Source of the DNA: Lachnospiraceae bacterium
Lineage (GTDB): Bacteria > Bacillota > Clostridia > Lachnospirales > Lachnospiraceae
Length of the DNA stretch: 61,095 nt
Assembly: GCA_017526985.1 (NCBI GenBank)
Contig: JAFXQR010000005.1
Location: 1 to 61,095 of the forward strand
Reading direction: 5' to 3'
Shown here: piece by piece, positions 1 to 61,095 of the stretch
Layout of the letters: every line of letters starts with the position of its first letter
Position numbering within the stretch: position 1 is the first letter of the stretch
Notes under the pieces: model-generated
What the model saw: only the letters and a program-made list of their open reading frames with translations
What the model was told of the DNA's origin: nothing
The model's database searches: none
Translations under genes and position numbers: made by a program

Positions 1-824
1 CAGATCTTTTTATAGACCTTATCTGCCAATACTTCATCAAAGACAGCCAGTGTTTCCTCCGACAGATCTTTCTCTTTGCTATCCCACATATATTTCCCGA
101 GAGCCTGATAAGCATACGCATACCCTTTGGTAATGAAAGCCATACGCTCTGCCACATCAAAAGACAAATCCATGGTTTTGCTGTAATCATCACGGATATA
201 TGTGATATTGAGCGGTGTCATTTCATATTTGGTAGCTCTCAGAAAAAAGGTAAGTCCATCTGTATTTTCCAGACTTTCAATGTCTTCATATAATCCCGCA
301 GCCAGAACATAGATCGGCAGTTCCTTTCGGATAAAAATCTGAAATTCCTGAATGAAATCAATCAGCCCTTTCGTCTTATGTGCCTCATCAATAGCCACAA
401 GCAGGCGAAGTTTTTTCTTCTTCAGTTCCTTTAGTAAGGTTTCCAATGCATAATCGATGCTTGCAACCGGGCTCTTCTTTGAGAGATTGATGCCGATCCC
501 GAAAGCAGAAAGGTTCAGATTGGCATCTACAAACTCCGTAACGGTCTTAACCGAACTGTATAACTCTGCTACGAGTTTTTCATCCATATCTGCGTCCGGA
601 CGCAGATCAACAACGATCCATCCCTCCTGCTCCATAAAATGCTGCTCGATCTTGGTAAGCGTAACGGTTTTGCCGGTTCCACGGATCCCGGTCAGTTTGA
701 AAATCTGTTCATCCGGCGTATCACTTTCGAATTCTTCTATAATACTGTCAACGATACTCCGCCGACTCAGGTATTTCGTCGGAACCTTTCCAAAGCTGAT
801 CGTATAGGGGTTTTTGCCGGTCAT
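1..824 (-). CDS. AAA-type ATP-binding protein, 3' end beyond the window
   Basis: The minus strand is open from an ATG at 822-824 to the left edge, about 274 codons, with no stop. The translation begins MTGKNPYTISFGKVP and carries a Walker A motif GIRGTGKT near residues 45-52 and a Walker B-like stretch LLVAIDEAH near residue 145, followed by a hydrophobic sensor-like segment (YVLAAGLYED). This is the pattern of stand-alone archaeal-type or DUF-class AAA ATPases found in many Clostridia, whose role is unknown. A GAAAGAAGG ribosome site lies upstream. The 5' flank holds a 10-bp-period repeat array (874-932), and an imperfect promoter (TTGACA, 16 bp, TATTAG on the minus strand) can be read between array and gene. 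The C-terminal part is missing because of the window edge, not because of a break. Confidence 0.75.
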   Translation of the reverse strand, partial: MTGKNPYTISFGKVPTKYLSRRSIVDSIIEEFESDTPDEQIFKLTGIRGTGKTVTLTKIEQHFMEQEGWIVVDLRPDADMDEKLVAELYSSVKTVTEFVDANLNLSAFGIGINLSKKSPVASIDYALETLLKELKKKKLRLLVAIDEAHKTKGLIDFIQEFQIFIRKELPIYVLAAGLYEDIESLENTDGLTFFLRATKYEMTPLNITYIRDDYSKTMDLSFDVAERMAFITKGYAYAYQALGKYMWDSKEKDLSEETLAVFDEVLADKVYKKI

Positions 825-1111
825 ACTGGTATCCTTCTTTCTTTTTGCTAATACTATATAAAATCGTTATGTCAATATAATTCTATATAATTCACTCATG
901 CTTATATAATCTTATATAATTCTATATAATTCAGAATAGCAGAGATTTGAACCTCTGTCAATTATCCGGATATTTATAGGGGCGTTACACCTCTGTGCAC
1001 CAAGCAGGTATTGTTTGGCCCCGACACCGGTTATGTTCTGTTATTATTCTATGATCAGAGGTTGCGGCTATACGCTGGTAGTTTCTATGTTTATTTCAAT
1101 TATCAACACAT
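825..1111. other. Non-coding stretch between ATPase gene and pilus operon
   Basis: I see no credible gene here. The region holds the decamer array, a short inverted repeat CAGAG-N8-CTCTG at 940-957 that looks like a tRNA T-arm in isolation, and otherwise unremarkable sequence up to the pilus operon terminator. No complete tRNA or riboswitch fold was recognised. Confidence 0.5.
874..932. repeat. Array of five TATATAATTC-type decamers
   Basis: Plus-strand decamers at 874-883 (AATATAATTC), 884-893, 903-912 (last two bases changed), 913-922 and 923-932 read TATATAATTC or a close variant. Two adjoining copies and three adjoining copies are separated by 9 bp, so all five sit on nearly one helical face. 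They lie 42-108 bp upstream of the ATPase start on the minus strand. This could be a cooperative operator or simply an AT-rich upstream element. Confidence 0.6.
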
Positions 1112-1142
1112 GAAAAAAAGCCCGGCAGATAAAATCTGCCGG
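1112..1142 (-). terminator. Rho-independent terminator of the type IV pilus operon
   Basis: A 9-bp perfect stem (1122-1130 with 1134-1142, CCGGCAGAT/ATCTGCCGG) with a 3-nt loop is followed on the minus strand by G, C and seven T (1113-1119). It sits about 30 bp past the stop of the major pilin gene and so ends the operon. Confidence 0.9.
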
Positions 1143-1174
1143 ACTTTATGTTATCTACTACATTTCAAAGAGAA

Positions 1175-1651
1175 TCAGTTTCCCTCGCCTTCTCCTTCTC
1201 CTCCACCAGCAGTCCAACCATCCGGCTTCTCTGCTGACCATTCATTTTTATACATATAGTAGTCACTGCCATTTATCGTAACATGGAACTTTAAAATCTG
1301 ATAAGTGCCGTCATCAGAAAGTTGTACATCATCATCAACAATAGCTACGGGCACACCATCAAGAGAATAAGTACCATCCGTATTAGCAGCAGCTCCCATC
1401 AGCTGCCATACCAATGCTTTATTAACACTCAAATCCTCGTCTGCTTTTTTCTTTGCATACGCATCCGCAATTGCCGACTGATATGCTACACGAATCGACT
1501 GTGCAGTAGAGAAATCTTTCTCTTTCTTCGCCTTGTCAATGTAGCCAAGCAGTGTCGGAACCAAAATTGCTGCCAGGATTGCCAGGATGACCAGTACTAC
1601 AATCAACTCTACCAATGTGAAACCTTTGTTGTTCATTTTCTTCTTCGTCAT
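1175..1651 (-). CDS. Type IV major pilin-like prepilin
   Basis: A 158-residue class III prepilin. The leader MTKKKMNNKG is followed by the mature N terminus FTLVELIVVLVILAILAA, with the conserved Glu at mature position 5 and a hydrophobic helix of about 22 residues. The rest is a short globular domain with a Gly/Glu-rich end (GGGEGEGEGN). An AAAGGAG ribosome site lies 7-8 nt before the ATG. It is the last gene of the pilus operon and has its own promoter (1738-1766) and a strong terminator directly downstream, so it can be expressed far above the assembly genes. Small size, last place and private promoter all suggest the major subunit, but the sequence alone does not exclude a pseudopilin. 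Confidence 0.85.
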   Translation of the reverse strand: MTKKKMNNKGFTLVELIVVLVILAILAAILVPTLLGYIDKAKKEKDFSTAQSIRVAYQSAIADAYAKKKADEDLSVNKALVWQLMGAAANTDGTYSLDGVPVAIVDDDVQLSDDGTYQILKFHVTINGSDYYMYKNEWSAEKPDGWTAGGGEGEGEGN

Positions 1652-1737
1652 AATCTTGTACTCCTTTACTTTTTATTTTTTGATCTCTGGGCGGGACATC
1701 CATTTCCGTTCCCACAACTATTATATGTATCGGTTTA

Positions 1738-1766
1738 ATTATACAAAATATTAGGGGTAAACACAA
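1738..1766 (-). promoter_or_regulatory. Promoter of the major pilin gene
   Basis: On the minus strand TTGTGT (1761-1766), a 17-bp spacer and a perfect TATAAT (1738-1743) lie in the 187-bp gap between pilB and the pilin gene. The start point would be near 1731, giving a leader of about 80 nt. Confidence 0.7.
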
Positions 1767-1838
1767 TAAATTTTATGCACATTTTGGTTATTTATTTTTG
1801 TTAAATATATACAATTAACAATAAAACAGCTATGTTAA

Positions 1839-3530
1839 TCACTCATTGTATGCGATTCTCTGTACTTCCTCCATAGTTGTAACTCCTTCTTCCAGGAGCC
1901 GCAGACCTGCCATCTTGATGCTCTCCATACCCTGGCTCTGCACTGCATACTTGGTGATCTCTTCTGCCGTGGCTCCGGCAGCGATCATGGCACGCACATT
2001 TTTGTCAGCCACCAGTACTTCATGGACAGCGATACGGCCGGCATACCCAGTATTGTGGCACTTCGCACAACCTACAGCCCTCTTTGCAGTAGGGATATCC
2101 CGTCCGGCAAACTCCCTCTCGTTATCATCCAGACCTACCACTTGTCCGCAGTACGGGCACACCTTACGCAAAAGTCGCTGCGCCACGGCCCCTACCAAAG
2201 CAGAGGACAACAGATACGGCTCCGCTCCCATATCGATCAGACGGATGATAGTGGATACAGCATCGTTGGTATGCAGGGTAGAAAGCACCAAGTGACCGGT
2301 GATGGCGGCTCGCAGGGAGATGCTGGCGGTCTCGGGATCTCGGGTCTCACCTACCATGATAACATCCGGGTCTTGTCGCAGCAATGCACGCAACCCCACT
2401 TCAAAGGTGAGTCCTGCGGTCGGATGTACCTGCATCTGGTTCAGATGTGCCAGGTTCTTTTCCACCGGATCTTCAATGGTAGAGATATTCACCGGCTTGG
2501 TGGCTAAGGACCCCAATGCCATATACAACGTGGTTGTCTTACCGGAACCGGTAGGGCCGGTGATATAGATCAGACCATTCGGCGATTTCAGCATTTTAAT
2601 AAACTTCTGATAGTTATTCGGTGTCATACCGAAAGTATCACTGTGATCGATATCCGAATTGGATGCCAGGATACGCATTACCACCTTCTCACCAAATACG
2701 GTGGGAATCACGCTGACACGGACATTGACGATCTGGTCGCGGATACGGATACGGAAGTGTCCGTCCTGCGGCACACGGCGTTCGGCAATATCCAGCTCCC
2801 CGATGATCTTGATACGCGCCACCAACGCGTTCTGCACATTCTTGTTCAGCGTCATATAGTTGAGCAATACACCGTCGGTACGCATACGCACCAGGATCTC
2901 TTTTTCAAACGGTTCGATATGCACATCAGATACGCCATCCTGATACGCCTTATCCAACAAGGAGTTTACCAGGTTGATGATCGGTGCATCATCGGCGGTC
3001 ACATTGGCATCAATGATGACTTCCTGTGTCTCGCTACTGGCCGACGCATTCTCACTCGCATTTGCTGCTGCCTGCTTGGTCTTTATCGCCGCATAATGAT
3101 AGGTGATGGCATCCTTCAGCGGCTGGGATTCCGCCAGCAGTGTATGGACATTCATACCGGTGGTCTGACGCAGATCCTCGATAGCATATAAGTTCAGCGG
3201 GTCGTTCATCGCAACGGTGAGCAGGCCTTCCTGCAAAGACACCGGCAGCATCATATAGTGTTGCGCCATCTGAATGGGAATAGTCTTGACTGCTTCTTCC
3301 TCTACCGGATAAGTGGAGATATCGATCAGGCTGGTCTGCAGACGGTCTGCCAATGCGGTCAGCATCTGCCGCTCCTGCACATATCCCTGCTCGATCAGGA
3401 TCTGACCGATACGCTTCGAACGGTCCTGCTTCTGCAGCGCCAGAGCCTCCATCAGTTGCTGCTCCGTGATATAACCGGAGTTGACCATCAGGTCGCCCAG
3501 TCGTATTTCTTTTATGAGTTTATTATCCAT
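1839..3530 (-). CDS. pilB: PilB/GspE-type assembly ATPase
   Basis: This 563-residue protein is the cytoplasmic hexameric ATPase that powers pilus extension. The N terminus carries two MshEN-type repeats: RLGDLMVNSGYITEQQL near residues 10-27, then RIGQILIEQGYV near 40-51. MshEN domains of this kind bind cyclic di-GMP in other PilB proteins. The motor domain has Walker A GPTGSGKTTT (near residue 325), a Walker B/Asp-box region with VGETRD, and paired CxxC motifs (CPYCG, CAKCH, about 455-490) that bind zinc in this family. It lies 32 bp behind the PilO-like gene, in one operon with pilC and the PilMN fusion. No PilT retraction ATPase is encoded in the window. The family assignment is secure; c-di-GMP binding is inferred from the motif. 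Confidence 0.95.
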   Translation of the reverse strand: MDNKLIKEIRLGDLMVNSGYITEQQLMEALALQKQDRSKRIGQILIEQGYVQERQMLTALADRLQTSLIDISTYPVEEEAVKTIPIQMAQHYMMLPVSLQEGLLTVAMNDPLNLYAIEDLRQTTGMNVHTLLAESQPLKDAITYHYAAIKTKQAAANASENASASSETQEVIIDANVTADDAPIINLVNSLLDKAYQDGVSDVHIEPFEKEILVRMRTDGVLLNYMTLNKNVQNALVARIKIIGELDIAERRVPQDGHFRIRIRDQIVNVRVSVIPTVFGEKVVMRILASNSDIDHSDTFGMTPNNYQKFIKMLKSPNGLIYITGPTGSGKTTTLYMALGSLATKPVNISTIEDPVEKNLAHLNQMQVHPTAGLTFEVGLRALLRQDPDVIMVGETRDPETASISLRAAITGHLVLSTLHTNDAVSTIIRLIDMGAEPYLLSSALVGAVAQRLLRKVCPYCGQVVGLDDNEREFAGRDIPTAKRAVGCAKCHNTGYAGRIAVHEVLVADKNVRAMIAAGATAEEITKYAVQSQGMESIKMAGLRLLEEGVTTMEEVQRIAYNE

Positions 3531-3562
3531 ACCCCGTAGTTCCCCCTTGCGAAATAATCTTC

Positions 3563-4423
3563 TTAATTCTTCTTGCTCGCCACTTCTACTCCGGCCTTTT
3601 CACTATCGTACATATACAGTTTCAGGCGAATGGTCAACTGGCGATCTCTGCTGTCTGCCACCATTACACTGCCATCTTCAAAGGTATATACCACAGGTGC
3701 CATATCTTCCCAGGAAAAACCGGTCACACGAATGGACGGCTTGGTTAGGATATCATCCAAAAAACGCTGCGTCTTTTCTACCGAGCCCGTTAATACAATG
3801 GTCACTTCCGCGCTGGTGATACCTGCCGCCGTTGTATTCTTGGTCAGCATCTGCTTTTCGGAATAACTCTCTAACGGAGTCTTGGTAATCTCGATCATCA
3901 ATGGTGTTTCCTCAGCACCTTCCCCTCCCTTACCAGCAGACGATGCCGTTGTTCCTGTGGCCGTAGTGTTTTCCAACGCAGTCGATGAGGAAGATGCCGA
4001 AGATGTCGATGAGGATTTCTGTGAGCGTAGCTTCTTTCCCAATTCCGAATATCTATACGGCGTCTCATCCTCCGCAGCCGTCGGCATCGAAATGATCAGA
4101 TCCTTCGCGCGCAGGCCGAAGTCAAGTACATACATGGTAAACATCTTATCGATCTCGGAGGAATCCATGGGCTCATAGTATTCTTCCGTTGCCGTTGCCA
4201 GATCTTCCTCAAATTTTTCCACCAGGATCTGTGCCGACATCAGCCCCGTGTTCTTGGTCTCATTCTGCTGTTTCAACGCCTCAGCCGAAGCAATGCTTTC
4301 ATTCGTCTTGTTGATCGTCTTGATGATCGGACGCATCACGATCCAGCCGAATACAAAGGCGATCACAATGAACCCCAGCATATATAACAATTTTTTGTCG
4401 CGTGCTGTTAATGTTGCTTCCAT
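3563..4423 (-). CDS. PilO/GspM-like inner-membrane assembly protein
   Basis: This 286-residue protein has a short cytoplasmic N terminus, one membrane helix (about residues 12-32, LLYMLGFIVIAFVFGWIV), then a helical segment and an exported alpha/beta-looking domain with a Ser/Thr/Ala-rich linker near residues 135-165. Topology, size and position directly after a PilM-PilN fusion match PilO, which pairs with PilN in the alignment subcomplex. Sequence identity to PilO is not obvious by eye, as is usual for this family. The start lies 3 bp after the PilMN stop, so the two are probably translationally coupled. Confidence 0.65.
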   Translation of the reverse strand: MEATLTARDKKLLYMLGFIVIAFVFGWIVMRPIIKTINKTNESIASAEALKQQNETKNTGLMSAQILVEKFEEDLATATEEYYEPMDSSEIDKMFTMYVLDFGLRAKDLIISMPTAAEDETPYRYSELGKKLRSQKSSSTSSASSSSTALENTTATGTTASSAGKGGEGAEETPLMIEITKTPLESYSEKQMLTKNTTAAGITSAEVTIVLTGSVEKTQRFLDDILTKPSIRVTGFSWEDMAPVVYTFEDGSVMVADSRDRQLTIRLKLYMYDSEKAGVEVASKKN

Positions 4424-4426
4424 AAA

Positions 4427-5902
4427 TCAGTCCTCCACTTCATCCCCTGATTTGCCTTCAGCCAATGTGCAGACCACATGGATCGACCAGGTGCCATCCG
4501 CTTCATTTTTGGTATAACCGGTATAATCCACCAGTTCAAAGATATCCATAGCCAACAGTCGTGCGATAAACCGATTGATCTTTTCCACATCTTCTGCGGC
4601 GGCTACCATCTCCAGCACACCATTGTCAGCAGAGTAGGAACCAAATTTTACCTCTACATCTTCCTGCCCTGCTGCATCTGTGACCGTTTGGTTGATCGAA
4701 GAATCCGGGATCGGATAGGTATCACGGTATTTCTTCAACAGATCCACCGCCCCCTGCGCACGCCCCAGCTTACCTGCTTCCTGCAGGAGCTGATCATACT
4801 TAGCTGCCGATTCCACCACAGACGGTTGCATATTGTACGCCTGCAGCGTCTCCAATTCTTTCTTCTTCTGCCCCATCATGATCAACAATACTATCGTAAC
4901 GATCAGCAATACGATCACTGCCAAAGCATAGGGAACAGCCAGCGTTAAAACAGTCTTCTTCTTTTGATATTCCTTAGATCCGCGCCGCAACGCTTCCAGG
5001 ATAGAAAGTCCTTCCTCGGTACCGAAAAAGCCTGCAATAGAAAACAGATAATCTCCAAAACGATCTGCACCGATATTCATCACCACGCTATCCGGGCAGG
5101 CCATGATCCCCAACACATCTCCCAGCGGATACCCCTGCAATTCACTCTTCAACAATTCCATCTCATCCGCTTTCAGACCGGCGATATAGATATTACTGAT
5201 GGCCTGCTCGATGTGCTGAGCCGTTGCAAACTGCCGGATAGCAGAAATCGCGTTACGGATCTCTGCAGAAAACTCCGATGTGCCCGGAATCGAGAATACA
5301 CGGGTATTTAAGTTATTGAAATACTGCCCCTGCGCAAATAGAATCGTCGTCAGGTTCATGCCATCCAGGATCATATAGACAACGGTATTGTTTCCTACCT
5401 GCGTCTGCATCATATTCACGGCCAGATTGATACCGGCATGGATAGAATTGAGCTTCACCCCTGCTGCTTCAAAGATGCGGATATAGGTCTCCACAAATTC
5501 CTTCTCCGCCATTTCGGAGATCACCAGCTGCGTCTTTTTCTTCTTGCTGACCGGATACCATCCCAGAACCGGATCCGTAAATCGCGCGGTATCCTTTTCG
5601 TCCACTTCATTATTGACATATTTTGCCGCCTTATTCCCTTTCATCAACGGCATCTCAATACGTCTCGCCATCAGGTGCGGGCTGTTGATCACCAGATCCA
5701 CTGTCTTTTCCTTGATGCCATGCCTGCGCCAGGAATCACGGATGGTATCCTGCAGAACATTTTCATTGATCACGGCACCGTTAAGCAGTGTGCCGTCGGG
5801 GATCTCGTCTGCATAAAGCGCCTTGATCTTGAATTTCTTCCCGGCCGCTTCGCCCAGTACCACTTGTATGCTGCTGTTGGACAAAAAGACATTTACTTTC
5901 AT
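4427..5902 (-). CDS. PilM-PilN fusion, pilus alignment protein
   Basis: This 491-residue protein joins two normally separate subunits. Residues 1 to about 300 look like the actin-like PilM: repeated beta-strand blocks, VVYMILDGMNLTTILFAQG as a phosphate-binding-like segment, and an N-terminal MKVNVFLSNSSIQVVLGE start. A single membrane helix at about residues 318-343 (VLTLAVPYALAVIVLLIVTIV) is followed by a coiled coil and an extracytoplasmic alpha/beta domain, the architecture of PilN. In standard systems PilM binds the short cytoplasmic tail of PilN. Here that contact would be covalent. The next gene is PilO-like, matching the usual pilM-N-O order. Confidence 0.75.
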   Translation of the reverse strand: MKVNVFLSNSSIQVVLGEAAGKKFKIKALYADEIPDGTLLNGAVINENVLQDTIRDSWRRHGIKEKTVDLVINSPHLMARRIEMPLMKGNKAAKYVNNEVDEKDTARFTDPVLGWYPVSKKKKTQLVISEMAEKEFVETYIRIFEAAGVKLNSIHAGINLAVNMMQTQVGNNTVVYMILDGMNLTTILFAQGQYFNNLNTRVFSIPGTSEFSAEIRNAISAIRQFATAQHIEQAISNIYIAGLKADEMELLKSELQGYPLGDVLGIMACPDSVVMNIGADRFGDYLFSIAGFFGTEEGLSILEALRRGSKEYQKKKTVLTLAVPYALAVIVLLIVTIVLLIMMGQKKKELETLQAYNMQPSVVESAAKYDQLLQEAGKLGRAQGAVDLLKKYRDTYPIPDSSINQTVTDAAGQEDVEVKFGSYSADNGVLEMVAAAEDVEKINRFIARLLAMDIFELVDYTGYTKNEADGTWSIHVVCTLAEGKSGDEVED

Positions 5903-5944
5903 ACCGCTTTTCTCCGTATATAAGATTTCGTTCTTTCTGATCTG

Positions 5945-7138
5945 TTAATTTGCTCCGATATTCTGGTAGCTCTGATAGATCGGGGTAATAACACCGATCA
6001 TAACGAAGCCGACGATCACTGCCATAATAATGATCGTTACCGGTTCAATATATTTCACCAGACGCGCCATCGCCTGTTCTGCCTTGAAATCCAGATCATT
6101 TGCAATGGAGGTCAACATCTTATCCAGCATACCGGTTTCCTCACCGACACGGATAACGGAGGGCAGTTTCACGATGAATCCGTCCACTTTTTCGATCGCA
6201 TCCGAGAGTGATACACCAGCCTGCAGATCTTTGTTCACCTGCTCAAACTGTCCCTCTACATATTTATTACCAATGGTCTGACTGGCGATCACCACGCAGC
6301 GATCTACCGGAATGCCTGCCGAATACAGCGAACTTAAGGTTCTGGCAAATCGTGCAGAATAAATAGTATTATTTAACTTACCAATCTTACCTTTGGTCTT
6401 GATCGTATCCACAAACAAACGCACCTTAGGCACACGCAGCAGGATACGCCCAAAGAAGATGCCTGCAGCGCCGAAAATAATAATCACATACCAATAGCCG
6501 GACACAAAGTCGCTGATCGCGATCAAGATACGCGTAGTGATCGGCAATGAAGGCATCTGAGCAAACAACTCTTGAAACTGCGGCATAACAAAACCAAAGA
6601 TGGCCAGTACCACTCCGACGATCATTGCCATCAGGATCTTGGGATAAACCAATGCACTCTTGGTATTTTCTTCCAATTGAAATTCTCTTGTGAACTGATC
6701 CGCCAGATTGAGTGCGGTGATATCCATATTACCGGAAGTCTCCGCTGCACGGAACATATAGATCATTAGCGGTGGAAAGGCCGGATAAAGATTTTCCATC
6801 GTGGTAGACAAAGCAATACCTTGTACCACTTTTTCCCGCAACTCTGTAAATAAATATTTTTCATAAGGCGTAATGGATTCGTTCCCGGCCAGGATCTCCA
6901 GCAAACGCACCAACGGTACACCGGCCTGCGTCATGGTGCCCAGCTCGGTACAGAAATTTGCTAACTCACTTTTCTTCAGTGGTTTTAAAGAAACTTTTTT
7001 GCCGGCAAGCGAAGCACTCACCAGCATCTGCCCTTTGTTTCGCAGTTTCTTCTGCAGATCCGCTTCATCAACTGCTATGATCTTGCCACTATACTGTTTT
7101 CCGTCCGCATCCTGCGATCTAAACTTGTATTCCGGCAT
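5945..7138 (-). CDS. pilC: PilC/GspF-type platform protein
   Basis: This 397-residue polytopic protein has the T2SSF domain twice (about residues 65-190 and 265-390) and three membrane helices near 165-190, 215-235 and 370-392. The N terminus MPEYKFRSQDADGKQYSGKI is the usual PilC opening. It forms the inner-membrane platform that couples the PilB motor to pilin insertion. Length and domain order match the family. It lies 42 bp upstream of the PilMN fusion in the same direction. Confidence 0.95.
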   Translation of the reverse strand: MPEYKFRSQDADGKQYSGKIIAVDEADLQKKLRNKGQMLVSASLAGKKVSLKPLKKSELANFCTELGTMTQAGVPLVRLLEILAGNESITPYEKYLFTELREKVVQGIALSTTMENLYPAFPPLMIYMFRAAETSGNMDITALNLADQFTREFQLEENTKSALVYPKILMAMIVGVVLAIFGFVMPQFQELFAQMPSLPITTRILIAISDFVSGYWYVIIIFGAAGIFFGRILLRVPKVRLFVDTIKTKGKIGKLNNTIYSARFARTLSSLYSAGIPVDRCVVIASQTIGNKYVEGQFEQVNKDLQAGVSLSDAIEKVDGFIVKLPSVIRVGEETGMLDKMLTSIANDLDFKAEQAMARLVKYIEPVTIIIMAVIVGFVMIGVITPIYQSYQNIGAN

Positions 7139-7206
7139 CTCTTATCTCCTGCTGCCTTATTTTTCGATCAAACTCTGCCGGGACTCTCCGAATCCTGACA
7201 CTTGTA

Positions 7207-7671
7207 TTACTGATTCCATTCCGTGGTATAGGTCAGGATATGGAATGCATAATAAATCTCCCAACGACCATCTGTAGCACTGCCGCCATCAATTGCCATA
7301 TATTCCACAAGGAATGGTCCTTTTCTGTATGTAAAGGATCGTGGCATACTATTCTCATCATCCCAGCCGGTAAGAACAATCTGCCCCTCCGCATAAGACA
7401 ACTCCCGAACGCGTCGTGATGCCCCCTCCAGCATACCATCTGCCGCTTCCGGTACATACAACGCATCCCCTGTTGCGGCACACTCCAGATTGACCAGTCG
7501 CAACGCCACACGCACATCTCGGGCTTCCTGCATCGCGTGATGCGCCTCCGCATTGACCTTTGCTCCGACAAAAAAGATAGCCAGCACGATCAACACGATC
7601 ACTCCGGGAAGAATCATTTTTTTTAGAACCGACCATACGGTTCGTTGTTCAAATACAATCTCTTCTTCCAT
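7207..7671 (-). CDS. Small membrane protein of the pilus operon, unknown function
   Basis: With the ATG at 7669-7671 the product has 154 residues: an acidic start (MEEEIVFEQR), one membrane helix (about 21-38, LPGVIVLIVLAIFFVGA), a helical stretch continuing outside (NAEAHHAMQEARDVRVALRL) and a small C-terminal domain. This is pilin-like in topology, but there is no G-F-T-L-V-E cleavage motif. An upstream in-frame ATG at 7729-7731 would add 20 residues that look non-native and has no ribosome site. The chosen ATG also lacks a ribosome site, but a TGGTATACT extended -10 ends only 7 nt before it, so a leaderless transcript is possible. It sits between the giant prepilin and pilC. Confidence 0.65.
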   Translation of the reverse strand: MEEEIVFEQRTVWSVLKKMILPGVIVLIVLAIFFVGAKVNAEAHHAMQEARDVRVALRLVNLECAATGDALYVPEAADGMLEGASRRVRELSYAEGQIVLTGWDDENSMPRSFTYRKGPFLVEYMAIDGGSATDGRWEIYYAFHILTYTTEWNQ

Positions 7672-7748
7672 AGCTAATAGTATACCATACTTTTCCGGTT
7701 GTTTGTATAAATTCGATAGCAGATCACACATTAGTGAATCTTAAATCG

Positions 7749-10700
7749 TCATGTTTCATCACTGTCAGCCTCGCTATCATTTTCCTCTTGCTCTTCTCCG
7801 GCGTCAGTTTCCTCGGAACCACCATCATTGCCACTTTCGGAGTTCTGCGGTTCATCCACATCGTTCTGTGTAACATTAGCCGAATTGTTAGAATCTCCAT
7901 CATTATCGGTATTATCACCTTCTCCGGCATTATTGTTACTATCAGTCTCATCAATTTCCTGATAATCCGCAGTATTGGCATCATTCTGATTGTCCGCATT
8001 ATTGACATCATTTTGGACTTCTCCGGTGTTGCCATTGTTATCCGATACCTCTTCTCCACCGTCCTCATTTCCATCATTATCGGCAGGTGCATCATCATTC
8101 TGCGCCCCACTGGACGGGGATGCTCCATTTGATGGTGTCTCCTCTTCCGAAGGTGTCATCTCTTCCGAAGGTGTCGCCTCTTCCGAAGGTGTCGCGTCAG
8201 CATTTTCATTTTGACCATTCTGCTCATTTACGACATTTTCATCCTGCTCTGCTGCCGGAACCGGTGTCGGAGAGGTAATGACTGTCCCATCATTCATCTC
8301 ATCCACTACTAGCGGATCCAATGCCCCATCCGTCGGTGTCGGAGTGACCGGTGCCGTAATCGCCGGAGCCATCATCATCAAAGGTGCAGAATTCGTATTG
8401 GTTGTGGAAGCAGAATCATTGGAATCATCTGTTTCAATTTCTATATCATCGATGCTTCCCTTATTCTGTCCAACATAGCCAACACGCGGCTCTGTTTTGT
8501 CATAGTTTGATCCAATCTCAACATCATTGATCTTGTATACCACAACTCCACCGGTATTGCCGCCATCCGGAGTGATAGTACCGCATTTTCCGCCCGATTC
8601 ATTCAATCCCAAAATATAGCCCGTTCTGCTGGCATTCACAATTATCTTTCCACCATCCTGCGGAATCACCATACGATCACCATTACTTCTGCCATATGTA
8701 TGTACATTCCTACCCATAACGCCACCAGCAGTTCCATTCGCCGCATTAATCGTATAACTAACTCCCGATGCTACTTTTATAACAGTTCTCGGTAGAAACA
8801 TAGATTCATTATTTCCTACCATACCACCTGCAGTATTATTGTTATTAACCGTAACTTCAGAATTTCCCACTACTGAAATGCTCAATGTTGCTATATCATC
8901 CCAGTTATATCCTTTCTTTGTTGTCCCAAATAAACCACCAGCATAATTGCTACCGCTAATCTTGACCCCATCAAAAGTAGCATACAAGTTTCCCCAAAAT
9001 GATGTTTCATTTTCAGAGTTTTTAAACACACCCGACACATCTCCAACACAACCAATAGCACCACCAACACCTTGTCCACCCTTAATCTCAGTATTTTGCA
9101 ATGCTATGTTAATCGTTCCGACAATATCTCCGGTACCGTGGAAGACGCCGACTGCTCCGATCACGCCTCCTACACCTCTGCCATTTCCGGTAATAGACTT
9201 AATTCCCCTTACATTCAAAGTCCCGCCTTCAGTACCAAGAATGCCATCCATGCCCCCAAAGCATCCTCCTACATAATGATCTCCCGACACCGTGATCTCA
9301 ATCTTTTCATCTATTGTAAGTGACCCTGTCAATTTTCCATACATGAATCCAACAAGCCCCCCAATATCATATCTGTCGCCTTGTTGTGGGGCAATTTTAA
9401 CTGTACGGATAGCGGATTTATTATCATTCACAATTTTTAATTCATGTATACTACCATTTTCGGTTTCACACTGTCCTACAACACTACCTACAGAAGTAGT
9501 CCCGGAATAAAGTACAAAATCTTGCCACAAATTCAAAGACAAGGTTCCCAATATGACCTTAGACTCCAGATCTTCACCGTTCTTTCCGCCACCGATCTGT
9601 CCAATAACGCCGCCTACGCCTTTTCCTTGTCCATCACCACCAATCGCCGTCGTCATTTTATTCGAATTCTCATATGCAACGGTGACATATGTTATAAGAT
9701 TCTTACCAGCCTCCCCCTTTTGGATTGATCCGATCACACCACCAATACTGCCATAGCGCCCCTGAATCTTTCCACCGTCCAAGCGTGTAGTAAGATTCCC
9801 ATTCATATATCCCTCACCAATAAATCCTACAACCCCACCTATATTCCATCCGCCTGCGATCAAACTATCTGATTGTAATTCTATATCAATATTGCAATTT
9901 ACTTTAGACGCATTAACGATCCTGCCTGCGAACCCGCCAGTACCGCCAGTAATTCTGTCACCACTATCTGCGGAGGTTATTAGTTTTACATTGGTACTTG
10001 TAACATCTTCCCCTGCAATTCCAACTGTAGAATCATCAATTTCTCCAAAAAAGCCACCTGCATTCCTATAGGAAGCCGCTACACTAATAGATCCATTCCC
10101 AATAGGTGTTCCTAAAGTCGCAGATTTCACAAGTCCAACATAACCACCAACATAAGTATGTGCATGTATATCAACCGCTACTCCACCCGTAAGCTTTGCA
10201 ATCACACTATCCTCAGTAATCTGCCCAACCAAACCACCTACCGAATCTGCTTTCGGTATATCAAAAGAGATAGAACTTTTTACCTCTGCATATGTTTCAT
10301 CTTCAGCTAGAATTAATCCTACATCTCCTACAGTACTTCCTTTTCTGACCCAACCAGCAACTCCACCAACACCTATAATTGAGTTTTCCGGAGCTGTGAT
10401 CAGTTTTGCTGTACCCTTCAATACAGTAGATGCTGCTAACACTGTCGGTGTCAGATCATCACCACCAATACACCCTATACATCCTCCCATATAATTACCC
10501 GGGCCATACAGAGGGGCAAAGTTTTCTATTCCTGTGCCATCATACGAAGCTACGATAGTTCCATATGTTGCAGATCCATCAAGAAGTCCCACACATCCAC
10601 CAACAAATGTACCCTTGGCTCCATTTGTCGCATCCAGTTTCTTCATCTGGATTGTACTGCTTGCCGCTACTGCATTCGAAGCTGTAATAACAGAATTAAT

Positions 10701-13700
10701 ATTGCCTGCCGTTGTTTGAATATTCACATATCCAATTGCACCACCTACTAAAGCCGTTCCTGCTACAGCATTGGGAGAAGCAATATTACTCGTAATATTT
10801 CCTGTCATATTAGGCATACTGACAGCACCAATTGCTCCACCTACATATTCAGTACCCTTAATCATCTGACTGGAAGCATTTGCAGGAATCGTAACAACCA
10901 CATCTATGGCAAAATTGGAGGCTCCACTTAATTCGTTTTTGTCATCATATACATATCCGATCGCACCACCCACATATTGTCCGATTCCGTTAATCATCGT
11001 TGACGGATGTAATGATACCACATAGCTCTTATCACCAGTCATTGCTACAGTTCCATTATGCTGATTAGCCCCCTTCAGATCATGTAAATACATGCAGCCA
11101 GTCATACCTCCAACATACTTTCCGCCTGCAATGTTCATAGCCAACATATCAGTGCCTATTTGTGTCGGCATCTTTATTTCTACACCATAAGCACCACCAT
11201 ATGTTCCGATTACGCCAATGACACCACCAATATTTTTATTGTCTGCCTTTACAGTAGAATAATCCGTGCATCCTTTTACAGAAAGCTGTGCTATAGGATC
11301 AGCACCTCTGAGTTCCTCTTCTTCCGGTATTACTCTCTGAAGTGCCATCTTTATGCCTGTTGCATTACCGTATTGCTGCCCGCAACCTACTACTCCGCCT
11401 ACATTCCTATTTCCACATACCTCCGCAGATCCAAACATCTGCGTTTTTATTTCACTATATGCCGACTGTGCCAATAAATAACCAACACAACCACCAATAT
11501 TAATTCCTTTCCCCTTTATCTGAACATCGTCACAGATACTTGCTGTAACCGTTACAATCTTTCCAGATGCGCCCTTTACTTCCTTTCGAACACAGCCTAT
11601 GGCTCCACCCACATTATTGCCATTTGCTAGTATCACGGCATTCTTCTTCAATAAACTATATACATGCGAGCCATTTTGCAATCCATAAATATATCCTACA
11701 GCACCACCCGCGCCATAACAATACTCCTGAGTGCCTTTCCAGTATTGATCTGCTGTTTGATTATTCACATAATTCTCAGCATAAATCACTCCCTCCCCTT
11801 CTGATCTAATATAAATCAGTGGGTATGCCGGAGTATTAGATGTCATATGATACGATCCGATTGCCGCACCAACCCCAACATTTGATGATGTTGTTCCCAT
11901 ATTAAAATTACAACAGATCACTCCGTCATTGCGCACATCAAAAACATAAGTATCTGCCCCGTTACCAAAATCTTTTATATACGCAATCCCTGCTGCCGCC
12001 GAACTTGCTTGCCCACGAATCTTATTTCCAGTCGAGTAATTGATAGCTTCATCTTTTGTTCCAATCCTTCCAGTCACCGTATTATATGCGAATATATACA
12101 TCTCTTTTGCAGAACCTTCTTGTATATATCCCACAGCTCCACCTATATATCTGCCATAACTATTATTAGAACTTAAAATATATCCCTCATTTATACTTTT
12201 AATACTGAGAATTTTACTTACATCATGTTTATATATCTGTCCTATTGCGCCTCCAATGCCCTCATAGCCTACCGCCGCATCATCTTTGTGTCCTCCATAC
12301 TGCCAGATATACGAATTCGGCGCAAGCTTTACCGATATAGCGTATTCCGCATCCGCCCGTTCAGTTATCGAGACGCTTCCTTCGTTGTAGTTCGGTTGAT
12401 TCATCGGCACTTTCTGAGCAAAATATCCTTCAACAACATAACCTACTGCACCGCCAATATATTTTCTGCCCATTAAGAGACTATTAATATTAGTCGGAAA
12501 CACAACTGCATTACCCGCAGTTTGTTTTTCACTATCAACACTCAAGCAGGCATCCACGCCACCATGAACATTGCCGATCACACCACCTATATAATAAGCA
12601 CCGGCAATTGCAAAATTACCATCTGTTTCAATATAGCCTGCCGAACTAGCCTCCTTAGAATAATATCCTATCACACCGCCAATCCCTGCCGGCTGATCTG
12701 GATCTGAAACCCCCTTTCTGATGTACATTCTGATTTTTTTCCAGTTCGTTCCATCCCAGATTCCAGCTAACAATATAGGGTTACTCATCCTTATTGTATT
12801 TTCTTCCTTCGATACATTTTGGTCATTAACTCCTAACATTCCGTTTTGCACGCCGATCAACCCCCCCATAGGATAAGGTTTCATCTGATTACCATCCGCC
12901 AGTTTATAATTTTTATTATCATCTATATTAATAAATGAATCATTTGTATCATCTCCATGCTTAAAAATACGCACCAAAGTCTCTGCCACGCTCTTTCCAC
13001 TTGGCTCTGTTTCTCCATCTGCAACGCTTTCCAATGTCAAGCAGAAATTTTCACCCCGTATATTACGAATTGTTCCCTCATTCTTACAAACAAAACCATA
13101 TCCTTCGTCAGTAGATACAAAGGATTGTCTGCGCATCTGTACATTACGGATCACAGATGTTTGATCCGTAGCATTAGACGATGCCATATTATTTGAGGCA
13201 ACAAGCTCTTGCTTTTCAGCAATTACGGAGATAGCTGGCCATGACACAAGGAGCGGCGTTGTAATATGCTCCCGTCTTACTCCGGAAGGAGAATGTCCCA
13301 CCAGTTTCCCATCACTTCCAATATCATACACAACCACATCACTGGTATATTGTTCTCCTACCTTCGTATACCAATTCAAATCTCTATGTATCTCATAGGT
13401 GACAATATCCGTATCTTCTATTGTGCTCGGGATGAATTTCTCCATAAAGCGCATGTTATAGAGATGGCGGAATGATGTGATACAAGCCAGTTGTGTATCA
13501 TGCTTGTTCCCGAGACTACCTGCTCCCAGATCGCCAAAATAGGTATTGCAGACTGCATAGCCATAGCTGTCTCCCAATGCTTTTTGGTCGGAATATGCAT
13601 AATTTCCGTTTTCCAAAAGATATACCGGATCATCATAAGCACGCTTTGCGTTGATTGCTCCAGAAGAAGGCAGATCTGTGGTTACATTTAATTTTTCCAG

Positions 13701-15263
13701 TTTATCATCTGTCGAAAAGGCATCCACGGATGCAGTCATAGACACATAAATATTTTTAGGCGCTATGTTCATTGTAGTTACTGCTGCATTGGTATCCGGC
13801 AAAAGTCTGGTAATGCTGCTGCTGAGACTGTACTGACGGGTTGCTGTATTTTTTCCATATTCGAACAATGCCTTTCTGCTCATCATAGCATCCAGTGCAA
13901 GCGTATAAGAAACATAGTCTTTCTGTTCGCCACTATCATACTTTCTGACCACATACGAAACTGTCATCGGGAACCAGTAGTAATTACTATCTGCCCCAAG
14001 CTCCATTTGCGTTGCAGCATTATAATCAAAATTGGCGTTACTCTTGTTGACATACACCAGTGCCATGGTTTCTATCGACGCCTTATATCTGGTAAACTGC
14101 CTTTGGAGATCATCCGTCATGGTATCTACAGAATATACCGCCCCTGTTGTTGCGTTCACCTGTCCGTCTTTCAGGATGCCCTTCGCAAAATCTTCTGCAT
14201 CAAAATACAGTAAATTCGCATAACTGTCCGTTTTGATATCCGGATTTAGAGCAGATGTAATCTTTTGCGTCGGATATGCTTCACTGATCACCAGATCCGC
14301 CAGCCATTTTCCATCACCATTGCTGTTCAGATCATACTGATCATAAAGAGAGGCCGTATAATGAATATGATAGGGTTTTCCTTCCGCATCTGTATTTCCC
14401 GTAATCTTCTTATCTCCATTGTAAACACTAAAAGACAACTCCAGCCGTTCGCCGTTGCGCAAAGCCAGTTCTGCAAATTCCATTCGATTATTTATCACAG
14501 GGGTATATACGGAATCCACCGCCGCAGGATTGCCACCGTTATAATATCCTACCAGACTCTTATCTGAACGATATGCACTGTCACGATATGGTACCGATCT
14601 GGGATTTTCGCTTACGGTACCATTAACTGCCTTTTCATCCCAGCCAGCACGCTTTTCATCATAGAATACAGCATAGGCATTCGCTGTATAATGAACCGTC
14701 TTTTCATCACCGCCGAGCGTTTTTTCCACATCAAACTCGATGGTAAATGTAGCATCCAGGATGGTTGTATCATAGAAATAACCGCCTACCAGTTTCTTGA
14801 TAGCTTCATTATCTTCCCCGCTTCCGTCCTTGGTATAGGTCAGGGTATAGCGCATATGCACGGAATCCCCGACAGTACTGGTAGCCGTAGGAAAGTTATT
14901 AAATGTCGTTTCATCATAACAGTCATCGAGAGCCGTTCCCTCAGTATCCTTGTCATAATTCTGCGCATTATAGCCATCCGCGTGTTTCTTTGCTGCTGCC
15001 TCATTATCGATCCAAGTCTCAAGGATCCAGTCTTCAATCTCACCGTTATTCTTCTTGCGCTCCAAAGCCGTCTGCACCGCCTGATAAATACTCTGTGCAT
15101 TCTGCTCATTTCGATCAAAACGGGATTTATCAATATAACCAATGATTGAAAAAACCGCTACAGACGATAAAATTGCCAAAATTGCGAGCACCACCATAAG
15201 CTCCACCAAAGTGAAGCCCTTTTGATCCCTTATAAAATTTCCTCTTGTTGTCTGTTCTCTCAT
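7749..15263 (-). CDS. Giant GLUG-repeat prepilin, putative pilus-borne adhesin
   Basis: One uninterrupted 2,504-codon frame. Residues 1-16 are a basic prepilin leader ending in DQKG, then the mature N terminus FTLVELMVVLAILAILSS with Glu at position 5, so the protein should be handled by a prepilin peptidase and inserted like a pilin. Residues of about 40-800 are a beta-rich region of no recognised family. About 800-2190 hold more than 30 GLUG-like turns of the form YVGGAIGYV (for example KYIGGAVGYV, QYVGGAIGYV, GVGGVIGQI), spaced roughly 35-50 residues apart, predicting an elongated beta-solenoid. The last 250 residues are Asp/Asn/Glu-rich with TPSEE repeats and have no sortase motif or membrane helix. 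GLUG motifs are known from bacterial adhesins and IgA-protease-type surface proteins. The role as filament-tip adhesin is inferred. Confidence 0.9.
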   Translation of the reverse strand: MREQTTRGNFIRDQKGFTLVELMVVLAILAILSSVAVFSIIGYIDKSRFDRNEQNAQSIYQAVQTALERKKNNGEIEDWILETWIDNEAAAKKHADGYNAQNYDKDTEGTALDDCYDETTFNNFPTATSTVGDSVHMRYTLTYTKDGSGEDNEAIKKLVGGYFYDTTILDATFTIEFDVEKTLGGDEKTVHYTANAYAVFYDEKRAGWDEKAVNGTVSENPRSVPYRDSAYRSDKSLVGYYNGGNPAAVDSVYTPVINNRMEFAELALRNGERLELSFSVYNGDKKITGNTDAEGKPYHIHYTASLYDQYDLNSNGDGKWLADLVISEAYPTQKITSALNPDIKTDSYANLLYFDAEDFAKGILKDGQVNATTGAVYSVDTMTDDLQRQFTRYKASIETMALVYVNKSNANFDYNAATQMELGADSNYYWFPMTVSYVVRKYDSGEQKDYVSYTLALDAMMSRKALFEYGKNTATRQYSLSSSITRLLPDTNAAVTTMNIAPKNIYVSMTASVDAFSTDDKLEKLNVTTDLPSSGAINAKRAYDDPVYLLENGNYAYSDQKALGDSYGYAVCNTYFGDLGAGSLGNKHDTQLACITSFRHLYNMRFMEKFIPSTIEDTDIVTYEIHRDLNWYTKVGEQYTSDVVVYDIGSDGKLVGHSPSGVRREHITTPLLVSWPAISVIAEKQELVASNNMASSNATDQTSVIRNVQMRRQSFVSTDEGYGFVCKNEGTIRNIRGENFCLTLESVADGETEPSGKSVAETLVRIFKHGDDTNDSFINIDDNKNYKLADGNQMKPYPMGGLIGVQNGMLGVNDQNVSKEENTIRMSNPILLAGIWDGTNWKKIRMYIRKGVSDPDQPAGIGGVIGYYSKEASSAGYIETDGNFAIAGAYYIGGVIGNVHGGVDACLSVDSEKQTAGNAVVFPTNINSLLMGRKYIGGAVGYVVEGYFAQKVPMNQPNYNEGSVSITERADAEYAISVKLAPNSYIWQYGGHKDDAAVGYEGIGGAIGQIYKHDVSKILSIKSINEGYILSSNNSYGRYIGGAVGYIQEGSAKEMYIFAYNTVTGRIGTKDEAINYSTGNKIRGQASSAAAGIAYIKDFGNGADTYVFDVRNDGVICCNFNMGTTSSNVGVGAAIGSYHMTSNTPAYPLIYIRSEGEGVIYAENYVNNQTADQYWKGTQEYCYGAGGAVGYIYGLQNGSHVYSLLKKNAVILANGNNVGGAIGCVRKEVKGASGKIVTVTASICDDVQIKGKGINIGGCVGYLLAQSAYSEIKTQMFGSAEVCGNRNVGGVVGCGQQYGNATGIKMALQRVIPEEEELRGADPIAQLSVKGCTDYSTVKADNKNIGGVIGVIGTYGGAYGVEIKMPTQIGTDMLAMNIAGGKYVGGMTGCMYLHDLKGANQHNGTVAMTGDKSYVVSLHPSTMINGIGQYVGGAIGYVYDDKNELSGASNFAIDVVVTIPANASSQMIKGTEYVGGAIGAVSMPNMTGNITSNIASPNAVAGTALVGGAIGYVNIQTTAGNINSVITASNAVAASSTIQMKKLDATNGAKGTFVGGCVGLLDGSATYGTIVASYDGTGIENFAPLYGPGNYMGGCIGCIGGDDLTPTVLAASTVLKGTAKLITAPENSIIGVGGVAGWVRKGSTVGDVGLILAEDETYAEVKSSISFDIPKADSVGGLVGQITEDSVIAKLTGGVAVDIHAHTYVGGYVGLVKSATLGTPIGNGSISVAASYRNAGGFFGEIDDSTVGIAGEDVTSTNVKLITSADSGDRITGGTGGFAGRIVNASKVNCNIDIELQSDSLIAGGWNIGGVVGFIGEGYMNGNLTTRLDGGKIQGRYGSIGGVIGSIQKGEAGKNLITYVTVAYENSNKMTTAIGGDGQGKGVGGVIGQIGGGKNGEDLESKVILGTLSLNLWQDFVLYSGTTSVGSVVGQCETENGSIHELKIVNDNKSAIRTVKIAPQQGDRYDIGGLVGFMYGKLTGSLTIDEKIEITVSGDHYVGGCFGGMDGILGTEGGTLNVRGIKSITGNGRGVGGVIGAVGVFHGTGDIVGTINIALQNTEIKGGQGVGGAIGCVGDVSGVFKNSENETSFWGNLYATFDGVKISGSNYAGGLFGTTKKGYNWDDIATLSISVVGNSEVTVNNNNTAGGMVGNNESMFLPRTVIKVASGVSYTINAANGTAGGVMGRNVHTYGRSNGDRMVIPQDGGKIIVNASRTGYILGLNESGGKCGTITPDGGNTGGVVVYKINDVEIGSNYDKTEPRVGYVGQNKGSIDDIEIETDDSNDSASTTNTNSAPLMMMAPAITAPVTPTPTDGALDPLVVDEMNDGTVITSPTPVPAAEQDENVVNEQNGQNENADATPSEEATPSEEMTPSEEETPSNGASPSSGAQNDDAPADNDGNEDGGEEVSDNNGNTGEVQNDVNNADNQNDANTADYQEIDETDSNNNAGEGDNTDNDGDSNNSANVTQNDVDEPQNSESGNDGGSEETDAGEEQEENDSEADSDET
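8143..8196. repeat. Three 18-bp tandem repeats encoding TPSEE(A/M)
   Basis: Units at 8143-8160, 8161-8178 and 8179-8196 share TCTTCCGAAGGTGTC with one to two changes. A degenerate fourth copy precedes them at about 8125-8142. They encode the threonine/proline/glutamate stretch in the C-terminal tail of the giant prepilin and are a likely site of length variation. Confidence 0.8.
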
Positions 15264-15272
15264 ACGCTTATT

Positions 15273-16169
15273 CTATCTCTTATTATCTTCCGCAAAACAA
15301 AGAACTGCCTCACGGCTGTATACCAGTGTATCCTCTGACTGTTTTGCATAATCTGATTCATATACTTTGATTGTTGCCGTCACACAGACCGGTCTCTTGT
15401 CTGCCACAAATGTGGAATCCTTCACTACCGTTTCGTATACCGGTTCCGAATAGGTTATCGACACGGTAAAACCATTATAAGCTGCTACCGTAAACGGATT
15501 GGTATAATCATATGTTTCTCCCGGATAATAAACGGCAATGTCTTTTTCATCCCTCTTTACATTCTGCACCGTTGTCGCATAATAAGCACAGTGCAGATAT
15601 CCCGGCCTGGTTTCCATGGGCATCTTTTCATCTGTCAGATTGTCCGTTCCCTTCGGGAAAAGACGATACACAGCCTTAGATGTCACCAAACCGATTTTGT
15701 AATCCGATGTCAGCAAATCTTTATAATTTTTCGTCGATATCCCCACATTCCAGTACAGTGCTTTTTCATAACCTTCATTGATGCGTAAAACCAAAACATT
15801 TCCACCCGTTGGATTATCCAGCCCCGCTACTGCCGCTTCCTTCTCCTGCAGCATTTGGTTCAACATCGTCTGATCACCAAAGGTTGCCTTTGTCGGATTG
15901 GGTAGATCAAACACCCGTACATCCATCACTCCGGTCACATATGCGGACGCACATTCCTTTCGCAATGCATCTGTCACCGTATCTGCCACCATCTGTGCTC
16001 TGGACAGTTTCTGCATATTCAGAAAGATACTGACCACCGGAAACATCAGTGATGCAACCGCTGTCGCCAGGATCGCCGTCAATGCCATTGAAACAATCAG
16101 TTCCACCAGTGTGAAACCACCATTTGCTCTATATTTTTTTTTGGAGATCCCTCTTTCCCAAAAACGCAT
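15273..16169 (-). CDS. Minor prepilin, GspJ/PilW-like
   Basis: This 298-residue protein has a long basic leader ending RANGG, then FTLVELIVSMALTAILATAV with Glu at mature position 5. The C-terminal domain of about 230 residues is beta-rich. Size and position second or third in a minor-pilin set match GspJ or PilW-type subunits of the initiating tip complex. GGAG lies 9 nt before the ATG. It starts 6 bp after the gene encoding the GspI-like subunit and ends 9 bp before the giant prepilin gene, so translation of the two is probably linked. Confidence 0.85.
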   Translation of the reverse strand: MRFWERGISKKKYRANGGFTLVELIVSMALTAILATAVASLMFPVVSIFLNMQKLSRAQMVADTVTDALRKECASAYVTGVMDVRVFDLPNPTKATFGDQTMLNQMLQEKEAAVAGLDNPTGGNVLVLRINEGYEKALYWNVGISTKNYKDLLTSDYKIGLVTSKAVYRLFPKGTDNLTDEKMPMETRPGYLHCAYYATTVQNVKRDEKDIAVYYPGETYDYTNPFTVAAYNGFTVSITYSEPVYETVVKDSTFVADKRPVCVTATIKVYESDYAKQSEDTLVYSREAVLCFAEDNKR

Positions 16170-16175
16170 CCAATC

Positions 16176-16499
16176 TTACTCCGTCGTGTTCACTTCGTTC
16201 TGATACACCCAATATGTCAATCCTTCCTGTGTTGTATATTGCACCGCATATACCCCAGGAATTGTCGTATCTTCTTTCTTTGTCAGGTTTGCTTCCCCAC
16301 TGTTCTTATACAACTTGTTCTGTAAATGTTTCATACCCTGATCCGCCTCTCTACGAGTATCGATCGCATACCGCTGCGCTTCACCTGCCGCAAGAATAGA
16401 ATTACCAAAAATTGCCAGAACAATCAGGAGCACCATAAAAGCCACCATTACTTCCACAATGGTCTCGCCCCGGTTTCTATTCAGTTTTGTTCTTCTCAT
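16176..16499 (-). CDS. Minor prepilin, GspI/PilV-like, atypical cleavage site
   Basis: With the ATG at 16497-16499 the product has 107 residues: leader MRRTKLNRNRG, then ETIVEVMVAFMVLLIVLAIFG. The Gly at -1 and the Glu at mature position 5 are kept, but mature position 1 is Glu in place of the usual Phe or Met. Small size and the VEVMVAF block resemble GspI/PilV. An upstream ATG at 16512-16514 would overlap the preceding gene by 13 bp; I prefer the later start because it gives a normal leader and sits just behind the previous stop. Confidence 0.75.
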   Translation of the reverse strand: MRRTKLNRNRGETIVEVMVAFMVLLIVLAIFGNSILAAGEAQRYAIDTRREADQGMKHLQNKLYKNSGEANLTKKEDTTIPGVYAVQYTTQEGLTYWVYQNEVNTTE

Positions 16500-16501
16500 T
16501 T

Positions 16502-16963
16502 CTATTCCGCGCATTTAACAAAACCTTTTGTCGTGTCTAGCTGATAGATCCCTGTCCATAGGTAGGTCGCCTTACCCACATTTGACTTTACCGTCAGTAT
16601 AAAGCGTCCGGCTGCATCTTTTTTTACTTCCGCATCAACGGTAGCATCCGGCATTCCCATAAAACCAGATCGGTACATCACCTGTTTTTCTGCCGTAGGC
16701 TCCGTACTGCTCACATAGGTTTCCAGATTCAGCAGAGGCTTGCCGTCATCTCCCTGATTCACGATCCTCTCTTCCAGCGCATTGCCCAGACTGGTAGCCA
16801 GTTCGTAGGCCTGATCCTGATTTAACTGCTGGTTGGCCGAGGCCATAATGATCCCCGCCAGGATCCGCAGCGATACTGTTATACCGATGATCACCACGGT
16901 CAGGGCTGCCACCAGGATCAGGCTGGAGCCTTTATTTGATTTTAAATACTTAAATTTGTGCAT
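16502..16963 (-). CDS. Minor pilin lacking Glu5, GspK/PilX-like
   Basis: This 153-residue protein starts MHKFKYLKSNKG, then SSLILVAALTVVIIGITVSL. A Gly at -1 and a long hydrophobic helix are present, but mature position 5 is Leu, not Glu. GspK and PilX-type subunits often lack this Glu and cap the pseudopilus tip. The rest of the protein is much shorter than GspK, so it is PilX-like in size. It is the first gene of the pilus operon, 104 bp behind nadD, with GGGAAAG ahead of the ATG. Confidence 0.75.
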   Translation of the reverse strand: MHKFKYLKSNKGSSLILVAALTVVIIGITVSLRILAGIIMASANQQLNQDQAYELATSLGNALEERIVNQGDDGKPLLNLETYVSSTEPTAEKQVMYRSGFMGMPDATVDAEVKKDAAGRFILTVKSNVGKATYLWTGIYQLDTTKGFVKCAE

Positions 16964-17067
16964 ATTTTCTTTCCCATGCCAAAAAAAGCCTAAATTACCC
17001 TATCTAATTTATCGGCAATAGTTCCAAAAAGTTTATAGTACTCCCTAAAATAGACAAGGGCCGATCG

Positions 17068-17670
17068 TTACCGATACAGCCCCTGCTTTTCGATGTATTC
17101 CGCCACTTTTTGCGGCACATATTCTGAGATATCCTCCCCGTTTTGGATCCACCGGCGCAGTTCCGTGGAGGACAAGCCCGATGGCTCCATATGATAGATG
17201 CTGATATGGGCACCATAGCGCTCAGTCAGTTCCGCCGCCTTTTTTTCCATCTCCTGCGGATCAAAGCCACCGCGATCCGCCACCAGGATGTGGGCCAGGC
17301 GAAAGATCTCTTCCGGTTTCTTCCACTGCTCCAGGATGAAGAGCTGATCCGCCCCGATGATGAAGCAGATCTCATCTTCCGGATACTGTTCCTGCAGCTT
17401 CTGCAGGGTTTCGTAGGAATAGGTCGGCCCCTCCTGATCCGTTTCGATCGTAGAGACCGTAAAGCCTTCGCAGGACTCTGCTGCCAGCTCCGTCATCCGC
17501 AGGCGGTCTTCTTTGGAGGCGATCTCCTTCGGATCCTTCATCCATGAGTATCCCGTCGGCACCAGAAGGATGCGGTCTAAGGCAAAGCGTTCCTTTGCTT
17601 CCTGCGCGATCCTAAGGTGTGCGTTATGTATGGGGTTGAATGTGCCCCCGAAGAAACCTAATTTGGACAT
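17068..17670 (-). CDS. nadD: Nicotinate-nucleotide adenylyltransferase
   Basis: This 200-residue enzyme adenylates nicotinate mononucleotide in NAD synthesis. The N terminus GFFGGTFNPIHNAHL has the nucleotidyltransferase (T/H)xxH signature, and the C-terminal SSTELR matches the ISST-R motif. GGAGG lies 5 nt before the ATG. Length is normal. It lies between the alpha-galactosidase and the pilus operon in the same direction, without functional connection to either. Confidence 0.95.
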   Translation of the reverse strand: MSKLGFFGGTFNPIHNAHLRIAQEAKERFALDRILLVPTGYSWMKDPKEIASKEDRLRMTELAAESCEGFTVSTIETDQEGPTYSYETLQKLQEQYPEDEICFIIGADQLFILEQWKKPEEIFRLAHILVADRGGFDPQEMEKKAAELTERYGAHISIYHMEPSGLSSTELRRWIQNGEDISEYVPQKVAEYIEKQGLYR

Positions 17671-17705
17671 GTTGACCTCCAGATGCTTTCCGATACGCTA
17701 TCACT

Positions 17706-17724
17706 CCCTCAAGGGGAAGGCAAG
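17706..17724. repeat. Partial copy of the MITE-like repeat end
   Basis: CCCTCAAGGGGAAGGCAAG at 17706-17724 is identical to the right end of the larger element at 19994-20093. It lies just outside the alpha-galactosidase stop codon, so copies of the repeat end flank that gene on both sides in the same orientation. Confidence 0.7.
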
Positions 17725-17732
17725 TGTGGTTG

Positions 17733-19952
17733 TTACGCCTCCACAATATGTAGCAGCATACCCTTGAAGTCACCCCACATCTTGTCAATAAGGATGCCGG
17801 CCTGCATTAAAGTATCACCATAGAAGGCCTGCTTGAGGCTGTAAGCTTCTTCCTTGCCGGTCTCGATGTTGAAACGCTTGATCTTGTAGCGTTTTTCCGG
17901 ATCCAGCCCCTGCAGACGGATCTTTTTGGTGTGTACCTGAGGCTGTGCCATCACCTGGATAAAGGTCAGCAGCGCCTCGGACTTATCCTTTTTCACGGTC
18001 ATATAGCAGTCATAGATGTGGTTTTCCGCATAGGACGCAATACGGTAGTAATCCCCGTCTGCCACCAGATTGTGGTATTTATGATACATGGCCACCTGCT
18101 TCGGGATCATCGCCCGATCTGCCTCGGGGATCCTGGTCACATCCAGCTCATAGCCAAAGGTGCCGGCCAGCGCCACATAGCCTCTGGTCTCAAACGGTGT
18201 CACGCGGCCCACAGCATGGTTCGGACAGTCACTCACATGCGCTCCCATAGTGGACAATGGATAGATCAGCGCGGTCCCCTCCTGGATCATCAGACGCTCA
18301 ATGGCATCGGTATCATCCGAGCACCAGATCTGCGGGCTGTAGTAGAGCATCCCCGGATCAAATCTTGCCCCGCCACCGGAACAATTCTCCAACAGCAGCT
18401 TCGGATAACGCCTGATCAGTCTCTCCTGCAGTTCATAAACACCCAGCACATAACGGTGAGAAAGCTCTCCCTGCTGATCTGCCGGCAGATCCAGAGAACC
18501 CAGATCCGTCAGCTGCCGGTTCATATCCCATTTCACATACTCGATATTGGCACTGTCCAAGATCGCCGATACCCGCTCAAACACATAGTCACGGATCTCT
18601 TTTCTGGACAGATCCAGCACATACTGGTCACGCCCACGCACCGCTCTGCGCCCCGGGACCGCGATGGCCCAGTCCGGATGCGCACGGTACAAATCAGAAT
18701 CCGGCGAGATCATCTCCGGCTCAAACCAGATGCCGAACTTCATTCCCAGCGCGTTCACACCATCCACCAGCTTTTTCAAACCGCCGTGGATCTTCTTTTC
18801 ATTTACGAACCAGTCACCCAGTGCCGTAGTATCGTCGTTGCGGTCACCAAACCAGCCGTCGTCCATTACCAGCATCTCGATGCCGCTCTTGGATGCTTCC
18901 TTGGCAATGGCCAGCAGTTTCTTTTCGTCAAAATCAAAATAGGTCGCTTCCCAGTTGTTGATCAGGATCGGCCGTTTCTTCTTCAGGTACGGGGACCGGA
19001 TCAGATGCTGCCGGTACAGATCATGATAGATCCGGCTCATTCCTCCCAAACCTTCCACCGTATAAGTCAACACCACCTCTGGCGCCTGAAAGTCTGCTCC
19101 CGCCTCCAGTTTCCAGCAGAAGTTTTCCCCGCCGATGCCCATCATCACACGCAGCTGGTCAAACTGATTTTTGTATACGCTGCCGCAGAAATTGCCGGAA
19201 TAGACAAAGTGCAGGCCGTACACCTCTCCCTTCGTCTGATCCGCTCCTTTTGCCGCCAATGCCATGAACGGATGGTGCTGGTGGGAAGACTCCCCGCGGC
19301 AGGAGGACAATCCCTGGAAGCCATAGTTCACCGCATTTCTACTGATGTGGCGCTCTCTCGCCCACGCTCCGTGCAGGGTGATCAGGTCAAAGCCGGTATC
19401 GTCCATATCAAAGGATGCGGAATATACCTGTTCCAGATATACCGGTGCCTTGCCGGTATTGAGGATCCGCACGCTGCGCATGATCGCATCACTGTCCGCA
19501 AAAACAGAATAAGACAGTTCTGCCTGCACACCACAATATTTATCTTCCGTAAGGATCTTTAAGGTCTGCGCCTCCTTGCCCCATGTGGCCGGCAGGCCTT
19601 TCAGCTTCGGTTTCTCCTCAAGGATCTCGTGAGATACATAATGGAGCTCCAGCACCTCGTGACCGGCTTCGGTGCGCACCTTAAGCGCTGTGCCACGGAA
19701 ATCACCGGTGCCATGCGTCGGCAGCTCCATGGGATAGGTATCCATAAAGAGCAATTTGTCGCGATCGTTCTGCGACGGAACATACGGCATCTCCTCCGTG
19801 CGCAGCAGGTAGGATACATCGGCATCCGAGATGCGTGCACCGTAGTAGATGTGACCCACAAAGGCCGGTTTATCAGTCAGGCCGATGATGTAGGATGTGT
19901 GCGGTGTATCGAGTTTGAAGATTTTTTGTTTGTCGAAATAAGAGATAGGCAT
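17733..19952 (-). CDS. Alpha-galactosidase, GH36 family
   Basis: From the ATG at 19950-19952 the product has 739 residues, normal for clostridial GH36 enzymes. The N-terminal beta-supersandwich is followed by the TIM barrel with MDDGWFG, the nucleophile in YVKWDMN (Asp476) and the acid/base in WCSDDTDA (Asp546), plus the GH36 ENCSGGGARFD block. The 70-residue spacing of the two aspartates matches the family. There is no signal peptide, so it should act in the cytoplasm on imported alpha-galactosides. GGAGGG lies about 10 nt upstream. The frame can be extended to a TTG at 20081, but that adds 43 codons made of a repeat element and is rejected. The neighbouring beta-mannosidase suggests galactomannan side-chain removal. 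Confidence 0.95.
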   Translation of the reverse strand: MPISYFDKQKIFKLDTPHTSYIIGLTDKPAFVGHIYYGARISDADVSYLLRTEEMPYVPSQNDRDKLLFMDTYPMELPTHGTGDFRGTALKVRTEAGHEVLELHYVSHEILEEKPKLKGLPATWGKEAQTLKILTEDKYCGVQAELSYSVFADSDAIMRSVRILNTGKAPVYLEQVYSASFDMDDTGFDLITLHGAWARERHISRNAVNYGFQGLSSCRGESSHQHHPFMALAAKGADQTKGEVYGLHFVYSGNFCGSVYKNQFDQLRVMMGIGGENFCWKLEAGADFQAPEVVLTYTVEGLGGMSRIYHDLYRQHLIRSPYLKKKRPILINNWEATYFDFDEKKLLAIAKEASKSGIEMLVMDDGWFGDRNDDTTALGDWFVNEKKIHGGLKKLVDGVNALGMKFGIWFEPEMISPDSDLYRAHPDWAIAVPGRRAVRGRDQYVLDLSRKEIRDYVFERVSAILDSANIEYVKWDMNRQLTDLGSLDLPADQQGELSHRYVLGVYELQERLIRRYPKLLLENCSGGGARFDPGMLYYSPQIWCSDDTDAIERLMIQEGTALIYPLSTMGAHVSDCPNHAVGRVTPFETRGYVALAGTFGYELDVTRIPEADRAMIPKQVAMYHKYHNLVADGDYYRIASYAENHIYDCYMTVKKDKSEALLTFIQVMAQPQVHTKKIRLQGLDPEKRYKIKRFNIETGKEEAYSLKQAFYGDTLMQAGILIDKMWGDFKGMLLHIVEA

Positions 19953-19993
19953 GGTTAATTGTCCCTCCGTAAAGTTTTCGTTTCTTATAAGTT

Positions 19994-20093
19994 CCACCTC
20001 ATCCGGCGCTGGCGCGCCACCTGTCTCGCCTCCGGCTCGGTCGGCGCTAAGCGTGTGCCACTGGCACACAGCGCCCCTCAAGGGGAAGGCAAG
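19994..20093. mobile_element. MITE-like palindromic repeat element
   Basis: About 100 bp between the beta-mannosidase and alpha-galactosidase genes. Read on the minus strand it begins CTTGCCTTCCCCTTGAGGGG and ends near GGATGAGGTGG, the form of small non-coding repeats scattered in gut Clostridia genomes. A central hairpin is built from GTGTGCCA (20053-20060) and TGGCACAC (20062-20069), enclosed by GGCGCT (20043-20048) and AGCGCC (20070-20075). Its right end recurs at 17706-17724. It is much more GC-rich than the surrounding intergenic sequence. Mobility is inferred from recall of similar repeats. Confidence 0.6.
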
Positions 20094-20108
20094 AGTTTAT
20101 CACTCCGC

Positions 20109-22682
20109 TTAGCTTTTTGACTTATCCTCTTCCTGCGTTTCTTCATCAGTATTTACTTCTTCTTTTACGACGCTCTCGTAAGAGCCCTGCAGCGTGTAGA
20201 CCACCAGCTCGTCCAGCAGGCCCTGCGCGTCTTTGATCTCGGCACCTTCCGGGCAGTGCAGCGCGTTCTTCTGCACATAGACCAGTTTTTCTTTGTCCTT
20301 ATGCAGCGAGAAGATGTTGTCCGAAAAGATCACATCCGCACCGTGCAGATCCAGCATCACGAACGGCACATAGCCCTCTGCGGTTAAACGGATCACATAG
20401 ACTTCGCCTTCATCCGTTACCTCCACCATAGGCGCGATCTGCGGCAGTCGCAGCTGCTTGTAGGGTACAAATACCGCATCTTCGGTAAGTATCGTACCAT
20501 TCCCCAGATCATACTCTGCCACAACATATACATCCCGCAGACTATTTCCGTTCAGGAAATGCTCCAGCTCATGTCCTCTGGCCTTCCAGACGCTGTTGGC
20601 CGCACACTTGGCCTCTTCCCGATAGGAATTGAGTTCGCGCCCTTCCATCGTCCGCAGGCTCACCTTGATGTGTACCAGCAGATCTTCTGCCGTATCATTC
20701 ACGATATAGGTGCGCGACGCAGTTCCCTTCAAAACCAGGCTCGGTGCCACCGGCGCATAGAAACGGCATGCCATATAATGCAGCGCTTTCCAGCGGCCGT
20801 AATAATCGATCCCGGCCCATGATGCCACCGGCCAGTTGTCATTGAGCTGCCAATAGAGTGTACCCATGCAGCGGCCTTTGTGTCTGCGGAAATGCTCCAC
20901 GCCCGTTTTGATCGCCACGCCCTGGAGGATCTGGCTCACATACAAAAACTGCTCAAAATCCTTGGGATAGCGGAAATTCTCTGACATGTAATACAGGATC
21001 TTGCCGTTTCCCTGGGGATTCTTCTGATGGCTCTCCTTCACCGGCGAAAAGATATTCCAATCCTCCGGCTCGGTAAAGCTGCGCACGGTCTTGATCCCCG
21101 GAAATGACTGGAAGCCAAACTCCGATAGGAAGCGGAAATAATGCTCCTGAAAGTCCGTGATCGGTTTCTGTCCGTGCCACACTTCCCAATAATGCGCATC
21201 GCCACGGTTTTCACAGTCCGGATCATCCAGACATCCGCCGGAAGACGGCGACGACGGCCAGTAAAAGGTGGTCTCATCATTCTCCCGCACCGCTTTGGGC
21301 AGGAGATATTCAAACATCTTGATATAATCCGCCCGCAGCTGCGGCGATTCTTTCTGAAATGCCGGCCAATGATGCCAGCCGGACTCCATCTCATTATTGC
21401 CGCACCATAAGCCAAGGCAGGCGTGATGCCGCAGCCGGCATACATTATCCCTTGTTTCCGCCAGGATGCTGTTTTCAAAGCCCTGGGTCAGATCATAGGC
21501 GCTGCAGGCATACATCAGATCCTGCCAGACCACGATCCCGTAGGCATCACACAGATCATAAAACAGATCCGAAGGATAGTAACCGCCGCCCCACACACGC
21601 AGACAGTTGAAATGCGCCATGTAGGCACTCTCGATCAGTGTGCGGATCTTTTCCTCTTTGATGAACGGATAAATGGCATCTTCCGGAATATAATTGGCTC
21701 CCTTCGCAAACATCTTCTGCCCGTTCACTACGAAACAGAATTCCTCGCCATACTCATCCGCCTCCCTGCTCACCGTAATGGTACGCAGACCGATACGGAA
21801 ACTCTTTTCATCGTAGACCTTGTCCGCTTTCCGGATCGTGACTTTCACATCATACAAAGGCTGCGATCCCATACCGTTCGGCCACCACAGCTGCGGATCA
21901 CGGATGGGGATACCGATCTCGTTTTCACCCTTTTGCGTGATCTTTGCCGTCGCATCCGGCATACGGGTGATGGTCGTCACCGGTTCTTCCCCGGTCACTT
22001 TTACCACGATCTCGATAGGGATCGGATCGGTAAATTCAATAATGGGATCAACAAACAGCGTGACTTCGCCGTCAATATGCTCCTGAAAAAAAGACACCTC
22101 ACGGATATGCGCATAGGAAAAAGACTCGACAACGATATCCCGAAAGATCCCCATATCCGGCAGCTGCGGCCCCCAGTCCCAGCCAAAGGACGACTGTGCC
22201 TTGCGCAGATACTGTCCCCCCGGCAATGCCCCCACAGGGCACACCGAGATCTCCTTGTGCGGCTGCGGCTGATAATCCTTGATGTACTGCAACGGGGAAT
22301 GAAAATGGATGAACAGCTCATTGGCCCCCATATGCAGACGGTCTTTCACATCAAAGCGGTAAGTACGGTGCATATTTTTGGTGATCGCCAGTTTCTCACC
22401 ATTCAAAAGGATCTCCGTGATGGTATCCAGACCATAGAAGATCAGCTCGATGCCGTCTTCCTGCATCAGTTCTCCGTCCACATTAAAATTACGGGAGAAG
22501 ATATAATCCTTCTCCAGATACGGCAGAACTTCTTTTTCGTTTTCACGATAATACGGGTCCTTGATCACACCCGCTTCCAATAAAACAGACAGGACGGAAC
22601 ACGGCGCTGTAGCTGCGTAGCTTTCTCCGCTGCTGCAATCCGTCATCTTCCAGCCTGCCCCGCAAAGACTTATATGATTCAT
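20109..22682 (-). CDS. Beta-mannosidase, GH2 family
   Basis: This 857-residue enzyme removes beta-mannose from the non-reducing end of manno-oligosaccharides. The sugar-binding N-terminal domain opens with CGAGWKMTDC, followed by Ig-like domains and the TIM barrel. The acid/base lies in WCGNNEME (Glu431) and the nucleophile in FLSEFGFQS (Glu521), about the spacing known for GH2 mannosidases. FAKGANYIPEDAIYPF is the family's barrel entry. No signal peptide is seen, so the enzyme should be cytoplasmic. The tail is charged and low in complexity (EEVNTDEETQEEDKSKS). It lies upstream of the alpha-galactosidase on the same strand but is separated from it by the repeat element. Confidence 0.93.
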   Translation of the reverse strand: MNHISLCGAGWKMTDCSSGESYAATAPCSVLSVLLEAGVIKDPYYRENEKEVLPYLEKDYIFSRNFNVDGELMQEDGIELIFYGLDTITEILLNGEKLAITKNMHRTYRFDVKDRLHMGANELFIHFHSPLQYIKDYQPQPHKEISVCPVGALPGGQYLRKAQSSFGWDWGPQLPDMGIFRDIVVESFSYAHIREVSFFQEHIDGEVTLFVDPIIEFTDPIPIEIVVKVTGEEPVTTITRMPDATAKITQKGENEIGIPIRDPQLWWPNGMGSQPLYDVKVTIRKADKVYDEKSFRIGLRTITVSREADEYGEEFCFVVNGQKMFAKGANYIPEDAIYPFIKEEKIRTLIESAYMAHFNCLRVWGGGYYPSDLFYDLCDAYGIVVWQDLMYACSAYDLTQGFENSILAETRDNVCRLRHHACLGLWCGNNEMESGWHHWPAFQKESPQLRADYIKMFEYLLPKAVRENDETTFYWPSSPSSGGCLDDPDCENRGDAHYWEVWHGQKPITDFQEHYFRFLSEFGFQSFPGIKTVRSFTEPEDWNIFSPVKESHQKNPQGNGKILYYMSENFRYPKDFEQFLYVSQILQGVAIKTGVEHFRRHKGRCMGTLYWQLNDNWPVASWAGIDYYGRWKALHYMACRFYAPVAPSLVLKGTASRTYIVNDTAEDLLVHIKVSLRTMEGRELNSYREEAKCAANSVWKARGHELEHFLNGNSLRDVYVVAEYDLGNGTILTEDAVFVPYKQLRLPQIAPMVEVTDEGEVYVIRLTAEGYVPFVMLDLHGADVIFSDNIFSLHKDKEKLVYVQKNALHCPEGAEIKDAQGLLDELVVYTLQGSYESVVKEEVNTDEETQEEDKSKS

Positions 22683-22748
22683 GCTATCCTAACCTTATAT
22701 GAATTGTTATGTAACTGTTCAGAACAATCACATACCTCTATATTCTTC

Positions 22749-23888
22749 TTACTTTCTGCGTACTACCGGCTCCTTGCCGTCCCGGAGTGCCTGCAGATAT
22801 TCCTCATACATATCCGTCATCACATAACGGTTGTCCATGGTCTTTAACAGATCCTTGATCTGCACCTTTTCAAAGACTCTGCCATCTCCCAGATTGTAGA
22901 TCTTATTATCCTGGAAAGAAAGCACAAACGGTCGCAGGATATCGCCTTCGTTCTCCGTCAGCACAATACCCTTGGTGCCATTGGAAAACTGCACGGTACA
23001 TCCCACCGGTACCAGACGGATGGCCTGGGTAAAGGCACGCACCACCTGCTGGTTCATCCGGTTGCGCGGATGATGCAGGAATTTATACGCCGCCACATCC
23101 GACTGCGGATCTTCGCCGTATTTCATTGCCGTCATGGTATCAAACAGATAGGCCACCTTCAGTGTCTCCACCTGTGCATCCGGCGCCTTGATATTCTGCA
23201 CGGTTCCGCTGATACGCAGCTCCTTCAGATCCTTCAGCAGATAGGAGATGTTCTTCATCACTTCGGAATCGAGATCGCAGTTTTCCCGCAGCAGGCGGTA
23301 CCCCTCTTCCTTGCAGTGTTCGATCACCTCATAGTCTTCTTTGGTCAGTTCTTTGGTCTTTTTATGAGAGATCGCGTCCGGAATGTCCAGACTGCCGATA
23401 TCGTGCAAAAGTGCCGACATCACCACATAGCGCTGCCGTTCCGGATTGTGCGCCAGCTTGCCGTAGATCGCTGCCGAAAGGATCGCCACATTGAGCGAAT
23501 GCTTATAGACATTATCTTCCGGGCTGCGCAGGTTCTGTGTAAAGCCGATCTTTTCCACACTGTTGCCGAAACGCCGCAACACTTCCAGCGTCAGCTGCTG
23601 CAGTTTCTGCGGCTGATGGCCGTCCCGGATATCCTGCATAATCTCCTGCAGGGTAAAGACGGACATAGTCTGAAACCTCTCAAACTCCCTGTCCGCTTCG
23701 GTAAATGGCGGCAGCGGTTCTGCCGGCTCCAAAATATACAGACCGATCAGTCCGAAATTTTTCACACTCTGTATGCCCTGACTGGTCAGCTTGGAATCCC
23801 GCTCATACAGCATGACACCCTGTTTGTTGTAGATCGGTTTCGCAAGGCGCATCCCCTTTTTCAGTTTCTCTGCCGGTACAAAGATCAT
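22749..23888 (-). CDS. HD-domain protein related to HD-GYP, GYP motif degenerate
   Basis: This 379-residue cytoplasmic protein has a short N-terminal domain like those found ahead of many HD-GYP domains (MIFVPAEKLKKGMRLAKPIYN), then an HD domain with LLHDIGSLDIPD. The HHExxDGxGYP stretch of c-di-GMP phosphodiesterases is not present; the matching part reads HHPRNRMNQQVV. The metal-binding HD pair is kept, but the substrate loop is altered, so c-di-GMP hydrolysis is uncertain. A C-terminal small beta domain (GCTVQFSNGTKGIVL) resembles the one in many clostridial HD-GYP proteins. It lies next to the Tad operon but is 111 bp away and may be transcribed with it. Confidence 0.8.
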   Translation of the reverse strand: MIFVPAEKLKKGMRLAKPIYNKQGVMLYERDSKLTSQGIQSVKNFGLIGLYILEPAEPLPPFTEADREFERFQTMSVFTLQEIMQDIRDGHQPQKLQQLTLEVLRRFGNSVEKIGFTQNLRSPEDNVYKHSLNVAILSAAIYGKLAHNPERQRYVVMSALLHDIGSLDIPDAISHKKTKELTKEDYEVIEHCKEEGYRLLRENCDLDSEVMKNISYLLKDLKELRISGTVQNIKAPDAQVETLKVAYLFDTMTAMKYGEDPQSDVAAYKFLHHPRNRMNQQVVRAFTQAIRLVPVGCTVQFSNGTKGIVLTENEGDILRPFVLSFQDNKIYNLGDGRVFEKVQIKDLLKTMDNRYVMTDMYEEYLQALRDGKEPVVRRK

Positions 23889-23999
23889 AATTTTACCCCT
23901 CGTCTGCCAAATGACATATAGCGTATTATAACAAATTTTGGAGTATTTGTATATTTATTTTTGTAGGATTTTTATAGACAGCATTTGCAGAGGTCCTTT

Positions 24000-25382
24000 T
24001 TACAGATACGAGAATTTCACTTTTCCGATGCAGATCTCATCCTCCCGTTCCAGCATCACAGTCTCCTCCGCCTCCAGCTGCACGCCGTTCAGATAGGTTC
24101 CATTGGTAGAATGACAATCCTGCAGATAAGCATGTCCGTCCTTCCACAGGATGCGTGCATGAATGCGGCTGACCGTCCGGTCTGTCAGCGCCAGATCCAC
24201 GCACTCCTTCCGCTTGCCGATGGTGTAGGGAAAATGCTCGATACGATACTCCTTCTTTTTCCCCGCTTCCACTAACACATTCTCTACCGGCACATCCACC
24301 GCTCCGACAAATACGGTCTTGCCATAGTTTTCCTCAGCCTCTTTTTCCGCTGCCCTGACCGGTACCGCCATTGGAAGTTCTCGCGCTGGAAAATCTCGCG
24401 ATGAAAACTCCCGCGGTGTCATATCCGCAAACGCCGCTTCCAACGGATCCGCTTCCGTCATACCCTTGCCTTTCTTTGCCTTACGGCGCTGCAGCAGGAT
24501 CACAGCTGCACCGGCCAGGATAAAGGCAAACGCCACCAGTTTCCCGGCTTTGTCCGGATACACACCGGGGATGGCCCCACTGCAGACCAGCACTCCCACC
24601 AGCATAAGGATCGTCGCCGGAATATAGGATAGCTTAACGGAACATTCTATTGTTTTGCCGGCATTTTCAGGCTGCGGAAGCATATCTGTCTCACGGTGCC
24701 CAAACAGATCTTCCTCGGATAACGGCATTTTCTCTTCGTTTTGCCATTGTTCTTCAGGTTTCGCAAACGGTTCCTTCTCCGGATCCGCAAACACTTCGGG
24801 GATACGCTCTGTCACCGCACCGCTTTCCGCCGGTTCCCTCTCCAGTACCCTGCGCAGATCCTTTGTAACATAATTACCCTTCCGTATGGTCTGATAGATG
24901 CGATAGGCACACATTGCCGCCTGCGGATCCCGGTGATCGGCGTGTTCCATGAGAAACTCCGCCGGATGCAGCAGCGGGTCATCCCCCTCCTCCGAGCCGC
25001 TCCCCGGCAGAAAGAGCAGGTGTATCTTCCCCTCTTCCGGATCCGTAAAGATATACTCCGGATCCAGGACCACATTGCCTTCTTCCAGCATATATTCGTG
25101 CAGCCCGCCCAGCGCATCCAGAATTCCCGTAAAGATCCTGCGGATCTCTTCTCCCGAAAGTTCCCTGCGATCATAGATCCTGGTCAGCGGCTGCAGGGAA
25201 CTCACATCATAATACAGCTCCTTCCTGCCTTCCCTCTGTTTCACTTCCAGAGAAAGCAGCCCTGCAATGCGGTTTTCCAGCACCATCCGCAACTGATAAT
25301 CCTCCCGGAGCTGTCCTTCCTGCGACACTACCAGATAATGATGCTCCATGCTTTTTTGATATCGTACTTGTAATTCTTTCAT
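24000..25382 (-). CDS. FHA-domain protein of the Tad locus, DUF6382-like N terminus
   Basis: The N-terminal 230 residues of this 460-residue protein resemble the kinase-like DUF6382 region found with clostridial Tad genes (LSGEEIRRIFTGILDALGGLHEYMLEEGNVVLDPEYIF). After a linker, two hydrophobic segments (about 256-292) and a basic stretch follow, and residues of about 380-460 form an FHA domain with IGKRKECVDLAL, SRIHARI and HSTNGTYLNG. FHA domains bind phosphothreonine, so the protein may relay a Ser/Thr kinase signal to the pilus. It is the last gene of the Tad operon, 15 bp after the TadE gene, with AGGAGG at the start. Confidence 0.85.
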   Translation of the reverse strand: MKELQVRYQKSMEHHYLVVSQEGQLREDYQLRMVLENRIAGLLSLEVKQREGRKELYYDVSSLQPLTRIYDRRELSGEEIRRIFTGILDALGGLHEYMLEEGNVVLDPEYIFTDPEEGKIHLLFLPGSGSEEGDDPLLHPAEFLMEHADHRDPQAAMCAYRIYQTIRKGNYVTKDLRRVLEREPAESGAVTERIPEVFADPEKEPFAKPEEQWQNEEKMPLSEEDLFGHRETDMLPQPENAGKTIECSVKLSYIPATILMLVGVLVCSGAIPGVYPDKAGKLVAFAFILAGAAVILLQRRKAKKGKGMTEADPLEAAFADMTPREFSSRDFPARELPMAVPVRAAEKEAEENYGKTVFVGAVDVPVENVLVEAGKKKEYRIEHFPYTIGKRKECVDLALTDRTVSRIHARILWKDGHAYLQDCHSTNGTYLNGVQLEAEETVMLEREDEICIGKVKFSYL

Positions 25383-25397
25383 CTTCTTTCCTCCTGT

Positions 25398-25877
25398 TCA
25401 CTCCCCACGATCCGTTTCTTCTTCCGCATCTGTATATTTCTCCGCCAGCCGGTCCACCCGCTGAATAGTGCGTACGATCTGTGAGGCACGCATACGGTCT
25501 GCGCTATGCTGCGCCTCCACCGTCCAGTCCCCGGTATAGCCTGCCAGAGGCGGTGCATCCAGAGTCCCTCTCACCGATGCCGTGATGCTACCATACTCCA
25601 CCCGCACCTCTGCTTCCGGACACTCCATCAGCACCAGCTTATGTTCCAGCATCTCCGCGATCTTCTGCTGCACAAAGGTACCGATCTCTTCATTGGATGC
25701 CTCCGCCATACGCCCTCCCCGGATCACCGCAGCAGAAACGGCATAGTTTACTGCAGTCCGGTCATACAAAAGCATCCCGGTCCACAACAGCAGAAAGGTG
25801 ATCATCAGCGACAGCGGAAGGATCACGCAGGCTTCGATGGTCATCATCCCCCGGTTGTTTCTCCTTGTATTCTTCAT
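25398..25877 (-). CDS. tadE: TadE-like minor pseudopilin
   Basis: This 159-residue protein begins MKNTRRNNRGMMTIEACVILPLSLMITFLLLW: a basic leader, a Gly, then T-I-E-A before the single membrane helix, the TadE/Flp-type processing pattern. The extracytoplasmic part is mostly helix followed by strands. Its ATG overlaps the stop of the peptidase gene by 4 bp (ATGA, 25874-25877), so translation is coupled. The frame is open far upstream, but that part is antisense-like sequence over the peptidase gene and is not used. TadE-type pseudopilins are needed for Flp pilus assembly. Confidence 0.85.
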   Translation of the reverse strand: MKNTRRNNRGMMTIEACVILPLSLMITFLLLWTGMLLYDRTAVNYAVSAAVIRGGRMAEASNEEIGTFVQQKIAEMLEHKLVLMECPEAEVRVEYGSITASVRGTLDAPPLAGYTGDWTVEAQHSADRMRASQIVRTIQRVDRLAEKYTDAEEETDRGE

Positions 25878-26317
25878 CCCGGAAGCACCTGCAAAAGAAA
25901 CACAACATGCCCCGCCGCCAGAAACGGCAGAAAGGGCAGTCTGGTTTTGGCATCCGCCCGATGTAGCGCGATCAGTACTACCGCAACCACTGCACTGAAC
26001 AACACCGCCGTCATGACCAGTTTCCCGCAGCCCGTACCGCCATACAGGAAGCCCAGGATCATCACAACGATCCCATCCGCCATACCAATGCACCCACTCC
26101 ACTTTCCCAGCAGCACCAAACTGCCACCCAGCAGTACCCCGATGACTTTCTGCTGCCAGTCCGCCGGATCTGCCATAAGGATCAGCGCTACGCTCCCCAA
26201 ACCAAAGGCCAGCAGAAACCACACCGGCAGTCTCCGCACACGCACATCCATCACACTGCCCAGCAGCAGCGCCAGTCCCGTCCACAGTTCCCTGCCAAAT
26301 AACCATTCCGTATCCAT
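25874..26317 (-). CDS. A24-type prepilin peptidase, second of the Tad locus
   Basis: From the ATG at 26315-26317 the product has 147 residues and about five membrane helices. The two catalytic aspartates of the A24 family are visible: Asp24 in DVRVRRLP and Asp80 in GMADG. GGGTG lies ahead of the ATG, and the start is 26 bp past the previous stop. An earlier ATG at 26369-26371 would add a basic 18-residue piece overlapping the upstream gene. Two peptidases in one Tad operon suggest one acts on Flp and one on TadE-like subunits or on the type IV pilins encoded 8 kb away. Confidence 0.8.
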   Translation of the reverse strand: MDTEWLFGRELWTGLALLLGSVMDVRVRRLPVWFLLAFGLGSVALILMADPADWQQKVIGVLLGGSLVLLGKWSGCIGMADGIVVMILGFLYGGTGCGKLVMTAVLFSAVVAVVLIALHRADAKTRLPFLPFLAAGHVVFLLQVLPG

Positions 26318-26343
26318 CTTTTCACCCTTTCCCTTTTTATGTT

Positions 26344-27216
26344 TTACAAACTTCCGCCACATCTGGAACAAGCCCGCTTTCCGCCCACCTGCGAAATGGG
26401 GATCTCATATACCGTGCGTTTCAGACCGCTGCATCCCAAAGAGGTGTGATAGCGGTCACCTTCTTTTGTAATGTAATAGGTCTCCTGCGCCGAAAAACGC
26501 TGTCCGCAGTACTCACATGCCTGATATATCGCCCCGGCTGTGTTACGGCAGTCCCCAACCTGTTCCGCCGATACCGCCTGTATTGACAGATCCAAATGGG
26601 TACAGCTCCGGCTCAGGTGATACACCGTTCCGGTCTCCGTCACATAGACCATCCGCTCTTCCGCCTCCCCGGCAGCACTGCCCACCGCAAAGCCGGTCCA
26701 GGCATGCGTCCTGGCACGATTTACGAGCAGCTGCTCCGGAATGCCGAATACATTGCAGCGCGGCTCGATGCGGGAGGTTGCGATCAGATCCACCATATCG
26801 TCCTGCACCAGCACACGGGAACGCCACAAACCGATCTCTCCCTGTACGCCCATCTGACGGCGATACGCCTGCGACACACGCTCCTGCAATGCACTCGAAA
26901 CATATACATCTGCCAGCACCGTGGCCGCCATACCTTCCACATTTTCGCCTGCAGCACTGCCACCGTTTGCCGCATCCTGCGTTTCCTGTGTCTCCTGCGC
27001 CTGTGCAGCCTGCGGTTTTTCCAGCAAACACTCCGCCGACGCATAGAGAGCGATCTGCTTGCCGATCCGGCACAATTCCCGATCCATTGTCATGGAATAA
27101 TGCAGCATCTCCATCACGGAAAGCAATGCCAGAAAGAAAAACAGATATAAGGGCAACGCCACCGCAGCTTCCAATGTGAGGCTGGCATGACAGCTTCTTA
27201 CCAGATACTTACGCAT
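26344..27216 (-). CDS. TadE-like pseudopilin with two C-terminal Cys/His modules
   Basis: This 290-residue protein opens MRKYLVRSCHASLTLEAAVALPLYLFFFLALL, a TadE-type helix with the L-E-A motif. An Ala/Gln-rich linker follows at about 68-95. The C-terminal 100 residues contain the same unit twice: VYVTETGTVYHLSRSC with ACEYCG (His200, Cys205, Cys235, Cys238), then YYITKEGDRYHTSLGC with ACSRCG (His257, Cys262, Cys283, Cys286). Units of this form look like small zinc-binding modules. They would lie outside the membrane. It overlaps the preceding DUF5702 gene by 8 bp. Confidence 0.8.
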   Translation of the reverse strand: MRKYLVRSCHASLTLEAAVALPLYLFFFLALLSVMEMLHYSMTMDRELCRIGKQIALYASAECLLEKPQAAQAQETQETQDAANGGSAAGENVEGMAATVLADVYVSSALQERVSQAYRRQMGVQGEIGLWRSRVLVQDDMVDLIATSRIEPRCNVFGIPEQLLVNRARTHAWTGFAVGSAAGEAEERMVYVTETGTVYHLSRSCTHLDLSIQAVSAEQVGDCRNTAGAIYQACEYCGQRFSAQETYYITKEGDRYHTSLGCSGLKRTVYEIPISQVGGKRACSRCGGSL

Positions 27217-28726
27217 ATCGGAATCTCCTTTCCATCAAAAAGGTGTATCCGTAACTGCTGCGAAAGACCAGTTGTACTGCCGCCCCCGCCACGCAGTCAT
27301 CCAGTCGAAACTGCTCATAACCCGGGATCTTCCGGATGTCCATCTCCACCACATTCATGCAGCGGTTCCGTTTTTGCTGTGCCGGTGTGAGATACAACAG
27401 CAGCCGCAGATGGTCTTTATAGTTGAGTCCGTGCCCACTCTCTATTGCACCATCCGCCGCATCCATTCCCGTAGAAATTCCCATAGAAAGCGCGCTGCCA
27501 AGACTTAAGTTCCAGTCACTGTGTTCCTTGATCAGCGGGATCCTGCCACCCGAAAACAGGATGCGCACATCCGCCAGACTCTCCGCATAGATCCATGCCG
27601 CCGCGATCACCGCTTCAAAGAGTGGTTCACACTCCGGCATAAAACATACAAAAGAAAGTCCCGCTGCCATTGCCTTACTCTCTGCCTGCAGTACTGTATC
27701 CCCTGCGTAATGTACCCCGTTGGCTCCGCCACGAAACAAAAGCAGCCGGTGTGCCACCGCCTTCAGATTCTCCGCATCATTATCGTGTCCCATGGCGATG
27801 TATTCGATCTCATATTGCAGATGACTATTCTCTTTTGCTTCCGTATAACAACCGCATTTTTCCATCACAAATTCGTTGAACAGCAGCTGCTCCGCCAGCG
27901 TATTTCTCTCTTCCCAGTCTTCCGGGCAGCCATCTCCTTTCACCAGGCTGCGCCGGTCCACACCCCACTCTGCTGCAAAAGCTGCCTGTGATACCGGCTC
28001 CTTACAGACCAGAGAAAGGATCCCGCCGGAAGAGACTGCACGAACATTTGCAGCCGGATCGTCCTTTGCCGGCGGATGCCAGTCGCTTTCGATCTCATTG
28101 CCCGCTTCATCGTATACCGGTTCCGGCTCCGGCACTTCGATAGCATTCACCGCCCCCTGCGACGAGGCGCAGTCCTCTTCGATATCACTTTCATACAAAC
28201 GCTGCGATGTGGATGTAGCGATCATATCCTGCACATCCGCCACATACGCCAGCCCGTATTTTTCCAACATGGCCGAGATCACCAGATACTCAAATACAGC
28301 TCCCTCTTCATCCGTTGCCCTGGATACGCTAACGATCTCTGCCGATTCCAGTGTCAGTCCCAGCAGATCCCGATCCGTAAACAGATATGTTCCCTTCGAC
28401 GGTTGCAGGTTGTAGGAAAGATACTCTTCCAGATGTTCCAGCATATGATCCAGCGATCCGCTGCCCGTATCGTATGCCGTATCGATCAACAACAGATCAT
28501 ATTGTTTCAACAGTTCCCGGTTATATTCCGAAAGCAGGGAATCCGCCATCAGATCTGCCGCACATTCCAGCCGCAGCTTGATCGCACTGATCCTTGCTCC
28601 TTCGATCATAGTTAAGATGAGCGGTATCATCACCGCCAGCATCAGCGTCAGATACAGACTGACCGCTGCGTTTTCCGAATGAGCTTCCGTCTGTTTTTTC
28701 ACTTGTTCATTTTTCTTTCTGTCCAT
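27209..28726 (-). CDS. DUF5702-type exported protein of the Tad locus
   Basis: From the ATG at 28724-28726 (AGGAAAAACAA ahead) the product has 505 residues. After a basic, Asn/Lys-rich start there is one membrane helix (SLYLTLMLAVMIPLILTMI) with the TadG-like E-G-A-R block just after it, then a large extracytoplasmic part. DUF5702 proteins sit in clostridial Tad operons in the place of TadG. The C terminus ends in a second pseudopilin-like strand region. A TTG 15 nt upstream is an alternative start. It lies between flp and the Cys/His TadE gene. Confidence 0.8.
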   Translation of the reverse strand: MDRKKNEQVKKQTEAHSENAAVSLYLTLMLAVMIPLILTMIEGARISAIKLRLECAADLMADSLLSEYNRELLKQYDLLLIDTAYDTGSGSLDHMLEHLEEYLSYNLQPSKGTYLFTDRDLLGLTLESAEIVSVSRATDEEGAVFEYLVISAMLEKYGLAYVADVQDMIATSTSQRLYESDIEEDCASSQGAVNAIEVPEPEPVYDEAGNEIESDWHPPAKDDPAANVRAVSSGGILSLVCKEPVSQAAFAAEWGVDRRSLVKGDGCPEDWEERNTLAEQLLFNEFVMEKCGCYTEAKENSHLQYEIEYIAMGHDNDAENLKAVAHRLLLFRGGANGVHYAGDTVLQAESKAMAAGLSFVCFMPECEPLFEAVIAAAWIYAESLADVRILFSGGRIPLIKEHSDWNLSLGSALSMGISTGMDAADGAIESGHGLNYKDHLRLLLYLTPAQQKRNRCMNVVEMDIRKIPGYEQFRLDDCVAGAAVQLVFRSSYGYTFLMERRFRYA

Positions 28727-28741
28727 TTGTTTTTCCTGCAA

Positions 28742-28770
28742 AAGACTGCCGGGCCCGATGCTGCCGGCAG
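28742..28770 (-). terminator. Hairpin after flp, probable partial terminator
   Basis: CTGCCGG (28746-28752) can pair with CCGGCAG (28764-28770), and on the minus strand the stem is followed by TCTTTTG. The short T tract suggests an attenuating or RNA-stabilising hairpin rather than full termination. It would let the Flp pilin be made in excess over the downstream genes. Confidence 0.4.
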
Positions 28771-28806
28771 CCTCCTTTTGGTCCCATTGCTTTTTGATTA
28801 TTCTAT

Positions 28807-28992
28807 TTATCTTGTTACTTCCGTTGATTTGGAAACGATACTGTCAAAGAGATCATTGACGATCGATATGATCTGATTCTTAAAGATCAAAACCAATCCC
28901 ACCAGCACCACGATGATCAGGATCACTTCTACCGTACCCATACCTTCCTCATCGCAAAAGTATTCTCCGACACTTTTTTTGATCAGCTCCAT
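28807..28992 (-). CDS. flp: Flp1-family type IVb pilin
   Basis: This 61-residue protein reads MELIKKSVGEYFCDEEGMGTVEVILIIVVLVGLVLIFKNQI and so on. The G-M-G-T-V-E-V block ahead of one hydrophobic helix is the Flp1 signature, with cleavage expected after the Gly and the Glu at mature position 5. The remainder is a short amphipathic tail. An AAGGAGGAG site lies 8 nt before the ATG. It is the major pilin of the Tad filament and sits between tadC and the DUF5702 gene, with its own small intergenic gaps. Confidence 0.9.
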   Translation of the reverse strand: MELIKKSVGEYFCDEEGMGTVEVILIIVVLVGLVLIFKNQIISIVNDLFDSIVSKSTEVTR

Positions 28993-29079
28993 TTTCCGCT
29001 CCTCCTTTCTTATCTGTTCTTATGGAAAATCCTTCCGCCTCCTGTCGCATCTCTTTCTCCCACGGTAAGCCCGCCTACC

Positions 29080-30555
29080 TCAGATCGACACAAAAGCCGG
29101 AACGATGATCACCACCATCACGATGGCCAGCATCAGGATCATCGGGACCAGCAGCCTGGTTCCCGCTTCCTCCCCCAGGGTCTTTGCCCTGCTGCGGCGT
29201 TCCTCCAACGCATCCTCCGTTTCTTTGCGAAGGGATTCCAGAAAACCTTTGGCACCCAGTTTTACATTCTGTTCCAGCAAAGACACCAGTTTCACATATT
29301 TCTGCAGGCGGCAGCGCTTCGCAAAATGCCGGTATGCCTGCAGCTCACTGACGCCGCTCTCCATTTCCCGCAGTGCCAGCACCATCTCTTCATACACATA
29401 TCGTTTTTTTGGCGCCTCACCTTTCCTCAGATACTCCTGTGCCAGCTTTTTCCATGCCAGCCGCACCGTCATTCCCGCACCGATATACAACGATAGTTTG
29501 CTGATCACTTCCGGATAATCTTCCGTCATCTGCGCGTCGCGCTCTTTCACCTGCTTTTCCAGATCGTTATCCTTCCCCCACCAGACCGCTGCAACGGCCG
29601 CCAATACCAGCAGGAGCAGCACCAGCAGTGAACTCTTCTTTTCTTCTCTCCAGACGATCTCGATACCATCCACTTCCATCGGCAACCGGTACTGCTCCGC
29701 ATCCCTGCTGCTCTCATCCGACAAACGCAGGGCTTCTTCCAGACTTTGCCGCAGCTTTTCCGCTCCCTGCAATTCCCTTGGCCACACCATCACTGAAAAC
29801 TGATGCTCCGCTTCCAGATCATCACAGCAGATCTTTGCTTTCAGCGTAAGCACCGCTCCTTCCGACGGAATGTCCTCTTTCAGCTGCCCCATCCGGTTGA
29901 TCAGAGTGTGATCACTGTACTCCCAGGTAACGGAAAAAGGATATCCGTCCAGCGTCTCCTTAAGATCCAGATCACTGCATACATGATCCGCACTTTCATT
30001 TTTGGCCAGCACTGCCGCCTCCAACGCCGTCTCAAATGCCGGCAGCATATCCCGCAACTCCTCTTCGGTATACGAGCGCTGCTGCACCGGCACTTGGATC
30101 ACTTCCTCCGTTCCCTCTCCGAGATCTGCGGTCAGTTCCACCGTATAACTGCCCTTTCCGTAAGGCCGCCGCATCAGCGCGGATCCGTCCTGCAGCTCTG
30201 TATCCTGTGATTCCCGGTACGAAAGCAATAGTCCGAACAGCACTCCCACCCCCAGCAATAACAGACACAATCCCGTCTTTTGCACAAACTGTAATTGCGC
30301 CTGTCGCTGCGCATCCCCGGCCGGATCCAGCAGACGGATGTTTTCCGTATTTTTCCGAAAGATCCTCTCTGCCGTTTTTTCAAACCTGCCCCCCTTTTGC
30401 CTTTGCGCTTGCAGCCACCGGAGCAGGTATACCGCCATCCGGTAAAAGGGCTTTGTCACAGCCGATGCCCCGCATTCCGCAGGCACCTCTTCCTTTCGCG
30501 CGCAAATTCCCAATACTATCAGAAATAACAAGATCACCACTGCGCTCCACACCAT
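29080..30555 (-). CDS. tadC: TadC-like platform protein with large extracytoplasmic insert
   Basis: From the ATG at 30553-30555 (GGAGG 8 nt upstream) the product has 491 residues, against about 300 for ordinary TadC. Membrane helices are seen at about 3-18, 94-112, 309-326 and 468-489. The T2SSF domain occupies 330-470. Residues 115-305 form an extra domain between helices 2 and 3. Its second half (FSVTWEYSDHTLINR, then GAVLTLKAKICCDDLEAEHQF) resembles an atrophied bacterial Ig-like fold. The insert should face the cell wall. An ATG 15 nt upstream is a less likely start. Confidence 0.8.
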   Translation of the reverse strand: MVWSAVVILLFLIVLGICARKEEVPAECGASAVTKPFYRMAVYLLRWLQAQRQKGGRFEKTAERIFRKNTENIRLLDPAGDAQRQAQLQFVQKTGLCLLLLGVGVLFGLLLSYRESQDTELQDGSALMRRPYGKGSYTVELTADLGEGTEEVIQVPVQQRSYTEEELRDMLPAFETALEAAVLAKNESADHVCSDLDLKETLDGYPFSVTWEYSDHTLINRMGQLKEDIPSEGAVLTLKAKICCDDLEAEHQFSVMVWPRELQGAEKLRQSLEEALRLSDESSRDAEQYRLPMEVDGIEIVWREEKKSSLLVLLLLVLAAVAAVWWGKDNDLEKQVKERDAQMTEDYPEVISKLSLYIGAGMTVRLAWKKLAQEYLRKGEAPKKRYVYEEMVLALREMESGVSELQAYRHFAKRCRLQKYVKLVSLLEQNVKLGAKGFLESLRKETEDALEERRSRAKTLGEEAGTRLLVPMILMLAIVMVVIIVPAFVSI

Positions 30556-30576
30556 TTTCTTTTCCTCCATGTCCTA

Positions 30577-31386
30577 TCAATACGCAATATCCAGAATCTT
30601 TTCCGCCAGCAGATACGCCGCGAGATACACCACCAGCAATACACTCATCAGCAATACCCCAAAGGCATTGTGATACAGAGCATTGAAAAATCCCGGTGTG
30701 GTCGCATCAATGTAGAGAATGATCCCAAAAGGCACCAGATCCATGATCTTCTGCTCCATCTTTTTGACACTGATGGTTGTGGCGATCTCCCTGCGAACTT
30801 CGATCTTTTCGCTGATCAGATCTGCCGTATTTTTCAAAATTCCCGGCAGATCCCCACCGCTGCGCTTGGCGATCCGGAACACCTCCGCAAAATCTTTTAT
30901 ATCCTGACTGTGGGAACGCTCTGCCAGATCCTTCAGCACATCCTCCAGATTTTTGTTATTGCGCAGTTCCCGGTTGATGTGCTGCAATTCCTCGCAGATC
31001 ATTGCCCCCGCTCCATACAGAAGCCGCAGATCCTCCTGGGCATGTAAAAATGCGTTTTCGATCGAGTATCCTGCCTGCAATCCTGCGATCACCGCACGCA
31101 TCATTTCCCGAAACTGCAGCAGCAGTTCTTCTTTTCTCTTTTTCACAAACGATCTTCGTCGGTACAAAAGATATGGCAGAAGTGCCGGAAGCAGCAGAAC
31201 TAATACGATCCATGAACGATAGAATACATACGAAAACAATGCCAGGATACCGATCCCCTGCAACAGCACAGATGCGGTCTCCGTCTTCGTCAGGCGATAA
31301 GCATCATAGTCCGGCGGCCCGGAGTTTTTCGGTGTGCTGCAGGGAATTGCATTTCGCAAGCACTCCCTGAATCTTTCCATGCTCAT
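30577..31386 (-). CDS. tadB: TadB-like platform protein
   Basis: From the ATG at 31384-31386 the product has 269 residues with an AGGAGGAAGGAG ribosome site just ahead. Two helices near residues 45-80 are followed by the T2SSF domain (EELLLQFREMMRAVIAGLQAG, then FAEVFRIAKRSGGDLPGIL) and two C-terminal helices. With TadC it forms the inner-membrane platform of the Flp system. It overlaps the end of tadA by 83 bp, an unusually long overlap, because its ribosome site lies inside tadA. An earlier ATG at 31410 has no ribosome site. Confidence 0.88.
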   Translation of the reverse strand: MSMERFRECLRNAIPCSTPKNSGPPDYDAYRLTKTETASVLLQGIGILALFSYVFYRSWIVLVLLLPALLPYLLYRRRSFVKKRKEELLLQFREMMRAVIAGLQAGYSIENAFLHAQEDLRLLYGAGAMICEELQHINRELRNNKNLEDVLKDLAERSHSQDIKDFAEVFRIAKRSGGDLPGILKNTADLISEKIEVRREIATTISVKKMEQKIMDLVPFGIILYIDATTPGFFNALYHNAFGVLLMSVLLVVYLAAYLLAEKILDIAY

Positions 31387-32521
31387 CTTCTCCTTCCTCC
31401 TGAAACTCATACAAAATCGAGGTTTCGATCTGATCCTCCACGCAGTCCAGGATCTCCACGACCTGCAATACTTTACGGCTTTTATCCCGCAGCCGTCCCA
31501 GATGCACGATCACATCGATCCCGCTGGCCAATTGTCCCCGGATCGCCGACAGTGGCAGATCCATCCCCATCAGGATCATGGTCTCCAAACGGCTCAGCAT
31601 ATCGGCCGCACTGTTAGCATGACCGGTAGACAGAGAACCGTCATGGCCTGTATTCATAGCCTGGATCATGTCCAGCGCCTCGCTCCCGCGCACCTCTCCC
31701 ACCACAATACGGTCCGGTCTCATGCGCAGGCTGGACTTGATCAGATCCCGCATGGTGATCTCCTTACAACCTTCCACATTGGCATTTCTGGTCTCCAGCC
31801 GCACCAGGTTGGGTACCCCCAGGATCTGTAATTCCGCGCTATCTTCGATCGTGATAATTCTTTCGTCTTTGGGAATAAAATTGGAAAGTGCATTGAGAAA
31901 GGTGGTCTTGCCGCTGCCGGTTCCGCCGCTGATAAAGATGTTGTATCCGGCGATCACGAGTTGCCTGAGAAAATCGATCACTTCCTGCGAGATCGCACCA
32001 AAGCGTTTTAAATCTTCCATGGTGATCGGTTTTTCCGGAAAGCGGCGGATCGTTACGATCGGTCCGTTTAGCGCGATGGGTGCCAACACCACATTGACAC
32101 GGGATCCGTTTTCCAGTCTGGCATCCACGATCGGCGAGGCTTCGTTGACCGTACGGTTGCATTTGGCCACGATCTGCTGTATGACATCCTCCAGTTTTTC
32201 GGTGGAGGAAAACTGTTTTTCCCATTGGTATAACCTTCCGTTCCTTTCGATAAATATATGGTCTTTGCCGTTGATCATGATCTCCGTGACTTTCGGATCA
32301 TCCGTCAGTTCCTGCAGGATATCCAACCGCCGGATGGCATAAAACAGTTCTTTTGACAGTTCCTGTTTTTCCTTCAGTGACAGCCCCCACTGTCTGGCAT
32401 TCTGCAGGATCGCCGTGTCCACGATCTCCCGCACTTCCTCATCTTCCATCTCCCGTGCGTAACTGATCTGTTCCAGGATCTGCTCCCGCAGCATCTCGCG
32501 GATCTTCGTCAGATCTTTCAT
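31304..32521 (-). CDS. tadA: TadA/CpaF-type secretion ATPase
   Basis: This 405-residue ATPase drives Flp pilus assembly. Walker A is GGTGSGKTT, Walker B/Asp box lies in ERIITIEDSAELQI, and the His/Arg box appears as MRPDRIVVGEVRG and GHDGSLSTGHANS, all as in CpaF. The N-terminal region carries the usual CpaF helical domain. GGGAGG lies ahead of the ATG, which overlaps the TadZ stop by 4 bp (ATGA). The C-terminal 25 residues are coded by DNA that also contains the start of tadB. Confidence 0.95.
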   Translation of the reverse strand: MKDLTKIREMLREQILEQISYAREMEDEEVREIVDTAILQNARQWGLSLKEKQELSKELFYAIRRLDILQELTDDPKVTEIMINGKDHIFIERNGRLYQWEKQFSSTEKLEDVIQQIVAKCNRTVNEASPIVDARLENGSRVNVVLAPIALNGPIVTIRRFPEKPITMEDLKRFGAISQEVIDFLRQLVIAGYNIFISGGTGSGKTTFLNALSNFIPKDERIITIEDSAELQILGVPNLVRLETRNANVEGCKEITMRDLIKSSLRMRPDRIVVGEVRGSEALDMIQAMNTGHDGSLSTGHANSAADMLSRLETMILMGMDLPLSAIRGQLASGIDVIVHLGRLRDKSRKVLQVVEILDCVEDQIETSILYEFQEEGEDEHGKIQGVLAKCNSLQHTEKLRAAGL

Positions 32522-33549
32522 GCATATTCCTCCCGGACCAGCTCTCTTACATATACCGCCATCTCACTGCGGGGTAGTTCTTCCGTTGCGCTCAAACTCT
32601 TTTGGAATACCGGCAGATCACATTTCGTCGTATTCTGCAGCACATCTTCGTAATCCAGCTTCCGCAGCAGTTCCTCGTAATGCGCCATACGGGTCTGCGA
32701 CATTTCTTCCCCGTTGCTGAGGGTATAGACTTTTGCGCATTGCCGCAAAATATTCAGTACACCGTGTATGTTTTCCGAAAGGTCCAGCAGAATGTAATCG
32801 TAGTGCCCCATCTCCTGTAAGGTCTTTAGCAACAACATCCAGCTGTCCTCCCGGATCTCTCCAAGGTCTACAAAGGAAAATGCAGGTGAAACATAATCCA
32901 GGCCATTCCAATTACCCACCATGCTTTCCAGTTTGTAGACCAGCCGCTCCCTACCGCCTTCCATATAGTAGACCAGATCTGTCAGGTCTCTGCCATCGGT
33001 TGCTTCCAGCAATTTCGACAGCCCGGAAAACGATTCAAAATTTAAATACAACACATTGGCCTGTCGGGATAAGTGTTGTCCCAATAATACGGAAAACGAA
33101 GACTGCAGTTCCCTGCACGCCGGAGAAAAGATACCGATCAGACTCCCTTTCTGTCGACCGTGGCCATAAGGCACCACTCCTTTTTCATTTTCCGTGAAAC
33201 CATCTGATATATGTTCGGAGAAGAACTCCATGATCTGCTGCCGGATCCGGTCGCCGGACTGATATTTCCAGATATAGTCCGTAACCTGCGGCAATTCTTC
33301 CGCTCCTTTCAGTAACAGCATCTGCATTTCTTTCACCCCTGCCTTCTGCAGTTTTTCATAAAACGCTTCCCCCGCAAGGATCAGCCGGTATTTTTCCGCC
33401 ATCTCTCCGATCTTTTCTTCCGCGATCCTTTCCGGCTCCGTAAAAACACTGATCGCAAATGGAAAAGCATCGCGCTGTTCCAGTAATTCCTGCAGACGAT
33501 ATACATATTTTCCGTCCGTATCGCAGATCGCCATCTGTTCTTTTTTCAT
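32518..33549 (-). CDS. tadZ: TadZ/CpaE-like protein with lost Walker A motif
   Basis: From the ATG at 33547-33549 (AGAGAGG ahead) the product has 343 residues. The N-terminal receiver-like domain (MAICDTDGKYVYRLQELL) and the C-terminal ParA/MinD-like fold (NVLYLNFESFSGLS, HYDYILLDLSE) match TadZ. The place of the deviant Walker A is GIFSPACRELQSSF, with no Gly-Lys-Thr/Ser, so ATP hydrolysis is unlikely. TadZ proteins mark the pole or assembly site for TadA. It lies directly ahead of tadA with coupled translation. A TTG 6 nt upstream is the other possible start. Confidence 0.82.
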   Translation of the reverse strand: MKKEQMAICDTDGKYVYRLQELLEQRDAFPFAISVFTEPERIAEEKIGEMAEKYRLILAGEAFYEKLQKAGVKEMQMLLLKGAEELPQVTDYIWKYQSGDRIRQQIMEFFSEHISDGFTENEKGVVPYGHGRQKGSLIGIFSPACRELQSSFSVLLGQHLSRQANVLYLNFESFSGLSKLLEATDGRDLTDLVYYMEGGRERLVYKLESMVGNWNGLDYVSPAFSFVDLGEIREDSWMLLLKTLQEMGHYDYILLDLSENIHGVLNILRQCAKVYTLSNGEEMSQTRMAHYEELLRKLDYEDVLQNTTKCDLPVFQKSLSATEELPRSEMAVYVRELVREEYA

Positions 33550-33610
33550 AAACAACCTCTCTTTCTGATCTTTTGTTTTATTTTGGGCTTACTTTTCTTC
33601 TGAACTGCAT

Positions 33611-34048
33611 TTACATCCAATACCGCACACCATAGATGATCACGGAACACAGGATCGGTATGCTGTAATGGATCCCTGTAGGTCCTTTGCGTTTTCTTTT
33701 TTGTTTTGTTTCCCGCAGGATCTTTCCTGCGCCGATCATTACTGCCAAAAATAGGGAATACAGAAGGATCGTTGCGGCTGTTTGCAGGCCGAGAAGCGCC
33801 GCAAGCGCACACAACAGTTTTCCGTCACCACCGCGCAATGCACGCAGACGGAACAACAGAAATGTCACAAGAAACATCAGTACCACATCTTTCATCACAC
33901 CGATGAGTCCCGACGGACCGGCACGCTCCAGAGCAATCAGCATCCCGGCCGTCAGTCCCGTCAGCGTCAAGGCATTTGGTATCTTATCCGTCATCAGGTC
34001 TGCCGTAACCGATGTCGTGAGAAGACACGCGATCAATACCGCAAACAT
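33611..34048 (-). CDS. tadV: A24-type prepilin peptidase of the Tad locus
   Basis: From the second ATG (34046-34048), which lies 6 nt behind GGAGG, the product has 145 residues and about five membrane helices. The catalytic aspartates are Asp17 in DLMTDKIPN and Asp75 in RGGDGK. It should cleave the Flp and TadE leaders. It is the first gene of the Tad operon. The type IV pilus operon has no peptidase of its own, so this or the second enzyme may serve both systems. Confidence 0.88.
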   Translation of the reverse strand: MFAVLIACLLTTSVTADLMTDKIPNALTLTGLTAGMLIALERAGPSGLIGVMKDVVLMFLVTFLLFRLRALRGGDGKLLCALAALLGLQTAATILLYSLFLAVMIGAGKILRETKQKRKRKGPTGIHYSIPILCSVIIYGVRYWM

Positions 34049-34365
34049 AAGCATCCTCCGAAATCATAAAATTGCACACTAAAAAACACGCATTTACACA
34101 ATCCGTTTCCACATTGTCTGAATTCCTAATCAATAACAACGCAAAAACAAATAACACAATACCTATTCAGTTACTCCTACTTTTAAAGCAAAACTTTCAT
34201 CAATTGGGATTCTGCTGATGAACTATCCGATATCGGATGCAACAGATCGCCGCAGTTGACTCTGCCTTGACAAGAACGAATGATAGCACAGGAAGATTTT
34301 TTTGACAATAGGTTTTATCGACAACTTTTCAACAACTTTTTCAACATTTTGAATTATGAGTAAAC
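34049..34365. other. Long leader and promoter region of the Tad operon
   Basis: No gene is seen in this 317-bp stretch. It holds the Tad promoter (34280-34308), a perfect 14-bp palindrome ATCCGATATCGGAT (34225-34238) about 40 bp after the likely start point, and a leader of over 200 nt with no riboswitch fold that I can name. Upstream lies a run of TTCAACA-type direct repeats (about 34321-34348). Confidence 0.55.
34280..34308 (-). promoter_or_regulatory. Probable Tad operon promoter
   Basis: On the minus strand TTGTCA (34303-34308), a 17-bp spacer and TATCAT (34280-34285). The start point would be near 34273, about 225 nt upstream of tadV. Confidence 0.6.
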
Positions 34366-34395
34366 TATAAAAAGACGGCCCGTTTCCGAACCGTC
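34366..34395 (-). terminator. Terminator of the cytidylate-kinase-like gene
   Basis: A 9-bp stem with two G-T pairs (34374-34382 with 34387-34395, GAAA loop) is followed on the minus strand by CTTTTTATA. It lies 24 bp past the stop of the kinase-like gene and isolates it from the Tad operon. Confidence 0.8.
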
Positions 34396-34418
34396 TTCAT
34401 CACAATTATTTGTTTTAT

Positions 34419-35042
34419 TCAGATGAACCCTTCGCGCCGGCGGATCAGATCATCGATGATGCCTGCCACACCTTCCACGCCGAGGTTGCTGCTGTTGATG
34501 CACAGATCGTAGTTTCTGGAGTCGCCCCACTTTCCGTCGCAGTAATAGTTGTGATAGTTCTTCCTCGTCGCATCCTTGCGTTTCATCATACGCAGTGCTT
34601 CCTCTTCCGGCAGACTGTATTTTTCCATGATCCGACGGCACTTGGTTGCGGTATTGCCCAGCACAAAGATCGATACCATCGCCGGATGTTTGCGCAGTAC
34701 ATACTCACCGCAGCGTCCCACGATCACGAAGGACTTTCCCTGTTCTGCCAGCTCCCGGATATAATCAAACTGCAGCTTTGCCACCGTCTCTTCCAGAGAA
34801 TTGGTATAGCCCGCCACGGTTCTGGTCAGGAACAGATTGCGCGGTTTCTCATCATATCTCTGCAGATCCAGGATATCGACATGTTTTTCGTTGGAAATGT
34901 TCTCAAGCAATTTGTGGTCCAGAAAAAGGATCCCGTATTTTTTCGCCAGTTCTTCCGCCGCTTCGTGTCCGCCGCTTCCGAACTCTCTGCCCAGCGCGAT
35001 GATGATCTGCTTGTCCAGTACTCTCTCCGTTACTGCTCCCAT
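34419..35042 (-). CDS. Cytidylate kinase-like protein
   Basis: This 207-residue protein matches the cytidylate-kinase-like family (PF13189). The phosphate-binding loop region reads ALGREFGSGGHEAAEELAKK, lacking the Lys-Ser/Thr of a normal P-loop, as in that family. FLDHKLLENIS and VIVGRCGEYVLR are the following nucleotide-binding blocks. The substrate is not known. A strong GGGGGG site precedes the ATG. It follows the transporter gene by 28 bp on the same strand, so the two may form an operon. Confidence 0.85.
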   Translation of the reverse strand: MGAVTERVLDKQIIIALGREFGSGGHEAAEELAKKYGILFLDHKLLENISNEKHVDILDLQRYDEKPRNLFLTRTVAGYTNSLEETVAKLQFDYIRELAEQGKSFVIVGRCGEYVLRKHPAMVSIFVLGNTATKCRRIMEKYSLPEEEALRMMKRKDATRKNYHNYYCDGKWGDSRNYDLCINSSNLGVEGVAGIIDDLIRRREGFI

Positions 35043-35070
35043 ACCGTTCCCCCCTTTGTCCGTTTAGAAT

Positions 35071-36423
35071 TTAGAAATATCTGAAATAAATAACACCCAT
35101 ACCGATCAGTAATACGATGATCGTGATCGCCACCAGATGCCTACAGTACTTGCCCCAGCCGATCATGTGTCCGTTCTGTGCCGCGATGGCGATACCCACA
35201 ACATTGGCCGATGCACCGATGGGTGTCGCAGAGCCGCCGATATCCGTGCCCAGCGCCAGCGTCCACGCCAGTACACGCAGGTCGATGCCGCTCGCTGCTG
35301 CCAGAGACCGGATCACCGGGATCATGGTTGCCGCAAACGGGATATTATCTACAAAGGCACTGGCGGTCGCCGAGATCCATAGGATGATGGCGATCATCAG
35401 TTTCACATTATCGCCGCTGATACTCTCGATCACCGAAGCGATCAGCTCCAGGATGCCTGTTTTTTCCAGACCACCGACAACCATAAACAAACCGGTAAAA
35501 AACAACAGCGTTTTATAATCTACTTTTTTCAGCAGGATCCCGGCTTCTTTTCCCGCCGTGACCAGAGTGAGGATGGCTATCCCCGTTCCGATGGATGCTA
35601 CCGTCAGACCGGTCATAGCATGCGTCACCAGCAGTACCACCGCCAATGCAAAGATCACACAGCTTACGGAAAAATCCTTTTTGCTCTGGATCGCGCTGGA
35701 CGGCTCCGGATAGGTTTGTGTCGCTGCGCTGTCTTTTTTCTGCACCAGCTGTTTGCGAAAACTCATATAGAAATACAACAGTGTCACAAAAAAGGAAACA
35801 AACGCGATCACACCGGTGTTGGCCACAAAGTCCGCGAAAGAATAACCCAGAGATGTACCGATGATGATGTTTGGCGGATCTCCGCACATGGTCGCTGAAC
35901 CACCCAGATTGGCACAGAATACTTCTGCCAGGATCACCGGCACCGGAGAAAATTTCAACAGCTCTCCCAACTCTACCGTTACGGCTGCCAGAAACAAGAT
36001 CACCGTGATGCTGTCAATGAACATGGAAAGTACAAAGGAAATTACCATAAACGAGATCAGGATCGGGATGGCGCGGTATTTTACCATCTTGGCGATCTGC
36101 AGACACAGCCAGCGGAAAAACCCCGCCCGGCCCATGCCTTCCACCATTACCATCATACCGGCAATGAAAATGATCGTTGCCCAGTTGATGCCGGCAGAAG
36201 CGCTCTCGCCTTCTCCTTTCGCATACCAGAAATCGGCGGTTGCGATCTCCCGCAGGTTTATGATCTCCCAGATCGTCGAACCGCTCTGCAGGCAGATCCC
36301 GAAGACTGCTACAAGCATCAGCATACCGCATCCTATAGAAACCAAATGCCGTTCGATCTTGTCCGTTACGATCAGGATAAACATCAGTACAAAGATACTG
36401 ACCGCCAATATTTGTGGAACCAC
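35071..36423 (-). CDS. NhaD/ArsB-type ion transporter
   Basis: A polytopic membrane protein of the ArsB/NhaD (ion transporter) superfamily with about 11-12 helices and two SLC13-type re-entrant signature regions (VFCANLGGSATMCGDPPNIIIG and the later LALGTDIGGSATPIGASANVVG, each a conserved half-site). Substrates in the family include Na+/H+, arsenite and citrate, and the sequence does not decide between them. I place the start at GTG 36421-36423 because GGGAGG lies 8 nt ahead of it. The frame extends to another GTG at 36453, which has no ribosome site. The product then has 450 residues. Confidence 0.88.
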   Translation of the reverse strand: MVPQILAVSIFVLMFILIVTDKIERHLVSIGCGMLMLVAVFGICLQSGSTIWEIINLREIATADFWYAKGEGESASAGINWATIIFIAGMMVMVEGMGRAGFFRWLCLQIAKMVKYRAIPILISFMVISFVLSMFIDSITVILFLAAVTVELGELLKFSPVPVILAEVFCANLGGSATMCGDPPNIIIGTSLGYSFADFVANTGVIAFVSFFVTLLYFYMSFRKQLVQKKDSAATQTYPEPSSAIQSKKDFSVSCVIFALAVVLLVTHAMTGLTVASIGTGIAILTLVTAGKEAGILLKKVDYKTLLFFTGLFMVVGGLEKTGILELIASVIESISGDNVKLMIAIILWISATASAFVDNIPFAATMIPVIRSLAAASGIDLRVLAWTLALGTDIGGSATPIGASANVVGIAIAAQNGHMIGWGKYCRHLVAITIIVLLIGMGVIYFRYF

Positions 36424-36511
36424 CGTCTCATCCTCCCATTCGTGAAATGTCACACGACGGGTATCTTACTACAAAACGGCCGCTCTGTCACTATTTTTTT
36501 TCGATGATCAG

Positions 36512-38899
36512 TTAAACTTTTTTGATCTTAATGCCGGTCAGCGCGCACTGATCTCCGCTGAGCGCTGCGTAAATCTTCGGCGTTTCCACATCGATCCTGG
36601 TCACATCCTTCAGATGGATCCCTTCATTTGAGGTATTCACTGTCACCGTTCTGTCCTTGATACGGATACGGATCTTACAGTCCACACCTTCCTTCTGCCT
36701 GGCTTTCCAGACCTCCCAGCCCTCAAAGTCTTCATCCTTGTTGACTGATATCTTGGAAACGACTCCCTCATGCATCTCCCAGCCTTCTCCATCCATACGC
36801 ATCAGCGCAAATTCCTTGAAGCCCGGTCCTCCGATCTCTCCATTATCCGAATAAAACAGGATGACAAAGGGACAATGCCACAAAAGTCTCGCCGTAGGCA
36901 GGCTCATACTGTGAAAATCGATCTCGACCTCCCCGTCGATCTCAATTCCCTTCGAAGCTGCCGTTCTCCAGCCGTCGATCTGCACATTCGGAACATCGCC
37001 TTCCGGTGCCTTGATATAGCTGATCTCTTCCGCGATCCTCGGGATGTCTTCCGCGCCGATCAGCTCGTCGGTTTTTTCAATCTTCACATCATAGATCCGA
37101 CACTGCTCTCCGGTCAGTCCCAGATAGGCATAGCGGGTACTGTCGGGCAGCGCAAAGATCACCTGCCGCATCTCTTCTCCGTCACGGATGTGCAGCATCA
37201 GATGGTCGCGATACTTCACGCAATCCAGTTCATATACCGTGCCTTTCTTTCCGATCAGAGCACTCTTTTCATCCTTTTCCTTTACTACCTTTGATTTTCG
37301 CACTCCTTCATCTGAAAGTGTACCATCATAGCCGATCTCACCATATACATAGTAGATCATCTCTTTCGCCTTGCCGTCCGTTTCATGGGCTTTGGCATCC
37401 AGCGAATCAAAGATCAAAAAGGACGGTCCCCATTTGCTTCCCTTATAACCCTCTGCCGGTTCACAACGAAAACGCACTTTTGTGATGGCCGGATCGATCA
37501 GGATTCCTTCCGAGATGACCGAATGCGCCTCCTTTACCGTCAGGTCCATCTTGTCGGCCAGGCCTTCCTTTTCATCACGCTCCTGCATGACATACTCTTC
37601 ATCCATATCCAGCAGATGCAGCATGATCCTGGCAAACTTTGGATCAAACTGTGTCTCGATCCCTTTGACCAGTTCCTCGCGCACCATCTGTTGGGGAATC
37701 GTCTTACGATAACTGCGCTTGCTGGTCATGGCATCATAAGCATCTGCCACCGCTATGATCCGGGCGATCTCCGGGATATCATCCCCCTTCAACCCCTCCG
37801 GATAGCCTCTTCCGTCATAGCGTTCGTGATGATAATTGGCCCCCACACTCAGATAGGGCGACTCGCTGATACTTGATAAGATCTGCTTGCCGATCACCGG
37901 ATGCCGCTTGATCTGGGCATATTCTTCTTCCGTCAGCCTGCCTTCTTTATTAATGATGGTATCCGCAATACCGATCTTACCTACATCGTGCAGCAGACCG
38001 GCATAATAGATCTCATCACATTCCTGTTCATTCTTGCCTGCCAGTTTCGCGATCTTTTCCGCATACTCCGCCACGCGTGCCGAGTGTCCTCTTGTATAGG
38101 AATCTTTTGCATCGATGGCGCTGGCCAGAGCCTCTGCCGTCTGTTCAAACAGCAGACGCATCTTTTCTTTTTCACCTTTGATGTGCTCGACTTCCTTATC
38201 GTTGAGTTCCAACAGACGCCGGCTCATATCCAGAAGCGCAAAGACATACACCACTTCTGCCGTGGCCACCAGCACAATATTGACCAGAGAAATACCATAG
38301 ACGAAATACTGCAGGATTCCGGCCAGCAGAGGCAATACAGTAAACAAAATCAGAGAAATCGAGATACCGCGACTCAGCTTTTTATAGTGCTGGATGATGA
38401 CGCTCAGCTGCAACAATACCGCAACTTCCGAAAAAGCAAAATTCAGCAGTACCCATTTGCCACGCTGATATAAATTGTGTTCATCTATTGTATAGTAGAT
38501 TCCCGTATGGATCGATATGACCACCATCACCATCCCCGCAACCGTAAGCCATGTCGCGATCTTCAAACGCAGCGGGATCTTTTTCAGTCCGCCTTCATCC
38601 GTATACAGATCTTCCAGATAGAAGTTAAACACCAGAACTTCCACAAACAGCATGATATATACCAGGAAATTGGCGATGCGAACCACCCAATATCCGGTCA
38701 CGCTCATATCCCCGCGATAAATATATGCATAACGATCTGAAATCAGAAGGATCGCTGCCCCCAGCTCCAGTGCAAACAAAATAGCCCTCCTTTTGGTACT
38801 CGTATTTACCATCAGAAGAGCAAAAAAGGCCGTAAGAGCACAGATCCCGCTCAGGATCAGCATGATATTTAATTGGTAAGCTCTCAAAAAATCAAACAT
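36512..38899 (-). CDS. Membrane HD-GYP phosphodiesterase
   Basis: This 795-residue protein has seven or eight N-terminal membrane helices (1 to about 225), a coiled linker (RRLLELNDKEVEHIKGEKEK), and a canonical HD-GYP domain: SYTRGHSARVAEYAEKIA, LLHDVGKIGIAD, YHHERYDGRGYP and ADAYDAMTSKRSYR. HD-GYP enzymes hydrolyse c-di-GMP. About 330 further residues form two beta-rich repeats (IYYVYGEIGYDG, YAYLGLTGEQCRIYDVKIEK; then PKIYAALSGDQCALTGIKIKK), which look like related carbohydrate-binding or concanavalin-type folds. That C-terminal part is unusual in HD-GYP proteins and could be a ligand sensor. GAGG lies ahead of the ATG. Confidence 0.9.
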   Translation of the reverse strand: MFDFLRAYQLNIMLILSGICALTAFFALLMVNTSTKRRAILFALELGAAILLISDRYAYIYRGDMSVTGYWVVRIANFLVYIMLFVEVLVFNFYLEDLYTDEGGLKKIPLRLKIATWLTVAGMVMVVISIHTGIYYTIDEHNLYQRGKWVLLNFAFSEVAVLLQLSVIIQHYKKLSRGISISLILFTVLPLLAGILQYFVYGISLVNIVLVATAEVVYVFALLDMSRRLLELNDKEVEHIKGEKEKMRLLFEQTAEALASAIDAKDSYTRGHSARVAEYAEKIAKLAGKNEQECDEIYYAGLLHDVGKIGIADTIINKEGRLTEEEYAQIKRHPVIGKQILSSISESPYLSVGANYHHERYDGRGYPEGLKGDDIPEIARIIAVADAYDAMTSKRSYRKTIPQQMVREELVKGIETQFDPKFARIMLHLLDMDEEYVMQERDEKEGLADKMDLTVKEAHSVISEGILIDPAITKVRFRCEPAEGYKGSKWGPSFLIFDSLDAKAHETDGKAKEMIYYVYGEIGYDGTLSDEGVRKSKVVKEKDEKSALIGKKGTVYELDCVKYRDHLMLHIRDGEEMRQVIFALPDSTRYAYLGLTGEQCRIYDVKIEKTDELIGAEDIPRIAEEISYIKAPEGDVPNVQIDGWRTAASKGIEIDGEVEIDFHSMSLPTARLLWHCPFVILFYSDNGEIGGPGFKEFALMRMDGEGWEMHEGVVSKISVNKDEDFEGWEVWKARQKEGVDCKIRIRIKDRTVTVNTSNEGIHLKDVTRIDVETPKIYAALSGDQCALTGIKIKKV

Positions 38900-38960
38900 T
38901 TAGGACCTCACTTTCCTGTCCCTCACGCCTGCTGCGTTGGCCTCTACGCGTATATTAGGC

Positions 38961-38989
38961 ATGTTACCATAAAATCCCATTTACCGCAA
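38961..38989 (-). promoter_or_regulatory. Promoter of the membrane HD-GYP gene
   Basis: On the minus strand TTGCGG (38984-38989), 17-bp spacer, TAACAT (38961-38966), giving a leader of about 55 nt. Confidence 0.45.
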
Positions 38990-39045
38990 TGCCATTTTGT
39001 TGATAATGCACAATTTATCTCTTTTACATTCTCCCCCCTGCCTCT

Positions 39046-39074
39046 TGCAGAATCCTTCCCCATGGCCTTATAAT
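39046..39074 (+). promoter_or_regulatory. Promoter of the GH113-like gene
   Basis: TTGCAG (39046-39051), 17-bp spacer and a perfect TATAAT (39069-39074). The start point would be near 39081, just upstream of the 24-bp palindrome. Confidence 0.65.
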
Positions 39075-39093
39075 CATTCTATTATTCTTTATT

Positions 39094-39117
39094 ATCATTC
39101 CTTTCGAATGGAATGAT
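39094..39117. promoter_or_regulatory. 24-bp near-perfect palindrome, putative operator
   Basis: ATCATTCC (39094-39101) and GGAATGAT (39110-39117) flank a TTCGAA core, with one mismatched pair. It lies about 13-36 bp after the predicted start point and ends 21 bp before the ATG, where a repressor would block elongation. It is followed by only four T, so a terminator is less likely. Confidence 0.55.
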
Positions 39118-39138
39118 TTTCAGAAAGGAGCTCTTTTT

Positions 39139-40104
39139 ATGGAAGTCAAAGGTTTTACCTACGGATATGATGGCCGGGATGGCGTATACCGCTCCGAGGC
39201 CGGTAAACTCTCACAACAGCGATTGTTTGAGACCGGTGTCAACTGGATCTGCCTGTGCTTTACCGTGGAACAGGACAATGTCTTTTCCCGTGACATCCGT
39301 TTTCGTTTCGGTCAGAATGTGAACGACCGCGATCTGATGGCGGTGATCGAAAACGCGCACAAGCACAATGTGAAAGTCTGCTTAAAACCGATCTTAAACT
39401 CTGCCGACGGCATCTGGCGCGCCCGCATTACCTTCCCCGACTCGGACCAGTGGGGACGGGATCCGTACTGGGATACCTGGTTTGACGCTTACGGCCGTTT
39501 CATCCATTATTATGCGCAGCTGGCAGAAGAAACCGGCTGTGAGATGTTCTGCATCGGCTGTGAAATGCTGGGCACGGAGCAGAAAGAACAGCACTGGCGC
39601 AAACTGATCGCAGATGTGCGGGATACTTATAAAGGAAAGATCGCCTATAATACCAATCACGGCCATGAGTTGGAAGTCAAATGGTTTGATGCCGTAGATC
39701 TGGTAGGTACCAGTGCCTATTTCCCGGTGGGTGAGGATGGCAAAACATCTGTAGCCGAGATGGCTGCCAAATGGGCCGGGATCAAAGAGGAACTGAAGAA
39801 AGTGCACGATGCTTTCGGCAAACCCATCATCTTTATCGAGATCGGCTGCCGCAGCGCACACGGCTGTTCCGCTATGCCCTGGGATTTTGAGCACCAGGAT
39901 CTGCCGCACGATGAGGACGAACAGGCAGCTTTTTATGAATCCTGCCTGCAGACCTTCTTTCATGAAGACTGGTTCGCCGGATGCTTCTGGTGGGATTGGG
40001 GCAGCACCATCTATGACACCCCAGAAGAGGCTGCAAAAGAAAACGGCTTCAATATCCATCTGAAGAAAGCCGAGCAGGTGATCAAAGACTGGTACGCAAA
40101 ATAA
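39139..40104 (+). CDS. Glycoside hydrolase, GH113-like beta-mannanase
   Basis: This 321-residue protein resembles GH113 endo-beta-1,4-mannanases: a single TIM barrel with the acid/base in FCIGCEMLG (Glu142) and the nucleophile in IIFIEIGCRS (Glu234), and a C-terminal CFWWDWG strand. The 92-residue spacing fits clan GH-A. There is no signal peptide, so it would act inside the cell on imported manno-oligosaccharides, in step with the beta-mannosidase and alpha-galactosidase at 17733-22682. AGAAAGGAG lies 8-9 nt before the ATG. It has its own promoter, operator-like palindrome and terminator. A long open frame on the opposite strand is a shadow. Confidence 0.8.
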   Translation: MEVKGFTYGYDGRDGVYRSEAGKLSQQRLFETGVNWICLCFTVEQDNVFSRDIRFRFGQNVNDRDLMAVIENAHKHNVKVCLKPILNSADGIWRARITFPDSDQWGRDPYWDTWFDAYGRFIHYYAQLAEETGCEMFCIGCEMLGTEQKEQHWRKLIADVRDTYKGKIAYNTNHGHELEVKWFDAVDLVGTSAYFPVGEDGKTSVAEMAAKWAGIKEELKKVHDAFGKPIIFIEIGCRSAHGCSAMPWDFEHQDLPHDEDEQAAFYESCLQTFFHEDWFAGCFWWDWGSTIYDTPEEAAKENGFNIHLKKAEQVIKDWYAK

Positions 40105-40135
40105 TAGAGTTAGAACAAAGTTAGAACTCAGACAC

Positions 40136-40172
40136 GAAAAAGGGTTTCGGAAACTCCGAAACCCTTTATTTA
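40136..40172. terminator. Bidirectional terminator between GH113 gene and tRNA-Pro
   Basis: A 12- to 13-bp stem AAAGGGTTTCGG/CCGAAACCCTTT (40139-40150 with 40156-40167) with a tiny loop. T-rich tails occur on both strands, stronger on the minus strand (CCCTTTTTCG), where it would end the tRNA transcript. Confidence 0.85.
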
Positions 40173-40177
40173 TCGAG

Positions 40178-40251
40178 TCGATGCGACAAGATTTGAACTT
40201 GCGACCTCTGCGTCCCGAACGCAGCGCTCTACCAAGCTGAGCCACGCATCG
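40178..40251 (-). tRNA. tRNA-Pro, anticodon CGG
   Basis: A 74-nt cloverleaf on the minus strand. The acceptor CGATGCG (40245-40251) pairs with CGCATCG (40179-40185), discriminator A. The D-arm contains GCTCAGCTTGGTAGAGC, the anticodon stem CTGCG/CGCAG holds loop TTCGGGA with anticodon CGG, and the T-arm is GCAAGTTCAAATCTTGT-like. CCA is not encoded. Confidence 0.95.
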
Positions 40252-40339
40252 ATTTTGTACCTGCTTTAGCAGACGATTGTTATTATAGCTCTCCCTTTTT
40301 CTTTTGTCAATCACTTTTTTTGATTTGTTTTCAAACCGC

Positions 40340-40368
40340 TTGCGAATTGCCTTTTTGCGTGATAAAAT
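40340..40368 (+). promoter_or_regulatory. Promoter of the repeat-tailed membrane protein gene
   Basis: TTGCGA (40340-40345), 17-bp spacer, TAAAAT (40363-40368), about 70 bp upstream of the ATG. Confidence 0.55.
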
Positions 40369-40443
40369 AAAGCGGAACTGTATTTCAGATATCTTTGAAA
40401 ATATCATCAAAAAACAGTAAGAATCAGTAAGGGGGAGGGCTTT

Positions 40444-42036
40444 ATGCTTACAGAGTTTATCAATGACAAACGGTTTCGCATCTTTCTGGTCGTCCTTGTC
40501 GTCGGTATCATGATGACCTTTATGTCGGTACCGGACTGCATCACTCTCAGTAAAGATCCGGTCGATGTTACCAAGCTTTGGGATGCAGATCTGTCTACAT
40601 TCAAGAATGGAGCACACATCTGTTTAGACATCACTCTGGTGCAGGATACTATCGGATCCGAGATCACCACCAGCAAGACCATGGGGGTCACCACTTCCGA
40701 AAAGGAATCCGCACGTTATTATCTGCTGCCGCTGATCTCCACAGACAGCAACGATTATCTTTATGCCTATCCGTTCCTGGTAGTCAAAATGAGTACGCAG
40801 TACAACTCCGTTATGACCTCCCAGATCACCAAGACCGAAAACTGGTGGAATAATCCGGAGGCTACTTTTGAACAGGTACCGACCAGTGGTATCCATTTAG
40901 ACGGCCGCATCAAAAATATGCCGGCCAAGATGCGGAAATCTCTGGAGGAATCCCTGGATCCGGGCGACCGCTTCGAAGATTATTTCCTGCCGTATGTATT
41001 TGAGCCCATCGCGGTTCCGAAAGCGTGCTATATTATGGCAGCTATCGGTATCCTCTGTCTGATCGCCAGTGTTGTGATCATTGTTTTGGTGGTAAAATCC
41101 CTCAAGGAAACTCCGGACTATGCACCGACCACCGGAACCAAATACGAGTATTACGGTCCGCAGGGTGCTGACCAGCCTTACCAGAGCGGTTATTCCACCA
41201 CAGCAAGAACGGCCAACATCGCAAACAAAGGACCTTCCGTAAAAGATATGGTCGGCGGTGCCTTTGCCAATTCCGGCCAGCTGCCGCCTACTACACCGGC
41301 CACTCCGTTTGGAAACAAAGACGGCGCTCCCAATTCCGAGCTGTTAAGCTCCTTAAAGCAGCGTCAGCAGCCGGCACCGGAACCGCAGCCGTATGTATCT
41401 CCGTTCACACCGGCCGGCGCAGATGCTTCCCAGAATCCGCTTTACGGCAGCGCTTATGTACCGGCAGGCGCCGATGCATCCGCCAACCCTCTGTACGGTG
41501 GTGCTGTAGAACCTGCGACACCGGAAGAATATGTTTCCCCGCTGGCAAACCAGAGCGGTAACCTCAACTATAACCCGGCTTATGGTCAGGCGCCGGATGA
41601 AAACTACGCACCTGCCGCTGCCACAGAGATCACTGCAGATGCTCTGGCAGCCAATTCCCAGTTTCTGGGTGGACAAAATATGGATCCTATGCTGGCACAG
41701 ACCGCACCGATCGCACCGCCCACCAATCCGCTGGAAACCCTGGAAAACCAGAGTGGTCCTGCCGGCGGCCTGAATCCGGCACTGACCGGCCAGCGTGTAC
41801 AACCTTCACCGTACACCCGGCCGCAGACCACACCGTACGCAGCACAACAGGCAGCCCAGCCGTATACCCAGCCGCAACCGGCTCCCTATACACAACCGCA
41901 GCCGGCTCCTTATGCACAACCGGGATACACCCAGCCGCAGCCGGCCCCTTATACACAACCGCAGCCGGCTCCTTATACACAACCGCAGCCGGCACCGGGC
42001 CAGTACTACGGCGGTCAGAATAACGGTCAAGTATAA
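40444..42036 (+). CDS. Two-helix membrane protein with Pro/Gln-rich repeat tail
   Basis: This 530-residue protein has an N-terminal membrane helix (about 11-28, IFLVVLVVGIMMTFMSV), an extracytoplasmic domain of about 165 residues, a second helix (about 195-220, YIMAAIGILCLIASVVIIVLVV) and a long cytoplasmic tail. The tail is low in complexity, rich in Pro, Gln, Ala and Asn, with PLYG(S/G)A repeats near 335-360 and PYTQPQPA repeats at the end. I do not recognise a named family. The extracytoplasmic domain is conserved-looking and compact. GGGGGAGGG lies before the ATG. The gene is monocistronic, between its own promoter and a terminator. Confidence 0.75.
   Translation: MLTEFINDKRFRIFLVVLVVGIMMTFMSVPDCITLSKDPVDVTKLWDADLSTFKNGAHICLDITLVQDTIGSEITTSKTMGVTTSEKESARYYLLPLISTDSNDYLYAYPFLVVKMSTQYNSVMTSQITKTENWWNNPEATFEQVPTSGIHLDGRIKNMPAKMRKSLEESLDPGDRFEDYFLPYVFEPIAVPKACYIMAAIGILCLIASVVIIVLVVKSLKETPDYAPTTGTKYEYYGPQGADQPYQSGYSTTARTANIANKGPSVKDMVGGAFANSGQLPPTTPATPFGNKDGAPNSELLSSLKQRQQPAPEPQPYVSPFTPAGADASQNPLYGSAYVPAGADASANPLYGGAVEPATPEEYVSPLANQSGNLNYNPAYGQAPDENYAPAAATEITADALAANSQFLGGQNMDPMLAQTAPIAPPTNPLETLENQSGPAGGLNPALTGQRVQPSPYTRPQTTPYAAQQAAQPYTQPQPAPYTQPQPAPYAQPGYTQPQPAPYTQPQPAPYTQPQPAPGQYYGGQNNGQV
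41860..41994. repeat. 24-bp tandem repeats encoding PYTQPQPA
   Basis: Five to six units of 24 bp (41860-41883, 41884-41907, a shortened pair 41908-41946, 41947-41970, 41971-41994) encode P-Y-T-Q-P-Q-P-A in the membrane protein tail. The shortened unit suggests past slippage. Confidence 0.85.
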
Positions 42037-42045
42037 AAGAGACAT

Positions 42046-42081
42046 AAAAAGAACGCTTCCGTTACGAAGCGTTCTTTTTTA
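42046..42081. terminator. Bidirectional terminator
   Basis: An 11-bp perfect stem AAGAACGCTTC/GAAGCGTTCTT (42049-42059 with 42066-42076) with a 6-nt loop and T runs on both strands. It ends the membrane-protein gene on the plus strand and the HAD gene on the minus strand. Confidence 0.9.
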
Positions 42082-42087
42082 TATGCT

Positions 42088-42693
42088 TTATCTTAATACT
42101 TCTTCCAATTGCCGCCTGGCGTTCTCGTACCCCGTAAACAAAATCCCCTGCATCCCCAGCGCAACAGCCGCATCAATATTGATCTGCCGGTCATCCAGAA
42201 AAACACATTCCTCTGCCTTAAGGTCATATCGTTCCATCAACAACCGATAGATCTTCGGATCCGGTTTGGAGATCCTCTCAAACCCGGACACCACCTTTCC
42301 GTCGATCAGATCCATGAAATCAAAGCGTTCCTTCTCGTGCAGGCGAAAGGTCCTTCTCAGATAGTTGGACAACAGATAGATATGATACCCCCGCGCCTTC
42401 AGCTCCTGCAACCATGGCCGGCTATAGGGATAACTCTTCACAATATCCACGATACGGTCAAAAAACGCATTTACCTCATCCGGATATTCCGGAACCGTCG
42501 CTTTCATCTCCGCGATCAGCTCCTCCGTATCCCGCACGCCTAGATCAAAAGCGTCCCATAGTGGGTGCACTATGAAACGCTCTCCAAATGTCTTTACGAT
42601 CTCTTCGGGATACCCCAGATCATAACGGATATAATCTTCCCAGCGAAAAGCCGCCAGGACATTGCCGATATCAAATACAATATTTCGGATCAT
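42088..42693 (-). CDS. HAD-family hydrolase
   Basis: From the ATG at 42691-42693 the product has 201 residues with HAD subfamily IA motifs: IVFDIGNVLAAF (nucleophile Asp8), LLSNYLRRTF (motif II Ser), KPDPKIYRLL (motif III Lys) and VFLDDRQINIDAA (motif IV). It resembles YihX-type sugar-phosphate or nucleotide phosphatases. The substrate is unknown. The ATG overlaps the stop of the orphan pilin gene by 4 bp (ATGA), so translation is coupled. A TTG 15 nt upstream is not needed. Confidence 0.88.
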   Translation of the reverse strand: MIRNIVFDIGNVLAAFRWEDYIRYDLGYPEEIVKTFGERFIVHPLWDAFDLGVRDTEELIAEMKATVPEYPDEVNAFFDRIVDIVKSYPYSRPWLQELKARGYHIYLLSNYLRRTFRLHEKERFDFMDLIDGKVVSGFERISKPDPKIYRLLMERYDLKAEECVFLDDRQINIDAAVALGMQGILFTGYENARRQLEEVLR

Positions 42694-43214
42694 CTGATTG
42701 CAATACAAGGCTCATCATCCAGATGCTCCCAGTCTGCCGGCACATAAGTAGTACACTTCTTGCCGGTACTGTCGGTCTCCGTGATCCACATAGCAATAGG
42801 ATTCATCACACCACCCTTATATTGCAGCATGATCTCAGCATTTGGACCGTGTGTAGAGGTGATCATCTGACGATATGTAGCAGGATTCAAATCATCCCAA
42901 TCCAGACTGTCGCAGATTTCCTTGTAAAAGATAGTATCGCCCGCACTTAATGTAGACAATTCCACCTTATCCACCAATGTCGCGATCACAGCCTGTGAAT
43001 CCGGATCCACCACGACATTAGAATCGTTCATGGCATAGATGACCGCCTGATAGACCGCATCCAGAGAACGCAGATCCGTAGACACTTTTGCCTTCTCGAT
43101 GTACTTGATCAATTGCGGCGCCATAATACCGACAAGAACTGCCATGATGGCGATCACTATGATCAGCTCCACCAAGGAAAACCCCTTGTTACTTCCCTTT
43201 CTCATAATTGTCAT
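42690..43214 (-). CDS. Orphan type IV prepilin
   Basis: This 174-residue prepilin has leader MTIMRKGSNKG, mature start FSLVELIIVIAIMAVLVGIMA with Glu at position 5, then a helix (LIKYIEKAKVSTDLRSLDAVYQAV) and a compact beta-rich domain. No assembly gene is next to it. It must use the machine encoded at 1175-16963 or another one elsewhere. It resembles the major pilin at 1175-1651 in the helix, but its C-terminal domain is longer and different. GGGAGG lies 9 nt before the ATG, and a TGCTAGAAT extended -10 (43257-43265) suggests its own promoter. Confidence 0.88.
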   Translation of the reverse strand: MTIMRKGSNKGFSLVELIIVIAIMAVLVGIMAPQLIKYIEKAKVSTDLRSLDAVYQAVIYAMNDSNVVVDPDSQAVIATLVDKVELSTLSAGDTIFYKEICDSLDWDDLNPATYRQMITSTHGPNAEIMLQYKGGVMNPIAMWITETDSTGKKCTTYVPADWEHLDDEPCIAIR

Positions 43215-43256
43215 AACGATGAACCTCCCTGTTATCGCTATTCTCCCCCATCCGTA

Positions 43257-43265
43257 ATTCTAGCA
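43257..43265 (-). promoter_or_regulatory. Extended -10 element of the orphan pilin gene
   Basis: TGCTAGAAT on the minus strand, about 43 bp upstream of the ATG. No good -35 hexamer is seen, which is normal for extended -10 promoters. Confidence 0.4.
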
Positions 43266-43414
43266 CTTCTGTCTATTTAATAATAGCCCATTTGATAACT
43301 TTTTTTTCGTCATTCGTCATAATTTTTTATATTTATTTTTTTTGTGAAAGCCCTTACCTTGGGCATTTCGCACAGTTTTCGTTTCCGTTTTCATCTACTT
43401 TTTTTGAGATGTTC

Positions 43415-43443
43415 TTGACCGATGCGCCGCGATGCTTTATGAT
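43415..43443 (+). promoter_or_regulatory. Promoter of thrH
   Basis: TTGACC (43415-43420), 17-bp spacer, TATGAT (43438-43443), about 55 bp before the ATG. Confidence 0.65.
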
Positions 43444-43497
43444 ACTACGTGATCACCGTAAATTATGATACATGGATTGTTTTAGGAGGAGAATAAA

Positions 43498-44097
43498 ATG
43501 ACTATCACCTGTTTGGATCTGGAAGGCGTGCTGGTTCCGGAGATCTGGATCGCTTTTTCCGAGGCAAGCAGTATTCCGGAGTTAAAACGCACCACCCGTG
43601 ATGAGCCGGATTATGACAAACTGATGCGCTGGCGTCTGGGCATCTTAAAGGAGCACGGTCTGGGATTAAAAGAAATCCAGGAGACCATCGCAAAGATCGA
43701 TCCCCTGCCGGGTGCAAAGGAATTTTTGGATGAACTGCGCAGCATCACTCAGGTGATCATCATTTCCGATACCTTTACGCAGTTTGCCACACCGCTGATG
43801 GAGAAACTGGGCTGGCCCACGATCTTCTGCAACTCTCTGGTAGTGGCACCAAGCGGCGAGATCACTGATTTCAAGATGCGTATAGAAAATTCCAAGCTGA
43901 CCACCGTTAAGGCATTGCAGTCCATCGGCTACGATACCATCGCCAGTGGCGACAGCTACAACGATCTGGGAATGATCCTGGCCAGCAAGGCCGGTTTCCT
44001 CTTCCGCAGCACAGAGCAGATCAAGAAGGACCATCCGGAGCTGCCGGCTTTTGAAGAATATTCGGAGCTTTTGGATGCGATCAAAAAAGCAATGTGA
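43498..44097 (+). CDS. thrH: ThrH-like phosphoserine phosphatase / homoserine phosphotransferase
   Basis: This 199-residue HAD enzyme matches ThrH closely: CLDLEGVLVPEIW (nucleophile Asp7, acid Glu9), VIIISDTFTQF (motif II), and GDSYNDLGMI (motif IV), with the cap segment containing TTRDEPDYDKLMRWR. ThrH removes phosphate from phosphoserine and can move it to homoserine. AGGAGG lies 9 nt before the ATG. It is monocistronic, with a terminator shared with trmB. Confidence 0.92.
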   Translation: MTITCLDLEGVLVPEIWIAFSEASSIPELKRTTRDEPDYDKLMRWRLGILKEHGLGLKEIQETIAKIDPLPGAKEFLDELRSITQVIIISDTFTQFATPLMEKLGWPTIFCNSLVVAPSGEITDFKMRIENSKLTTVKALQSIGYDTIASGDSYNDLGMILASKAGFLFRSTEQIKKDHPELPAFEEYSELLDAIKKAM

Positions 44098-44113
44098 TAA
44101 ATTCGATATTGAT

Positions 44114-44147
44114 AAAAATCCTTCCCTTTTGCGGGAAGGATTTTTTT
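44114..44147. terminator. Bidirectional terminator between thrH and trmB
   Basis: Stem ATCCTTCCC/GGGAAGGAT (44118-44126 with 44133-44141), extended by A-T pairs, with T7 on the plus strand and T5 on the minus strand. It abuts the trmB stop codon. Confidence 0.9.
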
Positions 44148-44811
44148 ATCTTGAAATAATATATTTACAGATCGGATTGCCCTGGGAAGAAAAACGCTCC
44201 TCGTATTCCGTCATCACATTACCCGCGACCAAGGTCTCATTATTGTGCAGGTCATAGGTGATGGCATCGATCTTCCATTTGCTCCCTTCGTAGGATTCGT
44301 CTGCTTCTATCTCTTTGATCTCATTCACCGCAAAATCAAACAAATCACGGTTGTCGGTTTTAAATTCGATGATACCGTCCGCCTTCAGGATCCCGTCATA
44401 GCGTGCCAGAAACTGACGGCTGGGCAGTCTGCGTTTTGCGTGCCGGTCCTTTGGCCACGGATCGGAAAAGTTCAGATAGATCCGGTCGATCTCTTCTTTA
44501 TCAAACACATCCGTGATATATTCCGCATCCATCCGGATAAAGCGCAGATTCGGCAACGGGGTTTCTTCCATTTTCTGCAGGGCACGCAAAAGCACTGAGG
44601 AATACTTCTCGATCCCCAGATAATTGATCTCCGGGTGCTGCGCTGCCAATGTCATCAGGAAACGCCCTTTGCCCATACCGATCTCCAGCCGGATCGGCGC
44701 ATCGTTCCCAAACACCTCATGCCACCGGCCTTTCCGTTTCTCCGGATCGTGGATGACAAAGTCATTCTCTGCGATCACTTCTCTTGAACCAGTAATATTT
44801 CGTAAACGCAT
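44146..44811 (-). CDS. trmB: tRNA (guanine-N7-)-methyltransferase
   Basis: This 221-residue enzyme makes m7G46 in tRNA. It has the SAM-binding LEIGMGKGRFLM motif and the TrmB-specific NFSDPWPKDRHAKRR block, followed by TDNRDLFDF. Length is normal. The leader reads GAGGTAACAGCAGTT directly before the ATG, with a long gap between GAGG and the start, and shares its last 12 nt with the leader of the patatin gene at 52452. It is divergent from the carboxypeptidase gene, with overlapping promoters (44856-44885). Confidence 0.95.
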   Translation of the reverse strand: MRLRNITGSREVIAENDFVIHDPEKRKGRWHEVFGNDAPIRLEIGMGKGRFLMTLAAQHPEINYLGIEKYSSVLLRALQKMEETPLPNLRFIRMDAEYITDVFDKEEIDRIYLNFSDPWPKDRHAKRRLPSRQFLARYDGILKADGIIEFKTDNRDLFDFAVNEIKEIEADESYEGSKWKIDAITYDLHNNETLVAGNVMTEYEERFSSQGNPICKYIISR

Positions 44812-44855
44812 AACTGCTGTTACCTCTTTCTTATTAATTTTATGTGAACTATGGA

Positions 44856-44885
44856 ATTATAACACGCGTTTTGCTATAATAGCAA
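44856..44885 (-). promoter_or_regulatory. trmB promoter overlapping the divergent dac promoter
   Basis: On the minus strand TTGCTA (44880-44885), 18-bp spacer, TATAAT (44856-44861). On the plus strand the same DNA gives TGCTATAAT (44872-44880) as an extended -10 for the carboxypeptidase gene. TTGCTAT-A-ATAGCAA (44871-44885) is a perfect 7-bp inverted repeat covering both. Confidence 0.6.
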
Positions 44886-44886
44886 T

Positions 44887-46509
44887 ATGCGTTTTGAACA
44901 GAGATACCGGGGCGCCGCGCTTTTGTTTCTGCTGCTGCTGATCCCCGTTCTAACTTTTACCGCCCTGCCACTGCGGGCACACGCTACCGCACAGGATTTT
45001 CTGGATGAAGCTGAAGAGCGAAAAGACGATCCCGTGGAGAGCAACGATCGCCCCTCCTGGCCGCAGGGACCTGCCATCGGTGCGCAGGCTGCCGTTTTGA
45101 TGGATGCCGATACCGGTGCTGTTTTGTATGCCAAAAATATGGACGAGGAGCTCTTCCCTGCCTCCATCACCAAACTGATGACCTGTCTGGTCGCGATCGA
45201 AAACTGTCCCTTAGATGAAGTGATCACCGTAAACCAGTCCGCGATCAATGCCAATGAGCCGGACGGTTCCCATATGTATCTGCGCGCCGGAGAACAGCTT
45301 ACCTTGGAAGAACTGCTCTACGGCATCCTGATCAATTCCGCCAACGAAGCTTGCAATGCAGTGGCCGAGCACATAGCCGGTTCCATCGACGGCTATGTAG
45401 AGATGATGAATGCCAAGGCGCAGGAACTGGGCTGCACGCACACGCATTTTGTGACGGCCAACGGTCTCCATAACGACGAGCATTATACCTCTGCACACGA
45501 TATGGCCCTGATCGCACAGGCCTTCTTTTCCTACGATGTACTGTGCCGTATGGCCAGTACTTCCCGTTATCAGATCCCCGAAACGGATCTTCATGACAGC
45601 CACAATCTGCATAGCAAAAACAAGCTGTACGCCGACGGAGAATATGCTTACGAGCCCCTCGTGGGTTCCAAGACCGGTTTTACCAGTCTGTCCCGTCAGA
45701 CACTGGTCTCGTGCGCGCAAAAGGGTGATCTGCGGCTGATCTGCGTGATCCTGCGGGAGGAAAGCCCTTATCAGTTTACGGATACCGTCACCTTGTTTGA
45801 CTATGGTTTCGAACACTTCCAGAAGATCCCTACCATACAATACGAAACGCGTTTCGGTATCAGCAACTCCGATTTCTTTGATGGTGAAAACGATGTCTTC
45901 GGCAGCACCTCCCCTTTGATGATGCTGGATAAGGACTCTCTGATCCTGTTGCCGGATACCCTGACCTTCACACAGTTGAACACCACTGTCCTCTACGACG
46001 AACTGCCGGAGCATACCGTTGCCAGAATCGCTTATGACTATCAGGGGATCCCTATGGGCAATGCCTATGTACTGCTCAATACCTCTGCAACGCCGGAAGT
46101 ACACTTCACTCCGGGCGCGCAAATGGCCGAAGATGCCAATGCCGGTGTCCCCGAGAAAAAAATCTACATCAACATCTATCATGTCCTGATCGCGCTGGCC
46201 TGCATTGCCGGTATCGTTGTTCTGTTTCTGATCCTTTCCCGCCTGATGCATTCCACCATCGCGCACCGTAAGCGCCTGGCCAGGATCCGTAAACAACGCG
46301 GGCAGGCTTCCCGTTCCAGAAAAGGCATCCATTTTGCACCGCGTCGTAGCAATGTCCGCCGTAAAAAACCGGGCACCAATCGTCGTCAGAGCGGTGGTCC
46401 GCAATATCGTTCCGCAAAAAACGGACAGCGCAATGCTGCCCGTAAAAAATCAAATGCTTCCGATCGCAGCAGCCGTCCGCGCCGCACGATCCATTTTAAA
46501 GATGAGTAA
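44887..46509 (+). CDS. D-Ala-D-Ala carboxypeptidase (PBP5/DacF type) with cationic tail
   Basis: This 540-residue protein has a signal peptide (cleavage near LRAHA, residue 33), then the peptidase S11 domain: Ser93-I-T-Lys96, Ser151-A-Asn153 and Lys262-T-Gly264. It trims the pentapeptide of peptidoglycan. A C-terminal beta domain is followed by a membrane helix (about 427-447, VLIALACIAGIVVLFLILSRL) and about 90 cytoplasmic residues very rich in Arg, Lys and Ser. Ordinary DacF proteins have no such tail. No ribosome site precedes the ATG. TATAAT ends 6 nt before it, so the mRNA may be leaderless. The signal peptide rules out a much later start. Confidence 0.92.
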   Translation: MRFEQRYRGAALLFLLLLIPVLTFTALPLRAHATAQDFLDEAEERKDDPVESNDRPSWPQGPAIGAQAAVLMDADTGAVLYAKNMDEELFPASITKLMTCLVAIENCPLDEVITVNQSAINANEPDGSHMYLRAGEQLTLEELLYGILINSANEACNAVAEHIAGSIDGYVEMMNAKAQELGCTHTHFVTANGLHNDEHYTSAHDMALIAQAFFSYDVLCRMASTSRYQIPETDLHDSHNLHSKNKLYADGEYAYEPLVGSKTGFTSLSRQTLVSCAQKGDLRLICVILREESPYQFTDTVTLFDYGFEHFQKIPTIQYETRFGISNSDFFDGENDVFGSTSPLMMLDKDSLILLPDTLTFTQLNTTVLYDELPEHTVARIAYDYQGIPMGNAYVLLNTSATPEVHFTPGAQMAEDANAGVPEKKIYINIYHVLIALACIAGIVVLFLILSRLMHSTIAHRKRLARIRKQRGQASRSRKGIHFAPRRSNVRRKKPGTNRRQSGGPQYRSAKNGQRNAARKKSNASDRSSRPRRTIHFKDE

Positions 46510-46515
46510 AGATCA

Positions 46516-48537
46516 TCAAACGGAATGATCGTATAAAAGTTTCTTTCCTTCGTTATAAAAACGCGGTCTCGTAATGTCCTCCCGCAGGATCAGGGTCGCT
46601 CCGTTCACCGTCACCTTCGTATTCTCGTGCGCTCCGTTCGTCACTTTGATATATACGCGCTTGGAATCCGCCACGCCGCTCTCCAGCATTTCCTGCTCCT
46701 TACGCAACTGGCGCATCTCTTCTTTCTGCCGCTCCAATACTTCCTGGAACTTTAAGAAAACGCTGTTGGTCCGTCCTTTCAGTGCACCCATCTTCTGCAG
46801 CACCGTGTTCATTCCGGCACGCACCTTGTCCATTTCCATATCCAATGCCCGTTTGCGCTGCAACAGATCCCGCAATTTCTCCGTAGTATCTGTGACCTTA
46901 CCGGCTTCCACCTCTGTACGCACCTGCGTAGGGCTGCCGATGGTACCCGTGATGATACCGCCGATGGCACGCACCTTACCGCCGCAGATCAGGTTCTTCT
47001 TCCCTTCCGTATGGACCATCTCATTGCTGAAGATCATACAATCCAGGATATAGCCGCCTTCCACATTTCCGCCGGCGATAACGGTCACATTTTCATAAAA
47101 AGCAGCCACCACATTTCTGCGCGCTTCCAGCCGGCCTTTTCCGTTACCGTTCACACCACGTCGGATGATGATATCGCGTCCGGCCTTCAGTACCGCGTTT
47201 TCCACAAAACCGTCGATCTGGATATCTCCGGTAGCTTCTATGATCACATTTTCCCGTACGGAGCCGGTCACATGCACCGTACCGTCAAAGGAGATATTAC
47301 CGTTACCGTACGCCACATCCCCCTGAAATTCCAGATACTCCACGACCACCAGCTTGCCGTTCTTTAAGGTAATGTAGCCCTCTTTCATGGACACATAGGT
47401 CACACCGTCCGGAAGCAGGCGCACACCGCTGCAATCAAGCCGCGGGATATTGCGTCCGGAATGAGACGGGATCTCGATCCCTTTGATATTATGCCCCAGT
47501 TTTCCCAGGGTTGCCGGATGATACAACGCCACCTTTTCCCCGGGATGAGTTGCGGAATATTCTTTCTTTGCACGATAATCGATGGAACCGTCCTCTTTGA
47601 TCGCCGGTCTGGCATCATCCAGATTTTCAACAAAATACTCGTACCAGCCGTCCTTGCCTTCTTCCGGCGCCACACCTTCCGCTACCAGAAACTCCTCTCC
47701 CAGCGGCAGGCTGCCCAGATCCGGTCCCAGTGCATCAAAATTATAACCGTACTCGATCCCGTAGATCTTTAGTCGCGTCTCCAGATTTTTCTTGCTGAAA
47801 TTGCCCGGAAGTGGCTCCGTCAGCTGGATCGTTGCACGCATCAGCCCATCCGTAGTGCGGATCATCAGACCGGTATCCAGATCCACCAGACTGAAATCCA
47901 TTCCCTCCGGATCCGCCTGGTAATGTTCCTTAAACTGCTCCCGGCGCATCCGTTCCATATCCGGCAGACTATAGATCAGGCGGGCATAACTGCTCACATC
48001 CAGACCTTCCATCAGTCCCAGACGGATCTCACGCATCTGGCTGTCCTTATAAAACTTGTTGGCATAGTAGGTTGCATCTACGCCATGTTCCAGCCCGATG
48101 CGCACTTCACGCATCTGCCGGAAAGACATCTCTTCACTGTCGTACAGGGACACATCCAGTCCCCGCTTGATGCCTTTTTCTATTTCGTCGAGCTGCGCAA
48201 AGCCATAAACCGCTTTGTCATACTCTTCCATTTTCCGCTTTTCTACCGCTTCTTCAGAGAAATCCGTATCTTCCAGCAGCTTTTCTTCTTCTTCGTTCAG
48301 GCTGCCCATCAGCTTCTGAAAAGCGCCTTCGGAAGAAACATTCCCTACTGCTGCCATAGTTTCGGCAACATTATCCAAAGCCGAAGGGATCACTTCTTTC
48401 CCAGTATCCTCCGGTTCGTTAATCCCATCCTGCTGTTTTTGTACGGAATCCAAAAGACTGAGGAGATCCTCCTCGCCGCCCTCGTCGAACAATCCGCCCA
48501 GGTCTAACAGATCTTCATCTTCTTTTTGATCGGCCAT
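46516..48537 (-). CDS. FapA-type DUF342 protein
   Basis: This 673-residue cytoplasmic protein has an acidic N terminus (EDEDLLDLGGLFDEGGEEDLL), a region of short helical repeats that read MREVRIGLEHGVD, MREIRLGLMEGLD and similar (about 135-190), and the DUF342 core with a right-handed beta-helix (GTVHVTGSVRENVIIEATGDIQIDGFVENAVLKAG and following, each rung shorter than a line). The C terminus is a coiled coil. FapA in Vibrio is a polar or flagellar control protein; the role in Clostridia is not known. It is followed upstream by the response regulator gene, 21 bp away, so the two are likely cotranscribed. Confidence 0.85.
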   Translation of the reverse strand: MADQKEDEDLLDLGGLFDEGGEEDLLSLLDSVQKQQDGINEPEDTGKEVIPSALDNVAETMAAVGNVSSEGAFQKLMGSLNEEEEKLLEDTDFSEEAVEKRKMEEYDKAVYGFAQLDEIEKGIKRGLDVSLYDSEEMSFRQMREVRIGLEHGVDATYYANKFYKDSQMREIRLGLMEGLDVSSYARLIYSLPDMERMRREQFKEHYQADPEGMDFSLVDLDTGLMIRTTDGLMRATIQLTEPLPGNFSKKNLETRLKIYGIEYGYNFDALGPDLGSLPLGEEFLVAEGVAPEEGKDGWYEYFVENLDDARPAIKEDGSIDYRAKKEYSATHPGEKVALYHPATLGKLGHNIKGIEIPSHSGRNIPRLDCSGVRLLPDGVTYVSMKEGYITLKNGKLVVVEYLEFQGDVAYGNGNISFDGTVHVTGSVRENVIIEATGDIQIDGFVENAVLKAGRDIIIRRGVNGNGKGRLEARRNVVAAFYENVTVIAGGNVEGGYILDCMIFSNEMVHTEGKKNLICGGKVRAIGGIITGTIGSPTQVRTEVEAGKVTDTTEKLRDLLQRKRALDMEMDKVRAGMNTVLQKMGALKGRTNSVFLKFQEVLERQKEEMRQLRKEQEMLESGVADSKRVYIKVTNGAHENTKVTVNGATLILREDITRPRFYNEGKKLLYDHSV

Positions 48538-48558
48538 GCGCGAACCCTCCTGAAAGCG

Positions 48559-49632
48559 TTATGTGTATTTTTTACAAGCCATCTCGATCACCGGTCTGGC
48601 CTTGGAAAAACAATCCAGCATCTTCTCCGAGAACACGCCGGCATCGCCCTGCATGATCATCGAATAAGCCTTGTCCATGTCAAATGCATCACGATAACTA
48701 CGATCCGAGATCAACGAATCGTATACATCCGCCAGCGACACGATCTGCGCCTCAATGGGAATGTCTTCCCCGGCCAGATGATCCGGATAACCGCTGCCGT
48801 CATACTTCTCATGATGATGACGCACGATATTATAACTGATCTCCACCGACTCCTTGTTCTGCAGTTCCTTGATCTGTTCCAGGATCTCGCAGCCTCTTGT
48901 CGTATGAGATTTGATCACTTCGAATTCATCTGCCGTCAGCTTGCCCGGTTTCAGCAGGATCGTATCGGAGATGGCGATCATCCCGATGTCATGTAATGCC
49001 GACGCACTCTCGATGATCTCGATACGCTCGGGCGGCAGATCATAATCCGCCGGATAAAAACGCCCCATGGCCTCTGCCAGAATATGTGATATCGCCTTGA
49101 TCTTTTTGATGTGGCCATTGGATTCCATATTCCGGAATTCCGTGATCGATCCCACCAGTTCCATCAAGCGGTCATTTGTCGCTTTCAGCTCTTTGTTCTT
49201 TTCCTTGATCTGTGCTGTTTGCTGGCTGATGATGCTCTCCAGCTGCGACTTGCTGTGGAACAGGGACAGGGTATTTTTGACACGGCCATATACGATCTCC
49301 GCGATAAACGGCTTTAAGACGAAATCCACCGCTCCGTTTTCATAGCACTCTTTCACCAGTTCACTGTCCTGATCTGTTGTCATCATAACGATCGGGATGC
49401 GCTTGGTCACACCCTTTTGATGCAATACCTTCAAAAGCGCGCGCCCGTCCACCACCGGCATGTGCATATCCAGCAGGATGACAGCGACATCCTTCTGATG
49501 AAGCATCAGATACTCCATCGCCTCACGCCCATTGGCGGTCACAGCCGTCTGATAGTTTGCTTCGAACAGCCCCTTCAAAAAGATTCTGTTCTCTTCATCA
49601 TCATCTGAAATCAGGATCGTGTTTCTAGCCAT
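48559..49632 (-). CDS. Response regulator with HD-GYP output
   Basis: This 357-residue protein has a receiver domain (phosphorylation site Asp55 in VILLDMHMP, acidic pocket SDDDEEN), a coiled linker and a complete HD-GYP domain (ALHDIGMIAISD, HHHEKYDGSGYP, ADVYDSLISDRSYR), as in RpfG. It should hydrolyse c-di-GMP in response to a phosphorelay whose kinase is not next to it. It lies between YcxB and FapA on the same strand with 17- and 21-bp gaps. Confidence 0.93.
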   Translation of the reverse strand: MARNTILISDDDEENRIFLKGLFEANYQTAVTANGREAMEYLMLHQKDVAVILLDMHMPVVDGRALLKVLHQKGVTKRIPIVMMTTDQDSELVKECYENGAVDFVLKPFIAEIVYGRVKNTLSLFHSKSQLESIISQQTAQIKEKNKELKATNDRLMELVGSITEFRNMESNGHIKKIKAISHILAEAMGRFYPADYDLPPERIEIIESASALHDIGMIAISDTILLKPGKLTADEFEVIKSHTTRGCEILEQIKELQNKESVEISYNIVRHHHEKYDGSGYPDHLAGEDIPIEAQIVSLADVYDSLISDRSYRDAFDMDKAYSMIMQGDAGVFSEKMLDCFSKARPVIEMACKKYT

Positions 49633-49649
49633 ACCCGGTCTCCGTTATC

Positions 49650-50183
49650 TCAAAAGATCTCTTTTTCCGTTCTCTGATTGATATACTGCTTAAACTCTTC
49701 CAATGCCGGTTTGTCAGTAAATCCGTTTTTGTACAGCGGCTGTCCATGCTCCAGCATGCCCTTCTTTCCCAGGATCAGTATGATCAGATCCTCCGATTCA
49801 TAGGCACGCACAATGGTACTGTATTTGAACGCAAACTTCGTTTTGTTGACCGTCACCTGCACCTGATCCGAATGAAACCGTACCAGATTGACGATCGCCT
49901 TGCCATGCTGCTCCTGCAGCTCACGATACTGCAGCCACTCTCGAAAGGCATAGCCAAAAAAAATGACAAATACAAAATACAGCGTAAGCACCAGCCCGAT
50001 CACCGCTCCGGGGATAAAGTGCAGCCCCAGAAACAGACAGCCGGAGATTGCCAGCGACAACACTGCCAACAGCCCGGAGATCAACTGCGTCTGTTTCTGC
50101 ATCTTGCGATAGCAAAAACGAAAATACTCTTTATGCAGCTTTCTGGTGAGTATGAAACGGTTTTCATACATCAACTTTGCCAT
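49650..50183 (-). CDS. YcxB-like membrane protein
   Basis: This 177-residue protein has two membrane helices (about 35-55 and 57-78) and a C-terminal PH-like domain (VNLVRFHSDQVQVTVNKTKFAFKYSTIVRAYE), matching the YcxB family. The function is unknown. It is the first gene of the operon that continues with the response regulator and FapA, with a promoter at 50210-50239 and GAGAGG ahead of the ATG. Confidence 0.8.
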   Translation of the reverse strand: MAKLMYENRFILTRKLHKEYFRFCYRKMQKQTQLISGLLAVLSLAISGCLFLGLHFIPGAVIGLVLTLYFVFVIFFGYAFREWLQYRELQEQHGKAIVNLVRFHSDQVQVTVNKTKFAFKYSTIVRAYESEDLIILILGKKGMLEHGQPLYKNGFTDKPALEEFKQYINQRTEKEIF

Positions 50184-50209
50184 AGCAGGTCATACCTCTC
50201 CAATAATAT

Positions 50210-50239
50210 ATACTAGCACATGGTTTACATATTTTCCAA
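50210..50239 (-). promoter_or_regulatory. Promoter of the ycxB-like operon
   Basis: On the minus strand TTGGAA (50234-50239), 18-bp spacer, TAGTAT (50210-50215), the latter preceded by TGC as an extended -10. Confidence 0.6.
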
Positions 50240-50375
50240 TATTTTTTTAGCCCCAAAAAAGCTCAGATCAGCTAAATAGCCCTTAAATACAGTGTTTTCG
50301 GCAATATCTTGTACTTCTCCCGTTTTTTCTTATAGATATAGTATGCAAATTGGTAAAAAAATTTTTCACATCAGC

Positions 50376-50412
50376 CTAAAAAATCCCCACAGAAGTGTTC
50401 TCTGCAGGGATT
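50376..50412 (-). terminator. Terminator of the hslO operon
   Basis: A 12-bp stem with two G-T pairs (50382-50393 with 50401-50412) is followed on the minus strand by T6, 35 bp past the hslO stop. Confidence 0.8.
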
Positions 50413-50447
50413 GGGAATTTTACATATGTCCGTTTTGAAATACCGGA

Positions 50448-51317
50448 TCAGTGATCTCCGGTCAGTACCTTCAGTTCTTCTACGGAAAAGGTATAGTCTT
50501 TATTGCAAAAATCACAATGCAGCGTGACCGGCTGACCCTCTGCGATCATATCGTTCAATTCTTTTCGCCCCAGACTGATCAGTGCCTTTGTCACACGCTC
50601 CCGGTCGCAGTTACACTGATAGCGTACCGGGCGTTCCGCCTCGATCTCGATCTCCCCCAGGATATCACGCATCATCTCTTCCGGACTCTTTCCCTGCAGG
50701 AAATAATCGGTCACGCTGCGCACTTTCGTAAGTGCCTGCTCCAGCGCGCTGATGGTGTCCTCCGACGCAAACGGCAAGAGCTGGATAATGAAACCTCCGG
50801 CGTGTTTGACCGAGAGATCCGTATCCACCAGTACCCCCAGGCCTACCGAAGTCGGTACCTGTTCACTGGATGCAAAATAGTATGTCAGGTCATCACCGAT
50901 CTCGCCGGAGACCAGAGATGTCTGTCCCACATACGGCTCCTTCAGCCCCAGATCCTTGATCACACATAAGGTGCCGTGGCCGATGGCCCCGCCCACATCC
51001 AGATGACCGTCCGCTTTCAGAGGCAGCTCTACCGCCGGATCATAAAGCAGGCCTTTGACATTGCCCTGCGCGTCCGCAGTCACCGTCGCCTGCCGGATCG
51101 GTCCGTCACCGTCGATCTTTACGGTGATCAGATCCTCTTCATTTTTGCACATAGCCCCCATCATGGCGGCGCCGGTCAGAAGCCTGCCGAGAGCAGCCGT
51201 ACATACCGGATAACTGTGATGGATCTGCTGCGCACGATCAACGGTCTCTTTGGTATAGGCGGCAAAAAAACGCACTTCGTTGCCGAATGCCAGCCCTTGT
51301 ATGATCTGATCTTTCAT
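50448..51317 (-). CDS. hslO: Redox-regulated chaperone Hsp33
   Basis: This 289-residue chaperone becomes active on oxidation. The N-terminal core (RAQQIHHSYPVCTAALGRLL, GPIRQATVTADAQGNVKGLL) and the C-terminal zinc switch with Cys235, Cys237, Cys268 and Cys271 (QCNCD, HCDFC) are complete. It ends a run of minus-strand genes starting with the patatin gene, with 4- and 6-bp gaps. Confidence 0.96.
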   Translation of the reverse strand: MKDQIIQGLAFGNEVRFFAAYTKETVDRAQQIHHSYPVCTAALGRLLTGAAMMGAMCKNEEDLITVKIDGDGPIRQATVTADAQGNVKGLLYDPAVELPLKADGHLDVGGAIGHGTLCVIKDLGLKEPYVGQTSLVSGEIGDDLTYYFASSEQVPTSVGLGVLVDTDLSVKHAGGFIIQLLPFASEDTISALEQALTKVRSVTDYFLQGKSPEEMMRDILGEIEIEAERPVRYQCNCDRERVTKALISLGRKELNDMIAEGQPVTLHCDFCNKDYTFSVEELKVLTGDH

Positions 51318-51323
51318 CGCCGT

Positions 51324-51575
51324 TTACCCTGCCAGTGCCTTATCAATCGCTTTTGACAACTGATCCGCGCAGGAAGTGCCGCGTCCGCCGCAGTCATTGC
51401 CACGCAGAAGTTCCGCGATCTGCGCCGCATTGGCTCCTTCCACCAGACGACCGATAGCTTTCAGGTTACCGTTACAGCCACCGACAAAACGCACATTGTG
51501 CAGCTTTCCGTCTGTGATCTCAAAATCGATCTGCTTGGAGCATACGCCCTGTGGATAGTAAGTAAAGTTTTCCAT
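51324..51575 (-). CDS. TSCPD-domain protein
   Basis: This 83-residue protein matches the small TIGR03905-type TSCPD family: TYYPQGVCSKQIDFEI, VRFVGGCNGNLKAI, and CGGRGTSCADQLSKAI. The motif resembles the C-terminal cysteine region of class II ribonucleotide reductases. The Cys pattern suggests metal binding, but no role is known. It lies between the patatin gene (4 bp) and hslO (6 bp). Confidence 0.88.
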   Translation of the reverse strand: MENFTYYPQGVCSKQIDFEITDGKLHNVRFVGGCNGNLKAIGRLVEGANAAQIAELLRGNDCGGRGTSCADQLSKAIDKALAG

Positions 51576-51579
51576 TGCT

Positions 51580-52452
51580 TTAACCCTCCAGATATTGTTT
51601 CATTGCTTCATAGTGCTGCGCCGCATCGTGATAGCCCTGCAGATACAGCACTTTAAGTTTACTTTTGTCCTTTTCGATCCGGTCGATCTTAATGAGCGCT
51701 TCCGGGCGGAAAACAAAGGCACGACCGGCTGCTTCGAGATGCCGTACATATTCCAGCGTCTTGTTGTACACCAGATGTCTGCGGCACATCACTTTCACCA
51801 CCATCGGATAATCTTTGTATTTGATACGCATCGCTGCCACATTGGCCGGTGAGATGGCCTTCTTCTGATAACCTTCCGGACGCGTTAAGATGATCACATT
51901 CTTACGATTGCCGCTTGTGATCGAATGCCGTATGGGGATTGAATCCACCATGCCGCCGTCCAGATACAGCTTGCCGTTCATTTCCACATTGCGTGACAAT
52001 AACGGCAGAGAGGCCGACGCCTGTATGGCCGTGATATCTTTTCGCAGATCTTTTAAGGGCAGGTATTCCGCCTTTCCGGTCTCGATATTGGTTGCCACCG
52101 CATAGCAGTCTCCGGGATATGCAGCAGCCGCATCGTAATCATACGGATCCAGTTCATCCGGAATGCGCCGATAGCAGTAATCCACGCCAAAGAGATCTCC
52201 TGTTTTCAGCAGGCTCTGCATACTGCAATACTCCGGATCCTCCAGATAGTCCAGGGAGATGCGATAGGCCCGGCCCTTCTGCCCGGACATATAGCTGGAT
52301 AAATGGCAAGCCCCGGCAGATACCCCATAACATGCCGAAAACTGCAGCCCTTTCTCCATAAAATAATCCAGAACGCCTGCCGTATAAAGGCCGCGCATCC
52401 CACCGCCCTCCAATACCAGGCCGGCTTGTACCAGTTCCTTTTCGTTTTCCAT
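51580..52452 (-). CDS. Patatin-like phospholipase
   Basis: This 290-residue protein has the Ser-Asp dyad of patatins: oxyanion loop LEGGGMRGLY, nucleophile Ser45 in GVSAG, and Asp165 in DGG. It resembles YjjU-type bacterial patatins. No signal peptide is present. Its leader shares GTAACAGCAGTT-ATG with trmB. It heads an operon with the TSCPD gene and hslO. Confidence 0.92.
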   Translation of the reverse strand: MENEKELVQAGLVLEGGGMRGLYTAGVLDYFMEKGLQFSACYGVSAGACHLSSYMSGQKGRAYRISLDYLEDPEYCSMQSLLKTGDLFGVDYCYRRIPDELDPYDYDAAAAYPGDCYAVATNIETGKAEYLPLKDLRKDITAIQASASLPLLSRNVEMNGKLYLDGGMVDSIPIRHSITSGNRKNVIILTRPEGYQKKAISPANVAAMRIKYKDYPMVVKVMCRRHLVYNKTLEYVRHLEAAGRAFVFRPEALIKIDRIEKDKSKLKVLYLQGYHDAAQHYEAMKQYLEG

Positions 52453-52514
52453 AACTGCTGTTACTGATCCTTTCCAAAATATCGATCTATTTTAACATAA
52501 ATACAGCATAAAAT

Positions 52515-53165
52515 CTATGTCGGATTTCCCATCAACTCTTTGTTCAACTTCTCCCGTCTGGCTGTATCCAGCTCGATCCACTCATCCAGGGACAGCGGTA
52601 TATAGTCTGAATACATGCAGAAACAGTTGATCATCTGGCAGGGAATGTTCTTTTCTTCCACCTGTCCGTGCGCCAAACGCATGGCACTTCTGGTCTCCTG
52701 CACAAAACGGTTCACCAGCACTTCATCATAGGTATCATGCACATGCCCGTATAGCATATAGGTTTTGGGCCGCCCCTGCGCATCCCGCCGATACTGTCCG
52801 TCGTAGCAGAAAACCGGATAATGACTGAGCACCACACTCCGGCCGTTGTCATGCAGTTTCTCATAATCTTTGATCCAGCCGAAACGGTCTTTTTGAAATG
52901 CGCGGTCTTTGAGATACCGGTCATCGTGATTACCGCGGATCAAAAACAGGCGTCCGTTCAGCTGCTCCAGAATACGGTTGGTCTCCTCCCCTTTCCCAAA
53001 GGAAAAATCCCCCAACACTACTACTTCATCATTTTTCCGTACTTTTTTATTCCATTGTTCTATCATATGCGCATTCATCTGCTCCACATCGGCAAATCCG
53101 CGCAGATCCATCCGCTCGTTCAGGTTGCCATGATAAAAATGACAATCCGCAATATAATAACGCAC
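52515..53165 (-). CDS. Metallophosphoesterase
   Basis: Starting at GTG 53163-53165, which lies 9 nt behind AAAGGAGG, the product has 216 residues and begins VRYYIADCHFYHGN. Motifs of the calcineurin-like family follow: ADCHFYH, VVLGDFSFG, IRGNHDDR and YGHVHD. The substrate is unknown. An ATG at 53192 would add nine residues but overlaps the ribosome site. It lies 29 bp after the radical SAM gene and may share its transcript. Confidence 0.88.
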   Translation of the reverse strand: MRYYIADCHFYHGNLNERMDLRGFADVEQMNAHMIEQWNKKVRKNDEVVVLGDFSFGKGEETNRILEQLNGRLFLIRGNHDDRYLKDRAFQKDRFGWIKDYEKLHDNGRSVVLSHYPVFCYDGQYRRDAQGRPKTYMLYGHVHDTYDEVLVNRFVQETRSAMRLAHGQVEEKNIPCQMINCFCMYSDYIPLSLDEWIELDTARREKLNKELMGNPT

Positions 53166-53194
53166 CGGTCGTTTTCCTCCTTTTCGCCGCATAT

Positions 53195-54124
53195 TCAGAA
53201 CACCCCCGTCCCGTCAAAGGCCGGGATAAAACTCTCCGATACGGTCCCGCCCTCCTGCATATATGCGTGTGTAATGCCCAGAGAAAGCGCGTACTCGATC
53301 AGCTCCGTATATTCCGCTTCCGTGACCGCCTTTTGCAGTTCCGGATAGGCCTTAAGCTGTGCCGCAATGGGCGTATACTGATTCATCAGGGAAAGATAGA
53401 TACCATCCCCATAACGCTGATACAGCTCTTTAACGATCATCTTCGCCTCCAGTAACCCATGAGGCATCAGCAAATGTCGTACGATCACACCTTTTCGGAT
53501 CTTTCCGGCATCGTCAAAACAGCATTCTCCTGCCTGCCGAACCATCTCCGCAATGGCTGTTCTTGCCACATCGGGATAATCCCGCGTATGCAGATATTTC
53601 GCCGCTTTCTTTGCCGTATAAAACTTAAAATCCGGCAGATATACATCCACCAGCCCCTCCAGCCTGCGCAGGCTGTCCACTGTCACATAGGCACTGCTGT
53701 TGAAGATCACCGGCAACTCCAATCCCTGTGCCTTTGCTATAGCCAGCGCCTCTGCTACCGCCGGAATATGTACATCCGCGGTTACCAGATTGATATTGTT
53801 TGCGTGCTGATCTTTTAATGAAAAAAAGAGTTCCGCCAGACGCTGCGGACTCACCACACTGCCCAAGGTTCCGTTCTTTTGGTGTGAGATCTTATAATTC
53901 TGACAAAAGACACAGCCCAGATTGCACCCGGTAAAGAATACCGCACCCGAGCCTTCCCCATCCGGCCCGGAGATACAAGGTTCCTCCCAGTAATGCAGTG
54001 CTGCCCTGGCCACACGGATCTGCGCATCCACACCACAGTATCCGCATTGCCCGCCGACACGATCCGCGCCGCAGTTTCTGGGACAAAGTCTGCACTGCCG
54101 GTAATCCTGTAAATACTGATCCAT
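53195..54124 (-). CDS. PflX-like radical SAM protein
   Basis: This 309-residue protein has an N-terminal CRLCPRNC and CGYCG cluster and the radical SAM motif CNLGCVFC. This matches the PflX group (COG1313) of pyruvate formate-lyase activating enzyme relatives, whose substrate has not been shown. It starts 6 bp after the EAL gene stop and is followed by the phosphoesterase gene. Confidence 0.88.
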   Translation of the reverse strand: MDQYLQDYRQCRLCPRNCGADRVGGQCGYCGVDAQIRVARAALHYWEEPCISGPDGEGSGAVFFTGCNLGCVFCQNYKISHQKNGTLGSVVSPQRLAELFFSLKDQHANNINLVTADVHIPAVAEALAIAKAQGLELPVIFNSSAYVTVDSLRRLEGLVDVYLPDFKFYTAKKAAKYLHTRDYPDVARTAIAEMVRQAGECCFDDAGKIRKGVIVRHLLMPHGLLEAKMIVKELYQRYGDGIYLSLMNQYTPIAAQLKAYPELQKAVTEAEYTELIEYALSLGITHAYMQEGGTVSESFIPAFDGTGVF

Positions 54125-54130
54125 CCTGTC

Positions 54131-56371
54131 TTACTGGCTGTCCGGCTGTTCCGATACTGCCACTTCTTCCGCCGGGATCACTTCGGTCTTTAACGCTTCG
54201 GAATTTACTTCTTCTATTACTTGATCTGATACATGATCTGTAGCTTCACCGTTCACAGCATTCTCTTTCTTTTCTTCTGCTGTTTCCCCTTCCGGTTTCG
54301 CCTCTGATTTTATCTCTTCTGATCTTAATTCTTTTTTCTCCAGCCGTTCCTTGTCCTCTGCGATCTTTATCATTTCTTCCTTCAGGCAACCTTCATACTC
54401 CTTCTTGGGCAGCGGCTTGGAATAGTAATATCCCTGGATCATATCGCAGCCTTTTTCCGCCAGGAAATCCACCTGTTCTCTTGCTTCCACGCCTTCAGCT
54501 ACAGTACGCATATGCAGTTTCTTTGCCAGCTGCAATGCCTCGGAAATAACGATCTCGCCTCTGCCGTCTTCCCCATCGCCACGGAAAAACTCCGCATCCA
54601 GCTTCAGCACATCCAGCGGCATATCCTTCAAGGAATTCAAAGAGGAATAACCTGCTCCGAAATCGTCCATGGAAACCACAAAACCGAATTCCTTCAATTT
54701 CTTGATCGTCGATACCAGAGCGGTCTTGTCATCAAAGAATGCGCTCTCGGTGAGCTCGATCTCGATCAGTTCATGCGGTGCATGTTCTGCATCCACCAGA
54801 TCCCGGATCTGCTGCGCCAGATTGCTCTCCGCAAAATGAGCTCGCGATACATTAACAGAGATCGGCACACAAGGATACCCCTTGTCTACCCATTCCTTTT
54901 GATCCCTTGCCACACGGCGGATCATGTAGGTATCGATCTCGGTAATGAAACCGTTTTTCTCAAAGATCGGGATGATGGTGTCCGGTCCCTTAAAGCCATA
55001 AGTCGGCGATTCCCAACGGATCAATGCCTCTGCACCACACAGACGGTCCGTCTTCGGATCGTATTTTGGCTGATAGAAGACCACAAACTCCTCGTCCTGC
55101 AATGCACGCTGCTGGTTCTCCTGCACGATATCCAGCCACTGCTGCTCCCGGATCATCTTCTCATCAAATACAGCGATCGCGGAATTATCATTATCCGCCA
55201 GCGTCTCCCTTGCCGTACACGCATTGTTATACTCTTTTTCCAGATCTGCCATCCTGCGCCGGATAAACCACCACTTGCGCACCGGATGCCACTCCTGAAT
55301 GATACTCACACCGATATGGAAACTGAATTTATGGATACCATCCACGATCTCCAGGTCTTTTAAAAGTTTTTCCAGGAAGCTGTGCAGCTGCTTTTCATCG
55401 GAAAACCGCATCAATACACCGAAGTTTGCAGACGAGTTGTGTGCACAGAGATCCCCCTTTTCGATATCCTTTACCAGCAGTTTATCCACCTTTGACAGGA
55501 TCTCCTCGCCTTCCTTGATCGAATGGCACATGCAGAAATTCCGGTATTTGATAAAGGAGATATTGATCATCGCAAAATTGCTCTTCTGGGTGATCGCCTT
55601 CTGCAGCAGCTGTTCGCCTTTGATCTGGAACCACATCCAGTTTCTGCCGCCGGTCACATCATCCATAAAGAACAGGTTGGTCATCTTGCGCTGGCGTACG
55701 ATGCTGCCCACGATATGATAGATGATCATAAAGGACATACCCAGGATCATCACCGCGATGGATCCGGAAATAGCAGCCAAAAAGATCAGATCCGATGCGT
55801 CCACGCTAAAATACGCTTTTCCGTACAACGCCGTATCGGTATAGCCGACATCCTCCGCCACCCAGAACGGAATATCCAGAGTCGCCCCCTTATCCGCCAG
55901 GCGCTGCAGGCCTTTGCTCTCATCCACCCATTCCAGAAACGCCGGAATATCAAAAGACACGCCATCTGCTCTGCGTCGCAGCAGACGGATCTCTCGATCT
56001 TCAAAAAGCACTACTTTTTTATTCCCAAGCATTTCCAGCTGTACGGATCCGCCGTTTTTACTGCAGGAATTATCACCCTTCTGGAAAACGATGTTCTGAT
56101 CCTTATCCGCAATAAAGAACTCCCGATCTTCATCCTCCAAAAAGACCGTCACATCTCCCAGCACATCCTGCTTTTCATACAGTCGTGCCATATAGGCGAC
56201 ATCTTTATACTCGCTGTAGATCCTGCTCTCCACCACATAACGCAGGAACATGTTTGCAAAAAAAGCCAAAAAGGCATTAAAAACCAGAGATACGATCAGA
56301 TAAATGATCAGTACCGAACCCAACTGGCTGCGATTTAGTTTTCGGAAACCCTTTTCTTTCTGATTTCCCAT
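54131..56371 (-). CDS. EAL phosphodiesterase with degenerate GGDEF domain
   Basis: This 746-residue protein has one membrane helix at about 15-40, an extracytoplasmic sensor of about 155 residues, and a second helix at about 195-220. The GGDEF-like domain (about 235-400) has lost its signature: the active-site place reads HNSSANFGVL. The EAL domain (about 420-665) is complete: YQPKYDPKTDRLCGAEALIRW split by the EAL motif, VSRAHF, ELTESAF, and DDFGAGYSS. The C-terminal 70 residues are acidic and Lys/Glu-rich. It should hydrolyse c-di-GMP, with the dead GGDEF domain perhaps binding GTP as regulator. Confidence 0.9.
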   Translation of the reverse strand: MGNQKEKGFRKLNRSQLGSVLIIYLIVSLVFNAFLAFFANMFLRYVVESRIYSEYKDVAYMARLYEKQDVLGDVTVFLEDEDREFFIADKDQNIVFQKGDNSCSKNGGSVQLEMLGNKKVVLFEDREIRLLRRRADGVSFDIPAFLEWVDESKGLQRLADKGATLDIPFWVAEDVGYTDTALYGKAYFSVDASDLIFLAAISGSIAVMILGMSFMIIYHIVGSIVRQRKMTNLFFMDDVTGGRNWMWFQIKGEQLLQKAITQKSNFAMINISFIKYRNFCMCHSIKEGEEILSKVDKLLVKDIEKGDLCAHNSSANFGVLMRFSDEKQLHSFLEKLLKDLEIVDGIHKFSFHIGVSIIQEWHPVRKWWFIRRRMADLEKEYNNACTARETLADNDNSAIAVFDEKMIREQQWLDIVQENQQRALQDEEFVVFYQPKYDPKTDRLCGAEALIRWESPTYGFKGPDTIIPIFEKNGFITEIDTYMIRRVARDQKEWVDKGYPCVPISVNVSRAHFAESNLAQQIRDLVDAEHAPHELIEIELTESAFFDDKTALVSTIKKLKEFGFVVSMDDFGAGYSSLNSLKDMPLDVLKLDAEFFRGDGEDGRGEIVISEALQLAKKLHMRTVAEGVEAREQVDFLAEKGCDMIQGYYYSKPLPKKEYEGCLKEEMIKIAEDKERLEKKELRSEEIKSEAKPEGETAEEKKENAVNGEATDHVSDQVIEEVNSEALKTEVIPAEEVAVSEQPDSQ

Positions 56372-56458
56372 ATGTTTTCCCTGCTTTCCGGGATGCCGTT
56401 TCTAAAACACTTCTTCAATTTATCATTGTAATGCCTATACGGCCGTTTGGCAAGTTTT

Positions 56459-57352
56459 TTAAGTTTTCGGCTGCTTCTTACGCTCTTTCTTTCCGTCAGC
56501 AAATAATGCACGGTACTCACCGGGTGCCATCCCTTTTTCTTCCCGGAAGACACGGTTAAAGCTGGGGATACTCTGGAAACCGGAGAGCATCGCGATCTCC
56601 GTCAGTGTCCGTCCCTCCTGCGCAAGCAGTTCCGAGGCCTTTTCCATACGGATCATATTCAGCCACTTGGAATAATTCATCCCTGTAACATTTTTAAAGA
56701 TTCTGGAAAAATAATCCCGGCTGACTCCGGCCATCTCTGCCATAGCTGCCTGAGACAGATCATCCGCCGTCAGATTGTTCTTGATATAATCGGTCACCAT
56801 CATCATCCGCCGCATCACATCATCGGTGTAGCCCGGCTGTTCTTCCTCATTGATCTCCGGTGCCAGTTCCTTCCGGTAATCATAGAGCGTGATCATAAAT
56901 TCCATCAGCAGCATGCAGCAGCGGATCTCTTTGTCGGACCGGTCCGTAAAAAAGATATCCTTCATCTGCAGGGTGATCTTCTTTAATTTGGCTGCCAGCT
57001 CCGGGTGGGCCAGCACGCAGATCACATGCAGATTGCTGTACAAATGCATGATCCTTCGAAGATCAAAGAGCGAATTGATGAATGCGTTGGAGAACTGGAT
57101 CACCAGGGCCTTCTCACGATCCGCATCCACGATCTCATGCGTCTCCATGGGCCATACCAGCACCAGATCATCCGGCACCAGTTTGTAGGTATTCCTTCCC
57201 ACTTTATAGATATTGGTCTCCCCGGGGCCTACGAGCAGGATCTCCCCGTAAGAATGCCAATGCATCGGATAACTGCGTTCCTTGTACCCTGTCGACAGAT
57301 TAAATGCGCTTACCTGATCAAAACCGTAGATCTCATATTTACTGTAATCCAT
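56459..57352 (-). CDS. AraC-family transcription regulator
   Basis: This 297-residue protein has an N-terminal cupin domain (YPMHWHSYGEILLVGPGETN) for ligand binding and a C-terminal pair of helix-turn-helix motifs (AAMAEMAGVSRDYFSRIFKN, IAMLSGFQSIPSFNRVF) typical of AraC. The HWHSYGE sequence is common to sugar or drug sensors. It is divergent from the MATE gene, with 213 bp between the two starts, and may control that gene. AAAGGGG lies ahead of the ATG. Confidence 0.93.
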   Translation of the reverse strand: MDYSKYEIYGFDQVSAFNLSTGYKERSYPMHWHSYGEILLVGPGETNIYKVGRNTYKLVPDDLVLVWPMETHEIVDADREKALVIQFSNAFINSLFDLRRIMHLYSNLHVICVLAHPELAAKLKKITLQMKDIFFTDRSDKEIRCCMLLMEFMITLYDYRKELAPEINEEEQPGYTDDVMRRMMMVTDYIKNNLTADDLSQAAMAEMAGVSRDYFSRIFKNVTGMNYSKWLNMIRMEKASELLAQEGRTLTEIAMLSGFQSIPSFNRVFREEKGMAPGEYRALFADGKKERKKQPKT

Positions 57353-57409
57353 ACATTTACCCCTTTATGATTCTCTATCTGATCATTTTTTGTGTATTTT
57401 TCACAATTT

Positions 57410-57437
57410 CCTATATTCATAAACAACAACATGTCAA
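57410..57437 (-). promoter_or_regulatory. Promoter of the AraC-type regulator gene
   Basis: On the minus strand TTGACA (57432-57437), 16-bp spacer, TATAGG (57410-57415), about 58 bp before the ATG. Confidence 0.55.
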
Positions 57438-57565
57438 AAAATGAGAATACAGTTGTCAATTCGTGAGATGGTTTCTTTCCTGTCACTGATTATAATCCAA
57501 AATAACAGAAATGTCGCTATCCGCTTTTATGAAACAAAGGTGTCTTAAACCAAGGAGTTTTATTT

Positions 57566-58984
57566 ATGAAGAAGAATAATATCACGGATATGACCACGGG
57601 AAGTCCCGCAAAACACATTTTGATCTTTGCCCTGCCGATGCTGATCGGTAATATCTTCCAGCAGGTTTATAACCTGGCGGATTCCATCATCGTCGGGCAG
57701 TATGTCGGGCCGGACGCTTTCGGTGCCATCGGTGCCACTTCGTCCATCACCTTTCTGTTCTTTGCCCTGTGCAACGGTGTCGGAAACGGCGGCGGTATCG
57801 TGACCTCCCAGTTTTTCGGTGCCCATGATGATGATAATGTAAAAAAATGTATCATCAATACCGGCCTGATCATGCTCATCGTTCCGATCCTCATCGGCGC
57901 GATCGCATTTATTACGGCTCCGTCCCTATTGCTTTTGCTGGATACCCCGGCAGAGTTTCTTTCCGATGCGACACTGTATGTCCGCTACATGTCCTGCGGT
58001 CTGCTGTTCGTATCCATGTACAACTATTTATCCTCTGTACTGCGTGCTTTGGGCGATTCCAAATCTCCGCTGTACTTCCTGATCTTTTCCACGATCGTAA
58101 ATGTGGTGCTGGATATCCTCTTTGTCTGCGTCATCCCGATGGGTGTACGAGGCGCGGCGCTGGCCACTCTGCTGTCCCAGCTGCTCTCCGTGCTCACCTG
58201 CTCCATCTACGCTTATGCACGCAATCCTTACTTCCGTTTCCGGAAGAGCGATTTCCAGATCACAGCCTCCATGATCTACAAGGTCGTACGCCTGGGCGTG
58301 CCTATGTCTATGCAGTTCAGCCTGATCGCCATCTCCACCATGGCACTGCAGCGAGTGGTCAATTCCTTCGGTCCTACCGTTGCCACCGCTTTTACCACCA
58401 CCAACCGTATCGAGCAGCTGATCCACCAGCCCTATATGACACTGGGTGCAGCGCTTTCCACCTTCAGCGGACAAAACTACGGCGCCAAGAAGATCGAACG
58501 CGTCTATACCGGCTACAAGACCGGCGCTATGATCATGGTCGCGATCTCTTCCGTACTGATCGTTGTGATGCAGTGTTTCGGCAGACCCATCGCTTCCTTG
58601 TTCATCAACGCTTCCGAACATCCGGAGATCATCGATCTGGCAGCAAAGGGACTGCGGATCACCAGTGTGTTCTATATGGGCCTCGGTATGATCTATGTGA
58701 TCCGCGGCACTCTCACCGGTATCGGCGATGCCCTGTTCCAGCTGATCAACGGTATCGTGGAAGTGATCGGTCGTTTCACCGTTCCCGTGCTGATGACGAC
58801 TTATCTCGGATTCGGCGATGCCGGCATCTGGCTGTCCTCCGGCGCTGTCTGGGTACTGAGCGCCTTCACCGCGTGGCTGCGCTATCGGTCCTATTTCTAC
58901 AAAAAGATCCTGCTGGCTTCCTATGTGATGTCCGTAGATAAGAAGCCGTTTGGTCTGAAACACTTTCTGACCAGAAGCGTATGA
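57566..58984 (+). CDS. MATE-family efflux transporter
   Basis: This 472-residue transporter has 12 predicted helices and the MATE features PMLIGNIFQQVYNLADSIIVGQ in the first half and GLGMIYVIRGTLTGIGD in the second. Exchange of drugs or metabolites against Na+ or H+ is the family role. AAGGAG lies 8 nt before the ATG, and TATAAT at 57491-57496 gives a likely -10. It is divergent from the AraC gene. Confidence 0.93.
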   Translation: MKKNNITDMTTGSPAKHILIFALPMLIGNIFQQVYNLADSIIVGQYVGPDAFGAIGATSSITFLFFALCNGVGNGGGIVTSQFFGAHDDDNVKKCIINTGLIMLIVPILIGAIAFITAPSLLLLLDTPAEFLSDATLYVRYMSCGLLFVSMYNYLSSVLRALGDSKSPLYFLIFSTIVNVVLDILFVCVIPMGVRGAALATLLSQLLSVLTCSIYAYARNPYFRFRKSDFQITASMIYKVVRLGVPMSMQFSLIAISTMALQRVVNSFGPTVATAFTTTNRIEQLIHQPYMTLGAALSTFSGQNYGAKKIERVYTGYKTGAMIMVAISSVLIVVMQCFGRPIASLFINASEHPEIIDLAAKGLRITSVFYMGLGMIYVIRGTLTGIGDALFQLINGIVEVIGRFTVPVLMTTYLGFGDAGIWLSSGAVWVLSAFTAWLRYRSYFYKKILLASYVMSVDKKPFGLKHFLTRSV

Positions 58985-59002
58985 TACGATCAAAAAGATG
59001 CT

Positions 59003-60148
59003 TTACGACACCTTTTTTACCAGGAGTTCCACGGTAAAACCGTTATCGTTGTAGTATTCCATACCACCGTTCATTTTTTCCATATACCATTTTACCAGAT
59101 ACATGCCAAGGCCATATCCGTTTTTGTCCTTGGCATTTTCTCCGCGGTAATACTTCTGTGTGATCAAAGACAGCTCCTCCGGCGCAACCCCCGGGCCGCT
59201 GTCTTTGATGCGGATCCGAAGAAATCTGGTCTTTTTGCCGTCTGCCGTCTTCATCTCTTCTGTTTCCGAAAACGATACATGGATATCCGTTCCGGCATAT
59301 TTATAGGAATTGCCCACGATATTGTCGATCACCTGCTCCATGCGCAGCTTGTCCATATACACCAGGCATTCCGGGATCGCATTTTCCAAAACGATATTTC
59401 CGTATTCTTTCAGTTCCCGGAAAAATCCCTCGATCAGCGGAGATGCGCATTCCTCCACATTTACGCGTACTTCTTCCAGATCATCGATCGTGGCATGCAT
59501 CACACTCTGCACCAGCTCATTGATCGTACCCGCTTTATTGGTGATATAACCGATCTTTTCCTCCAGACCGGCGACCGGTTCCGTTTCCTGTCCTTCCTTT
59601 TTCTGCTTCATGATCTGCGCCTGCAGCACTTCACATGTGGCCCGGATCGTCGCCACCGGCGTTTTCAGATCGTGGCTCAGTTCCGCCATCATCTGCCGCT
59701 TTGCATTCTCTGCGTCCATCTCACGCTGCTTCGATGCTTTCAGTTCCTCACGCATCAGATCAAAGCTCTCGATAAACGCCACAAAGCTGCTGTTCTTCTG
59801 CATGGGAAGTTCCACATCCAGATTGCCTTTGGCGATCTCGGTAGCATAACGCTGCAGAACGATCATCGGCCGGATCTCTGCCTGCCAGATCAAAAAAAGT
59901 AACAGATAACCAATGACCAGCATCCCGGCCCATAGTATGAGCACACGGCGAAACATCTCGCCCTGATACTGCTCCATACTCTCACTCATCACATTCCAGA
60001 TCTGCTTATAGATCTGCAGTTGTTCATCCGTATACGATTCCGGCGCCGCCATGGTAAAACGCATATCACTGTGTATCTTCCAGATGATCCCGAACACACC
60101 CAGCATCAATACCGTATATACGATGGCTATCTTTCGGATCTTTTTCAT
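59003..60148 (-). CDS. Sensor histidine kinase
   Basis: This 381-residue kinase has two membrane helices (about 8-24 and 66-86), a short extracellular loop of about 40 residues, a HAMP-like linker, the H-box ELSHDLKTPVATIRAT, and the catalytic domain with NIVGNSYKYA and DSGPGVAPEEL. The small sensor loop is typical of kinases that sense within the membrane or through a partner. Its ATG overlaps the stop of the response regulator gene by 4 bp (ATGA). Confidence 0.95.
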   Translation of the reverse strand: MKKIRKIAIVYTVLMLGVFGIIWKIHSDMRFTMAAPESYTDEQLQIYKQIWNVMSESMEQYQGEMFRRVLILWAGMLVIGYLLLFLIWQAEIRPMIVLQRYATEIAKGNLDVELPMQKNSSFVAFIESFDLMREELKASKQREMDAENAKRQMMAELSHDLKTPVATIRATCEVLQAQIMKQKKEGQETEPVAGLEEKIGYITNKAGTINELVQSVMHATIDDLEEVRVNVEECASPLIEGFFRELKEYGNIVLENAIPECLVYMDKLRMEQVIDNIVGNSYKYAGTDIHVSFSETEEMKTADGKKTRFLRIRIKDSGPGVAPEELSLITQKYYRGENAKDKNGYGLGMYLVKWYMEKMNGGMEYYNDNGFTVELLVKKVS

Positions 60149-60861
60149 AATTCCAGCATATACCCCGTTCCCCAGATGGTCTTGATCAGATCCGGGGTAT
60201 TCGGGTCTTTCTCCAGTTTTTCACGCAGTTTTCGGATGTGCACATTGAGTGTACCGTCCGAATAAAATTTATCGCCCCAGACTTCTTCAAACAGGGCATC
60301 CTTGGTCACGATGGTATTTTTGTGTTCGTACAGACATTTCAACAGGGCGAATTCTTTTGCTTTGAGACTGATGCGTTCCCCTTTTACAATCACGGACATG
60401 GTCGGTTCGTCCAGGGCAAAATTTTTCGAAGAAACCGCCTGATCTTCCGGTATGATCGCAGCCGGAGGATTTTCCACTGTCTTCAACTGCCGCAGCTCCT
60501 CCGCTTTTTTCATCTGGATCTTGACCTTGGCCAACAAGACTGCCAGACTGTAGGGTTTCTTGACATAATCATCCCCGCCGATACTGAGCGCGATCAGCAC
60601 ATCGTCATCGCTCTGTCTGGCACTGATAAACAGGATCGGGAGCTTATATTCCTCCCGGACTTTTTTGCACACATCAAAGCCGGAGCCATCCCCCAGATTA
60701 ATATCCAGAAGGATCAGGTCCGCATCGTTCTGCGCCAGAAAATCAAAACAAGACGCAGCACTTTCCACATACTGCGTCTTTACATCAAACATCTCAAAAT
60801 ACTCGGCCGTCATCTTGGCCAGTTCTATTTCATCATCCACGATCAGGCAATCGTAGTGCAT
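60145..60861 (-). CDS. OmpR-family response regulator
   Basis: This 238-residue regulator has a receiver domain (phospho-Asp in LILLDINLGDGSG, Lys in DDYVKKPYSLAVLLAKV) and a winged-helix DNA-binding domain (SLKAKEFALLKCLYEHKNTIV, GTLNVHIRKLREKL). It works with the histidine kinase that follows with a 4-bp overlap. GGAGGGGG precedes the ATG. Confidence 0.95.
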   Translation of the reverse strand: MHYDCLIVDDEIELAKMTAEYFEMFDVKTQYVESAASCFDFLAQNDADLILLDINLGDGSGFDVCKKVREEYKLPILFISARQSDDDVLIALSIGGDDYVKKPYSLAVLLAKVKIQMKKAEELRQLKTVENPPAAIIPEDQAVSSKNFALDEPTMSVIVKGERISLKAKEFALLKCLYEHKNTIVTKDALFEEVWGDKFYSDGTLNVHIRKLREKLEKDPNTPDLIKTIWGTGYMLEL

Positions 60862-60908
60862 AAGCCCCCTCCAGATTGTTTATGAAGGTATTTTACCAAA
60901 TTTCAAAT

Positions 60909-60936
60909 ATAATAGCCAGTAAATATTCTACTTCAA
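60909..60936 (-). promoter_or_regulatory. Promoter of the two-component operon
   Basis: On the minus strand TTGAAG (60931-60936), 16-bp spacer, TATTAT (60909-60914), about 50 bp upstream of the ATG. Confidence 0.5.
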
Positions 60937-60993
60937 CACCTCACCAGCCAAAGTCCGTTACTATTCACAACCTTTTATCCATAATTCCATTCC

Positions 60994-61019
60994 AAGAAGG
61001 CCGCATTTTTAATGCAGCC
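60994..61019 (-). terminator. Possible terminator of a gene entering from the right edge
   Basis: Stem GGCTGCATT/AATGCGGCC with an AAA loop (60999-61019), then TTCTTGG on the minus strand. The T tract is weak. Confidence 0.4.
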
Positions 61020-61027
61020 GTCAAAAC

Positions 61028-61095
61028 TTAACCTCTCTGGCATAAATCACCCAAAGATTTCTTGTACTGTATAGGGATTCCCGTTACACGCCCTG
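61028..61095 (-). CDS. Possible 3' end of a gene beyond the window
   Basis: The minus strand is open from the edge to a TAA at 61028-61030 and ends GRVTGIPIQYKKSLGDLCQRG (one residue per codon, 21 visible, quoted in part as VTGIPIQYKKSLGDLCQRG). I recognise no family. The hairpin just after it supports a real gene end, but the fragment is too short to be sure. Confidence 0.25.
   Translation of the reverse strand, partial: GRVTGIPIQYKKSLGDLCQRG

What the first reader, a model, noticed from the sequence alone, without database searches (positions are those of the whole stretch)
7749..15263. Giant 2,504-residue GLUG-repeat prepilin inside a Gram-positive type IV pilus operon
Seen: an intact class III prepilin leader and Glu5 helix at the start of one uninterrupted 7.5-kb frame, more than 30 turns of the form VGGAIGYV, an acidic TPSEE tail, and no sortase motif, membrane anchor or autotransporter part. 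Known: GLUG motifs occur in surface adhesins, and pilins are normally 100-250 residues. Inference: the protein is inserted like a pilin and carried at the tip of, or along, a filament, which makes it a pilus-delivered, extended beta-solenoid adhesin. I know of no standard annotation for this architecture.
Basis: partly seen in the sequence, partly recalled or inferred. Interest (0 to 1): 0.93.

Follow-up and report, generated by a model that had tools for sequence, protein, structure and literature searches.

The report
Giant adhesin-like pilin in clostridial pili
A relative of rumen Lachnospiraceae encodes a pilus subunit about ten times the usual size, made of a normal pilin start joined to a long repetitive arm; similar giants sit in the pilus operons of many relatives and are probably a built-in sticky tip of the pilus.

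Summary
One uninterrupted 2,504-codon frame lies on the minus strand (15263 to 7749). It has a class III prepilin leader with Glu5, a ~450-residue pilin module, a conserved ~325-residue block, 32 GGxxG repeats (100 shuffles: mean 1.3, maximum 4) and an acidic tail. It lies in a pil operon beside K-, I- and J-like minor pilins. The 'GLUG' label is only indirectly supported: Pfam Glug scores 12.4 bits against a cutoff of 20.5, but one homologous giant scores 42.6.

It is not a one-off. In the genus 22 of 35 genomes encode a giant. Of 23 genomes with the operon's PilM/N gene, 21 have it; in the other two the contigs break at its place. I examined 51 GGxxG giants (smallest uncut 1,177, largest 4,121 aa), chosen for size. 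Two genomes of another family carry a ~500-aa repeat-free version in the same slot, so the repeat arm is a removable module.

Best reading: a giant modular minor pilin in the H slot of the HIJK tip complex, presenting a repeat arm as adhesin. Modular pilins are published; this size, conservation and slot are the new variant.

The parts
7749..15263 (-). giant prepilin gene, 2504 aa
   Evidence: PF07963 37 bits; 9 same-genus orthologues of 2276-2449 aa, one of them (L041) running off its contig
15216..15263 (-). class III leader peptide, residues 1-16 ending in Gly16
   Evidence: sequence; invariant G16, F17, T18, E21 in 10 of 10 rows
13869..15215 (-). pilin module, residues 17 to about 465 (hydrophobic alpha1 helix with Glu5, then head domain)
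   Evidence: a naturally short 511-aa version (G706) aligns with residues 14-458, E 8e-49; a 498-aa one (G482) with 12-255, E 2e-48
12894..13868 (-). linker block, residues 466-790, with RHLYNMR and WPAI motifs
   Evidence: R, H, N, R of the block invariant in 12 of 12 long giants aligned without the window; window alignment
8712..12869 (-). 32 GGxxG repeats, residues 799-2184, probable beta-solenoid arm
   Evidence: no structure model available
7752..8393 (-). acidic, low-complexity C-terminal tail, residues 2291-2504
   Evidence: identity to orthologues falls to 3-10% beyond residue 2300
15273..16169 (-). J-like minor prepilin, 298 aa
   Evidence: PF07963 32 bits; position
16176..16514 (-). 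I-like minor prepilin, 112 aa
   Evidence: PF07963 23.7 bits; position
16502..16963 (-). K-like minor prepilin without Glu5, 153 aa (KG|SSLILVAAL)
   Evidence: sequence; no Pfam hit; a K-like neighbour by a loose heuristic at 43 of 51 giants
7207..7731 (-). conserved one-helix protein of unknown role between giant and PilC
   Evidence: relatives near 19 of 51 giants
5945..7138 (-). PilC platform protein (T2SSF)
   Evidence: 162.6 bits
4427..5902 (-). PilM/PilN-like protein
   Evidence: PilM_2 22.2 bits, below cutoff 27; position
3563..4423 (-). PilO-like protein
   Evidence: T2SSM 15.2 bits, below cutoff; position
1839..3530 (-). PilB assembly ATPase (MshEN + T2SSE)
   Evidence: T2SSE 414 bits, MshEN 59.8 bits
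1175..1651 (-). probable major pilin, 158 aa
   Evidence: TIGR02532 33.8 bits

Best explanation
The gene encodes a giant modular minor pilin. Its N-terminal ~450 residues are a true type IV pilin that is inserted by its hydrophobic helix, cut after Gly16 by prepilin peptidase and used by the PilB/PilC machine (shown: motif, operon, homology; inferred: processing). Together with the K-, I- and J-like pilins of the same operon it takes the place of the H subunit of the conserved HIJK tip complex (inferred from gene order, from the K-like pilin lacking Glu5, and because the only other Glu5 prepilin in this operon is the probable major pilin). The rest of the protein, an RHLYNxR block followed by some 30 GGxxG repeats, forms an extended beta-solenoid arm outside the cell (inferred from the repeats and from one homologue that passes Pfam Glug). 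Carried at the tip of a retractable pilus, the arm acts as the effector that binds plant fibre, glycans or other cells, much as PilY1 does in diderms or PilB/PilC in Streptococcus sanguinis (inferred). The arm is a module present or absent on a common pilin base.
For: Leader and Glu5 above curated cutoffs and invariant in 10 of 10 rows. Leaderless queries: 10 of 10 loci carry the leader; three of the record titles are not labelled MAG (NK4A179, XPB1003, AB2028). Genus co-occurrence, 35 genomes: giant with PilM/N 21, giant without 1 (G017), PilM/N without giant 2, neither 11; Fisher p 2e-6. The two exceptions are assembly breaks: the G009 contig begins inside a TPTPTEE tail of giant type, and in G033 two contigs end on either side of the expected place. 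Near 51 GGxxG giants: K-like prepilin 43, another small prepilin 47, assembly genes within 8 kb 36. Same-slot short forms without repeats (511 and 498 aa) align with residues 14-458 and 12-255, while two genomes of their genus have 2,449- and 2,780-aa giants. L140 passes Pfam Glug, 42.6 bits; L158 carries six Flg_new stretches, 227 bits. PilT-, PilB- and PilC-like genes and a 247-aa A24 peptidase lie elsewhere in the genome. HIJK and K-without-Glu5 as tip complex: Shahin 2023, passages read.
Against: No structure model could be made, so the solenoid is unproven. PF07581 fails in this protein; a repeat profile from the orthologues does not reach many other giants above shuffled controls, nor the genome's own Glug protein. 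The H assignment rests on order only: TIGR01708 (GspH) scores 30 bits against a cutoff of 80 and covers residues 14-66; the K, I and J names have no profile support over cutoff; other lineages have extra small prepilins beside the giant. Some giants have no recognised pilin or assembly gene on their strand nearby (two in L142, one in L155). No binding domain was recognised in this protein. Nothing shows that so large a subunit is polymerised.
Confidence: 0.68

Rival explanations
1. A membrane-held surface protein that merely borrows a prepilin leader. It is cleaved by the peptidase but stays anchored by its helix and is not built into a filament.
For: Very large size. Two giants at one locus (L142) and one in L155 have no recognised pilin or assembly gene on their strand in the fetched stretch.
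Against: Close co-occurrence with the pil operon in the genus and position near K/I/J-like pilins; the short form in the same slot looks like an ordinary large minor pilin.
Confidence: 0.17
2. A structural spacer or initiation scaffold, not an adhesin: the arm stabilises the tip complex or carries the nascent pilus tip through the thick Gram-positive wall, without a ligand.
For: Repeat number is fairly stable among the window and 9 orthologues (26-35) and all modules are under purifying selection.
Against: Lengths among the giants vary from 1,177 (uncut) to 4,121 aa with extra C-terminal modules such as Flg_new in one and a sub-threshold CBM_5_12 in another; two genomes have the slot without the arm, so passage through the wall does not need it there.
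Confidence: 0.12
3. A receptor for DNA or a secreted cargo (ComZ-like or type II secretion-like), with uptake or secretion rather than adhesion as the task.
For: ComZ of Thermus carries a beta-solenoid in a pilin argued to be at the tip, and binds DNA (abstract).
Against: The protein has more acidic than basic residues (D+E 300, K+R 179), which disfavours DNA binding.
Confidence: 0.08

Closest known systems
Modular pilins PilB and PilC of Streptococcus sanguinis (Raynaud 2021 PMC8179133; Shahin 2023 PMC9934059; passages read)
   Same: Class III leader, pilin module, grafted surface-protein module, monoderm host, minor-pilin operon, predicted tip location.
   Different: PilB is about 50 kDa with a vWA module, PilC has a lectin module; here ~2,500 residues with a repeat arm. 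The most extreme case cited in the passages read (12 repeated domains) has 860 residues. Raynaud names an architecture IPR012902-IPR011493, described there as an M26 peptidase; from memory IPR011493 is the GLUG entry (no call confirms this), so a prepilin-GLUG protein may already be in their table, which I could not open.
ComZ of Thermus thermophilus (PMC6561018, abstract and section list seen)
   Same: Beta-solenoid domain built into a pilin, argued to fit only at the tip.
   Different: Solenoid inserted in the pilin framework and far smaller (size recalled); binds DNA.
PilC/PilY1 tip adhesin of diderm type IV pili
   Same: Extremely large tip effector resting on the HIJK minor pilins; called absent in monoderms (Shahin 2023 passages).
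   Different: PilY1 is not a pilin and has a C-terminal beta-propeller (passages); no such Pfam domain was listed here.
GLUG-repeat surface proteins (PF07581), e.g. the 1,214-aa protein on contig C62 of this genome
   Same: GGxxG repeats of similar look; weak profile match over 64 columns, probability 19%.
   Different: By eye an ordinary signal-like N-terminus and a C-terminal membrane helix, no prepilin leader.

Membership tests
Type IV prepilin (class III signal peptide) | Leader ending in G before F-x-x-x-E and a hydrophobic helix, above curated cutoffs | tested here: met
   PF07963 37 bits/21.2; TIGR02532 33.5/16.3; only membrane-like stretch in the protein
Type IV prepilin (class III signal peptide) | Encoded with type IV pilus assembly genes | tested here: met
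   PilB, PilC by Pfam; PilM/N, PilO by weak hits and order; genus co-occurrence
Type IV prepilin (class III signal peptide) | Processed by prepilin peptidase and polymerised into a filament | not testable with these tools
   needs proteomics or microscopy
Type IV prepilin (class III signal peptide) | Size below 350 aa (PilFind criterion, PMC3244431, passages read) | tested here: not met
   2,504 aa
Modular pilin | Pilin module plus a separable extra module | tested here: met
   same-slot short forms lack the repeat part
Modular pilin | Extra module recognised as a known domain not specific to pili | tested here: inconclusive
   none in P0001; Glug 42.6 bits in homologue L140
GLUG repeat family PF07581 | Score over Pfam cutoff 20.5 | tested here: not met
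   12.4 bits, E 1.57
HIJK minor pilin complex | Group of four minor prepilin genes, one lacking Glu5 | tested here: met
   window order: 153 aa without Glu5, 112 aa, 298 aa, giant; names K/I/J rest on order and Glu5, not on profiles
HIJK minor pilin complex | Giant equals the H subunit by profile | tested here: not met
   TIGR01708 30 bits against 80, residues 14-66 only
Sortase-anchored surface adhesin | C-terminal LPxTG with hydrophobic stretch | tested here: not met
PilY1/PilC | C-terminal beta-propeller domain | tested here: not met
   no such Pfam hit at E<=1
Beta-solenoid | Predicted or solved solenoid fold | not testable with these tools

The most novel reading that the evidence does not exclude
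These clostridial type IV pili need no PilY1 because their tip adhesin is itself a pilin: one giant subunit of about 1,200-4,100 residues, conserved in the H slot of the minor-pilin set, with a solenoid arm that is swapped, extended or lost while the pilin base stays. These would be among the largest pilins known, and size filters in pilin finding have hidden them.
Probability: 0.55. Interest if true: 0.82.

Novelty: new variant of a known kind. Interest (0 to 1): 0.73.

Why it matters
How monoderm type IV pili bind their targets without PilY1 is only known for a few models; this gives a concrete, conserved candidate and a natural experiment (the same slot with and without the arm). It also asks whether the pilus machine can take up a subunit of ~2,500 residues, and whether gut and rumen Clostridia attach with pilus-borne solenoids. 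The published Gram-positive finder PilFind accepts only proteins under 350 aa (PMC3244431, passages read), so it would miss such proteins by design.

Tried and rejected
Rejected: sortase or autotransporter adhesin (no motif; no such Pfam domain); chance frame or assembly artefact (purifying selection in orthologues, nine same-genus orthologues, genomes not labelled MAG); phage origin (no tblastn match in 50,697 phage records at 1e-5); a fold from solved structures (repeat profile no match at E<=1; two other giants and the C62 Glug protein no match at 0.01). The N-terminal profile matched pilin helices in the PDB plus one weak DUF4270 line (E 0.052).

Led nowhere: Pfam scans of other giants gave mostly N_methyl; a repeat profile separated some lineages from shuffles but not all; comparison with the C62 Glug protein was weak (probability 19%, E 0.0012). 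My literature searches in the held library showed no report of this architecture (listings; passages of five papers read, and one abstract); the library lacks most subscription papers and supplements could not be opened.

Counts and drops: 57 prepilin frames of >=900 aa were found in the window and 52 fetched loci; 6 without GGxxG (leucine-rich-repeat class; five of them Pfam-scanned) were left out of the 51. Four of the 51 run off a contig end (L041, L146, L155, L159), so the 966 aa of L159 is a truncated length and 1,177 (L136) the smallest uncut one. Three of the 51 have only 4-5 motifs (L142 twice, L159). Loci L059-L067 hold the same genes as L036-L044 and were not counted again. Six other frames of >=900 aa without a recognised leader were set aside: two repeat-bearing fragments (L045, L046), one frame of leucine-rich look cut at its start (L050), three others. 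G017's giant (L171) was fetched later and is not among the 51. The loci were fetched because they had large frames, so the 51 are not a random sample. The K-like label is a loose heuristic and a few of its hits are probably false (for example in L147).

Full report
What is there. The minus-strand frame 15263-7749 encodes 2,504 residues without a stop. Residues 1-16 are a prepilin leader ending in Gly, residues 17 onward read FTLVELMVVLAILAIL with Glu5; Pfam N_methyl scores 37 bits (cutoff 21.2) and TIGR02532 33.5 (cutoff 16.3). No other stretch is membrane-like and there is no C-terminal sortase motif. A relaxed GGxxG motif occurs 32 times from residue 799 to 2179; 100 shuffles gave a mean of 1.28 and a maximum of 4. 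The tail is acidic and poorly conserved.

The GLUG label. Pfam Glug (PF07581) was not listed for this protein at E<=1; in the own-genome search it scored 12.4 bits, E 1.57, against a cutoff of 20.5. A 1,214-aa protein elsewhere in the genome has single Glug stretches over the cutoff but no prepilin leader. One homologous giant, L140, passes Glug with 42.6 bits, and one of 12 long giants matches Peptidase_M26_N (E 1.4e-6). I therefore speak of GGxxG repeats, probably Glug-like.

The operon. Upstream on the same strand lie a K-like prepilin lacking Glu5 (153 aa), an I-like one (112 aa) and a J-like one (298 aa); downstream a one-helix protein, PilC, PilM/N, PilO, PilB and a probable major pilin. 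PilM/N and PilO rest on weak profile hits and order; the K/I/J names on order and on the missing Glu5. A second locus on contig C132 holds ATPases of PilT and PilB type (T2SSE 164 and 439 bits), a 247-aa A24 peptidase and, by eye, PilC- and PilM-like genes and a prepilin.

Relatives. Nine other genomes of the genus hold orthologues of 2,276-2,449 aa (one cut by a contig end), one (G014) a copy in pieces; two genomes of a sister genus hold 1,993- and 2,115-aa versions. With a query that leaves out the leader, a scan of GTDB genomes gave 10 loci, all with the leader. Its two peptide patterns lie in the pilin and linker parts, so this scan could not find repeat-only relatives. The full-profile search of 392 genomes of the order had no such limit; at 1e-10 it found only the window, one same-genus and two sister-genus genomes, all with leaders. 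The repeat-only matches are fragments on short contigs or in pieces (G018:C44, G014).

Divergent giants. Other lineages of the genus carry a divergent giant beside the same kind of genes; its first 320 residues are 19-31% identical to the window's (which includes one genome of another family), and the RHLYNxR block and the start of the repeats can be aligned (the printed alignment was cut in part). In 12 long giants the R, H, N and R of that block are invariant. In the window and 52 fetched loci I counted 51 GGxxG-bearing prepilin frames with 4-42 motifs each, against shuffle means of 0.15-2.3. Their lengths run from 966 to 4,121 aa; four are cut by contig ends and the smallest uncut is 1,177. 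A profile of the repeats reaches some of the divergent giants (for example L158 at 3e-13, L054 at 3e-9) and misses others; the best shuffled control scored E 0.56.

Distribution. With a profile of the first 320 residues, 63 of 392 genomes of the order matched at 1e-12; 29 of these have a matching frame of at least 900 aa by my count of the table. In a class sample 26 of 391 matched, of which three genomes outside the order have giants (G519, G657, G508). In a phylum sample 4 of 398 matched at 1e-15 and no further giant appeared. At most five candidates per genome were scored in these three surveys, so they are lower bounds. In the genus, 22 of 35 genomes have a giant: 21 full-domain matches, one of them (G014) cut by a contig end, plus G017.

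Tie to the operon. PilM/N of the window's type was found in 21 of those 22 and in 2 of the other 13; Fisher's exact p is 2e-6. Among genomes at least 90% complete and at most 5% contaminated it is 16 of 16 against 0 of 7. The two exceptions are breaks in incomplete assemblies (72% and 67%): the G009 contig begins within a TPTPTEE-rich frame that stops just before the one-helix gene, as the tail of an orthologue does, and in G033 one contig begins inside the one-helix gene and another ends inside the J-like gene. Near the 51 giants a loose heuristic finds a K-like prepilin at 43, another small prepilin at 47 and window-type assembly genes at 36.

A removable module. Genomes G706 and G482, of another family in the class, carry before the one-helix gene and PilC a prepilin of 511 and 498 aa with no GGxxG motif. 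The first aligns with residues 14-458 of the window protein (E 8e-49), the second with 12-255 (E 2e-48). Two genomes of their genus carry giants of 2,449 and 2,780 aa with 23 and 31 motifs; G657's stands in the same slot, G508's beside it on the opposite strand. So the arm starts near residue 465, a boundary that rests mainly on G706, and has been gained or lost on a stable pilin base. In several genomes (L048-L052, L133) a second large prepilin lies nearby, with DUF285/BspA-type leucine-rich repeats in 5 of 5 scanned (best E 6.7e-103).

How it most likely works. Passages of Shahin 2023 and Anger 2023 (PMC10628169) say that H, I, J and K minor pilins form a tip complex, that K lacks Glu5, that bulky modular pilins fit only at the tip, and (Shahin) that the diderm tip effector PilC/PilY1 is absent in monoderms. 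In the window the giant is the fourth minor pilin beside K-, I- and J-like ones. I infer that it sits near the tip with its arm projecting, and that the arm binds a target. Weak hints for carbohydrate or surface binding come from relatives: a sub-threshold CBM_5_12 (21.8 bits against 26.2) in L057 and Flg_new repeats in L158. Against or missing: profile support for H covers only residues 14-66, many lineages have additional small prepilins and a few giants have no recognised pilus gene on their strand nearby, and no experiment was seen.

Comparison with the known. Modular pilins are published: more than 1,200 proteins, 264 architectures, the most extreme case cited having 12 repeated domains in 860 residues (Raynaud 2021, passages). 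That paper names an architecture IPR012902-IPR011493; I recall the second as the GLUG entry, which no call confirmed. PilFind requires fewer than 350 residues, its training pilins having at most 333 (Imam 2011, passages). The finding is thus a new variant of a known kind: far larger, conserved as a family, tied to one operon slot.

Confidence. That this is a real giant prepilin of the pil operon: about 0.97. That the repeats form a solenoid-like arm: about 0.85. That it is a tip-located part of the pilus: about 0.7. That the arm is an adhesin: about 0.6. These are judgements, not computed values.

Noticed in passing
L048, L049, L051, L052, L133 (large prepilins of 1169-1696 aa): A second class of large prepilin near the giant, with DUF285/BspA leucine-rich repeats and no GGxxG motif.
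   Followed up: partly
window 7207-7731: One-helix protein without leader, with relatives near 19 of 51 giants, mostly just before PilC; no family over cutoff.
   Followed up: partly
window 25398-34063: A Tad-type pilus cluster (CpaF-like ATPase and small A24 peptidase by profile, TadE/F- and TadB/C-like genes by eye) about 8 kb from the pil operon, so two pilus systems lie in one window.
   Followed up: no
window 42690-43259: A lone prepilin gene away from both pilus clusters; it matches the giant's leader region.
   Followed up: no
L043 giant, C-terminal tail: The tail of the orthologue from the 858,586-base scaffold (AB2028 by length) reads as RIPIRRIPTRR repeats, as if a low-complexity repeat had shifted frame; slippage, possibly phase variation or an assembly error.
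   Followed up: no
L172 about 7912-8592: Short 226-aa frame matching the giant pilin domain, with an in-frame stop reported inside the match: probably a broken copy.
   Followed up: no
L171 (G017) 6151-12990: A 2,279-aa giant with 39 motifs in a pilus locus with a PilB-like gene, in a genome where no window-type PilM/N was found.
   Followed up: partly
L057 giant, residues 1882-1923: Sub-threshold chitin/cellulose-binding module CBM_5_12 inside a giant prepilin.
   Followed up: no
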